A stretch of DNA of 64,000 nucleotides, from the NCBI GenBank assembly GCA_013180625.2, contig SNVD02013097.1, positions 1 through 64,000 of the forward strand. Direction: 5' to 3'. Below, in pieces: positions 1 to 64,000 of the stretch. The DNA is from Boswellia sacra. Its lineage: Eukaryota; Streptophyta; Magnoliopsida; Sapindales; Burseraceae. Position 1 is the first letter of the stretch. Each line of letters begins with the position of its first letter. A program made the translations under genes and the position numbers. A model generated the notes under the pieces. The model made no database searches. It saw only the letters and a program-made list of their open reading frames with translations, and had not been told where the DNA came from.

Positions 1-288
1 GCGTTCATGCATGGATGAGACCTATAATTCCTCTCCAACTGTTTTCCCAGCAACGTTAACTAAAGCTTTAGGAATAATGCCTAAAACTTGACTTCCTCTT
101 GAGTATGCAGTTGTTGACACACACCCCATTAACCCACGGTTACCTCCCCCCTAAATTAAATGAAGTTTTCTCTCAGCTAGAACCTTACCAAGATTATGAG
201 CTGCTTCTAAAAAAGCTATATCATTACCAGGCTGAGATCTACTAAATACACAAATATTTCGGAATCGACGAGCTTAGGTTCCCTCCAT
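1..288 (-). pseudogene. LONELY GUY (LOG)-type cytokinin riboside 5'-monophosphate phosphoribohydrolase, retropseudogene fragment
   Basis: Read leftward from an ATG at 288, one frame runs to the window edge and matches the N-terminal half of plant LOG enzymes, which release active cytokinin bases from their nucleotides. Visible landmarks are RNICVF near residue 10, FLEAAHNLGKVLAERKLHL, a glycine-rich GGGNRGLMG and LGIIPKALVNVAGKTVGEE. The catalytic PGGxGTxxE segment would lie left of base 1 and is not visible. The frame holds three in-frame stops: at codon 5, where a Tyr normally precedes GGG, and near the end. Plant LOG genes normally have introns across this stretch and none is present here, so a retroposed copy is the simplest reading. 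It lies on the same strand as the retrotransposon to its right. The family is confident from motif order; the retroposed origin is inferred. Confidence 0.8.
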
Positions 289-475
289 TTTGATACAACT
301 CACTAACTATGTATATGCAAATAAAGAACATGAGATGTATTTATAGAATGCAAAAAGGTGGTACAATAATGACATCTATATAGGTAGCTCAACTGTTTGT
401 CTAACAAACGTTGAAAATAAAAATAAAATAGAAACTCAAAAATAATAGCAAGAGTGCATATGTACAGGTAGTTGT

Positions 476-1079
476 GATTGTGGCTCACATCTTCCTCTGG
501 TTTTACGTCCAGTAATGGCTGAAACACCTTCTATGAGTTGGGGATATGCTTCCCATCCAATTTTCTTATAAATTGGCAAACAGGGTCGTTTTGAGTCAGA
601 TTCCCGAGACTATAGCGTTCTTGCTCTTCCCAAAATTGTGTCCATAATCTTAAAATCTCTCGATGCACAAGTCCACAAGGATGCATCTCAATAGTCAACA
701 AGATATTATCTAGAGACTCCTTACTCAGTCCATCCTTAATGAACTAAATCTTATCTTCTCGATTGACAGACACATATCCTAAAGAGCAACATCGCTTGTT
801 ACAGGTCCATCGTGCACATTTGTGACAAACTTGTAATTTATTTGCTCTTCGCTTTTTTGCGTAAGAGCTTTTACCCAAACCAGGCATGAAAGAAACAAAG
901 GCTTTTGAACATTCACCAGATAATCGAACTTTGGCTTCAATTAACCATCGTATATCAACAGGTAAACCCATGAGCATTAGCAATTTTAAACTTGCAAACC
1001 GTGCTTTGTAAATTTTGAGCAATGCATTTGGAGGAAGAAAAGGAAAATGTCTACGAAGGTTTGAAAGAATCGTATCCAT
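476..1079 (-). pseudogene. Unrecognised Cys-rich host-gene fragment with in-frame stops
   Basis: From an ATG at 1079 one frame runs for about 200 codons with stops at 744-746 and near 534; protein-like sequence continues in the same frame past both. The first 111 codons are basic and include LPPNALLKIYKARFASLK, GLPVDIRWLIEAK and a cysteine cluster, CHKCARWTCNKRCC, spaced like a zinc-binding site. The later part (GLVHREILRLWTQFWEEQERY) is amphipathic. I do not recognise the family. It is not an obvious gag, pol or env product and reads like a cellular protein, intronless and on the same strand as the LOG fragment and the retrotransposon. It may be a retroposed or transduced gene piece, or the decayed 3' end of a neighbouring gene. 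Confidence 0.5.
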
Positions 1080-1149
1080 TTTGAAAGGTAAAAGAATGCA
1101 CGATTTTTGTTTGGGTTACAGTTTTTAGGGAACTAAAAAACCGACTTAA

Positions 1150-1470
1150 TTAGTCACGGAGTACCGTATCCGCCACTTAACCGGGAAGTAAAATAAAACA
1201 CGTAAAAGAAAATAAAAGCAAAAACAGAAAATAAAGTAAAAATTATAGGACAAACATATAATAAAAGCAAGACAATGAGATAAAGAAAGCAAAAATAAAG
1301 TTAAGATATGGTACATATAGATGATAGAAACAAAGACAAAGTCAAGATATGGGGTAGATAAATAATAAAAGCAAGGCAATGAGATAATAAAAACAAAAAT
1401 AAAATCAAGATATGGTACAAAAGTCAAGATATGGTACAAAAGTCAAGATATGGTACAGATAGATGAGACA
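1150..1470. repeat. A-rich tandem repeats downstream of pol
   Basis: The phrase tcaagatatggtaca recurs at least four times. The last three copies sit in a 20-bp unit (aaaagtcaagatatggtaca). A longer unit of about 105 bp containing 'gcaaggcaatgagata' is present twice. The block lies just past the integrase stop codon at 1483 on the minus strand and is probably part of the retrotransposon's 3' non-coding region. Confidence 0.7.
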
Positions 1471-1482
1471 GATAGAACCTGA

Positions 1483-2505
1483 TTAATTAGGATAGACAGG
1501 AGGCTCAAGAGAGATCTCCTCGAGACACATAAACTGACTTTCCCTTTCCACATAATTTTTCAACCGTTGCCTATTAACTTTGAAAATTCGTCCATCAGTG
1601 GGGTCCTCAATCTCCACCGCTCTATTGGGAAAAACGTGCTTTACGACAAATGGTCCAGTCCATCGAGATCTCAACTTTCCAGGGTGTAAATGCAATCGAG
1701 AATCATAAAGATAAACCCGTTGATTTAGCTCAAAGTTTTTCCTCAAGATTTGTTTGTCATGAGCCGCTTTCATCTTAGCCTTGTAAATCTTGGAGTTGTC
1801 ATAGGCATCATTCCGCAATTCTTCTATTTCAGACAATTGTAACTTTCTTTGAAGACCTACAACACTCAAATCAAAGTTAAGGGCTTTAACAGCCCAATAA
1901 GCTTTATGTTCTAGCTTAACAGGTAAATGACAAGCTTTCACATAGACAACGTGATATGGAGACATTCCTAGGATAGTTTTGTAAGCAGTGTGGTATGCCC
2001 ATAATGCATCAGAAAGGTGTAAAGACCAATCTTTGCGATTCGGGTTAACAGTCTTTTCTAGAATCTACTTGACCTCCCTATTTACGAGCTCAACTTGCCC
2101 ATTTTTCTATGGGTCGTATGCGGTGGAAATCTTATGAAGAACACCATACCTGTGTATCAAAGCTTCAAAAGAACTGTTACAGAAATGTGTCCTTTGGTCA
2201 CTGATAATGACACGTACGGTACCATACCTAGACAACACGTTTTCTTTTAAGAACTTTACCACGGCTGTGTTATCATTAGTACGACAAACCACAACCTCCA
2301 CCCATTTGGACACATAATTAACAGCTAGAAGAATGTAAAGATAATCAAAAGATGCAAGAAAATGTCTCATAAAGTCAATACCCTAACAGTCAAATATCTC
2401 AATAATAAGTATAGGGTTAAGATGCATCATATGATGGCGAGCACCCAACTTTTGACATCTTTCACACGAACGACAAAAATCGTTAGTATCTTTGAACAAA
2501 GTAGG
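1483..2505 (-). pseudogene. Retrotransposon integrase region (broken)
   Basis: This continues the pol frame left of the stop near 2505. It holds the tail of the zinc-binding domain (FCRSCERCQ near 2460), the integrase core with VIISDQRTHFCN as the second acidic block, and NGQVELVNREVK with the third catalytic acidic residue. A C-terminal stretch follows ([20 protein letters not shown], then RWTGPFVV), typical of gypsy integrases. Stops occur near 2505, 2382, 2105 and 2070, so the protein is broken into at least four pieces. The last 160 codons (1483-1965) form the longest uninterrupted segment and end at a natural stop after EPPVYPN. Confidence 0.85.
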
Positions 2506-4093
2506 TCAGTATAGTCCATATTGTAAAATTTTCGCGACGGTATTTTTTATTGAGAAATGACCACTATAAGCAGCATTATTGCTAAAGTTTAAGACACTAG
2601 CAATTTCACTGTTAGGAATGCAACGTCGCATAATTTGGTCCAGACAATATTTGAAAAGATAAGAATCATCCCAATAAAAATTATGCACCTCGACCAAGAA
2701 CTTACGCTTATCTTGTGCACTCCAATTAGATGAAACTTCTCCGCAAACCAAGTAATTTACAATATGTGCATACCAATGTACTTGGCTTATAGTGAAAAAA
2801 TGGTCATTAAGGAAATCATCTTGAATGGGTTGGACATTAGTGGAATCATGGAACTCAAGACGAGATAAATTATCTGCTACAACATTTTCGACGCCCTTCT
2901 TGTCCTTAATAGTTAGATCAAATTCCTGCAAAAGAAGAATCCATCTAATTAGACGGGCCTTAGCGTCCTTTTTAGAAAAAAGGTACTTCAGAGCTGCATG
3001 GTCAGTAAACACAGTAATAGGTGAACCAATTAAATAAGAACGAAATTTGTCCAAGGCAAAAACAACAGCTAATAGTTCCTTTTCAGTAGTAGAATAATTC
3101 ATTTGAGCATCATTTAAGGTTCTACTAGCATAGTAAACAACAAAGGGTTTGCCCTCCCTTCTTTGACCAAGGACTACTCCTACAGCATAGTTACTGGCAT
3201 CACACATAATCTCAAATGGAAGGCTCCAATCAGGTGACTGCATAATAGGGGCAGTGGTGAGTTTGGCAATTAATGTCTGAAATGCGTCCTCACAAGCTTG
3301 AGTCCACACAAATTCAGCATCTTTCAATAAGAGGTTACACAATGGTCTAGATATAGAAGAAAAATTTTGTATAAACCTCCTATAAAAACCAGCATGCCCT
3401 AGAAAAGATCGGACATCTTTTATCGTTTTAGGTGTAGGTAATTTAGAGATCAACTCGATCTTAGCCTTGTCAACCTCCATTCCTCTTTCTGAAATAATGT
3501 GTCCCAAAACAATCCCAGAAGACACCATGAAATGACATTTTTCCCAATTAAGCACAAGTCCTTTTTCTTCACACCTACTCAAAACAGATTTTAAGTTAAG
3601 TAGACATGAATCAAAAGAGTTACCAAAAACAGTCAAATCATCCATAAAAACCTCCATGCATTTTTCAACCATGTCTGAGAAAATACTAAGCATGCAACGT
3701 TGAAAAGTAGCTGGTGCATTACATAATCCAAATGGCATCCTACGAAAAGCATAAGTACCAAAAGGGCATGTGAAGGTAGTCTTATCCTGATCCTCTAGAG
3801 CTATCTCTATCTGGTAATATCCTGAGTACCCATCGAGAAAGCAATAAAAAGGATGACCAGCTACACGTTCCAAAATTTGGTCAATAAAAGGCAATGGAAA
3901 GTAGTCTTTTCGGGTGGCTGTGTTTAATTTCCTATAATCAATGCACATCCGCCATCCGGTTACTACTAGTTGGAACAGACACTCCTTTATCATTTTGAAC
4001 CACAGTTACTCCAGATTTCTTAGGCACTACCTGTGTTGGACTTACCCATTGACTATCAGATATTGGATAGATTATACCTGCATCTAATAGTTT
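2506..4093 (-). pseudogene. Retrotransposon reverse transcriptase and RNase H (frameshifted)
   Basis: The open stretch 2506-3993 encodes the reverse transcriptase fingers and palm ([33 protein letters not shown]), the active-site box FMDD in [12 protein letters not shown], and the connection ([11 protein letters not shown]). RNase H follows, with [34 protein letters not shown] and [10 protein letters not shown]. The first residues of the integrase zinc finger come next. The beginning of reverse transcriptase (LLDAGIIYPISDSQWVSP) is in a different frame at 4090-3975, so a frameshift lies near 3970. A further stop separates it from the protease-coding segment at 4093. Confidence 0.9.
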
Positions 4094-5203
4094 TTAGACT
4101 TCTTTCTTTACCACTTCTTTCATTGTTGGATTAAGTCTTCTTTGGGGGTCTCTACGAGGTTGGGTACCTTCCTCTAGATGAATTCTATGGGAGCATATTA
4201 ATGGAGAAATACCTTTAATATCAGCTATAGTCCATCCTAGTGCAGACTTATGTTCTTTTAACAAGTTTATCAATTTTTCATCTTGTTCAACACTAAGTTC
4301 TGAAGAAATAATAACAGGAAAGGTATCACCTACTCCCAAGAAAACGTGCTTCAAACCTTTGGGCAATGGAGAAAGTTCAACTTTTGGAGCCTCTAAGTTA
4401 GAGGGTTTTGGCTTCTCTCTTCCACGAGGCAATTCTTCAAAGCGTGGTTGCCAAAATCGAGTCCTTTTATCCTGTGAGTCAAAAACACCAAACACATTAG
4501 TTGTATCATCAGGATAAAATAAATCTTCAAATTCAGAATCAAGAAGGTAGTCTAAAGAGTCAAAATCCTGTTTCCTATAAGTCTCCTCTGAGATAAGTGT
4601 GTCTATCATATATGAATGGTAGCAATCGTCCTCCTCTCGTGGTTGCTTTCCAATATGGAAAATATTCACCTCAAGAGTCATATTACCAAATGACAATTTC
4701 ATGAGACCGTTCCTGCAATTAATAAAAGCATTAGCAGTGGCAAGAAAAGGTCTCCCTAAAATAAGAGGAATTTTGGACTCCATATTAACCACAGACTGAG
4801 TATCGAAAACAAGAAAATCAACAAGGTAATAAAATTTATCAATCTGTAATAAAACATCTTCCACTATTCCCCGTGGTTTCTTGACTGATCGGTCGGCCAA
4901 TTGTAGAACTACGGATGTGGGTTTGATCTCTCCAAGTCCTAATTGTAAGTAAACCGAATAGGGCATGAGATTGACACTTGCTCCCAAGTCTAACAATGCT
5001 TGACTGATTTCATGTGTCCCAATCTGGCAGGAAATTGTAGGACACCCTGGATCTTTGTACTTGGGTGGGGTTTTCTGTTCAATGACTGCACTTACCTGTT
5101 CCGTCAAGAATGCAGTCTTCTTGACATGGTGCTTTCTTTTGATGGTGCATAGATCCTTGATAACTTTGGCGTAAGCCGGAACCTGTTTGATTACATGCAA
5201 CAA
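4094..5203 (-). pseudogene. Retrotransposon aspartic protease and N-terminal pol
   Basis: A 369-codon open stretch. It contains the pepsin-like active site as ALLDLGASVNLMPYS and a downstream flap region (PLILGRPFLATANAFIN), the usual arrangement in plant Athila/Tat polyproteins. It ends with the start of the reverse transcriptase (HRIHLEEGTQPRRDPQRRLNP). It is in the same frame as gag and is parted from it by one TAA codon near 5249, with coding-like sequence between. Gag and pol were therefore probably one polyprotein that gained a stop; alternatively this is a read-through arrangement. Confidence 0.85.
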
Positions 5204-5248
5204 GGGAAGATTAATCTTAACTTGTTTTAAGTGTTCTAGAATCTCACC

Positions 5249-6886
5249 TTAAACTTTCGAGTTTTTCCCATTAGATCTGAGAGCTTGGGGAAAAGGCACT
5301 GGAATCGAAAATTTCTTTTCAAGTTCTTTCTCAAAAATGTCCTCCTTTTGTGGGAGAACATCTTTGTTTTCCATGGTAGTGTTGATTGGCAATGTAGGCT
5401 CATTTAAGATCTTACCACTTCGAGTAGTGATGGCATTTACCTCTTTGAGATTTTGTGTGTCAGAAGTAGAGGCTTGTGCCATGTGTTGCCCTTTTGGATT
5501 AGATTGAGTTTGAGATGGAAACTTACCTCGCTCTTGTATGGTCAAAGCACTAGTTAGCTTAGTGATTTGACTTTTGATCTCCTTGTTCTCTTCCACCACT
5601 TGTGTAAGAACTGTTTCAAATTTTTGGTTCGTCTTATTTTGGGCCTCCATAAATGCTTGTAAGGTGTCCTCTAAGGAATTCCTAACTTGTGGTGCATTGT
5701 ATTGAGGTGCTTGATAAGACTTGGGTGGTTGTTGTTCCTGTTTCCATTGGTTGTTGTTTTGGGGGTTAGATTTCCAACTAAAGTTTGGGTGGTTTCTCCA
5801 GCTAGGGTTATAGGTTTCAGAATAGGGTGAATAAGGCTTTTTGTACATCCCTAAGGCGTTACATTGTTCCTCGTACACCCCTCTTATCTCACTGTAAGTT
5901 GGACAATCCTGAGCTAAGTGTTCCACCCCTCCACAAATAAAACATGGATCTTGTGATTCAACTTTAGCAACTGTATGGGTGACCTTCCTATCTTTGGTTT
6001 TCAAGACTTCCAATTCCCTAGTTAAGACTTCTAATTGGGCTTTAAGGTTGTCCTCTTCCCTAAGATGGTAAATTCCACTAGATCGTGACCTATTTGTGCT
6101 ATCTGTAGCACTAGGTCCAGTCCATGTGTGGGCTTTTTCAGCTAAGTCTTTGAGGAATTCTAAGGCTTCCTCAGGGTCTTTTTGAAGAAACTCCCCGTTG
6201 CACATCATCTCAACAAATTGGCGCTCCCTAATTGTTAGTCCCTCATAGAAGTAACTAACCAAGCGCCAATTTTCATACCCATGATGAGGACACATGTTTA
6301 ACAACTCTTTAAATCTCTCCCAAGTTTGGTACAAGGTTTCACTATCTTTTTGGGAGAAAGAGGAAATTTGTCTTTTCAGGCCGTTAGTCTTATGTTGTGG
6401 AAAATATTTGTTGAAAAACACTTGGGTCATTTCTGTCCAAGTTCCTATGGATCTCAGCCTTAAAGAGTATAGCCAACTCTTTGCCCTGTCTTTTAGAGAA
6501 AAAGGGAAAAATTTTAACCTGACAGAATCTATGGCATTGGCCTGACTATGAAAGGTGCCCACTACTTCTTCAAATTCTCTAACATGCACATACGGGTTTT
6601 CACTATCTAAACCATGAAAAGTTGGTAAAAGATGTATCATCCCAGGGTGAAAGTCCAATTTTGGTGTATTAGGTGGAAATATGATACATGATGGTGTGGC
6701 TGTGCGGGTAGGATGCAAGTAATCTTTTAGAGTTTTAACGGGGTTGTCCTCATGTTGGCTCATTGTATCAGAATTAGAAGATGAAGATGAACCAAGAATT
6801 GATTTTTCTTCGGTTGCAAAATCTTGTTGTGGTTCTAGTTCTGATTTTTTCATAAATCTCCCTCGTTTGTCTCTAGATTGCTTCAT
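5249..6886 (-). CDS. gag: Retrotransposon gag (capsid and nucleocapsid)
   Basis: 545 codons, open throughout. It forms the structural shell of the retrotransposon particle and binds its RNA. The central part (PTFHGLDSENPYVHVREFEEV, about residue 88; RAKSWLYSLRLRSIGTWTEM, about 133) is the retrotransposon-gag capsid domain. A zinc knuckle, CFICGGVEHLAQDC, lies near residue 317. An Asn/Gln/Trp-rich linker and a Lys/Glu-rich coiled-coil-like segment follow. The start was chosen at the first Met, 6886; a 700-base non-coding leader precedes it. The frame is intact although pol is broken, so Gag alone could still be made. Whether it is expressed is unknown. Confidence 0.88.
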   Translation of the reverse strand: MKQSRDKRGRFMKKSELEPQQDFATEEKSILGSSSSSNSDTMSQHEDNPVKTLKDYLHPTRTATPSCIIFPPNTPKLDFHPGMIHLLPTFHGLDSENPYVHVREFEEVVGTFHSQANAIDSVRLKFFPFSLKDRAKSWLYSLRLRSIGTWTEMTQVFFNKYFPQHKTNGLKRQISSFSQKDSETLYQTWERFKELLNMCPHHGYENWRLVSYFYEGLTIRERQFVEMMCNGEFLQKDPEEALEFLKDLAEKAHTWTGPSATDSTNRSRSSGIYHLREEDNLKAQLEVLTRELEVLKTKDRKVTHTVAKVESQDPCFICGGVEHLAQDCPTYSEIRGVYEEQCNALGMYKKPYSPYSETYNPSWRNHPNFSWKSNPQNNNQWKQEQQPPKSYQAPQYNAPQVRNSLEDTLQAFMEAQNKTNQKFETVLTQVVEENKEIKSQITKLTSALTIQERGKFPSQTQSNPKGQHMAQASTSDTQNLKEVNAITTRSGKILNEPTLPINTTMENKDVLPQKEDIFEKELEKKFSIPVPFPQALRSNGKNSKV

Positions 6887-7019
6887 ACATCACTCACAAT
6901 TTGTCTCTCTTTTTGTTTTTTTTTGTTTTTTTTTTTTACACAAGAAAGTTCTCAAATAAAGTCAAAAAGCAATAAGATAACAAAAGTTAGAGAGAATAAT
7001 AACAACAATAATAATAAAA

Positions 7020-7440
7020 CAAACAAGGTGGCAAAGCCAACCTTTGACAAGTATATATAGAAAAAAAAAATTAAAACAAATAACAAGTAAAGGCGGCAAA
7101 GCCGACCTTTAACAAGTAAAATAATAATAACAATAATAATAATAAAACAAACAAGGTGGCAAAGCCAACCTTTGACAAGTATATATAGAAGATAAAAAAA
7201 ATTAAAACAAATAACAAGTAAAAGAAATAAGGCGGCAAAGCCGACCTTTAACAAGTAATAACAATAATAATAATAATAAAACAAACAAGGTGGCAAAGCC
7301 GACCTTTAACAAGTAAAAGAAATAAGGCGGCAAAGCCGACCTTTAACAAGTAAAAGAAATAAGGCGGCAAAGCCGACCTTTAACAAGTAATAACAATAAT
7401 AATAATAATAAAACAAACAAGGTGGCAAAGCCAACCTTTA
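7020..7440. repeat. Leader tandem repeats, 'ggcggcaaagcc' family
   Basis: Eight copies of a unit with core ggYggcaaagccRaccttt start near 7026, 7091, 7155, 7231, 7289, 7325, 7363 and 7420. They are separated by variable aac/aat-rich spacers. The core is itself partly self-complementary (ggcggc...gccgac). The block lies between the primer-binding site and gag, where these elements carry their packaging and leader sequences. Confidence 0.85.
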
Positions 7441-7451
7441 ACAAGTAAAAG

Positions 7452-7556
7452 AAACAAGGTTAGTCAAAGTTAGAAAAATTAGGCAAATTAGTCAAAGTTA
7501 GGAAAATTAGGCAAATTAGTCAAAGTTAGGAAAATTAGGCAAATTATTCCAAGTTA
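7452..7556. repeat. 28-bp tandem repeat in retrotransposon leader
   Basis: About three and a half near-identical copies of a 28-bp unit built from attagtcaaagttagg and aaaattaggcaa. They directly adjoin the previous repeat block and lie about 55 bases from the primer-binding site. Confidence 0.8.
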
Positions 7557-7610
7557 GGCCAAAAAAAAAAAGGAAATAAAAAATACAAACCGTCTTTCGT
7601 CCATTTTACC

Positions 7611-7628
7611 TCCCCGGCAACGGCGCCA
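7611..7628 (-). other. Primer-binding site complementary to tRNA-Asp
   Basis: The plus strand reads tccccggcaacggcgcca, the 3' end of plant tRNA-Asp(GTC) including CCA. On the minus strand this is the 18-nt site where the tRNA would prime minus-strand cDNA. It lies five bases inside the LTR end at 7634. This placement fixes the element's orientation. Confidence 0.92.
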
Positions 7629-7633
7629 ATTTT

Positions 7634-9050
7634 TGGTTACGCCCAAAATATACCACAGTTATTGTAGTATACGTTGAGGTGTCGAATCCACAAGGAGGCC
7701 TTTGATAAAAGAGGTTAGTAAAACAAAAAATATAAAAGATAATAAAGATATAAAATTTAACTTTGAAGTGATTGGTTCTAAAGAAAATACAATGTTTAAT
7801 AATTGGAAACAATCGATGGTAATTAAGAAGTAAGGCATCGAGAATCACTTATATGTTTTGTAAATCTAATCTCCACTTTGATTTAATAATTATAACTCAA
7901 TTGAAAGTTTCACATCCCAAACAATCAATCGGAAAATATGTATAGTATAGCATAAATGATAAACACATGTATTTGATATGCATAAACTCTTTACAAGCAA
8001 TATTTACCAACAACATTCATCCTTACAAGTTATCCAAGAGCGACAATATATCACATGACAATATTGCAGTAAAAGATTAACTCATAAAACGAAACTACCA
8101 GTAACAATTATAATTCAACATGAATCACATAAAGAAAGCATGACTGAATTTATATGAAATTGAGAATTATAATTTCTGGATTAAAAAGAAATCACAAGAT
8201 GAGAAAGAGTTTAACACATAAACAAACATACAATCTTTATAGCCCTTGAGGTAGAATGAAAGTGGAGAAATAGATAAACTACACATACAAGTTCATCTCT
8301 AGCCTTACCAAGAGTTCTAGCCTAACTTACAATTCATTCTTATCATTTCTAAAGAGAAAATACAAGAGAAAATTGCAATATACAATGATAAAATGTGAAC
8401 TCAAATGATTTTTTCTCTCCTTTCATTCAATTCCTCAAGTTGTCCTTAAATAGGTGATGAAATGGAACTATTACACCAAACCTCCACCAATTTTTCTACA
8501 ATGTCGGCCACCAACTTGCAGCTACTTTTTGACCACCAAATGGACCGAATTGGGCTTTGTGGAAAACATGAAACTTGTAGCATTTTGTCTCAGCTTTCCA
8601 GGGCCACCAGATTCATGCAATTTGGACAAGTATTCTCTGAGATATGGCCCAAATACTGGACATGGGTCGGGCTGAGAAACAGCTACATTTTGGTTTTGTT
8701 GTGTCTCAATTTCGGCCCATCAAATGTTAGATTTTTGGGCTTTTGATTGTTCTTCAACTTTGTGTAAAATTGAGACATGTTGCTCCAGGTTCAATAATCT
8801 CTCCATTTTGATCTATAGATTGAGAGTTGTGTCCATTTTATTAAACCTGAAAAAAATGATTTCTATTAATCACAATTTAAGGACAATACTTTATTTCAAG
8901 ATAAAGACTAAAGAAAATGCAAAAGAAATGAAACAAATGTAAAAGAGGCATAAGCAAAATAATTATGCTAAAATATCATAAAAGCTTTATAATACTGTTC
9001 AATTAGCATTAATTATTTATGCTTAAGAGTGTACTTTCATGCGTTTATCA
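7634..9050 (-). repeat. 5' LTR of the Athila-type element
   Basis: 1417 bp. Read on the minus strand it begins TGATAAACGC and ends GCGTAACCA, with the canonical TG...CA ends. The inner end is set by the primer-binding site. The outer end is inferred from the TGATAA start, common in this clade, and from the change in sequence character beyond 9050. No second copy is visible in the window to confirm the outer boundary. Confidence 0.75.
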
Positions 9051-10320
9051 AGTCCCAACATACCAGTTATTGACTTTCTATAACTTGTAGCCCTGACACT
9101 GCTGATAGAACTGCAACTAGAAGAAAATAAATAAATAAATAATGAATAAAAATAAAAACATATATTAAAGGTAGAAATGTAAGGGTGCAACAAATTAAGG
9201 AAAATGCACTAACTATTGCTTTCTCGTTCTCATTATCCTCCAACTTCCCTATGAGTGCTGGAATAAACATAGAGACGAGAACTGCTCAAATCTATATATA
9301 CTACACCAAGAATTTGGTATCCTAATGCTAGATTCCTAGAAATGATAGAAAAGCGAAAGCTTACTGGATTCCAATCAAATAACAAAATTGGTACGGGAGA
9401 TCTTAATGGGCTCCAATCAAACAAGAATAGGAACTCAATTAGATCCCAGTAAATCAAATAATAAATTGCATCAAAGTTCATCAACAATAACCAAACACTT
9501 GATTCAAAACTTCAACCACTAGATCAAGATTCAGAGACACGGCCCAATTCGATTCAGAAGCAACTAAAAAAAACAGAGGAAGTAACCAGTTATACACAAA
9601 TCGCAAGAGCAAATCCACAACAACCTCCACATAACTCCTTTCATGAATTAGGGCCACGTAACCGAAACGGAATGGGAGAGAGAATTGACAATTTCTCCTG
9701 TAAAACTCCTAGAAGATAGCCCTGATAGACAACAATTTCTTTGCATTCCTCCATTTCGACATCCTCTTCTCAATGATAGGGTTTTTACAGGTAGAAGCTA
9801 AAAGTTGTAAACAAAAACAAATCGAGGAGATTTTATATTAGCAACCAACCCAAAGGTTCACATACCTCAATATTGGAAACTTCTTTGAGACGCTAACGAA
9901 TAGTGACAACATCTAAGAAAGGAAAGAATGAAATTTTTTCTGGTGTCGACAGCTTAGGGTTTCAATTTCATTTTTGGAGGAGATAGGAAATTTATTTGCA
10001 AGCGGCCGTAACAAATTAAGTGAAATGGTTTGTATAAGAGTGTAGTATAAGCCGTGATTTCTTGTTGTGGTTACGAGTGGTAGTGCATCTAGAGTAGGAG
10101 TTAAATCGGCTGATGGATGTTGGAGTTAAAAGAGATAGGACAAGTTGAAGGCTACTGTCTAGACGACGAGGAGATCAGTGACTTCAAATATATTTTGCCC
10201 TCCTTGCAGCAAAAACGATGTCGTTTTAGTGCTTTTATTTTCAAAAAAAAAAATCTACAGTTTTGGATTTACAACTTATATATTTTTTCCACTTTCTCAT
10301 TTCCTTTTTAATTTTAAAAT
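9051..10320 (-). other. Possible 5' end of a host gene cut by the LTR insertion
   Basis: On the minus strand the stretch reads like a plant leader: a CT-rich segment near 9,960 ending in aaaccctaag, an intron-like donor (gaggtatgtg near 9865), then a short frame beginning MEECKEIVVYQGYLLGVLQ near 9757. Closer to the LTR, a frame LVSMFIPALIGKLEDNENEKA near 9270-9210 looks protein-like. I cannot join these into a recognisable protein. The retrotransposon LTR begins at 9050 and would have severed anything further downstream. Treat this as a hypothesis. Confidence 0.25.
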
Positions 10321-10617
10321 TTAATAAGTCACTATTTAACCATGAAATTATATTATTTAATAGTAATTTTTTTTCACATTTCCAATTCATAGAGTTTTTT
10401 TTAAAATAAATATTGATTCATTTCCTTAACTTTCAATTTTTACATTGTTTTCATTTTTTAAATTTTTTTAGAATATTTTATTTTTCAATGGACTAAAATT
10501 AAATTTTTTTCTTATTTCATAAATAAATTAATTACATGTTATTTATTTTTAAATTTTATATATTTTATGAATTAATATAAAAAATTAAAAAATAATTTAA
10601 TTTATTCCTTATTTAAG

Positions 10618-10757
10618 GTTTTTGCAATATGCATTATTCCTTAGTTAAGGTTTTCGCGACGTGCATGTGTTGCACGTTGCCAAAAGGTAGCTTTTGCAAC
10701 GTGCACATGGTGCACGTTGCGAAAGACCTGTTGCCATAGACCTTTTTTCTTCTAGTG
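10618..10757. repeat. Orphan CACTA-like terminal sequence
   Basis: The segment ends in cttctagtg, whose complement is cactagaag. It contains alternating direct and inverted copies of gcaacgtgcac (near 10655, 10669, 10694 and 10710), the arrangement of CACTA subterminal repeats. I found no matching left end with a 3-bp target duplication, so it is probably a truncated relic. Confidence 0.4.
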
Positions 10758-11380
10758 AATTAAGCTTTTATTAAGCATACATATTTAAGTGTTCATCATT
10801 ACATCAATAAATTAATTGATATTAAACTCTAAGATCATATATGTGTAGCACTTGATCTATTTACAAAAACTAAAAGAAGTCTATACATGCAAGTATATTC
10901 GCAACATAAAATACAAAACACAATTTATTAACCATATTGTAATCAAATAAGAACAAGTTTTGGAATAATTAAAATATATAGCATGATAAGCCTCACTGAC
11001 CTCTACAAAGGCATATGAATATAACAATATCGTTTAATAAACAAAACATTAAGCAAACATATTTTAGAATTTTTTTTATAAAGTACTACCAATAATAAAT
11101 CAAGTTGCCAATTAGACAAACAATAAAATATATGAGACATTCTTTGGCTTTAGATTGTTGGAAATATTTATAATAAATTTAAATAATAAAATCAAACAAT
11201 AGCACATTGAAGAAATAATAAAATATAAATTAAATAAATGTAACAAGTAAAGAGATAAAGTAAGAAAATATGAGAATTCAGCACTTAGGAGGTATGTTAA
11301 AGGCATTGTCCTAAAGCCAAAGAGTCTTTCCCTCGTGCGGGTAATATCAGTACACAAGGGCTCCAAGATACAATTGATGT

Positions 11381-12136
11381 TGCAAAAATTTATACCTCAA
11401 TATTGGGCTAGACAGTGCCCCAATTACCAGTGATGGTAAGCCTAAAATGGTGAAATTGATGGTGATAGTTTCGAGCAGACTTCTTCTCCGGTGGGGGTGG
11501 GTGTCTGCAAAGGCACTCTGATACCAAAGTCAAGTACCATGGAATAGAATTTAGGCTGAGTAAATTAATAAATATTTAGCACTGAAACTGAAATTGAAAT
11601 TTAAGAATAAGAGGAAGAAAAACAGAGAAGATAAAGTAAATAGAGTAGAGATAAAACTTCTTTGAGTTTTCTCTAGAAAGCTCTTATGAATTGATTCCCC
11701 CTTACGCAGTAAATGGGTTGCTTTTTATATGAAAACTCTTCTCAAGATCTTTGTTAGGTCTCTCTCTCCTTGAGCCTCCCTACTTCCTCAATATTCACAT
11801 GCCTCCTTTGCTGTATCTACAACTTTTCACCTTTGTTCTCTCGCTAGCTGATTTCTTTCCTCGATTTTACTATTTTCCTCCCTTTTTGGCTAAGATTCCT
11901 GTTAAATCAAATCTACCGCAGCTATATTCCAGCCTTGACAATGTTTGATCAACTCCTCAACCTTAAGAAATGTCTCTTTCCCAATTGCCTCAACCACCAC
12001 ATTAAATACCCTAGCATTATGTTTATTATGCGCTCTTTTATTTCTTTTTCCTTAGTTACCCATGGACTCCTAGGTTTGGCTTGTGGATCTTAGGTTTGAT
12101 ATGAAGAATTTACCCTTATAAATATTAAGCCTTTCA
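11381..12136 (-). repeat. 3' LTR of the non-autonomous element
   Basis: 756 bp. Begins tgcaaaaatttatacctcaa on the plus strand and ends aagcctttca. Aligns end to end with 12953-13719, sharing phrases such as gtgccccaattacca and gaaagctcttatgaa. Confidence 0.82.
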
Positions 12137-12926
12137 TTTGCTACCATTTCTTAGACATGGGCCTAATTGAGCTAAAGGCCCATGTGCAAAAAATAAATCT
12201 TTTTGCCTATTCAGCCCTTGAACCCTTGGATCACCCCTGACCCCTATCGCTCTAACAATTTATCTCTAAAGCACTTCAGGATGCCCCCCTTCCGGGGTTA
12301 GGACTTATGATGGCATTGGGGTTAGACGGGATTTGCTAACTCTCAAAGTGATTTTTCAACACTCCAATTGCTTTGTAGTTAGAAGACCCCAGTTTGGGGT
12401 CTTCTATTTGCTCCCCTTTAATCAATTTGTTCCTCATGTTTGCCCCCTTCTTCCTAGCTTTAAGGACTTCAAACGAATGTCTAACAACTACTACCATCTT
12501 CTATGATAGGGGATTCTTGGCTAGCTTCACCTTGGCCCTCTATTCCTTGCACTCCTTAAATGTCCCCTATTCCATTAAACCATTTCAACTTTCTTTATCT
12601 CGTGAATAGGAATTAGAGGTGTTTTTCTGTGCATAGTTGTACTTTTTGCCACATTTTTCTTTCCTTCTTCCCCACCGTTCTTTTTCTTTCTTCGATTTTC
12701 TTATGAAGCCCTTGGCTTTCTTTCTTGGCCTCCTTTAACTATCTAAAGAGGTTAACCACTATCTTGTCATTCGCTATCTAGTGTCCTTTTGGCTAAGACA
12801 TGACTCCATCACCCATGGTTGGTCTCGATAAGGGCTCAATGGCATTGTTTCCTCCCTACCTGGACCATTTTTTTGTTGGCACCACCACTTTTTGATTGAT
12901 TGTTTCATAACTTTTTGTTTCTAGTT

Positions 12927-12944
12927 TCCCCATGGATGGCGCCA
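12927..12944 (-). other. Degenerate primer-binding site
   Basis: The plus strand reads tccccatggatggcgcca. It shares the first five and last seven bases with the tRNA-Asp primer site at 7611-7628 but differs in the middle. It is either a decayed site or one for a different tRNA. Confidence 0.5.
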
Positions 12945-12952
12945 GTTAAAGG

Positions 12953-13719
12953 TGCACAAATTTCTACCTCAAAATTGGTCTGGACGGTGCCCCAATTACC
13001 AATGATAGTGAGCCTAGAATGGTGGAGTTGATGGTGATAGTTCCAAGTAGCCTTCTTCTCTTATAGGGTTGGGTACCTATAAAGGTACTCCGATGTCAAA
13101 GTCAGGTACTAGGAAATGGGATTTAGATTAAGTAAATTAGTAAATATTTAGTACTGAAATTGAAACTAAAATCTAAGAAGAAGATGAAGAAGAACAAAGA
13201 AGATAAAGTAGATAAGTAGATAGAGCAGAGACAAAACTTCCTGGAGCTTTCTCTGGAAAGCTCTTATGAACTAATTCCCCTTTCTGCAATAGATGGGTTG
13301 TCTTTTTATATAAAAAGTTCCCTCAATCTCTCTAATACATTCCCCCCTCCTGGAGCCCCTTAACTTCCTTAGTATTCACGTGCCTCCCTTGCTGTCTCTA
13401 CAACCTTCCACTTTTATTCTCTCGCCAGCTGATTTCCTTCCCCGCTTTTACTGTTTTTCTCCCCTTTTTTGCTATGTTTTCCCTTAAATCAAATCTGCCC
13501 TTACTGTATTCTAGCCTTCACAGCTGTTTGATCAACTCCTTAGCTCAAGAAATGTTTTTCTCTTAATTGCCTTGACCACCTCATTAAATACCCTAGCATT
13601 ATGTCTATTATACCCTCTTTTATTTCTTTTGCCTTTGTTGTCCATGGGCTACTGGGCTAGGCTTGTGGATCTTAGGCTTGATATAAAGAATTTGGCCCTT
13701 ACAAATATTAAACCCTTCA
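12953..13719 (-). repeat. 5' LTR of the non-autonomous element
   Basis: 767 bp. Begins tgcacaaatttctacctcaa on the plus strand and ends aacccttca. It is the partner of 11381-12136 and lies next to the primer-site-like sequence. Confidence 0.82.
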
Positions 13720-14014
13720 CAATCCAATGTTCACAGTCTATCTACTCGATAAGCACGATCACCTGAAGAAAATAACTTGTCTTCATATGTCCTAATTACT
13801 AAAAAATATAGAAAATACTCAAATACATTAACATTGTATTAGAACCTTGAAACTTCACTATGTAGTAGTCTTCTAGCTTAGGTAACTTACAAACTAACTC
13901 TTGTAACCCCTAGCCATAAAATTCTTAATAAAACTTAATAAAACTTGTAACTTTAAAAATAATAAATTGTTGTAATTTATGAACTTAATCTCATATCAAA
14001 ATTTGTAAATCATG

Positions 14015-15134
14015 CTATAATATTTGTTTCAAACCTTTTATCTCCAACAACACAGGCCGTCCGATGATGGTTTGTCCATTCCCAAGAGTTAAAATACCAG
14101 CAAGTGAACGATCAATGCTGCCCGTAGCAACAGTCAGGGCCCACGGAATTCCGTTGTGCAAGGTTCCAAGAACTGGTCCTTCATTTCCGCTGAAGATGAG
14201 AGAAATACATCCGTTTCCATAGCAGCAAAAGAAGCTATTGCTATAGGATCTCATACAATGACACTCCATCTTATCCCATTGATATTGAAACTACATCAAC
14301 GCCATCAGCAATAGCCCGGTCTATACCACCAAGAACATCAGAGGCGAAGCGCCCTTCATCGAAACCGACCTTGTACATGGCCACCCTTGCACGTGGTGCC
14401 AGCTCTCTTACTGTACCTTCGGTATCCAAAGAATGAAGCCTTATACACATAATTCCCAGCTACTGTGGAGGATGTGTGCGTGCCATGCTCCATTGTATCC
14501 CTAGCCAATATTAATTCCAGGACGTGGAGCTAAAATACCCTTGTTGAAGTATCTAGCTCCTATAAGCTTTTTGTTACGCAGGGAACAGTTGAAGTCTTGT
14601 CCTTCTTCACATTCTGCTTTCCACCTGGAGGGAACCGGTGTCATGTTATCATCTTTATAGCTCTCACTCTCCGGCCAGACCCCGGTGTCAATGAGACCAA
14701 CAATGACGTCCTCACCATAATTTGCGGCCGCCCACAGGCCAGTGGCGCTGTTGAGGGAGAGGAATTCAGGGTGTGGGTGGTGTCAAGAGTCTCAGTCTTG
14801 TCCCTATAAGCTGAGACGAACCTGGGAACTTGTTTGGAGTTCAAGTTCCTGTTGAGAGAGAACTGAACTGAAACCATGAGCAGCATTATCAGAAGAGTAT
14901 ATTAGAGATGGTGAGAACGGATGATCAACTTGTGAAGTAGTGTTTGGAGATGGGTTGAGGGAATCAATGATGGAGAAGTACCCCTGTTGGCGGGTAGAGA
15001 ATTTTGGGCATGAGGGACTTGTCCATGTGGTCGATATATGTGAATCTCTCAACACTTGAGTTAGCATGGAGAGCTAACTGAAGCAGTGCCAGGAAGAAAA
15101 GGGATAGATTAGAAATCCCATTAACAAACGCCAT
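14015..15134 (-). pseudogene. Subtilisin-like serine protease (subtilase, SBT1-type) pseudogene
   Basis: Subtilases are secreted serine proteases of about 750 residues. From an ATG at 15134 there is a hydrophobic signal-like start (LSLFFLALLQLALHA) and the inhibitory prodomain start (RFTYIDHMDKSLMP). In other frames follow the catalytic-Asp block VGLIDTGVWPESES near 14690, LIGARYFNKG near 14560, and [17 protein letters not shown] near 14110. The pieces are spread over all three frames with stops and deletions. The region between the Asp block and NGIPW, where the catalytic His belongs, is scrambled, and the catalytic-Ser half is absent. This is a truncated, frameshifted gene. Confidence 0.88.
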
Positions 15135-17358
15135 TACTTATTCCTTGAACAACCAAGAATTAGCTTTGGACATAAATGGATCAGTCTATGGTGTTGCTTA
15201 TATATGGAAAGCGAATATACAAGTGACGATACAGTGGATAATATCAAAGAAAATTTTGGAATTGGCCGACTTTTAAGTTTTATGAATTCTTCTCTACAAC
15301 CTGCAGGAATTTTTTTTTTTAATGGGTAGTGGTTTACAGCCATGATCAGCTAGCTATTACATGAATTTTTGTTATTATGGCGACTCAAAATAATATTCTC
15401 AGGCCTACCGGAATAGTAGTTCATAAAACGATTATACTATTACCAACGGGACCTTTTCCTCTTATTGTTTGGGCTTATTATTGATACTGTCCAGAAAATA
15501 TTTATTCATGTGTGTGTGTGTGTATATATATATTACAGTTTTAATACTAGCATCAGTCAGAAGTCTACAATTCCGATGTTTAGACAATAAAAATTACAGG
15601 CTAAGGCTGAAGCTAATATTAGTTAAATAGGATAAGAAGAGTTATTTTCTCAAATTATATTGTTTTTTCTTATTGTAAATTATACTATGCGGTAATTAAA
15701 TAATAAAAATTATTTTTAATTGGATGTTCTAGTGGAAATAGTCCCACCTATTATAGATATATGCTTTAAGAGTTGACTTCCTTTTCATTGTTGCACTTTT
15801 TGAGTAGCCAATTAGTTGAAAACTCACTAAAGTGGGTTCTGTATTCTTTCTTCTTTTTTTTTTTTTTTTTTTTTTTTTGTCTCTTCTTTGATTTTGATGT
15901 TATAGAATTTATTAGGTAAGAAGACAGCCAGTGCTAGATGCCTAGACAAGGACACATATTTATACGGGAAGATACAAATCCCTAGAACAGGTAATTATCT
16001 GCAAGCATATTCAATTGGAGTTAAATCCAATACTAATTTTCACATCAATGAAGAACAAAGGTACAAAAACAGTAAAAATATATGTGTGTTTTCTAAAACG
16101 TTGTTGCGGCTAGAAATCTCAAAGAAGTTTCAGGGCGTTTCTAAAATCTATGCTTCTTTTTTTTTTTTTCGCTCTCTGTTTGTGTGACCTCCTCCCTTCT
16201 TGTACGCATATTGAGAATTGAGAATGAAGGATGAAGAATGTCATAAACGAGATATACTACACATATATAACACAATTCTCTTACTGGACTATTCTTCAAT
16301 GCGTTAGACTGGGCAGCTTGATGACTGTTTATGTATGAAAAGTAGCAGCCTGGAATATGGGATCTTGTTGAATTCCAGCTGTGTTGTGTGGCATTACGAG
16401 TACGATCTGAACCTTGAAACAGGCCTAGCTTAGGAAGCACAACCTGCCGATCATTTGTTCTTAAGCGGGTACTTGGACAATTTGATTTTTATTTTATGAA
16501 CGTGTGTGTCACATTTAAAGTTGTAAATCTTATTGTGCACGGCATTGCGGGAAATCTTTCGTTTGGAACGGAAATCAATCGACTGCACTGTTAGAGTTTG
16601 CCTAGGAAATTCATGTAGGCCAAGTCCTTCGAGCAATAGAACCCCTTGGGCTCTCTGCTTGTCTAAGACATCCGCGCCTGATCTTGACAAGGCTTGTTCC
16701 AATATCTCAAGACTAAAGACAAAAGATTTTGGCTCTCACTCGGTTGACAACCAACCATCAGATGAAATTATCATCTAAAAAGACCCGACCCCAGCCACCT
16801 TGTTGATGTCCAACTCATGCCCAAGAATTGATTTCTTAATGGCCTTAAAATTGGCAACGCAAGTTAAGTGACGCAAAGTGCTTAAATGCTTCCCTATTAA
16901 AATTAGCATTGGACATATTTGTCAAGCACGGAGAACAAAGCTGTTTACACGCACATGACACTGCAGATGCGGAAAGGTAAAAGAATGTGTACTATGATTT
17001 GTTTCAGAAACGCAGTCAGCCGAATAAATGTGACAAAGGCTATAAATATTAAATACCATTCCAAATCTACAAATGCAGAGTCTTATCTGCATTATCAGCC
17101 TCAAAATTCCAGGAACTGAGGGGGAAAAGGAGAGAAGCAGAAAGGATATAGGACTTAAATTAATCTAGAAGAAATATATAGAAAATTTATTTTATACAAA
17201 GCCACATATTAGTCAAACCGACAAACCATAACGATACAGCATAAATTGCTTATTCACTGTGCAATAGCTCAGAAAATTGTACGATTAAGTTCACTCTCTC
17301 TTAACTAGTCCGATAGCAATGCTAGGACTTTCATCAAATATACAAACTCAGCAGACAT
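15135..17358. other. Mostly unassigned stretch between subtilase pseudogene and ADH1
   Basis: Holds a poly-T run near 15853-15880 and AT-rich sequence. Two minus-strand protein-like stretches (16702-16550, with ALSRSGADVLDKQRAQGVLLLEG; and 16440-16230, with QGSDRTRNATQHSWNSTRS) could be exons of an unrecognised gene or pseudogene, but I found no support beyond open frame. Roughly 200 bases before 17358 are probably the ADH1 3' untranslated region. Confidence 0.3.
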
Positions 17359-20887
<3,529 letters not shown>

Positions 20888-20971
20888 GTTGTGCGTGTTT
20901 AAGGATGATGATGAATATATTAACAGTGTTAGATTTGTTTGATGTGAAGACTTCAAATCGCTTGCATTTGC

Positions 20972-20978
20972 ATTTATA
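20972..20978 (-). promoter_or_regulatory. TATA box of ADH1 copy A
   Basis: The minus strand reads cctataaatgc, 85-90 bases upstream of the start codon. This distance suits a leader of about 55-60 bases. Confidence 0.7.
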
Positions 20979-21045
20979 GGCATCGAGTCCCATTTTCTTA
21001 GTTCATGCTTAACAGTGAATGCTATGACAACGTCCATCCACTATG

Positions 21046-21076
21046 TTGGTTTCGGTTTTCGCATACCGGGGGCGCC
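21046..21076 (-). promoter_or_regulatory. Anaerobic-response-like GC and GT motifs, ADH1 copy A
   Basis: The plus strand has ttggtttcggttttc (GT-type motif, inverted relative to the gene) at 21046-21060. GCCCC on the minus strand lies at 21069-21073. Paired GT and GC motifs upstream of the TATA box are the known hypoxia-response element of plant ADH1 genes. The match is by motif only. Confidence 0.5.
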
Positions 21077-21094
21077 TTGGATTCTTCCGGAATT

Positions 21095-21104
21095 GCCACG
21101 TGTC
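21095..21104 (-). promoter_or_regulatory. G-box of ADH1 copy A
   Basis: gCCACGTGtc contains the CACGTG core at 21097-21102, about 210 bases upstream of the start codon. Arabidopsis ADH1 has a G-box at a similar distance, bound by bZIP factors under stress. Confidence 0.6.
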
Positions 21105-21199
21105 CCCTTGATTTATGTTTTCCTCTGTTTTCCTAATGACGTGGTTACCTTTCAAAGCGACAAATCATGTACATAACGTGGCTCTAATTTGGATAATTG

Positions 21200-22450
21200 G
21201 TTATGTAACTACCAATTACTCCTCGACTAATTTTCTTTCTTGGCTGACTTACAATAATGCCCCTCAATAATTGAACTGAAACTCTACAAACCATAAATCC
21301 ATAATTTTTTTAACACAATTAGACGCGACTTCTTAGATATGAATCCGCAAAATTCAATATTTAAAATAATCGATAAATTAAATATAATTTTTTAATTTTT
21401 AATTTTAATTATTAAATTGATGTGATTAATTATTCTAAATTTATATCAAAATATTACGTTAAAAGACTCATTTTCATTAAATAAATATAATATTTTATTT
21501 TTTTAAACTAATTACTAATGTCTTTACTATAGTCGGTGAAAATTGAAGAGAACAACGATGAAAAAGTGGAAGCACATGGTTTGATGGCCACAAAGTTGCT
21601 GTTTAACATTTAAATCATGTTTTGTCTACAATTTATATGGTCTTCTCTATCCACTTTTGACCAAATTTTGAGGCCGCACACAGGGGCACCAGGTTTGACC
21701 GAATCCATTCTCGGTTTTTGTTAACGGTTTTCATTGTTATTTTCCAGATCCGACAAGATTACTAGCGATTTTTACTATATTTTACAAATTAATTTAATTT
21801 CCCATCACAATCTCAAACTGTTTCCGAGTAATTAGTTTATTAGGACATTCTAAAAATCATTTTAATCGTATCGAAAACTTTCTAACAACTCCCAAAATAT
21901 AATCGCAAGCAAATCCATTGGGTTTGCTAACTTCTATGGGTAAAATTTATTTTAAAGAGCAATGGAATCTATCAAAATTTAGTTTTACGATTCTTTGAAA
22001 CTTATCCGAATTTTTTGTTATTAAAAAGACTTATTAAAATATTAATCTTATGCAAAATACATAAAAAAAACTATATCATCCGTATGTATGCTTGTTCAAT
22101 AATTCTATGTCATATAAGTATTCTAGTTATACTTGTGAATAGTTAGATAAAAGAGAGAATGAATACATGCATCAACAATTATTTTACATTTATTTTATTA
22201 ATAGAAAATATAATGAAAAGATCGGTGTGCTGAGATTAGGAAGGAATTCATATTTTTCACTTTTCAGATCTAGATATTCAAAGTGGTACTATTTACACCC
22301 CACTTATCAACTAAATTATCCCCGTCTCTTAATCTTAGGAAGATAAATCGATAAAAATTTTAAAAAAAAAGTAAATTAAGGAAGACGATCTTATTCCTTT
22401 TTTGTTACCCCATCAAGAATTTGAAACGATAAAGTGTGTTCTTTTTTGAA
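21200..22450. other. AT-rich intergenic DNA
   Basis: No coding, RNA or transposon signature recognised beyond the ADH1 promoter. Confidence 0.5.
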
Positions 22451-22454
22451 TTAT

Positions 22455-22710
22455 GTGTTTTTGTTTTCAAATGATTTGGAAAATGAATTCCTATGATTTA
22501 GAGAAACTATTTTAAGTAAAGGATATACGTTTGAAAACGAATTCGTAAAATGCAAATTTGAAAATGGTTTTAAGAATATGTATTTGGAAATGAATTCTTG
22601 AACTGAAATTTTGAAAATAAAAATAAGATATGTGTTTGAAAATGAATCATTGAAATCAAATTTTGAAAACAAAAATATAAAATGCGTTTGAAAATGAATC
22701 CAAAACACTT
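22455..22710. repeat. Degenerate short repeats of gtttgaaaatgaat type
   Basis: The phrase tttgaaaatgaat and close variants recur about six times with irregular spacing of 40-60 bases. This looks like an old, diverged tandem array. Confidence 0.5.
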
Positions 22711-22929
22711 GTTCTTACAAATTGTATAAATAAAATGATTATTAACATATAATATTTTAAACTAAATGCATGCTCCCATTATACATATTGTTAACTAATA
22801 ACAAATGCTTAATAAACGGGTTGCGTTACTTTGATTTTTATCGATTAGGTTTCCTTCCCGTTTCCAATTTTCAGTGAATTAGAATTAGGTTTCAATTTTA
22901 GGAAAATTGAAAAAATGGACACAATTACG

Positions 22930-23255
22930 TATGCCTTGTGTCGAGTGATGGATTATGTCTGTGTCGAGTGTCGGATAATGTCGGATTCATAATCCGACAC
23001 TCGGTATGTCTTGTGTCGAGTGTCGGATTATGTTTCTGTAGTGTCGGATTATGTCGAATTCATAATCCGACACTCGGTTTGCCTTGTGTCGAGTGTCGGA
23101 TTATGTCGGATTCATAATCCGACACTCGGTTTACCTTGTGTCGAGTGTCGGATAATGTCGGATTCATAATCCCACACTTGGTATGTCTTGTGTCAAGTGT
23201 TAGATTATGTCTGTGTCGAGTGTCGGATTATGTCTGTGTTGAGTGCCGAGTTTCG
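22930..23255. repeat. Hairpin-forming tandem repeat
   Basis: Four inverted repeats occur in a row. Arms cgagtgtcggatWatg and cataatccgacactcg (16 nt) enclose a seven-base spacer, at 22965-23003, 23041-23073 (shortened), 23090-23128 and 23142-23180. The later copies are 52 bases apart. Half units without a partner arm flank the array on both sides. The arms are perfect or nearly perfect, so the strands could form cruciforms or a multi-stem RNA. Confidence 0.9.
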
Positions 23256-23299
23256 TTGAGCGTTTGGCAAGTTGCTTGTTTTTGCATTATTTTTTTGTC

Positions 23300-25630
23300 G
23301 TGTCATATAATAATGGATATGAATTGATAAATTAAACAACTGTAAAACAAAGAATTTAGGAGTAAATTTATATGTGTTAAACACGGATGTAGCAGCAGTT
23401 AAGGAAAACGAAACACAAAAAAAAAAAATCAAAAAATAGAGGTAAAAGTAGATCTATGGCGTCTTGCAAGTGTGGACAACAAACACACAAAAAAGGCAAC
23501 TAATAGGATGAAAAAACTACTGCAATATAATCTCTTTCCCAGCTCAATAACGATCTACACGGTTGATTTCAGAGCCAAGGTGAATGAACGTGGAGATCAA
23601 CTTGAGAGTAGAAGAACGAGATGCGGTATAGGCGAGAGAGGACGAAATGCACTGCAGAAAATGGAGAGAGCGAATGGGGAATTACTTTTGAATTCGCCAG
23701 CAAAGTAAACAGAAATATATACATGGCAGTGCACTATTTGTGTATTTGGGGACAAAATCAGGGGCAAAAACGAAAATATGTTGGTTTTATGAAAATGAAA
23801 TTTAGAAACAAAAAAGAACAAGTATCTCCTGAATTTCAACACGTTGAAAACAGAAAACACTGAAACGGAAATGTAAAAGAACACAGGCTACGATTTGCAT
23901 CTTCATGTTTTTATTTTTTGTCTCTGAGATTTTCAGCTTCATTGTCACATTATAAAAGCCTTTAATGCTGATGTCTTTTATGTTTTTTTAACAAAAGGAT
24001 TTTTGAGGTTCTTTCAGGAATTAGAAAATCTATTTGTGGGGATTATTAAAAAAAGTTTGTATGGACCAATTGTGAGGCTGATTCTCGTAGCAAGCATTAT
24101 GAAAATTTAGTTTAGGCTCAAAGAAGCAAATTTGACTTCTAATACGAATGATTTTAAATAATCATATGTGATTTTGTTTGCCATTTGATTTGAAACCAAA
24201 GAGAGAGTATGCCAAAAAGTGTAAAAGCGAGAAAAGAAATTTGATGTACTAAAAATTGAAAGAAATCGGTGCCTTGGGCTGAGGATTTTGTATGAGTTGC
24301 CCACGAAGAGATTTGTCCATTCCGTAAATTTGTTCAGTTTCGAATGGCGTTTTAGTAAAGGGCTAGGCTAAATGAATTGAAATTTATTAAACTAATCTAT
24401 AACTATTAATTCATTTCAATCCGAGAGCGGACGTGAATGAGAAATTAAGAGGCCGTTATAATTAATGTTAACTCATCAATTTATATCCATTTGATTGAAA
24501 AGAATCAATTGTTACGAATTGATGTAAAAAATTTAAGAGAAATATTATTCTTACAAACTTACCGATAAAAATTAATGTGTCATGATTTGATTGAATGAGT
24601 AAATATTAAATTTTAATTATATTAATTAATATGGATAATATAACAATTATTCAGTAACGTTCATAGGTATGTGAGAATAAATTTGTATAGATAGTTTATA
24701 AGAGGAGCATCATTCCAAATTTAAGTTTATTTAACCACCTTCGGTAAAACAAACTTTTGGACTATTATTTGAGGACGTATCTCATTTCATTGATTTGTTT
24801 ATGAATTTCATAGAATATTAAAGAAATTACCTTGACAAGGCTAAGGATTGATCAACATCAACATTTTTTACAGTAAAATCTTTAGAGATAAAGAATGTAA
24901 ATATGAAGATAGAAATATTACAGTTTCAAATTTTAGATGGGTTGCAAAAATAAATAAGATCATCCTTATCAGTTATTAATTTTTGTTTACAATTTTATCC
25001 TCTTAAATTTAAGAAATGTGGGCTGTTTATTTGATAGGTGAGGTACAATTATCCCATGTTTATCAATTTGTTTCAAAATTATCCTTCTTCTATTATTGTT
25101 TTCTTTATCCAGTATACTTGCGTTGACCTATTTGAATTAGAATAGAACCAACGCGGTTTGTCTTCTCTTCTTCTGCAATGGATTCTACATACTGAAAGTA
25201 ATTTTATGTATCAAAGCACTAAAATCCAATACATCCCAATCGGCATCCAAATTATCGTTTGTCAATTCCCTTTATATTGGTGCCATCAACTTCCAACATA
25301 TCTTTGATTTTTCCGGAGAGGAATCAAATCCTTTGTTGTATGAATTCACATGGCTTGATAAGACATTTGCAATAGCAATGAAAGACAATATTATACCCAA
25401 TTAATATTCATCAAATAATCTTTGATTTATGTTTTCAATTATACAACGGTTTATTTTAGACAATGAATCATCCTCTTCTCTTTATTAAAAATTGTAATTT
25501 ACAACGTTTTTTACTCCTACATCTTGATTGTTGTTACCAAAAAATGGCTACAACCAGAATGAGATACTTAAAGAGATTTAAAGGAAAAAGATTAACATAA
25601 CATTGGGTGACAAATGTGTATGGGAATGGA
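23300..25630. other. Intergenic DNA, nothing assigned
   Basis: AT-rich. Open frames here are short and have no recognisable motif. Confidence 0.5.
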
Positions 25631-25639
25631 AGTTTAAGG

Positions 25640-26700
25640 ACTTACTAGTGGACACGTATCGGTTAAGTCTAGAGGCACAACTTTGAGATTGAGTGGTGAA
25701 TGAAATGTATGTATATGGCCAAATAAGCAAGTGGTGGTACTTGGACCTAGGATCGCTGTGGAATTAGGTAATAAATGTAACACGTGTATGGTCGAATAGA
25801 CAAGTGGTGGTACTTGGGCAGCCAAACAAGCAAGTGGTGATACTTGGACTTGGTTAGTGACTTTATGAACTACAAGAAGCAGCATTTAGTAGGCTATAAA
25901 ATTCACATATATATTAAGTTCTATACAGAAACAGAGATAGCAAGATAACCAATCATAAGGGGTTCAATCGAAGAATAAAAGATAGAGGAGGTAGTTATAT
26001 AACACAATGGCAATGCCAACCAAAGTCCTAAGACTTAATCCGAGACCATAACAAATGAGAGACAACCAAAAATTAAAGACTCAAGAATAGGTTCAAACAA
26101 ACCTTCGACGATCATGGGACAACCACTGACAAGATGAGAAGGACGATTGTGACAATAGGGGAACAATCCTCTGGTGGTTGAAAGTGACAACAAACTCTTT
26201 GTTTCCTTCCTCTTTGGGTTCCCAGGTTACTTCAAGGTACATCCATGGTGGTGGTTGGAACCTTTGTAGCTAAGAACTCCTTCAACAGCTACAACACAAA
26301 AGAGTATCAGGGGTTACTGGATTTTTCATCGGCGTAAACTCTCCGATGCTTAAGTCAACTGGGGTTTCACTCATGGCAAAAAATCAAGAAAGATGAGGGT
26401 TTTCGTGCCTTGGTGTATCTGGAGGCCATAGATCTGGAATGAAGGGTGAATGTAGTGGAAAGAGAAACTTCATAAGAATTATCCCCAGGCTCCCTGTGCC
26501 TTAGAGGCATAAATGGGTTTTTATAGGCAGAACTAATTCATAACCTAGATCCTCACCGTTCGTTCATTTGAGTTGTCATGATCCTGAGGGTTGTATAAAC
26601 TTCTAAATGCTTCCAAGGAACTCCAAGAGCCTTAGTTCCTAGGCAATGAGGATTTGTCATGTGGCATCTAACGTGGAATCTTTTTTGGTAGCCCTCTTAG
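25640..26700 (-). repeat. Probable LTR or retroelement relic
   Basis: Contains three copies of aagcaagtggtggtacttgg-like sequence (25725-25855). On the minus strand it has a TATA-like cctataaaaaccc near 26527 and the phrase gacttaagcatcggagag, typical of plant LTRs. No ends or partner LTR were found, so this is a weak call. Confidence 0.35.
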
Positions 26701-26859
26701 TATTGTGGCTTCATCCTGGTGGCTAATTATTGAATAAGACTAACTTTTGAGTCAGTTGGTGATTCAAGTGCTCAGTGGTAGACTTTAAGTCGTTGATATC
26801 ATTTAGGTAGTCGCTTGGACTCTTATTGGTTTCCAAACCTTTATTGTGTCATGACTCCT

Positions 26860-27225
26860 AGCTTGGGGAAAGTCCTCCCTTCTATTCTTTAGTTAATAGT
26901 CATCTCAGGGAAAGTTCTTGTCATATCCATTAGTTAACAGTCATCTCCAGGAAAGTCCTTGCGCTATCCTTTATTTAACAGTCATCTCAAAGAAAGTCTT
27001 TGCCTTATCCTATATTTAACAGACATCTCAAGGAAAGTCATTACCCTATCCTATATTTAACGATCATCTCCAGGAAAGTCCTTGCCCTATCTTTTAATAG
27101 CAATTCATCTCAAGGAAAGTCCTTACCCTGTCCTTTAATTAGCTACCATCTCAAGGAGAGTCCTTACCCTATCCTTTAGTTAGCTATCATCTTAAGAAAA
27201 GTCCTTACCTTGTCCTTTGGTTAGG
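26860..27225. repeat. 41-bp tandem repeat, eight copies
   Basis: The block catctcaaggaaagtcctta recurs with a period of 40-42 bases. Copies begin at 26901, 26942, 26983, 27024, 27064, 27106, 27147 and 27188. Between copies lies ccctatcctttagttaaca-like sequence. Copies differ by a few bases each, so the array is not recent. Confidence 0.88.
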
Positions 27226-27229
27226 TACA

Positions 27230-29150
27230 AACAATTTGGGATTGACTCGGTTAGTTCATGAGTTGGCTTGTAAGTCTAGTGGTTTTTCTATTTTTGTCTT
27301 TGGTAATCTTTTTCTTTTGGGAAGTCCATCTAGTAGTATTTGATGTTTCATGATCCTTGAGTTGAATTAGGAGGGTCGATTTGTCTCTTACTTTAGTGAT
27401 GACAAATTGCTATCTACATTGATAATAAGTCCTTTTTTAGTAATTTAAATTTTCATTATAATTTTTATTTTAAAAAACTGATTAGAGGGACTTAAAAATA
27501 GTTTTAAGGCCTTTAAATAACAGCACTCAATATAAAAATACCGCTCAAACATTAATACAACGACCCATGATATTCCGCTCATTCATGTATGAAATCCAAT
27601 TGGGTTGGACTCAGACTTGGACGGAAACACCATTTTCATCAAATTTATGCGTAGAAGAATAATGGAAGCACCATTTAATTCACAAGAAAATTGTTTTCAC
27701 AACATATTGAAGACTTCTAGTTTTCGTTTGGCTTGACAGAAAGGAAACGCTCATGATACAAATTCACAAAATTTGAAGCAACCAAAGCAATTAGATTTAG
27801 ACTTCAATAATAGAATTCCTATAATAAGCCATTATGATAGTGGGCGTCGTTTGAAGTCTAGACCAGCTCAATTTACGCTAGCCCTGCAGTCTTCTTACTT
27901 GTGCAACTTTAAAAACCCATAAATCATAATTTCTAGAAAAATTTGTGTCACTAATCTTTAAGAGCCAAGGAACACCTTTGCATTTATAGAAACTTAAAAA
28001 GACTTTGGTTAATCGAGAGAACAATATGCTATATACTTGTGGGTAAAATAAATATCTAGCGTTTTAATTTTGATCAGATTCTAAATACAAAAATATAAAA
28101 GGATCATATGGAAAGTTAATTAGGAGATCAAAAGCTCTTAACTGATTGAAAAGTTGATGTCTTTTGCTCGTATATTTTTAAGTTTTTGCACCCGGCTTGA
28201 CCAACATAAAAATGGTGTTTTTGAAGGATTATAATGAGTAGTTTTCAGCAGATCAAACAAACTAATATGTTTCAAAGATCAATTCTGGAACAAGAATCAG
28301 TGCCAATATTGTGTAAGACTTCAATTCTTTATTTCATAGAAAGATTTCGGTGAATTATAAAGTTCTTTTGTGCCCATATCCAAGCACTATCATTCACTAA
28401 TTGTTGTTCGGATTCTTAAGTTGGAATCCGAGAAAAAGTACGACTTTTGACATCAACATCAAAGAGGCACATAAATTGAAGCCCCCTCGATCTATAGCTC
28501 ACAAAACTTATCATTGCTAAGGCATTTTGGTCCTTGTTTGACACATAAGTAAATAAAAATCTTAGAAATTAAAAGGGGGAGGCAAGTACTGTTACATATA
28601 GTGATGAAAGTTCCAGACATGCAAAGAACACTAATGAAACAAAAGTAGAAAGTAGAAGCTGATATAATTTTTGCTTTTTTTCTGCTTTGTTTTTGAGTCA
28701 AACATACACATAGTTTGCAGCAACTTTACCCAAAGTCTCCTACCTTAATCATAAGTCATGATATTCCTTTTTTTTCCTTTCGGCTACCACTAGTCTATGT
28801 ACCAGGAGAGCATAACTAGAACACTAATTGCCCTGAGCATGCATTTCTAATAATATCAATACCATCCCTGTCATTTTCCCAAGCACTTATTGGCTTTTCA
28901 AAACCCACCAACCATTTTGCATTGCATGCAATCTGCTTTTCCTTGAGGGCTTCTGAAAAGACTTCTGATTTGGCTAATTACTTGTTACAAATATTTATAT
29001 ATATAATGGCTAAATCCAAGAGGTAGAACTTTGCATATGGGAAATTTAAAGGCAAGACTAGCTTCCAATGAAGTTCAAATCAGAGTAGCACTCTTCTTGG
29101 GACACATTGCTTTGGATTCTCCTTATAATATCCCAAATATATATAATTCT
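27230..29150. other. Intergenic DNA downstream of PIN6
   Basis: No gene, RNA or transposon end recognised. The last few hundred bases probably include the PIN6 3' untranslated region. Confidence 0.5.
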
Positions 29151-29176
29151 GTCTATTGCTTGTGCTCAATAGCTCA

Positions 29177-32100
29177 TCATATGCCTAAAAGTACGTAATA
29201 GAGGAGGGTTATTGGCAAGGAAACTAGCATCCCGAAGATAACCCTGCAAAGAAATCAAGAATAGTCTTGCATCAGGATTGGAGACCGTTCAATGGTCAAA
29301 ATCAAATTATTATATTAGAATTCAGCAGGTATTGTTGGAGTTATCAACTTATTACAGGAGAAAGATTTTGTATATCTATGATCTTGAGAAGAAATCAAGT
29401 TAAGAGTATAACTGCGAGCTGTGAAATATTTACACTACCTTGACAGCCTGCAGAAGTCTAAAGTGTTCTGTCAATATATGATTATGGTCACTAAATAAAA
29501 GAAAGGCAAATAAGTTTTTTCAGTCACAAATCCATAATTATGCCCTATTAGTTGTGCCTCCACATTACCAAAATCTATGATTTCCTTTTCCTAAAGTTCC
29601 CACTCCCAGGATTTATGCGAAGCTAAAGCAAAGTAGCTTTCTCAGGATTGTGAAGTCACATATCAGATTACACAACTACTGAAACCAGTATGCTATTCCA
29701 TGTTATAGATTTTAACCGATAAAGAAATCTATGAATTCTTCCAGGCAGTCTCGATTCTAACTTACCCAGTACTCAAAATATCAGGATGCAGCCCATACTC
29801 CCTGGCAAAGACAAATGGTACAATCCCTTGAGGAAGAGCTGCCTGAAGTTCAGTAATTACAAAATGTCAAGCCTTTATAAAATGTGTAGTTGCAAATGTG
29901 CATGTTGTATGCACATATTTATACCTGTACTATGGCAGCATGGAGCTTAGCATTTTTCAATCCAACGCCAAGGGATGCAGCGGCCATTATTATGGGGCCA
30001 CAGATGAACCGGATCACCATCCCCATTGTTGCCCTTTTGGTGCCACAAGCAATGATCCGGGGCTGAAGGGCCATGAACAAACCTGCAAATTTAGCAATAT
30101 CAGTCCTAACACAATACCATTTGCGTAATTCAAATCAAAACCAACTAAATTGAATGAATATTGAAGAACAATTCAGGACTAGAACTTTCAGGTGTCTGTA
30201 ACGTGATAATCATTATTAATGCTGCTCATTGACATTAATCTTCCTGGCAAACCATGTGACTTATTGCACTATGTCTCCTAGTAAGAAATATCATTAATTA
30301 TGTGAAGAGAGCAGGGAAAGGAATACCTAAACTGAACATGGCCATCCCAAGCCCTGCATCCGAAATTATTTTGATCGAATATTTCACCAAACTGGGCATC
30401 CCCACATTCCATCTGTTCAAAAAACGAAGAAATCTTCACGTGAATATCAAGGATATAAAGCGAATGCAGCAAAATATGTACTAGTAATATTGCAAACAAT
30501 GAACTCACTTGAATGAGATTAGAGACCAAAGAAGGCCTAAAACACTTGAGTATGTGTTTGGATTGCGGGAAAGTTTTCTTCCAACTACAGTGAGTATGAG
30601 CCTCATCATGACGAATGCACGTGGCATTTTCTGTTCTACTGCTTCCCCGTATTCTGCTTCCTCTTCCACTGGAACTTTTGAATTGTCTCTGAAGCTGATT
30701 TCTTTCTCTGAAAAATTAACGAGAAAACTCAATCATTTGGTTGCTTTTTATAATGTAATCAAATTCATGAAATTTAATTACTGGCTTAAATATTTATTAA
30801 AACAAATAAATAAATATCAAAATATGTAATAAATTAAAGCTTAGGTTTCTATTAATGTGGAAGCCTACTTTCTAGGATAGATGCAAAAAGAGAGAGAAAA
30901 AAAATTGTGAAGGTCAACCTCTAAACGATAAAGTGGAATGATTGATGTGAAATTATTGGCCGACCATGATTTGGTGTGTTACTATTAAATAATAACTTTA
31001 ATTTATTAGATTCTTTACTAGGAATGCCAAATAGGGAATTATTTTATGTATTCAACCTAACCCCTATCATTACACACGTGCTCTAAGCTAATGATGTTAT
31101 CTATCAATTAAGGCCCTGACACTAGCGAAAAGTTTGGTTAGGATTCAAAATTAAGATTATTTTGACAATGTAAATTTGGCCACTTGTCTTTGTCTCCTTA
31201 AAAAATTTTATGAGGAAACTTAAGACAAAAGACACCAAAATTGTTAAATTATTACTCTCTAAATTTTTCGACTACATGTGTCTCGTGTCTAATTATAGAT
31301 GTATAATAAAACAAGATTTTCGAGATCTCAACAACAAACATATGCCACGGGAGAGGACAGATACTAACTCTATTATTACAAAAAGCATTCTAAAGTTGAT
31401 ATTACTTCAAGTGGCATCATTCTTGAGAATTTGTTTTCTATTTCATAATTAAATTGGAAGAAAATTTTGGAGAGAAATTAATAAAAAAATTGGAAAAAAA
31501 AATGGATTTTCTGTAGAGCCCCGTTATTCTAGCAAATTATTGAAAAAATTATGAAAATGGGTAGCATGATAACAGCTAAAACTAACGATGATTGATGCAA
31601 TGGGGCCACCGAATTCCTTCTAAACAAAATCAAAATTAACATATTATTGTTAGTTAATTCGGTTAAAATAAGACGTCACCAAACAAGATCTTGTGAACGT
31701 GTCAGATTCAGACAATAGTGTTCTTTTCCTTGCTTATGCAATCCGTACACTCGACACAGCTGAAAAAAGCTGCATCTTCGCTTCATGTCTCACGCTTCAT
31801 TTCTTGCAGATTTTTTTTAATATTTTATTTTAATATCAAAAACTCAATCTAAAAGTAACTTTTTTTCTTGTAATTAGTTATAATTAATTTTTATTAGAAT
31901 TAATTTGTTAATGTTTGTTATGACTGTTTATCGTTAAATTTTGTTTCTATTTTTGTGACGGCAAAACGACAACGTATGTGAGGAAATGGTAATGAACTTA
32001 CCGGCAACTTCCTTGGACCCTTGTCTGTCTCCTTGGTACTTCCCAGGAGACTCCCACACCATTTTCCCGCCAGGAACCACCGGCGACGGTTGCCGCAACA

Positions 32101-33324
32101 CCTTGCCGGAGACCGGGGACCGTGCCCAGGTCGGAGTATTCGTTGTCATGACAGCGATGGTCTCCATTTCGTTGAAGTTGGAGGCGCGTGGAGTGGGCTG
32201 GAGGGAGTAGGCGTCGGAGGAGGCGTAGCCGGACAACCTGGGGCTGGTGGCGGAGCCCCAGAAGACGATTTCGTTGTTGCCGTTGTAATGGTACTCATGC
32301 AACGGGGCCGGAGTGTTGATGGAGAAGATTTCCGCGTTGGAGAGGTTGGAAGCCCTGGGCGTGAGAATGGAGGATGATAGGACCGAGTCTGGGGCGGATG
32401 ACGTGGACCGTCTGATGCGGACGCGGATGCCGCCGTTAGCATCTGCTTCTGACTCCGTCCTGATAGGGTCACGGCCGTCGAGGGAGATGACGTCGTTGTC
32501 AAGCTCGAACTTGGTGATGGAGGCAGCTGTAGGGCCAGGGAACTGAGTTTGGATCAAGAGAGTCGCTGCTCTATATTCAAAGAGAAACAGCAAAAGCGTG
32601 TACCTGCAGAAAAAAAAAATTAAAATGTTTTTGTTGTTCTTCTTTTTATTATTTTCTATGCGTTTTGAGTTTGTTTTTAATATAAAGTTTGCTTTTCCAC
32701 AGGAAAAATTAAGTTTTCTTTTCGGCTAACAAGGAGGCAGCGGTAATAATATTAATATCTTTGTAATTTGTTTTCAAAATTTTCAGCTCCATTCTGCTAA
32801 AAGAGAAACAACCCATTAAAGCTTGCAAAAACCTGACAACAGTAAGAAAATAAAACTAGATAAAAATTAAGAAAAAGTTTTGTGATAATATTATACCAGA
32901 TGATGCATTGGAGAACAACTAGCTGCACCATGAGACTCTGAGTGAACCCTCCATACATGGCGTCGAGCAAAGGGATGCCCATAACGAGCGTGTTAGGCAA
33001 AGTAGCGAGTGAGAAAAGCGTGATAAGCCAATCCAAGCCTCCGTTGAGAAAGATAGCCCACACTGAGAGCAGGAGAAGGACGGCAACTTTGGACAAAGTA
33101 TCTGCCAATATGAACATGGTATCCATTTGGTAAGGATTGTTCTGAGCTATGAAATGGAAAGACAAAACGGGAACGGCAAAGACAGCAACAAATCTGTTGA
33201 TGCCGGAGCACTGGTCCGGCGTGAAGATTCTCCACCACTTCACGGACGCATATGCCACCAGCATTGCAAAGTACAAAGGCACCAGCGCACACATCACCTT
33301 GTAGAAATCATCTCCAGTTATCAT
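29177..33324 (-). CDS. PIN6: Auxin efflux carrier, PIN6 type, seven exons
   Basis: Membrane carrier that exports indole-3-acetic acid; PIN6 acts at the endoplasmic reticulum and plasma membrane. Exons from the start: 33324-32897, 32603-32002, 30707-30509, 30412-30327, 30082-29925, 29842-29766 and 29243-29177. They total 1617 nt (538 residues), all GT-AG, with the frame open throughout. Residues 1-160 hold the N-terminal helices ([33 protein letters not shown]). A hydrophilic loop of about 220 residues follows, with two TPRASN motifs ([14 protein letters not shown] and [13 protein letters not shown]), the known kinase-site context. The C-terminal helices begin at [10 protein letters not shown] and include [17 protein letters not shown]. 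The loop is longer than in PIN5/PIN8 and shorter than in PIN1/3/7. With AEKEISFRD this points to PIN6. Confidence 0.94.
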
Positions 33325-33430
33325 CTTTAATTTTCTTCTCCTCTGCTGCTCTCTGATCTGATATTATGATCAGATGAGTTTGGTTTTGTGTACACTGATA
33401 TGAGCTGTGGAGAATGCATAGGGTTGTGTG

Positions 33431-33438
33431 TTTATATA
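33431..33438 (-). promoter_or_regulatory. TATA box of PIN6
   Basis: The minus strand reads gctatataaacac, about 107 bases upstream of the PIN6 start codon. Confidence 0.65.
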
Positions 33439-33479
33439 GCAGATTTGTGGACGGTTTTGACCCTAGAAAAACTGTAATT

Positions 33480-35106
33480 TACTTGAGAGGCACTGTAGTT
33501 AGCGGGAATTTCGGTTGGTAAGGTTAATGATGAGATGAACTTTGTTGTCACAGTCGAGTTTTTCATTCTTTACGAGGCAAAATGAGGGGTATTTAGGGGA
33601 CACTTGAGCCACTGTTACAAAAAGCCATGAAAATTTTCTTATCGATTTCTTGTATATTTAGAAATAAGAGAGTTAGAAAAACAAAATACGACTGATGTGT
33701 TATATTAAGAATTTCGGAATATTTGATTTCAAAATTGATATCTTTTATTAGTTAAAAATAAAAAAATCAGTTTCGTATTTTTCCTAAAATGTGTAGCGTT
33801 ATATTTCTTGTTATTGAGTATTCACAACCTTATTTATGATCATTTATTCGTCACATTTCATATCAAGTTACTATTATTTTTTTAATGTCAACTCAATAAT
33901 TCTTGAGGTAGATAAATTACTATTTGTGAATGAGATGAGAAAGGTAGCTGCAAATGCAATAATGAGAAGCACTCGGGAAATATGAACTCCTTTTTGATGA
34001 TATAGGGCATGATATGGGTTGAATATCGTAGGGTGGGCTAGTGCCACACTCATTAGTTTATTAAGCAAGATTAAATTAATTACCATTTTTAATTAAGTAA
34101 ACACAAGGAGAGCTAGTTCATGTTCATCTTTGTTATGGGCGGATTCTTGGGGTTATCTCATTATTACACCAAGAAAAATATTAATTACTTACTTGATGAA
34201 TCAATCTGGATCACACGATCGGCCGACCACGCCATGATGGACGAATATGGTGACCATCAAGCATATGATATGTACAGAATACTTAGGGGAACAGCCGTGT
34301 TGGGAATGAATGATGCTGCTTTTGAGTAAAATTGATTTATGTATACAATTTGTCAGACTATGTGGCGGACAATTGTGTATTGAAGCTCCATATTCGATTT
34401 AGCTATTATGAATTAATTAAGTAATTGATAGGTAGCTAACAAGCATGCACCATAAACTTTGATATTAATTCGACTTATCTTGTTACCACCAAAGAACAAA
34501 CATATAAAATAATTTCTCCAATCATGCATGCTTCTCTATTATAATATTTCATCTTAAAATGTATACCATAGTTTCAACTAAAGATTTTAAATATAGTTTC
34601 AAGAAACTTTAAGCTGATTTTAATTTAATTCAAAAGTTGGCCCAAATCAATAATGTGAGCATTATGTATAAAGATATAAGATATTAATTAAATGGGTCAG
34701 ATTTGGAGATTTTGTGTTAATTAATTGAGATATAATAAGGTGTTATATGTCGAATGAAGAGTCTAACACGTGATTGAATATGGACAAATCCAATACAAGT
34801 AAATCAATAGCACAAACTTATTTATTTAATTAAATGGATTTTAGCTAGGATGCTACATATCGCATTTTATATTGTTAATGAATGAAATATTCAATTAGTT
34901 TAAAAGTTTTGAATCCTCTCAACTAAATAAATGTCTTTTAGATATACGAACGTTACAAAACTTTTGAAACAACTCTTTGCAAATGAAGGATTATGCTTTA
35001 AATAATATCTAGTTAATTAATTAATTAATTGTGGAATTCATATTATTACAGCTACACTTTCTGTAATTATAGTTTTCAAAACAATTTTAGATCATTTAGC
35101 CTAATT

Positions 35107-35157
<51 letters not shown>

Positions 35158-36840
35158 CTTGAATCTTATGATGAATATAATGGCCATAGAGAAAGGTAAA
35201 CCTAAAGTAAAAGAAAGAAGGTGACAGCCCTGGCGGCCAATTGTCAGGTTATGAGCTGCAGGAAAGGCTGTACTTAGGCGCATAGAAAGGATTGAAACAA
35301 AGACTTTTCTTTCATTAATTGCCATGTGCCACCCAAAAGAAACAATGCATCTCTCTCATCCTCTCTCTCTCAGTCTCTCTTGTGCGATCTCCATCCATGT
35401 TCCATCTTTAAATTGCATTATTAAACAAATATCCTAGCTTCTCCTACCATGGTATGAGATCATTGAGAATCTAGAAACAGATCTTCAAATCGGATAGCAG
35501 TGATCGTCCAGTACTGTACAGTGATGGGCTTTTTCTATAAAGGTGGAGAAAAGTTAAGTTGATTGGATCCAACCAGGGCCTTCACTGAAGGGAAAAAAAA
35601 CTCATCTCACATTTTCAATTGTGATAAAAAATTAATTGCTTGTTTGTTCTCATAAAGCTTCTTAGCTTTAAAACTTATTTGTTTTGATTATGCAACATGC
35701 CATCTATTGTCATTTTCTTCACAAATGTTATGCAAGAGTTAACCTTCTATGGCAGCCATGCCATGAATGAGTTCGAATTCCCCTCTCTCAATCACCATCA
35801 TGCCATGTTTTTTATTCAATAATGTGTTTGATATATAAACTTGAAAACACACACACACACATGTATCTTTTAATGTGTATGATAATATCTAAAAATAAAA
35901 AGGCTTTTGCTGTACAAAATAGATGCATTATGATACTCACACACCAATCTGATAAAATTATATTTATTTTAAAGTCGATCAATCATTTGAGGTTAATTTT
36001 GTAATGCAATGGAGTATTAGTGATGTAATATACCCATTCTATTGAAAATTTTCGCCTAAAATGTTTTCTTTTTTATTTTAAATATTAACTTTAGTTAGAT
36101 GTTAATTTATTCTCAAAATTTCTTATAACCTTGTTTGTAAAAACAAATATTAATGTAATATCATGCTTCTACTTATTGATATTGTGAAGACACATCTCTG
36201 TCTCTCTTTGCCAATTTGGAATGTATATCCTGTATGAAAGAAAGCACTCATTTATTTAATTACTATTCCATTTATTAACAGCTAGCATCGCTATAAATTA
36301 TAGAGGCTGTATTCCCCCAAAAAAAAAAAAACACATGGCAAATATGAATGATTCATACATATAAATATAGAGCTCAATCTCACCCAACAAATCAACATCA
36401 ATTCTGCTTATCACTTGTCCTTTTATTGCCTGTAATCGATAATTCGTGTAGATAGTAGCCAATCATGAAGTTAGGAAACTTATGTTTTAAGTTAGAAGTT
36501 GCAGAGTGATCATGACTTTTCCTCTTTTCTAAAAGCAATAGCAAATTGGCTTTTCCATATTGTAATATAATTGTTAAGAGTATAGTTTATTCAAATCTAT
36601 TATAAGTTTCTATAAACGTTAATCAAGTTTATATAGAATAACTCATCTAATATATAAATTATGAAGTAAAGTAATATATCAATATATATATCGACATATT
36701 GCTTAAAATACATTAATTGTACTTTATTATTGACAATCATTTCAATTAAGATAAAGACATACTTTAACCTGCTTTGCGAGATTAAAGAAGCAAGAACATT
36801 GTTAGTACGATACTGAATTGGCCAAAATTAATATATATGG
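33480..36840. other. Intergenic DNA upstream of PIN6
   Basis: AT-rich with no gene recognised. A small open frame at 34120-34329 has no recognisable motif and is probably chance. Confidence 0.45.
35108..35152. repeat. (AT)n microsatellite
   Basis: About 22 uninterrupted AT dinucleotides. Confidence 0.97.
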
Positions 36841-36852
36841 AAGGGTGTTATG

Positions 36853-37495
36853 CAGTGCCGGCTCAAAACTTAGGCCACTGAGACAATTCTTAGGGCCCAA
36901 AAGTTTTCCTTAGTTCATCAAGGCCCAAACTGAAATTCAATAAAACCCCAAACTTTTGTTTCAGTTACTTAAGGTCCCATATTTAATATTTTATAGAAAC
37001 TCAAAAATTAATGTGTATTATTAAAATAAATCAAATATTAAATTTAAATTAAGCTCTTGACGTTATATATATTTTTTAACAGTACAACTTTATCTTTCAA
37101 CTTTGTATATGTATTAGTATAATCTAAATATAATTTTAGTTTTTATAACTATCTACTTTATTATTTTTTAAAAAATTTATCAATATTATTTTATTCATTT
37201 ATTTTTAATTTTAGGAATGTCTACTAAAAAATATGAATACATATGAAAATTAAGAAAAAATTGAAAAATAAGTTGAACCGTAAAACAAAGTCTCTTCAAA
37301 ATTACGTAAAAAAATAAAAAATAAAAATATATTGACATAAATTTAAGACAAAAAACAATGCCAACAAAATATTGACATAACAGTTAAACAAAAAATTAAA
37401 ATATAAGTAAAATTTATTTATTTTTTATACAAAATATGAAAAGGTTTATTACTAATTTTTCGCTCTGGGCTCCAAAAGCCCTTGAGCTGGCACTA
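36853..37495. mobile_element. hAT-type MITE, 643 bp
   Basis: Terminal inverted repeats are cagtgccggctcaa on the left and tagtgccagctcaa (reverse complement of the right end), 12 of 14 matching. Flanking 8-bp duplications are gtgttatg (36845-36852) and gtgatatg (37496-37503), 7 of 8. Eight-base duplications are diagnostic of hAT elements. The interior is AT-rich and non-coding. Confidence 0.85.
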
Positions 37496-37776
37496 GTGAT
37501 ATGTATAATAATTTTGGCAGTATTGTGCACGCATGTCAAACTTAAAATTGTTTTTTTTTTTTAACACAAACACAAAGATGGTGTGTCCAATAAATGTCTA
37601 ATTGTCTAGTAAATGAATTAGGGCAACATCAATTATTCACAATAGTTTGAAAATCCTTCTCTATGAATGGTCACGAGGGCCATAGAGAAAATTTGTGTAC
37701 GCGATTCACCATCATCATCTACATGTTTCTAAGACAAAAATAGGAGATATTACTCATAAAAAGGTGTAATTATAAT

Positions 37777-38223
37777 TAGAGATGGCAAAAAAACCCAGGT
37801 AATCCGGGTACCCGAATTTTTCCCAGACAATCCGGGTGAAAAAAATCTGGATTTTGCCAGAAAAAAATCCGGATGAGGAGATTTAAAAAAAAAAAGTCTG
37901 GGTGCGGTATTGCCAATAAACCCCGTACCCGCACCCGCATAACTCAAAGGATTTATGAAAAAAATTAAGAAAAAAGTGGGAAAAAATCCGGGGGAATCCG
38001 GGTTTTTTTCGGGTGAAGAAAAAAGTGGAAAAAAATCTAGAAAAATCTGGGTATTTTTTCGGGTGCGGTATGCACAATCTCAAAACCTACAAATATCTGC
38101 ACCTGGAAAAACCCGAAAAAAATCCGGAGATTTTTCAGAGACTGGAGAGAGAATTTTAAATCCGGTGCGGGTGCGGGTGCGAGTGCGGATTTTTGCCCCC
38201 GCACCCGGATTTTGCCATCCCTA
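37777..38223. mobile_element. hAT-type MITE, 447 bp
   Basis: Ends are tagagatggcaaaa and tagggatggcaaaa (reverse complement of the right end), 13 of 14. Flanking 8-bp duplications are attataat and attatatt, 7 of 8. The interior is full of short inverted and direct copies of aatccgggt and gggtgcggg, which could fold into long stems. Tagggatggcaaa ends are a known plant hAT family. Confidence 0.85.
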
Positions 38224-39757
38224 ATTATATTTTTTTTTGTCAAAAGAAGTTGATAATGACTTCTAATATATTTAACTATATATATGTCTGTGTGTGTTTT
38301 AAAAACAATTTAAACCAGACAAACATGCATTTAATTTATTAAGGATAGTTTGTTATGTTTTATCAATTTTTTTAGTACGGATATATCTCTATAACAATGG
38401 TATATATCTTTATAACAATTAATTATTATATCATCAGAGATACAATTCTTACATTATTTGAGTTGCGTGCCAATCTTGTACCAATTATTAATTCAAATTT
38501 TTTTTTTTTTGCTTGTCTATATACACAATACCTTCCATCTTTGAATTAGAATCAAAATAGTCCTATTACCTTCACTATTTCAAATTTATTTATGAAGTTT
38601 ACCATTAGTAATTCAATGTATTCAGTTTTAATCATTTGAATAGATAGTCCAATAGATCTGATTTTATTTATGATCACAATATTAGTAAAAATAATATTTT
38701 CAAATGTCATCTTCTACAATATTATTGCATCATTTACTTATTATCTTGTTCTTGTTACATACAATTGATTTTAACTATACTAAATAAAATATAAAAATAA
38801 GTCAAAAAAGTACCAACCAGGCCGAATAAAAAGTATCAAATATTTTAGCTAATAAGTGATGTATATATATTAAATCAAACCAATGACTTAATTTAGAAAA
38901 ATAAACTCCATTCAATCAATTAAATGTCTTTTGATTCATAATCTACATTTAAAAAAATATAATAGCAACCAAAGATTCAAAATTTTTATTAGTATGTCAA
39001 TTTAATACAAAAAAGATATTGATATAACATACAAAATTTTTTAAAATGAAAGAATTATGAATATAGAAAACATTCCTGAAAACAAAAAGGGCAAAGATGG
39101 AAAGTTGAAGTGAGATAAGATGAGGAGAGAAAAGTTAAAAGTTTACTGGGAGGGGGAGAAGTGGCAAAGATGATGGGACACTGGGAAAGAATACTGAAAA
39201 GTGGGGAGTGTTTGTCTTTAAATATGACGCAACGACCTGTCGTATTTGCTTTGTTTTATAGAGTTGACAAGGAAACAACATGTGGGCATGCTGTGGCCCC
39301 CACACCCACCTGATCCGGTGGCGACGCGTGCATCTTCTCTTCGGCCCCACCTTTCTCTTCTCTTCCTCATCATCCGTTCCTTTGTCTGGTCAATAGTGCA
39401 ATAGTCAATAATACTACTGTTTCTTTACTACCTTCTGAACTGGGCCCTCTATGGGCCTTTCTCAATTCCCCTCTCAGGCTCCTCCTGTCCCGCTAGTGTT
39501 ATTGTCCGAGCACTTAAAAACCTGTATGTCATGATTCGATTCACGCAAGTCATTTGCGTTGGACTGTAGAATACTGTTTATATTGCATCAAACACTCTAC
39601 TAGAGAGTGTCGAAAAGGGTTATAATATATAAGTTTATTTTTTAATTTACTTCTTAAATTTGATCTATTTTCGTAATTCGTTCTTTTTCTTTTCCGTATT
39701 TTCTAATGTTTTTTGTGTTAAAATATCTCCATAAGCCACCTTAGATGCTGTTTTTTA
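38224..39757. other. Intergenic DNA left of the CACTA element
   Basis: AT-rich. A G/C-richer patch at 39130-39370 has no recognisable gene. Confidence 0.5.
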
Positions 39758-39760
39758 TTA

Positions 39761-39774
39761 CACTACAGGAAATG
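39761..39774 (+). repeat. Left terminal inverted repeat of the CACTA element
   Basis: cactacaggaaatg. Pairs with the right end with one substitution and one extra A. A short subterminal block (acgacgggc, acggcgggcc) follows at 39797-39845. Confidence 0.92.
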
Positions 39775-39879
39775 TAGGCTTTTACTGCACCTATCTACGA
39801 CGGGCGTGTAAAAGTGAAGTAAAAAAAAAACTTTACGGCGGGCCGTTAGGCCCGAAGAAATCATTTGCTAATTGCCTTT

Positions 39880-40277
39880 CCCTCCTCTCTGTGTCTAATT
39901 CCATTTCCCTCCTCTCTCTCCCTAATTCGCAATCCCTAATTTCCCAAATTCTCTCTCCCTAATTTCCCTCCTCATCTCATCTGTCTCTCCCTCTAATTTC
40001 CTAATTGTCTCCATCGCTGTTGCTCCCTCTGTCTCGGTCGGCGCTCAGTCACTCTCTCTCGTCTCCGTCTGCCTCCATCGATGTCACTGCCTCTGTCTCC
40101 GTCGTCGCTCAGTCACCCTCCGTCGTCGCTCAGTCACCCTCCGTCGCCGCTCAGTCACCCTCTCTCGTCTTTACCTCTCGCTATTGCTGTCGCTGCCTCT
40201 GTCTCCGTCGACGACTCAATCACGCTCTGTCGTCTCCATCTTCATCTCACATTTACAGGTATCTCTCACTCTCTATT

Positions 40278-40320
<43 letters not shown>

Positions 40321-40330
40321 ATCAATTCAT
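39880..40330. repeat. CT-rich block with 24-bp repeats and (CT)n
   Basis: Pyrimidine-rich. About four copies of a unit containing cgtcgtcgctcagtcaccctc occur at 40025-40165, and a pure (CT)n run of about 34 bases at 40280-40314. The Ser/Leu-rich open frames here follow from the simple sequence. It may be the leader or promoter region of the element's genes. Confidence 0.8.
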
Positions 40331-40846
40331 CTCACATTTCTGCCTTTGTGTTAAGTTGTTGAGTCCAAAAATTAGGAACAAAAGTGCCAGAGTTTAAATT
40401 TAAACTCTAATATATTGAGAAAAGCTCAGCGGACTTTTTAATTTTTTATAGACTTTTTTTTTTAATTGATAATTGATTCCATGAATGGGTAATTTCTAAC
40501 TAATGAAGCTAATCCAGGATGAATCGATCTAAGTTTGGTCAAGATATCCAGAAAGGCAATTGCGTCCGCATTGGCTTTAATTTATTTCAATGACTTTTTC
40601 TCCCTATCCAAACTAGTAATCGTCCCAAAAACTAATTTAAAATGTAATTAGGTTAACAAATTTTCATGTGCATGGGCTTACACATTTGTATCACTATCAT
40701 TGATGTAAGTAACATAACAGATCAACCAAACTCAATGACTCATTATATTTTAGCAAGTTTGAGAAATTAATGATCAAGGCCTTTATTTGTAGAGGCCAAA
40801 ATCCTAACTAGCAAGGATATTTAATTAATCAAATATCTTTATTTAT

Positions 40847-42740
40847 AGAGGTATTGCATTTGCTGCTGTTTTCATCAATATATCTGTTGAGAACTTTGCC
40901 GGCTGGAAGTACACGTTAACTTTTTCTATAATACAAAAATCATATTTTGCTGGTTTTTTGTTGTACATATTGATAAACTTGGCTCTAGTTTTTTCTTCGA
41001 TATATATCATCACTCAATTTACACCAGCAACAGCAGGGTCTGGTATTCCTGAGATTAAGGGTTACTTAAATGGTAAGTTGCAATTGTTGATCTATTTTAT
41101 AGTATATGTTCCATGTGTTATAGGTAATGAGAATTGATTGCCACTTAAACTTGCAGAAGTTGACATTCCTGGTATCCTTCTTTTCAGAACCTTGATTGGA
41201 AAGGTGTGTTGGAACTTCTTGGCTTGCTGTTATTGTTGCACCAGGGTATCAGGATTCCCAATTTGAATTTAGGGTGCTTTATCCAATTGCACTTTAGAGA
41301 TACCAATCAATAAAGCTAGCAAATCACTTCTAAGAACAAAATAATTTGTAATAATCAACCCGCAATTAATGTGGCAAAGACTAGACCAAATGAAACAAAT
41401 AGCAAAAGTCAATAGCTTTGATTACAATCAAGAAACTGAAAAACAACTGTTGAATGAATAGCAATTAGTTCGAACCTAGCAGCTGCCACGAACTGTGAGG
41501 AGAATCTATCCGAGGACTTATTTATGGTTCCCAAGATTTTTGGATGATGAATGGGCAATTATTGAAGAAAGACTTGTGAAATTATCGTGGGAGGGAAAGA
41601 GAAAGTATGTGGAGCATTCTTATAAAGGGCCATAGAGAAGAAATGAGTAGAGCAATTAGATTAGGGAAACTGAGAGAACCAGAGGTGAGTGAGAAAATAA
41701 GAGGAAAGGAGGAACTTGCTGGACGTGAATTGTTTAAATTTGTCCTAACTAACCAGTCTCTAGTTGTAGAATTGTATATCTATATGAGAATCTAGAAGTC
41801 CTTACCTTATTGGAATCCAGCAGGAAAGTAATTTAAATCCTTTGTCAAAAAACTAATTAAAGATTTGAAAACCTAATAACTAAGATATCATTTTTTTTTG
41901 GGCTCTAAATGCTTCAATTGATTCTTATCTTTGTGATATGCAGATATTTGGAAGCATTGGTTCAGTTGGAGGTGGTCTAGCTTTAGGCAAAGAAGGGCCT
42001 CTTGTTCACACTAGTGCATGTATTACTTCTTTGCTTGGACAGGTAAGGATCTGTTACATAAAATTAGTCGAATTGCAAGAACTCAGATTAAATTGCAGAA
42101 ATTTCGTTGCAGTTAAGTCATTTAATTGATAAGTTTTTAAGTTTTTGAAAACAACAACTTACTATTCTTCTTAAATGTTTTGAGAAGACTTTCAGTTGTT
42201 CCATTGTTGCAACTAATAGTATCATGGCTGTAATGTGGGAAGTTCCAATAGAGTATAATGTAATGATTTTTACGGTCTTTAATCAATTCACAATGCATCA
42301 TATGGGCATAGTCGTTTCTAGGAATTTTTAAGCATGCTTTTGTTGAAATTTATGTTTGAAGACATCTCTGTATCAGTTTAGAGCAGTTTGCATATACATT
42401 TTATTAAATTTACTTTCTCTTAACTAAATCTTTTTTCATGTAATGTTTTAGGGTGGATCCACAAAATATCATCTAAGCTCTAGGTGGCTACAGGTTTTCA
42501 AGAGTGATCGGGATCGCCGTGATCTTGTGAGTAACTTTTTGCATTTTGCAAGTCAATAACCTGAAAACTGGACCTTTGGAGATAGGGATATAAGCATTTG
42601 ACTTATTTCTTTTAATTGATCTTATTTTTCCTTTTTATAATGTTTTGACAGGTAAACTGTGGGTGTGCGGCTGGAGCTGCTGCTGCTTTTAGAGCGCCAG
42701 TTGGTGGTGTCTTATTTGCATTGGAAGACGTTACATCATG
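40847..42740 (+). pseudogene. Captured fragment of a CLC-d-type chloride channel/antiporter gene, five exons with introns
   Basis: CLC-d is an anion channel/transporter of the trans-Golgi network. Five consecutive exons match its N-terminal membrane core: 40847-41072 (VFINISVENFAGWKY...TAGSGIPEIKGYLN), 41157-41203 (VDIPGILLFRTLIGK), 41944-42042 (FGSIGSVGGGLALGKEGPLV), 42452-42526 (GGSTKYHLSSRW) and 42652-42740 (CGCAAGAAAAFRAPVGG). Both anion-pathway motifs, GSGIPE and GKEGP, are present. Splice sites are GT-AG and the frame runs through all five exons without a stop. The first exon edge is approximate. Upstream exons and everything after VTSW (about four fifths of the protein) are missing, so it cannot encode a channel. 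It lies wholly inside the CACTA element. Confidence 0.9.
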
Positions 42741-43238
42741 GTAACACATTTGCTTTGCTGATTATCTACTTGTTATAATAGAAATGTTTCTTTTACTGTT
42801 TTAACTGCCTAGATGCTTTACACCTGGCCATTTAAGTTTTTAAACATGGTCTCTGGGAACATGTTTCACAGTACCTGATCAGTTTATTTATAGAGGCCAA
42901 AATCCTAACTAGCAATAACTAGCAAGGATATTTATTTATAGAGGCCAAAATCCTAACTTTATAATAGCTTTTAACAACAGTTTCCCTCAATATTTAATTA
43001 ATTAAAAGTGAAGGATATGAGAAAAAGAGAAGTGGTCAACAAACTCACAGAAAGTGTTTCAGTAACTGATCAGCTCTTAACTTTTCATTAGGCCCCCCAT
43101 CAAGACCAACTCCTCAAACTCCAAAAACAGATTACATTTAAATTAGATTTTTGTTTTGAAACTGTTTTCTCAATTGTTGTTTCACTTCAATTCCATCATA
43201 AATTACTTTTTGTTACAGTGATATCATCCACATAGCAG

Positions 43239-43350
43239 ATTGAGGCTGATATCATTTACCAGCATCTCCATATCCTAGATTGTAGAGCAGCTTCAGAGAA
43301 AACAAATTTGGTTGATCGACATAGAACACAATCTGCATCCATGACTAGAG
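43239..43350 (+). other. Exon-like segment of unknown origin
   Basis: 112 nt bounded by catagcag and aggtaagc, good acceptor and donor sequences. A 37-codon open frame (IEADIIYQHLHILDCRAASE...) is closed by a stop just before the acceptor, as expected of a true exon. I do not recognise the protein. It does not continue the CLC-d fragment and could be a second captured gene piece or a transposon leader exon. Confidence 0.4.
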
Positions 43351-43935
43351 GTAAGCTTCACCAGTTCCTATTTATGATGTTTTAAGTTAGATTGAAGTGT
43401 TATTCATATGCTGTTTGAGACTATTAATTTTGTTTTAATGATGTGTTGTTTTATGAGGAATAAAATTGATCTGATTTGTTTTTGCATTATAACATTCACA
43501 AGGCATGAACCTCCAATTGATGACTTTCCATTCTTCCTAAGTTATTCATGTTATACTCCGTAGTTACAATCCTTGTTTTTTTTTTTTGGTTAAAGATGCA
43601 AACTAGTCCTCCATCTAGATGAAAAAACACCTATAAAATTACAATTTAAATTGAAGAAACACAGTAATTGAAAATAAGAACATATAAACCAAAAATTTTG
43701 CTAGTTAAATAGTCCACTCAACCCAAGCCCACAAAACCATCCCACTAATAAAACCAGCCCATTAATGACTAGCCTAGAAAACAATATCCACCACTGAATC
43801 TAGTCCACCACACCAGCCCACCAATGCCATCTCAATACCTTAACTAAATAACTTATTAAATAAATTTAATTTCAACTCACTACCTAAATGAATTATTTAT
43901 ATGAATTACTTTTGTTTTATTGAAGGAAAGTAGGC

Positions 43936-46576
43936 ATGGACAAGAGTTGGATTGACTTGGGAGATAGATTTTCAAAGCCGTATGTAGATGGGGTTAATGC
44001 ATTTCTAGATTTTGCATTTGACAACGTCATTGGTGGCACTAGAATTTACTGTCTATGTAAGAAGTGTTTCAATCGGTATCTTTTCAGTAGGGACATAGTG
44101 AAAGACCATTTAATATTCAATGGATTTCTTCCTAAGTACAAAAAGTGGACACTACATGGTGAACCATATACACCTACAGAGTCCAATCAAAATGCTGAGA
44201 CTCAACATCCTGAGTTTGGTTGGGATTCCATGGGTGATGATATGGTCGGAATGATACATGATGCTATGGGAATTCCGAATATGGATTTTGGTGAAGGTAG
44301 TAGCTAGTACTCATTTAGATAACGATGTTGGTGCGAATATGGATGAGGAAACTAAAGGCTTTCTTAAAATGCTTGAAGATGCCAATTGTCCTTTATATCC
44401 GGGTTGTGAAAACTTTACTTCTCTTTCTTTTGTTGTTCGTCTCTTAAACATGAAAATGTTATGTGGATGGACAGACACATCAATGACAATGCTATTGAAA
44501 TTTTTGAAAGAAGTATTTCCCGAAGAAGCAAAAATTCCTCCCTTCTACTATGAGGCTAAAAAAATAACTGCATCGTTAGGATTTACATATAAGACTTGGG
44601 ATGCATGTCCTAACAATTGTATGTTATTTAGAAATGAACATGAAAACCTTCATAGTTGTGCAATTTGTCATACCTCTCGATATAAACAGTTCGATGGGTC
44701 AAATACTATATCAACTTCAGAGGTAAAATTACCTGCAAAACAAGTACGTTACTTTCCATTAGTTCTAAGATTGCAAAGGTTGTTCATGCCTACAAAAACT
44801 GCTTCTCTTATGCGATGACATGTAGAGGGTCGAATTAATGATGGTGTGTTAAGACATCCTGCTGATAGTCCTACTTGGAAAACCTTTGATGAAAAATACC
44901 CAAGTTTTGCTATTGAATGTCGTAATGTGAGACTTGGATTGGCTGCAGATGGTTTTAATCCTTTTAGGACTATGTCTATAGCTCATAGTACATGGCCAAT
45001 GGTATTAATACCGTATAATTTGCCACCATGGTTGTGCATGAAACAAACATTTTTCATGTTGTCTATGCTTATAGATGGTCCAAAAGGCCCAGGAAATAAA
45101 ATTGATGTCTATTTACAACCATTGATTGAAGAATTGAATGATTTGTGGAATGAAGGTGTAGTTACTTATGATGCATCACGTCAGCAATTGTTTAAGTTAC
45201 ATGCAGCTCTTTTGTGGACTATTAATGACTTTCCAACTTATGCTAACTTGTCGGGTTGGAGTACTAAATGGGAGAAAGCATGTCCTTGTTGTTCCATGAA
45301 TACAACTTTTCAGTGGTTACATCATAGTAGGAAGTTTTGTTATTTGGGTCATCATCAATTTTTACCCATTAGTCATAGATTTAGGAGAGATAAAGTCTCT
45401 TTCAATGGTCAAAGAGACTTTTCATCTGCTCCAACTCAGTTGACTGGATCTGATGTGAAACAACAAGTGCAAAATGTACTTACGGAATATAGAATGGAAG
45501 ATCTTCATAAAAGATGGAGAAAAGATTTTGAGATGATGAATCGTGGAAACGCTTGGAAGAAGAAAAACATTTTCTTTGAATTACCATATTGGGAGCATAA
45601 TTTAATTCGACATAATCTTGATGTCATGCATGTTGAGAAGAATGTTTGTGATAATATACTTTGGACATTGTTAGGGGATCCTAAAAAGTCTAAAGACAAT
45701 TTAAGGGCTCGACAGGACATGCATCAAATGGAAATAAGGAAACCATTGCATCCCCAATATAGGGGGAATCAGAAAGCATACTTGCCTCCTGCATGCTTTT
45801 CAATGAACAAAGAAAATAAAGTAGTCTTCCTAAATGTGTTGAAGCGAGTCAAGGTGCCAGATGGTTATGCATCAAATATTTCTCGCCGTGTGCACATAAA
45901 AGAGCGCAGCATTTGGGGTCTTAAAAGTCATGATAATCACATATTGATACAACAATTGCTTCTTCTTGCTGCATGTAGAGCATTGCCTAAAAATGTTGTC
46001 GGAACATTGATTGAGGTTGCTAACTTTTTTAGGCAATTGTGCTCCAAAGTGAATACACATGAAGACTTAAGGAATATTCAAAAGCGTGTTGTACTAACTC
46101 TATGCCATTTGGAGAAAATTTTTCCACCTTCATTCTTTGATGTGATGGAGCATTTGCCTGGACATCTTGCTGAAGAGGCATTGATTGGTGGACCTGTACA
46201 ATTCTGATGGATGTATCCGATTGAGAGGTATTACATCCTATGGATAATGCTTTTTTTTTTATATATATAGTATACATGAATGAATTCACTTACACTAGAT
46301 TCTTGAAATTATAGGTACTTGTTAACTTTGAAGAATTATGTTCGTAATCGTGCACATCCTTAGGCTTCTATTGCTAAAGGATACTTGATGGAGGAGTGCA
46401 CCAATTTTTGTGCATGATATCTTGATGAAGTTGAAACTAAAGTTAATCTAGCACCTAGGAACAAGGATGGTACTTCAAAAAAAGGGGTGAAATTTACTCT
46501 TGACAACGTTACTTGGGTTCAGGCGCATAGATATGTGCTAGTTAATTCCTCAATAATCGATCCATTTCGAGAGTAA
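43936..46576 (+). pseudogene. CACTA transposase (TNPD / tnp2 type), broken
   Basis: Encodes the element's main transposase, which cuts at the CACTA ends. 43936-44307 is the transposase-associated N-terminal domain (MDKSWIDLGDRFSKPYVDGV, CLCKKCFNRYLF). Then 44258-44818 and 44846-46207 hold the tnp2 catalytic region (DSPTWKTFDEKYPSFA, MLIDGPKGPGNKIDVY, KWEKACPCCSMNT, NLDVMHVEKNVCDNIL). A DUF4218-type end follows (DVMEHLPGHLAEEALIGGP), resuming near 46315 with YLLTLKNYVRNRAHP. Breaks: a frameshift near 44290, a stop at 44817-44819 where a Trp is expected, and stops near 46362 and 46415. Functional protein is unlikely. Confidence 0.9.
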
Positions 46577-46848
46577 GTCATGCACAATTGGAAATCCTAT
46601 TTCGTCATCTACTTTATTGTGAACATTTTTCATAATATCTTGTTTACGTTTTCATTTCATGGTTTTCTTTTACAAAGGGAGCATATCAACATACTCTCTC
46701 AACAACTTCCTCGTGCTTCAAGTCATCAAATTCAGAAAGAACACAACTCAAAATTTCATAAGTGGTTTAAAAACCATGTAAGCTTTCTTACTTCAATTCA
46801 ACTCTTGTCATACTACTATTGAGTACTAACACTAGTGGGTTTCTATAG

Positions 46849-47556
46849 GTGGAAACTTTGCAACATTCCCCAAATGTAACATTGCCTGAAGAAATTATAC
46901 ACTTAGCTAATGGCCTCAAACCAATTGCACGACGCTTCAAATGTTACGTTGTCAGTGGTTTTAAATTTCGTACCAAAGATATTGACAATAACAGAACCTC
47001 CCAAAATTCTGGTGTTGTTTTGAAGGTTGATACAATGAGCTATGCCAGTGCGAAGGATAGAAATCCACGTTTAGGCAGTGTAACATTTCATGGAGTGTTA
47101 AGAGATATAATTGAAATTCGTTATGTGAACGAGTTGAAATTTGTGTTGTTCAAGTGTGATTGGGTCGATGATAGGGTCGGAAAGAAGCTTGATGAATTTA
47201 ACTTCACAATGGTTAATTTTAACCATCTATTATATAAATTCAATCATGAAGACGATGAGCCTCTCATTCTAGCGAATCAAGCAGAACAAGTTTGTTATGT
47301 CCAAGATCCTGTAGAAGAAGATTGGCATATAGTTCTTAAGATGACTGTGAGAGATTCATTCAATCTTTATTCAATCAAGAACTATGACCATATGGTAAAA
47401 AGTGTGCCACAAGTTGAGTTGTATGCAGAACAAGAACTAGATGAAAGAGAATTTGTTCGTGAAGAAGATGTTACTTGGGTTAGGCAAGGAGTTGATGGAA
47501 CCACAGTTGACATCAACGGTCTAGACGGTGATGAAGAGATGGATGATGTTGAATGA
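46849..47556 (+). CDS. DUF4216-domain segment of the CACTA transposase
   Basis: An uninterrupted stretch ending in a stop at 47556. It holds the domain that follows DUF4218 in plant tnp2 transposases: FKCYVVSGFKFRTKDIDN, YASAKDRNPRLGSVTFHGVL, FVLFKCDWVD and FNLYSIKNYDHM. It is preceded by an intron-like junction (ttctataggtg at 46850), so it is probably the last exon of the broken transposase rather than a separate gene. The acidic tail (DGDEEMDDVE) is typical. Confidence 0.8.
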   Translation: METLQHSPNVTLPEEIIHLANGLKPIARRFKCYVVSGFKFRTKDIDNNRTSQNSGVVLKVDTMSYASAKDRNPRLGSVTFHGVLRDIIEIRYVNELKFVLFKCDWVDDRVGKKLDEFNFTMVNFNHLLYKFNHEDDEPLILANQAEQVCYVQDPVEEDWHIVLKMTVRDSFNLYSIKNYDHMVKSVPQVELYAEQELDEREFVREEDVTWVRQGVDGTTVDINGLDGDEEMDDVE

Positions 47557-47753
47557 AGGTGTATATGATGTTTCGTATATATTAATGAAAAGCTTTCTTA
47601 CTTTAACATTATTTGCCTGTCATACATTATATGTGCATCAAACATTTATGGTTTCATAGACAAATGATATTTGATCTGTGTCATGTATTATTGTAATGGT
47701 TAATATATTATATATAAGGTTAGTATTTTCTAATGTTAATATATTTTTTGCAG

Positions 47754-49511
47754 CTGACTATGGTGCCAAAGAGACTTAGAGATGACTCTATGGAAAGTGC
47801 ACTACGAAGAGAGGCAGCATCTCGAAGACAATCATCTTCATCTTCCCAATCTCAGATGAATGCGGGAGATCAAGGTTTGTAGATAAAATGTAATATTTGT
47901 GCATAAATATTCTAATTTTACCTCGGTGTCAAACTAATTTCATATGCTTAGGTGAGTCATCGCGGGTACCAAAAGGTCGGGGCGCTGCTCGTGGTAATGC
48001 GGAATGGGGCTCAGGGCAACCGTTACATGTTGATTTCAACAGTACATGGCAGCCAATTGGTCCAAATAAAGAGACGTTTACATCACAACTTGGCATTATA
48101 GCTAGGAATGGGTCAATGGCTCCATTGACTTATACTAGTTGGCATGCCATGCCTGAGCACAAATTAGATGCCATTTGGAAAGAAGTGAAGGTATTGCATT
48201 TACATCTAATTGATAAATTGAAATATATTTAGCTTAACTACACTAATCCATTATATTTTCTGTAAATGTAGGACAATACGGATGTTCCAGATGAGTACAG
48301 ACCGCATTGTTTAAAAGCAATGGGAGTACTCTGGAGGGATTAGAAGGCTCGTGTAAAGAGAGACTTTTACAAGCCTTATTCGACGGATGAAGCACATTTA
48401 GCCTTTACTCCTCTTAAAATTACTGAAGAGCATTGGAGGATTTTGGTCGCTTATTGGAGCAGTGAGGGAGCTCAAGTAAGTAATCAAAATTATGGTTAAC
48501 ATAATCGTTTTAACGAAATCATCCTAACAAATCAGATATGTATAAACTATATATTTATTGGTTTGTTTTGGCTCTTCATAATTACAGATTCAGGCAGAGA
48601 GAAACAATGCAAATCGTGCCCATTAATTTGCGCTTCATAGGACTGGACGCACTTCTTTCGCAAAAAAGAGAGAAGAGGTAAGTTTTAACAACATCTAAAT
48701 TCATATGAATTGTTTGAGATTTTGCAATGGTAGTTAATACGGTTTATTTGTAGCTTTCTTCATTTGTAATTGCAAACTAATAATTCTTTTCTTTATCAAG
48801 ATGTCAAAGAGTGGAGAAAAAACTGATCGCATCAGTGTGTTTATTAAGACTAGAACTACAAGTAGTGGAGATGTGGTTGATAATGAGAGTGGCGAAATAA
48901 TTGTACGTTTTTTAACTTAACTTATTTCGTATTACATTTCGTATGAAATTGATTGCACGATCCTCTTTATTACCATTTGATTTGTTGTCATCATTTTGTA
49001 GAGCCAATTAAGAGAAGGAATGTCTAGAATACCTGATGATCAACAAACAGATGCAGCGGCAGAGCGAGTATTTCGTGATGTAATGGGACGTGATCATCGT
49101 GGTTATGCCCGCACATATGGCCACGGTCCATCCCCATCCATTATTAAAAGTCACTGCTCTTCTCAACCTGTTGATGTGGAGAAATTGTATCAAGAGTTGC
49201 ATGAAATGCGGGTGGAGAACAAGGAACTGAAGGACTACAATACCCAGCTGTACAACTTTCTGCAACAGAAATTTCCAGACATCGAAGAGCAGCTGCCACC
49301 ACCTGTGGGACCTCAGGTTTTTACGTAACTTTAACTTGATGTTCCTTTCTCACAAATGACACATGAAAAAATCGGACTTGATGATGAACTATTTAGGACT
49401 AAAAGTTTTAAAATGTCTTAGGCTTCAGTTTCGGATGCTTCCAGTGCACACCGAAGTCGCGTCAACGCGAACGCCGCAACAACAAATGAAGAGGAGAATG
49501 AGGAGAATTAG
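47754..49511 (+). pseudogene. Second CACTA gene (TNPA-like, plant transposase PF03004 type), with stops
   Basis: Several exons can be followed: 47754-47874 (MVPKRLRDDSMES), 47952-48189 (FNSTWQPIGPNKETFTSQLG, SWHAMPEHKLDAIWKEVK), 48272-48475 (VPDEYRPHCLKAMGVLWRD, then KRDFYKPYSTDEAHLAF), a short exon near 48588, 48801-48903, 49003-49316, and a last exon ending NEEENEEN with a stop at 49511. In En/Spm-type elements the second product binds subterminal repeats and aids transposition. Stops fall near 48343 and 48625. The C-terminal exon with a coiled-coil-like VEKLYQELHEMRVENKELKD is duplicated at 50.3 kb. Confidence 0.75.
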
Positions 49512-51484
49512 GTATATATGAAGTTATTTATCATTACTCAGTAATAAACAAATTTTGGCATGTAATATTTATCTAAACTTCTCTAATAAACTTAGTAATA
49601 GTAAGACATCTAATTATTACATTTTATTTGTGCAGGTTTGTTTTCACATGACAACTTCAATGGGAATAAGACTTTTAGACATATTTTATAGTTCTAGAAT
49701 TCTATTATTGTTGAGATTGCAAATAAACTTGGTATTCTTATGTTGTATGTGAATGTATAACTTATTAATTTATGTGTATGTAAATATACTTTGATGTTGT
49801 ACTCTTATTTTTTATTGGAATATCATTTTGTTGGTTGATGTATTCATATGATGAATTATATTGAAAATATGGTTACAGGTGAAAATACAGTTTTAGGCTC
49901 GGATGTTATAAAATTACAAATAGGCCCTGAAAGTACTTCCCTTTTTTATTGCGGGCTAAAAACCGTGGTAAACCGAAACAAGCACTTTTTACCGCGAGCT
50001 TTTAAATATTACAAATTGAACAATGTTTACGGCAGGCCATAGCCCGCGATTTATAATTTAACGACGGGCCATAAGCCTGCAGTATAACATCTGCATCGCG
50101 GGCCCCTACGCCCGCCGTAAAAAAAGTTCCACCCCACCACGAATCTTTACGGCGGGCTTTTGGCCAGCGATAAAACAGTTTTTACCGCGGTAAAAAGTGA
50201 AATTATGATTTACGTCGCCATTTGATTTGTTGTTATCATTTTGTAGAGCCAATTAAGAGAAGGAATGCCTAGAATACCTGATGATCAACACAGATGCAGC
50301 GGCAGAGCGAGTATTTCGTGATGTAATGAGACGTGATCATCGTGGTTATGCCCACACATATGGCCACGGTCCATCCCCATCCACTATTAAAAGTCACTGC
50401 TCTTCTCAACCTGTTGATGTGGAGAAATTGCATCAAGAGTTGCATGAAATGCGGGTGGAGAACAAAGAACTGAAGGACTACAATACCCAGCTGTACAACT
50501 TTCTGCAACAGAAATTTCCAGACATCGAAGAGCAGCTGCCACCACCTGTGGGACCTCAGGTTTTTACTTAACTTTAATTTGATGTTCCTTTCTCACAAAT
50601 GACACATGAAAAAATCGGACTTGATGATGAACTATTTAGGACTAAAAGTTTTAAAATGCCTTAGGCTTCAGTTCCGGATGCTTCTAGTGCACACCGAAGT
50701 CGCGTCAACGCGAACGCCGCAATAACAAATGAAGAGGAGAATGAGGAGAATTAGGTATATATGAAGTTATTTATCATTACTCAGTAATAAACAAATTTTG
50801 GCATGTAATATTTATCTAAACTTCTCTAATAAACTTAGTAATAGTAAGACATCTAATTATTACATTTTATTTGTGCAGGTTTGTTTTCACATGACAACTT
50901 CAATGGGAATAAGACTTTTAGACATATTTTATAGTTCTAGAATTCTATTATTGTTGAGATTGCAAATAGACTTGGTATTCTTATGTTGTATGTGAATGTA
51001 TAACTTATTAATTTATGTGTATGTAAATATACTTTGATGTTGTACTCTTATTTTTTATTGGAATATCATTTTGTTGGTTGATGTATTCATATGATGAATT
51101 ATATTGAAAATATGGTTACAGGTGAAAATACAGTTATGGCCCCGGATTTTATAAAATTACAAATAGGCCCTGAAAGTACTTCCCTTTTTTACTGCGGGCT
51201 AAAAACTGTGGTAAACCGAAACAAGCACTTTTTACCGCGGGCTACAAATTGAACAACGTTTACGACGGGCCATAGCCCACGGTTTATAATTTAACGGCGG
51301 GCCACAAGCCCGCAGTATAACATCTGCACCGCGGGCCCCTACGACCGCCGTAAAAAATTAATGGCCCGCCTTAAAAAAAGTTTCACCCCACCACGAATCT
51401 TTACGATGGGCTTCTGGCCCGCAGTAAAACAATTTTTACCGCGGGCTAAAACCGCAGTAAAAAGTAAAATTATTATTTACGTCG
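48973..51484 (+). repeat. Tandem duplication of about 1.25 kb at the CACTA 3' end
   Basis: 48973-50217 and 50218-51484 are near-identical copies. Each has the last coding exons of the second gene, the same 3' flank and a block of subterminal repeats. The junction joins tttacgtcg to ccatttgatttgttg. Copy 2 lacks two bases (gatcaacacag against gatcaacaaacag, near 50285), which shifts its coding frame. It also has a slightly longer repeat block. Confidence 0.92.
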
Positions 51485-51560
51485 TCATTTTATACGGCGG
51501 GCTTGAATCGCGGTAGGCCCACCGTATAAGTCCTTTTACCGTGGTTTTGGCCCGCGATAA
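49905..51560. repeat. Right subterminal repeats of the CACTA element
   Basis: Many direct and inverted copies of a motif around ttaccgcgggct and ttacggcgggc occur in two clusters (about 49945-50205 and 51190-51560), separated by the duplicated coding piece. In CACTA elements such motifs bind the TNPA-type protein. Confidence 0.88.
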
Positions 51561-51566
51561 AAGAGC

Positions 51567-51581
51567 CATTTTCTTGTAGTG
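51567..51581 (-). repeat. Right terminal inverted repeat of the CACTA element
   Basis: Ends cattttcttgtagtg; the reverse complement cactacaagaaaatg matches the left end. Followed at once by the target duplication tta. Confidence 0.92.
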
Positions 51582-51584
51582 TTA

Positions 51585-54400
51585 TCAAGTGAGTTTGTTG
51601 TATTTGAAAAGTGTTGTTTTGCGATTTTTGGAGCATCAAGGTGCTCTTGTTTTGGATAATGGTAATGGTGCTGCCACGCATTTCTTATTATGGTTTGGAT
51701 AATTTGTGTTGATTAATATATGCATATATTAAATAAGGGTATCGCAATATATACAAGAAACTCTCTCTTTTACATCATCCTTTCAGATATTTGACAAACA
51801 CAAAATATGCTCATTTGAGAATATTATTCTTCTCTTTCTTCTTTATCCTTTCACTTTTTTTTTTTAAATAATTCTTTTTTACTGCCCTCTCGCGCCCATA
51901 TCAAGTGACAAGGAAACTCATCCCCTAAAACCATAAATACCCTTCTTTGTTGTCACTTTGATTGAGGAATATTCAAGGTTCTCAACTTCACCTTCGTTTG
52001 TATTTAGCGTTTGGAAATAGACATGTAACGCTGTGTTGCATAAATACGGTAAGAAAAACAGAAAGTACTTGTCAAAATCCATTCCAACATTTGGTCTTTG
52101 TGCTTGTTAGGCATTCGTTTCATCACATGGGCTTCCAATCACTTGATATTGAAGTTCAAGATGCTGAAGTTGTTTTTAGTATGAGTGTAGCGCTGGTTAC
52201 TAACCTCTCTTACTCCGATAATCCTCCGTAATCACGTTGTTAATTATATATTTCTAAGGTTTATCTGCATGACGAATGTTTTGTGTTACATAGGATTCTA
52301 ATAATTCCATTAATGCTTTAAATGTTCATGTTTTTAATTTATAAGTTTTCTTGTTGCAATTTGATGAGTTAAAAAAATGTACAAAGAATTTGAAAATGTG
52401 AAGACTTAGAGAGAAGTGGAAGAACAATGTTTTATTATACTTTTTTAATCCTTAAGATGGTGCTTACTAATAAATTAAATGGGTTTAAATAAACCTCTTC
52501 CAATTTGCCAATATATGGAAATAGAAGTGTACAGTGGTTTAGGCTTGGACGCATTATACTCAAATATTTATTTAAATTTTTAAGTCAGAATGATTGATAT
52601 TAGTGTATAAGTGTTTAAGTGTTAGGTATAATGTTCAAATCCTTCATATATTGTATCAATCTGGATAATTAATTTACTGAATTGACATGTCTCGGAGGAT
52701 GGAGAGATATGACTCTAAAAGTTAAGAAAATTCCAAAGTAAAAAGGATTAATAAAGGGATTGCTATAGCATCCTAAAGATAATGATTCAATGAATGTTTA
52801 TAATTATGTGGAGGTGGTGACTTTGGGTTGATACCAAGTCTCTTTCCAAGCATAGTTTCATTGATAAGAAGAAGCTGCGATAATGGCCTTGCATGTTCAA
52901 TCCAAAAAGATGTCATTTCTACTGCCATCTTGGAAATCAAAGCCTAGAAAAGTTGGCTCCAAATTCAATATCAATGTCTTTGATTGTTCCATTAACAAAG
53001 AGATTTGATTGAACTTTATCTGTGGAATGGTTTTCAATTAGTGTCTATCAACTCCGAATTCTAAGGCTACTTGTGTCAGTTGCCTGACCCATTTTATGGT
53101 CAATCCTGGCTGGCTAATATTGCAAACCCCAAGTCATTGTTGGTTCAAAAAGTCACCAAGTATATTGAGAAATTCACTTCATAATATGAAAAAGATGGGT
53201 GCCTGTAACTCTTGCTGAACAGAAAGTCATGTGTAATCATATCGCATTCTTGATTGAACCTCAGTGGCGCTTGCAAACAGGCATGCCCAATTGATGAGTG
53301 TTAGGATAATCTCTTATCGCAGAGTTGAGTCCCATAACTGGCTTCAGAAAATATGGTTAATGACTTCACCTTTCTATTTTGTGGTAGCCTCGCATATGTT
53401 GCCGCTTCCTGTATTGCTTGTCTAACTTGCTTTGCTTCTTTGGTTTTGTTTATTCTTCTAACCATTTTTGTTATTGTTTATTCATTAAAGTCATTCCAAG
53501 TTGTACAAAGTTTGACAATCTAAACCACCTGTCCGAGCTGTCTTTACCTTCAAATCTATTATATCAGAAAACCTGGAAAAGAAAACAGGACAAGCACACT
53601 GGAACTGAAATCAGCTAGTTGTCAATGTACTAGAATTGTATAAATATAATCTCAACAAAATGCCGTGAACAGCAATTGGATGTTAATTTTGCAAGTCGTC
53701 CAAATCCTGTTTTCTGTGCTGCATATTTTCTAATGCATTTTATATTCAATATTGATCACATATTCTATTTAAAATTCAAAATAATTTAAAATCAACCACA
53801 TATTCTTAAATTCAATTGAAAACAAAAACACAAGATTATAAAACGAACACACTCTAAGATACCATTTTAATAATGGTTAATAGAATATAGAAAAGGGTAG
53901 ATACTAAAGTTAATCTTTGTCAATTATTTTACCATATCTTTATTTGTTTCTCAATGTTCTGCTATGCTTCATCATCACACCTTTCAATTGATGCTTTTCC
54001 ATTATATTTGGAATACTTTGCTGAAAACATTGAAGTAGATGATGTAAAAAGGAAATTATGAATGCTCTATATTAGTGAAAAATTGGGTTGATATATTTAG
54101 AGGGGATAATTGATGGTTATATAAGGAGAATAATCTGACTAGCTGATGGTAAAAGTATAAAATCATCTCAACTTGCAAAAAACGAAAGTATGGATTCCAG
54201 CTTAAATTTCAAGTCATAGTTACAGTAACCTGTAAAAATATTCAACATGGAAGATGGAATTCTTATCCTGTCTATCATAATATTTTTTGTTGATTTGAAA
54301 AAAAAATACCACCTTGACTTGGACTTTTAAATTACTTCATAAACATCTCAGTTTTTATCTCTCTTTATCTTTACTATTAATATTAAACAAAAGATAAATC
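51585..54400. other. Intergenic DNA between the CACTA element and ADH1 copy B
   Basis: No gene recognised. Open frames at 51962-52231 and 53418-53618 lack motifs. A moderately GC-richer stretch at 52800-53300 may be an old gene relic but could not be assigned. Confidence 0.45.
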
Positions 54401-54441
54401 CACTGCACAAAACCGCTAAACCAGGAACCAAAATCTGGGAA

Positions 54442-54448
54442 TGGTTTT
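54442..54448 (+). promoter_or_regulatory. GT-type anaerobic motif of ADH1 copy B
   Basis: aatggttttggcgg contains TGGTTTT about 250 bases before the start codon; aaaccgctaaaccagg lies 30 bases upstream. No CACGTG G-box is seen in the 300 bases above this gene, unlike copy A. Confidence 0.35.
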
Positions 54449-54562
54449 GGCGGCGCAGCTGTTGTTATCTTGTTTTGAGATACAGTTTATTAGAAAAGTC
54501 TAAACCATCAAGGATCTATTATAAGAGTCATTCAGTTTGGCTCTGTGATTGCTTTCAAAGGG

Positions 54563-54570
54563 TATAAATA
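54563..54570 (+). promoter_or_regulatory. TATA box of ADH1 copy B
   Basis: ggtataaatacc, 131 bases upstream of the start codon. Confidence 0.75.
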
Positions 54571-54693
54571 CCACCACAAAGTGGCAGCATTACCCACCAA
54601 GAGCAAAGAGTACTAGAGCTTATAAAAAACAGTTTTCAAAAATTAATCTTTCAGTTCTGTGTTGTTGATTGTGAGTTGAGAAGTAGAGAAAAG

Positions 54694-56835
<2,142 letters not shown>

Positions 56836-56899
56836 AATTGATTTGTTTGATTGAAGAACAAGAACCTGCGTTCCTTGAATTGACACATAAATAAAAAGT

Positions 56900-58800
56900 G
56901 GTTCGATGATGTGTATCCTGCCTAAAGAAATGTTCTAAAGTATATGTTTTGTGTCCACACGTGTTCAGTTTCAACTCTATTTACTGTTTATGTACAATGA
57001 ATTGTTCTTCTGTTTGATTTCATATATATAAACAAGTTGTTTATATATTTGCACTAACTTATTTCACATCTTCAGCAGAATCCCGGATTTTTGAACTGGT
57101 TTTTAAAGAGTTAAGAGCTCAGTTGTTTGTATCAATCTATTTATTTTAAATTTATTTCATTAGTTTTGGCTGAGGCCCCTAGATACAGGGGAAACATTGA
57201 AACAATTTCCTTCAACTTTTGGTTGAATAAATTGAAGTAATCAATTTGTATTTATTTAAACATATAAATTTGCATACATTAATATCTTAAAAATGTAGAG
57301 CGAAACTTTTTTAATATAACAAATTATTTCTAACTACATATAGGACAAATTTAATGGGAAAACCAGCATTAGGGAAGTCGAATGTTGTTGAACCAAATAT
57401 CAGGGGTCCAATTTACTAGGCTAAATTCAGGAATGAAATACGTTTGCCCAGAGCAAAATCCTGGATTTCTGGGGAAATTTTAGAGTTAAAAGCATAATGG
57501 TGTGACAATCTAATATCTCTAAATTATTTCATCAGTTTTGGCTAAACCCTACACATATCACATAGGCGAGAGAATTGACTTTTCCATCAAAATTTCAGCG
57601 ACCATCTTTGTTTTATTATTGAAAGAAAATAACATTAATTTTAAAACAAAGGATTGATGTGAGAATAATGGGTCAATTTCAATCCGTGAGTTTGACTCTT
57701 GACCAATAGAAATATTACTTGTGATCAGGATAAATATTTGGCGAAAAGTGTCTACAGTACCAATAAATTTGCTTTAGGAAACTAATAATACATTGTTTGA
57801 CAAATATACAAAACCTTATCCAAGGAAAATCAAAATTTTTATCAAGAAAACATAAAGGTAAAAATGCATAAAAAAACAGAGAAATGTTAACTACACCTGC
57901 TGAGTATTATAAATAAGAGTCTTAAGTGTTCAAGATTTGGATCAATGTTTCACGCAGCAAGACTAGCAACTCAATTGCTTAATGTATTTATGGTAAATAT
58001 ACACAATTTCGGAAGCTAAAATCCATCACCAAAACAAAACCAATACAATTATATCTTTAAGAAATAAATTAGATTTCTTTCTCCAAGGGCAAAATTTTCT
58101 ATGTTCGAATCAAATATAATGAATTGGAGAAACCCAAAAAAAAAAAAAAAAGAATCACTCCCACCAAATCATCTCACACGCTATTGCCCACATCCGTCAT
58201 CTCAACACATAAGGCCGCAAATATTTTCAACCTTGATAGATTATAATTGAAATTCAAGAAGAAATTTCCAAGAGGATTTACATTAGTCTTTAAGTTGTGT
58301 AGGACATGTCACTATATATTATTAGATTACTCACTTTTGATTTTTGAACTCCCCATGTTTCCGTCCAAGTGATAAGAAGGACTTCGTAAATTAAGAATTA
58401 GGATTTTGATTTTTGTTAGTAAACTTGTATTAGTAATCAATCAATGACGTAACTTTTTAATAAATATTTATGAATAATACATGATTACAAATATTGTAAG
58501 AAAACATTGGCACAAACTATGTATCATCAATTCTCAAAATTAAACTATGAAAACTAAAATAATTATACAATTTAAATAATTATTAATGAAAATAAATGTA
58601 TTATATGAAAATTTTAACAAAAATATTTATTACATTTGTCTTTTTTATTAATAAAATTTTTTTGAGTGTAAAAAAAAGTAAATAAATGGATGTTATCTCA
58701 TATTTTTGTCTAGTAAAGTCATGAAAAAATCGTCAATTATTTAAATTAAATGAAATAAAGATTGTTGAGCCAATCTGGATAGCTAGCTTGTGATAATGGT
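56900..58800. other. Intergenic DNA downstream of ADH1 copy B
   Basis: AT-rich with no recognised gene. Two loosely similar stretches (57070-57180 and 57440-57550, sharing catcagttttggct-like text) hint at an old local duplication. Confidence 0.45.
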
Positions 58801-58808
58801 GATATTAA

Positions 58809-59209
58809 GAGCCTGTTTGTTTCGGCTTCTATAAGTAAAGCTTATTGAAATAGAGCTTTCAAAAATATAGCTTTCATTAAAAAGTCATTGATTGTTTGAT
58901 GAGATAAATATAGAAATTATAATTAAATTATGAAAATAGAGTTTTGTTATAAGGAAAGAATAAAATAAAATATTTAAAATTAAATGAGGATATCTTTGAC
59001 ATTTCAAAACTTAAAAAAAAAAAAATTAAAAAAGAGCTTTGCTCGAAAGCCTCAATTTTGGGCTTCTTCTAGTAAACATAAAACAACTTTTTTAATCATT
59101 CAAAAGCTCTTCTCAGGTGGCAGTCAAACGACATAAAAAAAAATTTAAAAGAGCTTTTGGCGTTAAAAGAACTCTTTTATCAATTAGAGAAGTTCAAACA
59201 AACGCACTC
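58809..59209. mobile_element. hAT-like MITE, about 400 bp
   Basis: The left end gagcctgtttgttt and right end (reverse complement gagtgcgtttgttt) are imperfect inverted repeats. The interior has many agcttt/aaagct copies that pair with each other. Flanks share only tatta, so the target duplication is not clear. Confidence 0.6.
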
Positions 59210-59820
59210 TAATTATTAAAAGCTATGAATATTTAACGGGCAAAAGAGATATTTTATCTCAAAAACTTGAATTTTACTATTTTAGGGACTACCTTAAATT
59301 CTCAAAGAATCCAGAGTTGAAAAGAACTTTTAAATACAAGGATCTATTAAGAATACATTTAAAATTTGGGACCTCGGCCCCGACGCCACCATCGCACAGG
59401 CTGACCATGGACTAAAAATGCAACTAACTTACATAGTTATCGTTAGAGTGAATTCCACATACCTCTTTTAGGGTTTAGTGGAATCTTACATAGCATCTTT
59501 TTGGTTTCAAAAATCTCACAGTCCTCCCCGTTCCATCTAAAATGGTTAAGTAAATTATATTAAAAATATGAAAATTGACATATTACCAATATTAGAAGAA
59601 ATTTAAAAGGAATAAAAATTAAAATAAAACAATAAAAAAATAACAAAAATTTTCTTAAAAAATTGGGATTAATTTTAATTTAAGTACACATTATTCATTT
59701 TAATTTTTGTTTCATGATTTTAATAGTGTGATATGGGACTAATTTTAATATTAAAAAAATTGTAGTTTTTAAAAAGTTTGAATGTATTATATTGTCATCA
59801 TGTTAATTATTTGATTTTGT
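59210..59820. other. Intergenic DNA, nothing assigned
   Basis: AT-rich and non-coding. A short GC-richer phrase at 59370-59410 has no clear meaning. Confidence 0.45.
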
Positions 59821-61888
59821 TGGTTTTTGTAGCGTATGGTAGTTACGAATAATATAACTGAAAATATTAATGTAAATCAGAACAGGATTTTTACGTGGTT
59901 CGGTTATAACCAACCTACATCTACGGACAACAAGAGTTGCAGTTCACTATGTTGTATGTGTTTACACTCGACTTAGGACTATTTACAATGGTAAACACTC
60001 GCTCACTCACTAACCTAATCTATGTAAACTTGATCAACCTCGATCACAACTATAGTCCTTAACACACTCTTCTGATGCTGCTCTTTTTCTGTAAAAATTA
60101 TCTTAACCACACACAGTTAAGAATAACATAACAATCATAACTGGTACAGACACATGTGATTACTCAACTCCCTTAAGCTCACATGATCTATAACAATTAA
60201 CTAAAGCCTAAAGCTTTACACAAGTGATAAGTCTAATTTTTATACATTATTTTCATCTTTTATCTTAAGTTTTTTTTGTTTATTTTCCTCTTTTTTGTGT
60301 TTGACTGACGAATTTTGTCGAAATTTGTTTAAGTTGTAGGGTTGCTTACTAAGTTCTGATCATTGAACTTCTGGTGGGGCATTATGTCCTTCCCCTTTTT
60401 TTTTTAATGTTGTCCGCCAAGCATTTGGGGGGGAATCAATTAAAGCTGGTCCACGTGCATATTTGAAAAAAAGAAAAAATACCTTTGGGTGGAATCCAAT
60501 GGCTTTGCAATGAAGATGTTTCCTCTCTTGTCGGTGGGGATGAGAAATGGAGGAAGGAAAGGAAGAGAATGGGAGAAGGAAAGGGGATTCGAACTGAGAG
60601 AAATTGAGGGTAAGCAGAGGTGGATCTTTGGGAAGATTCGAACTTCAAGAGGAATTGCTTACAAAAGAGAGGCAAAAACCGGACAGCCATTATCTTTATC
60701 ATCAAATATTCAACTCTCCATAGCTAGTTTCTTTTCTATCCCTATTTTCACTTATGTTTAAAAACATGTTTAGATTTGTGTTGTTTGTAATTTGTAATAT
60801 GAACTAATTTTCATTTTCTAGGGTGAAGATGTAGCCGTATTTTGATGTTTAATTTCTCTTGATTTTGGTTGATTGATGTTTATTCCAATATTGTTGAGCA
60901 ATTTAATTACATGCTTAATACTTGTGATTTTCTGGCCAATTGTTGCATGAATTGAGATGTGGATTGAGACTGAGAAGTGAGTTTCACATGAGTACGTAAT
61001 TATCTTGCCATAAATCATTTGAGATAGAGATATGAATGTGATTTGTGTAATCTTGTATGATTTCTTGCGCTTAATGGGTAATAGTAGTGAATTAGCTGAG
61101 ACATAGATGTAATTCTAATATATTGATATACATTATTATTGCTTGAGAAAGAATAATAATCAAATCAATGAAATCGATTGGCAACAATAGGAATAAAAAT
61201 TAGTTAACTAAATCAAAGAAGTTAAATTGATTAATTTGATGAAATCGGATCTCTAGATCTTTAATTATAAATTTCTTCTATCAAGAATTTCGGTATCTAG
61301 TAGCAACAGTCCTCGTGGGACGATACTTATATTCTCATTTTATTACTTATAACGATTCCGTATACTTACGGATTTTATGCAATAACAAGACATAAAAACA
61401 AATAAAAGATGCACTCAAACTTGCTCTTGCTTGCTCTCTCTCAATTTGCCTTGAATGTATTGAATGCCTTCCACCAAAAGCTACGAAGATAGCTTTATAT
61501 AGTATTTGATATTAATTGCTTGCAATCCTTGTCAAGATCCTATAGAATCTCAATAAAACTTATAAGAAAAATTTGGATAACAATCAAACATTATAGGAAG
61601 TAATAATAGACTCTCCTAAGTAAACTAGAATACTTAAATAATATCCTAATCTAATAAGAGATAATTAATGCAAATATAAAACTTCCTATTCAACTAGGAT
61701 ACCAAATCCAAACTTTCAACTAGGATATCATATCAAAACTTATCATATTTTAATTAAAATTCTCCTAATACAAAACATATATATAAAATAAATGAGATTA
61801 AGAAAATATCCACATTTAATGTTTTTATCACATGATGACAAATTACTCACGTGCAATGCACATGCCATGTGTGCCACGTCTAGAACCA
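59821..61888 (-). repeat. 3' LTR of a copia-type retrotransposon, split by a nested insertion
   Basis: Ends tggtt...aacca are short inverted repeats with canonical TG...CA. The right end touches a purine tract (complement of ataatctccccttt, 61889-61902), as expected for a 3' LTR of an element on the minus strand. Removing the nested 1165 bases leaves an LTR of about 903 bp. The other LTR is outside the window. Confidence 0.75.
60225..61384 (+). mobile_element. Solo LTR of an Athila/Tat-like retrotransposon, nested
   Basis: 1160 bp starting tgataagtctaat and ending ttatgcaata, flanked by the perfect 5-bp duplication acaag (60220-60224 and 61385-61389). The end segment (gtcctcgtgggacgatact, then cgtatacttacgg) resembles the 3' end of LTRs in the Athila/Tat clade. 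It ends in TA rather than CA, either a mutation or a family trait. No internal domain is present, so the copy was reduced by LTR-LTR recombination. Confidence 0.8.
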
Positions 61889-62834
61889 ATAATCTCCCCT
61901 TTGGCATCTTGTGATGAAAATATCTAAATGTTAAAAAAATACATGAGTACATGTAATGCAACTAAAATGAAACACATAAACAAAGACTATAATGACAACC
62001 TAAAAAAAATAAAGAAACATCCAAATAACACCAGAAACATCCATATTTCTCCCCCTTGTTTTCTAAACAAGTGCCAAAATATAAAAAAAAAAAAAACAAA
62101 ATGACAAACAAAACTCCCTCTGACTCAATGATTTCCTCTTTAAGTTGTGCATAAATGTGAAAATAAAAATTTTTAAAAACCAAGAAACTAATTAAATCAA
62201 GTAATCCTACAACTGAACAAACTCCCCCTCGAATCAATTTTGCTGACCTGAAACTTTTGATACATCAAAATACACTTAAGAGAATCAAACTGAGTCAAAC
62301 ATAAAGCACTGATTGTAAGTTGTGCAAACCGTAAATAAAAACAGTCGAAATTCACATAACAAAAATATCTGGACATCATATAATATTTTTATAACCAAGC
62401 ATGTATCAAAGCTGTAGATAAATATCAAACATAAATAATTTTTCATTATTTTATCACTTAATCCAATTGAGTGGTCAACTGAAACATGCTTCTTACACAC
62501 ACAAAAGTTAATTTCAATGTGAATTTTCTAAATGAATACAGTAGCTTTCACACATGTATAGAGGTAGCCCTTTTCCATTTGAGTGAGTGACCTCAACATA
62601 TTTTTAAGATACATTGAAGTTACTCTCAATGGATGGCTTTCACACATCATATACTGGTAGCCCTCTCTGTATTTGACATGAAATTACCAGCAAAATTATA
62701 CCGATAAAACAGCTCAAGCATGCTTTAAATAAAAATAGACTAATGATGCTATAGGTATAAACAACATAACTAAACACTCTTATAATTTAAGTAACTAACA
62801 AGTGCCAATGTCCTTTCTTAGTTTTTCAAATCTC

Positions 62835-62924
62835 GGTGCATTTTAGTGCTTGTATGAACAAGTCAATTAGATGATTCTCATATGAAACATACTCAATGCA
62901 GATAATCTTTGATTCAATAAGTTT
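62835..62924 (-). pseudogene. Copia RNase H C-terminal remnant
   Basis: The frame KIICIEYVSYENHLIDLFIQ then ALKCTEI and a stop matches the C-terminal end of copia polyproteins, where the ENQLADxFTK-type motif sits. It adjoins protease-region sequence at about 62925, so integrase, reverse transcriptase and most of RNase H are absent between them. Confidence 0.7.
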
Positions 62925-64000
62925 CTAAACAACACTTTTTGTCATCACTTGTCTGACTAAAAATTTTCAAACACTTTCCATTTCCTGTCACATGTTTAGA
63001 GCAAGCACAATCATCATTTGAAGTAACATTAAGTGTAGCAACTTTGCAGTGACTTTCATGTTTTTTAACCCAAACATGTCGTGTCTTATGTGACCGTATA
63101 AACTGACTTGCCTTTTTCTTTAAAAAATTTTGTAATTTATAGCACCTAGGTCTAATGTGACCTTTAACAACATAAAAATAGCAAGTAGGAACAAATTTTC
63201 TTACCTTTTCTGGATTTGAAATGAAAGAAACTCATTAGGGAAGCAAAATCAGTCATATCTTTAAAACTTGAGTTAGAAGTGTTACAAGAATTTGAAGCTT
63301 TAACAAACACTGTCTTTGATGTTGAAGCACTATTCTTTTCATCATACCCCAGACTATGTTTGATGGAGTTATCACGGCCTAAACTCAGAATTTCATCAAG
63401 CTTTGTTGAGCCTATCTTGAGTTGATTAATGCACTTGTTTGCCTCATCCAATTCTGTAGTAATTTTCTAGATACATTCTGTCTTGTCTGTCACAGCAGCT
63501 TCCAATTTTATGATTTTTTTATCTACAGATGTTATTTCGCTCTTGAGCACTTCTTGTTCATTCTGAAGAGTTTTTACTGTACTTTCTGCTTCTCCCACAT
63601 CTCATAAAGTGCATTATATGCCTTCTGAAGTTCTCCATAGTATTCAGTATCCTTTTCAGCATCTGACTCATCAATGTTTGATCTGTTATGTTATGTTATG
63701 TTATGTTAGACACAACATCTTCAAGTATGTCAGACATAACTATTTGCTCTTTATCTGAAATAGTCCCATTTAATGCTAAAAAATTGTTAGAGTCGTCTTC
63801 ATCTATTTCTGAGTCATCATCACTCTATGTTGTACACAAACTCTTTTTCTTCTTGGAACTAGGACACTCAGCTTGAATGTTCTCAAATCTCTTGCATTCA
63901 TAACATTGAATTTTACCTTTTTTCTCAATCTTTTCTTGATTTTTCTTTGCAGACTCTTTACGAAATTTTTTAGCATCAAAGTTCTCTGAATTTTTCTTCT
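62925..64000 (-). pseudogene. Copia gag and protease start, broken
   Basis: From the right: a first zinc knuckle with its His lost (CYECKRFENIQAECPS near 63890), an acidic Ser/Asp stretch, a coiled-coil region, and LKIGSTKLDEILSLGRDNSIK, which is characteristic of SIRE-type gag. A second zinc knuckle (YVVKGHIRPRCYKL near 63160) has a changed Cys. Next comes CSKHVTGNGKC, matching the conserved segment next to the protease site. Stops near 63827 and elsewhere break the frame. Not functional. Confidence 0.75.
63684..63708. repeat. (atgtt)n microsatellite
   Basis: About five copies of the pentamer atgtt within the copia gag region. Confidence 0.85.

Follow-up and report, generated by a model that had tools for sequence, protein, structure and literature searches.

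Structure of the element

The window analysed here is a stretch of 64,000 nucleotides of Boswellia sacra (contig SNVD02013097.1, positions 1 to 64,000). It contains a transposon with a piece of a host chloride channel-type gene, CLC-d, in its interior (Table 1). At the 5' end of the element, TTA is followed by CACTACAGGAAATG. The 3' end reads ...CATTTTCTTGTAGTG and is followed by a second TTA. Both terminal inverted repeats (TIRs) begin with CACTA (CACTACAGGAAATG and CACTACAAGAAAATG), and the 3-bp target-site duplication also agrees with the CACTA (EnSpm) superfamily. The initial annotation had likewise placed the ends at 39761 and 51581 and noted a TTA duplication.

Both boundaries were recurrent in the genome. 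With 39700–40849 as the query, 35 of the 51 matches listed (self included; best 40 of 147 candidates scored) started at query 54–63, which corresponds to window 39753–39762, from 8 bases upstream to 1 base downstream of 39761. With 51300–51610 as the query, 35 of the 39 non-self main rows listed (best 40 of 736 candidates scored, 20 further short rows excluded) stopped at query 281–288, which corresponds to window 51580–51587, from 1 base upstream to 6 bases downstream of 51581. At least 13 contigs carried both ends on one strand and in the right order, 12 of them at a spacing of 3.6–11.5 kb and C5362 at 19 kb. The possibility that the ends belong to two different elements was rejected, because both recur together in one family. 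These results confirmed 39761–51581 as a single CACTA (tnp2) transposon flanked by a TTA target duplication.

Subterminal repeats had also been reported. GCGGGC/GCCCGC motifs were indeed present (n = 17), and the array was asymmetric and weak at the 5' end, with 15 motifs over the last 1.7 kb against 1 in the first 150 bp and 1 in the middle 10 kb. Those 15 motifs fall where the window copy has its 1.24-kb tandem duplication.

The transposase genes had been described as present but broken, and the Pfam searches bore this out. Transposase_21 was matched over 213 of 213 profile positions (E 6.5e-100) and DUF4218 over 55 of 114, together with Transpos_assoc and DUF4216. With one intron positioned by eye, the tnp2 frame proved to be interrupted, by four in-frame stops and by a single frameshift near 44305. 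The exon/intron structure of the leader was also read by eye. For a TnpA-like second protein, the ORFs at 47894–48229 and 49002–49325, searched unspliced, gave no Pfam match. The tRNA scan found 0 genes.

Table 1. Features of the CACTA element and its cassette (window coordinates)
Feature	Position	Strand	Remark
Target-site duplication TTA, left copy	39758..39760	.	Identical to right copy
5' terminal inverted repeat CACTACAGGAAATGT	39761..39775	+	Start recurs genome-wide
Family-specific leader region common to relatives	39868..40340	+	GT donor-like site after CATTTACAG at 40258
Foreign cassette	40341..43248	+	No similarity to cassettes of three other family members at same position
Cassette piece like C7415:251918-252259 (94.8%)	40409..40752	+	About 344 bp
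Cassette piece like C2649:104780-104849 (95.7%)	40751..40820	+	About 70 bp
TTTATTTATAGAGG motif adjoining CLC-d segment on left	40838..40851	+	Also inside 40782-40814, one change
Captured CLC-d segment	40849..42859	+	96.8% to C5997:590618-592632, minus strand; left break at exon boundary, right break intronic
CLC-d exon piece 1	40850..41072	+	GSGIPE motif
CLC-d exon 2	41157..41203	+	
CLC-d exon 3	41944..42042	+	GKEGPLVH motif
CLC-d exon 4	42452..42526	+	
CLC-d exon 5	42652..42740	+	Donor site intact
23 bp of unassigned origin	42860..42882	+	CLC-d break to repeated motif
Two more copies of TTTATTTATAGAGGCCAAAATCCTAAC motif	42883..42958	+	42883-42915 and 42931-42958
Stretch shared at 95% with C3581:120649-121138	42955..43439	+	Family-like locus, different DNA to its left
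Element resumes	43249..43935	+	Common to five other loci at 93-97%
tnp2-type transposase pseudogene	43936..46574	+	Transpos_assoc, Transposase_21, part of DUF4218; one frameshift, four stops
DUF4216 ORF	46849..47553	+	Pfam profile match
1.24-kb tandem duplication of 3' region	48973..51451	+	48973-50195 and 50218-51451, 94% identical; single in C6168 sister
3' terminal inverted repeat (CACTACAAGAAAATG)	51567..51581	-	End recurs genome-wide
Target-site duplication TTA, right copy	51582..51584	.	

The captured CLC-d segment

A CLC-d-like segment with its introns was recovered inside the element as annotated, with five exons, GT..AG at all four complete introns and an open frame of 177 amino acids. 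The captured stretch is 2.0 kb long and runs to 42859 inside the following intron, beyond the extent given initially. The frame matched Pfam Voltage_CLC (2.1e-34) and was 85–90% identical to the 120 listed of 1795 protein matches, of which the named ones were largely plant CLC-d. The TIRs enclose host coding DNA closest to plant CLC-d. It is not a complete CLC-d gene with the distal pore part and CBS domains, having 177 residues versus about 796 in the donor. Two anion-pathway motifs, GSGIPE and GKEGPLVH, were found as claimed; the remaining ones, which we take to be the distal GxFxP and the Tyr region, would fall outside the fragment. A truncated membrane protein had been suggested as well. 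The frame for it is open, but it contains no methionine and thus no translation start of its own.

The exons lie on the same strand as the transposase. Since the segment is sense-oriented inside the transposase unit and has usable splice sites, chimeric transcripts or small RNAs may possibly arise from it. An open CLC-d-like frame of this kind could be called a gene, which is a caution for annotators.

Likely donor gene and sister copies

Alignment to the genome, which had been proposed for locating the parental gene, led to an intact CLC-d gene on contig C5997, covering 796 of the 800 residues of the pistachio CLC-d query. The best protein match of its corresponding segment was pistachio at 95%, and several unrelated plants also reached 95% among the 120 listed matches. 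C5997 shares DNA with window 39001–52500 only over 40849–42859 (96.8%), and in the 28 kb of this contig that were compared, the CLC-d match was the only sequence in common with the element. A fragment with flanks collinear with an ordinary CLC-d locus was rejected, as the match stops at 40849 and 42859. The C5997 gene is likely the donor. The capture had been called recent, which is upheld by the 96.8% identity and an intron divergence of 3.05% between donor and window (2.30% between window and sister), values that give no calibrated age because plant substitution rates differ and methylation inflates element branches.

The same cassette was found in a sister copy on C6168, which was 96% identical over 39898–47959 and 90–93% on to 51582, with nothing aligned beyond. 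As only 39898–51582 of 39001–52500 aligned, an assembly duplicate or haplotig was rejected. This sister is without the first 137 bp including the 5' repeat, so its target duplication is uncheckable. Divergence between the two copies was equal in the captured part (62/2009) and the transposase ORF (79/2632). At the sequence level, the shared junctions and different flanks showed that the composite element has transposed at least once, giving the window and C6168 copies.

With 42741–42990 as the query (12 of 12 candidates scored), CLC-d sequence was present in the window, C6168, C3195, C550 (two places), C5193 and the donor, and the other five rows matched only the repeated motif or 42955–42990. 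The smaller pieces in three further family loci (C3195, C550 and C5193) showed that internally deleted relatives carried CLC-d bits elsewhere; the C550 element (120072–123623) is 3.6 kb long and has a GGA/GGA target duplication. No empty or pre-capture allele was seen in the searched genome of the window.

Probable neutral decay and CHG footprint

The private changes on the window branch comprised 10 nonsynonymous and 2 synonymous ones, where the neutral expectation is 22.5% synonymous; under a dN/dS of 0.2, the probability of so low a synonymous count would be 0.003. Eight substitutions fell at columns invariant in 36 orthologues, each of which has at most one such change. In the C6168 sister, the CLC-d frame was broken by two stops and a frameshift/deletion. 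A frame still open after 12 changes has a chance probability of about 0.63, with a mutation spectrum derived from the same changes (a generic spectrum gives similar stops per nonsynonymous change, 0.041). The sequence thus bears no mark of purifying selection, and the retained coding constraint that had been suggested was rejected on the neutral substitution pattern and the invariant-column changes. The segment probably encodes no conserved protein, and the fate of the captured protein would be decay.

C-to-T changes were concentrated at CHG, with 22 of 266 site-branches versus 9 of 1074 at CHH (Fisher 6e-10). As a control, of the 19 C/T-type differences that separate the donor from the shared element state, 2 were CHG. 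The CHG concentration may be read indirectly, through the mutation pattern, as a footprint of transposon-type methylation. The few changes common to both copies had no CHG bias, which suggests a mobile phase of the CLC-d cassette before CHG silencing began.

Origin and fate of the cassette

Our results point to a CACTA element with its own transposase that would have taken up a patchwork of host sequences in the non-coding region separating its leader from the transposase ORF. The patchwork would consist of the pieces like C7415 and C2649 (copying direction assumed; as very common words are left out of the genome search, both could be repetitive), reiterated short motifs and 2.0 kb of the CLC-d gene that is now on C5997. 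Such a multi-source patchwork suggests aborted gap repair with template switching, and the most likely route would be interrupted repair of a break within the element, during which the polymerase changed templates. Fillers reported for transposon excision in rice measure 1–123 bp, far below 2.0 kb, which counts against this route. The composite then transposed at least once and internally deleted relatives spread CLC-d bits, and the copies would later have been silenced by CHG-type DNA methylation, as the mutation footprint indirectly indicates, and decayed neutrally. We hold this whole account, including that no conserved protein is encoded, with considerable confidence.

The cassettes of the window and C6168 (CLC-d), C4560, the C5766 group and C5388 have different centres at the same position, and the first three of these kinds (CLC-d, C4560 and C5766 group) partially match other loci. 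Whether the family has a standing capture site in the leader–transposase ORF stretch, repeatedly taking up multi-locus patchworks while still transposable, seems to us evenly balanced. In that case the family would act as a serial collector of gene fragments.

Capture could also have occurred by fusion of two CACTA insertions bracketing CLC-d, through tandem insertion and aberrant excision, as a review proposes for Arabidopsis Pack-CACTA (PMC13317346). Long segments are easier to obtain in this way than by short-filler repair. But the CLC-d segment sits deep within a single element, one short motif recurs close to each of its edges, and the segment adjoins pieces that match other contigs. The compared donor DNA carries no element sequence around the match. 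Different cassettes at one internal place in three relatives would moreover require several fusions at one coordinate. We consider fusion unlikely.

Another reading gives the fragment a role as a trans-acting source of small RNAs against parental CLC-d, kept for that reason. The identity with the parent and the several element-borne CLC-d pieces would suit such a role, and the CHG footprint is suggestive of silencing machinery at work on the copies. The parent nevertheless remains intact, and its CHG share of only 2/19 gives no sign of methylation spreading onto it. This role appears improbable.

A third idea, that CLC-d came in with another mobile element (e.g. Helitron or Pack-MULE) that had inserted into the CACTA element, draws on a 14-bp direct repeat near both CLC-d edges and on two AT-rich inverted pairs bracketing the segment (40626–40648/43131–43153, 23 nt, 78%; 40820–40836/42990–43006, 17 nt, 94%). 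But a target duplication would have a fixed length, whereas the direct repeat occurs several times over and also has a match at a third locus. Both inverted pairs have their right arm within 42955–43439, a stretch that C3581 carries without adjoining CLC-d, which excludes them as termini of a nested element. Outside the family, none of the candidates in this genome (12 of 12 scored) was a complete independent element carrying this segment, and we regard nesting as very doubtful. Exaptation of the exons, by which a chimeric transcript would yield a constrained truncated membrane protein, is scarcely credible: 177 open codons, intact splice sites and the shared strand favour it, but the 10:2 ratio, the eight invariant-column changes, the frame without methionine and the sister's stops and deletion speak against it.

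Comparison with known systems

No printed case of a transposon-captured CLC-d was found in the open-licence PMC literature. Both CACTA gene capture as such and capture at a site upstream of the first ORF have been published before, which makes the CLC-d case a new and unusually well-traced example. Since the donor, breakpoints, filler templates, sister, deletion derivatives and decay pattern are legible in one genome, it offers a clean case to test whether CACTA elements acquire genes by gap repair with template switching or by fusion of neighbouring insertions. It is also a case for whether captured exons get silenced and decay or are reused.

The initial annotation had cited Tgm-Express1 of soybean as a known CACTA capture of host-gene fragments, and its description confirms this (PMC1947982). 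That element is 5.7 kb long, carries five gene fragments, sits in an F3H intron and has proven chimeric transcripts. Both elements carry intronic and exonic host-gene pieces with splice sites kept, whereas the window carrier still has its (broken) tnp2 transposase and is known from sequence alone. Grapevine Cactavine-5 is likewise a CACTA element with transduplicated host gene sequence (a PPR gene fragment) in more than one copy, but with another gene and with coding and 3' untranslated sequence (PMC2528002).

In Chenopodium CACTA elements, captured fragments likewise occupy the 5' region, ahead of the first ORF, and the authors note capture-prone regions and cite the Rubin and Levy mechanism (PMC8978399). 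The genes are different, and in the window case the donor, breakpoints, sisters, multi-source patchwork and mutation footprint are traced in one genome. Pack-CACTA and Pack-TYPE elements are TIR elements that mobilise captured gene pieces, sometimes from several loci (PMC8903248, PMC13317346). The window element likewise has captured host coding DNA between its TIRs (40850–42740). Unlike non-autonomous Pack-TYPE elements, it keeps transposase sequence, and packFinder's rule would class it as autonomous or autonomous-derived (PMC8903248); the C550 derivative fits the Pack-TYPE description better.

Element structure and boundaries

The initial annotation had described element ends, a TTA duplication, subterminal repeats and transposase genes, and all of them were found. 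Pfam matched Transpos_assoc, a complete Transposase_21, a partial DUF4218 and DUF4216. The subterminal array of the 3' region was rich in GCGGGC/GCCCGC (15 of 17 motifs within the last 1.7 kb). A 1.24-kb tandem duplication in this region (94% identical) was single in the sister element copy on contig C6168. The transposase was broken, as annotated, with one frameshift and four in-frame stops (one intron was placed by eye).

The window's own genome (638.6 Mb, 7431 contigs, the window being C6413) was searched with both ends. On the left, where the element starts at query 62 and 40 of 147 candidates were scored, 35 of the 51 matches listed began at query 54-63. On the right, where the element finishes at query 282 and 40 of 736 candidates were scored, the match ended at query 281-288 in 35 of 39 non-self main rows; this count leaves aside 20 further short rows. 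Among the matches listed, both ends occurred in correct order on one strand in 13 contigs, spaced 3.6 to 11.5 kb in twelve and 19 kb in C5362. This recurrence indicated that the ends at 39761 and 51581 belong to one element, not two.

Elsewhere in the window, a retroelement-like block and pieces of two genes were observed. The snoR71 match falls within the gag ORF, antisense to it, which is an odd location for a snoRNA.

Features of the window and of related elements
Feature	Position	Strand	Details
CACTA transposon	39761-51581		11.8 kb; start CACTACAGGAAATG, end CATTTTCTTGTAGTG, TTA each side
C7415-like piece	in 40341-43248		344 bp, 94.8%
C2649-like piece	in 40341-43248		70 bp, 95.7%
C4560 member (L068)	C4560:2401-6600		
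C5766 member (L073)	C5766:62091-65480		
C550 element	C550:120072-123623		GGA duplication
Retroelement-like block	744-6889	minus	
gag with zinc knuckle	5249-6886	minus	in retroelement-like block
Aspartyl protease	4094-5245	minus	in block; weak, just under cut-off
RT + RNase H	2506-4002	minus	in block
Small ORF	744-1112	minus	carlavirus C4 / viral nucleic-acid-binding families, E 1.4e-5 and 4.1e-5
snoR71 (Rfam)	6276-6382	plus	59.6 bits, gathering 40
Mem_trans (auxin-efflux-carrier-like) gene pieces	31934-33360	minus	32797-33360 strong; 31934-32722 just under cut-off
Zinc-binding alcohol-dehydrogenase-like gene pieces	17568-19141	minus	ADH_N; ADH_zinc_N sub-threshold
Tandem arrays	22929-23245 and 26867-27223		units GTGTCGGAT-rich 23-73-bp, and 41-bp

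The captured CLC-d segment and its likely donor

Between leader and transposase ORF (40341-43248), the element differs from the compared relatives by a cassette of foreign DNA. Five CLC-d exons with canonical splice sites formed a continuous open frame there, as had been proposed. The frame has 177 residues and matched the Voltage_CLC family (Pfam, 2.1e-34). Its translation contained no methionine. The closest proteins were plant CLC-d (85-90% identity, best 120 of 1795 matches), and among solved structures the frame matched Arabidopsis CLC-a.

Pistachio CLC-d, used as a query against the genome, gave 66 matches when 56 of 77 candidates were scored. These revealed one ordinary CLC-d gene, on C5997, which spanned 796 of the 800 query residues. 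Other contigs, besides the element copies, showed 29-72% identity. The window aligned to this likely donor only over 40849-42859 (96.8% identity), which ruled out that the fragment and its flanks are collinear with an ordinary CLC-d locus. The left breakpoint was about 3 bp or less from an exon start, with the upstream intron lost, and the right one was inside the intron following exon 5.

Sister and derived copies

C6168 held the same composite (96% over 39898-47959, 90-93% onward to 51582), with no alignment to the window past 51582. Its first 137 bp, including the 5' repeat, were swapped for unrelated sequence. Window-to-sister divergence was equal in the CLC-d segment (62/2009) and the transposase ORF (79/2632), which fits a joint movement of the two. 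As a separate observation, a segment of about 319 bp resembling window 47630-47954 is single in the window and present in about three tandem copies in C6168 (reverse-complement ~20600-21400 of the joined stretches L014+L011+L012+L015).

The right CLC-d piece with its junction served as a further query and yielded 12 rows, with all 12 candidates scored. CLC-d sequence was found in the window, C6168, C3195, C550 (two places), C5193 and the donor; the remaining five rows covered the repeated motif or 42955-42990 only. C3195 and one C550 place extended past the donor breakpoint (to 42904), and therefore derive from the same capture event as the window. The other C550 place and C5193 had an internal deletion in common. 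The C550 element had no match to the window's transposase region.

Selection and possible silencing

The intact frame had been taken to suggest recent capture or a retained coding constraint, and the latter was not borne out. With the donor used to polarise changes, 10 nonsynonymous, 2 synonymous and no stop changes fell on the window branch. The sister branch had 10, 2 and two, respectively, and also a 1-bp deletion; the codon with the deletion and two codons with three states were omitted from these counts. With 22.5% synonymous changes expected under neutrality (mutation spectrum from the same two branches), 2/12 agreed with neutrality (P 0.47), and so few synonymous changes were improbable at a dN/dS of 0.2 (P 0.003). 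The probability that 12 changes would leave the frame unbroken was 0.63. Among 36 plant CLC-d proteins, picked for spread from the best 120 of 1795 matches, 127 of 177 columns were otherwise invariant; the fragment deviated at 8 of these, and each of the 36 at 0 or 1. There was no sign of selection on the CLC-d frame.

The two element copies carried 34 private C-to-T/G-to-A changes, 22 at CHG (22/266 per site-branch), 9 at CHH (9/1074) and 3 at CG (3/72; CHG versus CHH, Fisher 6e-10). Between the donor and the shared element state, 2 of 19 C/T-type differences were at CHG. In the rest of the element, the window-sister C/T-type rate was higher at CHG than at CHH in all six other segments, and highest at CG in four. 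Between the two copies, the captured piece diverged by 5.26% in exons versus 2.30% in introns, with 14 CHG changes at 55 exon sites and 8 at 78 intron sites (two branches). The simplest reading of these patterns is that the copies would have been methylated after they separated, with little methylation earlier; candidate shared changes number only 8.

Cassette origin

Four cassettes (window, C4560, C5766 and C5388, a part of the family copies) were compared from the leader to the shared sequence at 43249. The window cassette showed no similarity to the other three (E 1e-5, low-complexity filter on), nor did that of C4560 to the C5766 or C5388 pieces as cut. C5766 and C5388 shared about 386 bp on the left and 165 bp on the right. 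Immediately left of 43249, the three relatives had a stretch of about 167 bp in common that is absent from the window; the C5766 and C5388 pieces as cut did not include it. The C4560 cassette matched many other loci partially, with abutting breakpoints (query 1-424, 556-1710, 1706-2074, 2070-2885 and 2998-3615). The C5766 cassette occurred, whole or mostly, in six other both-ended members (C6194, C6452, C3173, C2698, C6597 and C655) and partly elsewhere (40 of 77 candidates scored). Some of the DNA in these cassettes may belong to the family itself. A family-like locus, L066 (C3581:119901-121500), has 42955-43519 in common with the window and different DNA on the left, where the minus strand, read by eye, has an open frame terminated by a stop; this DNA is possibly another host fragment.

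The window cassette is a patchwork. The C2649-like piece contains the repeated motif TTTATTTRTAGAGGCCAAAATCCTAAC. The first 14 bp of this motif immediately precede CLC-d, and two longer copies begin 23 bp past CLC-d. The cassette was probably built by aborted gap repair, with template switching, of a break in the element. Such repair would be expected to leave filler that draws on several templates and in which short motifs are reiterated (the copying direction of the C7415-like and C2649-like pieces is assumed). Fusion of tandem CACTA insertions, given in PMC13317346 as a proposed route of capture, accommodates a long segment but explains the patchwork less well than gap repair.

Comparison with known systems

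For gap repair, PMC4423477 describes how synthesis-dependent repair in rice inserts filler once a transposon has excised. Those fillers are 1-123 bp and the window filler is far longer; because of this difference, we only infer the mechanism here. For the place of capture, a capture-prone 5' region was noted earlier in Chenopodium CACTA elements (PMC8978399). No printed case of CLC-d captured by a transposon appeared among the papers listed by full-text searches of open-licence PMC. CACTA elements with captured gene pieces are already known from soybean (PMC1947982), grapevine (PMC2528002) and Chenopodium (PMC8978399), and also in the form of Pack-CACTA (PMC8903248); the CLC-d capture is a further instance.
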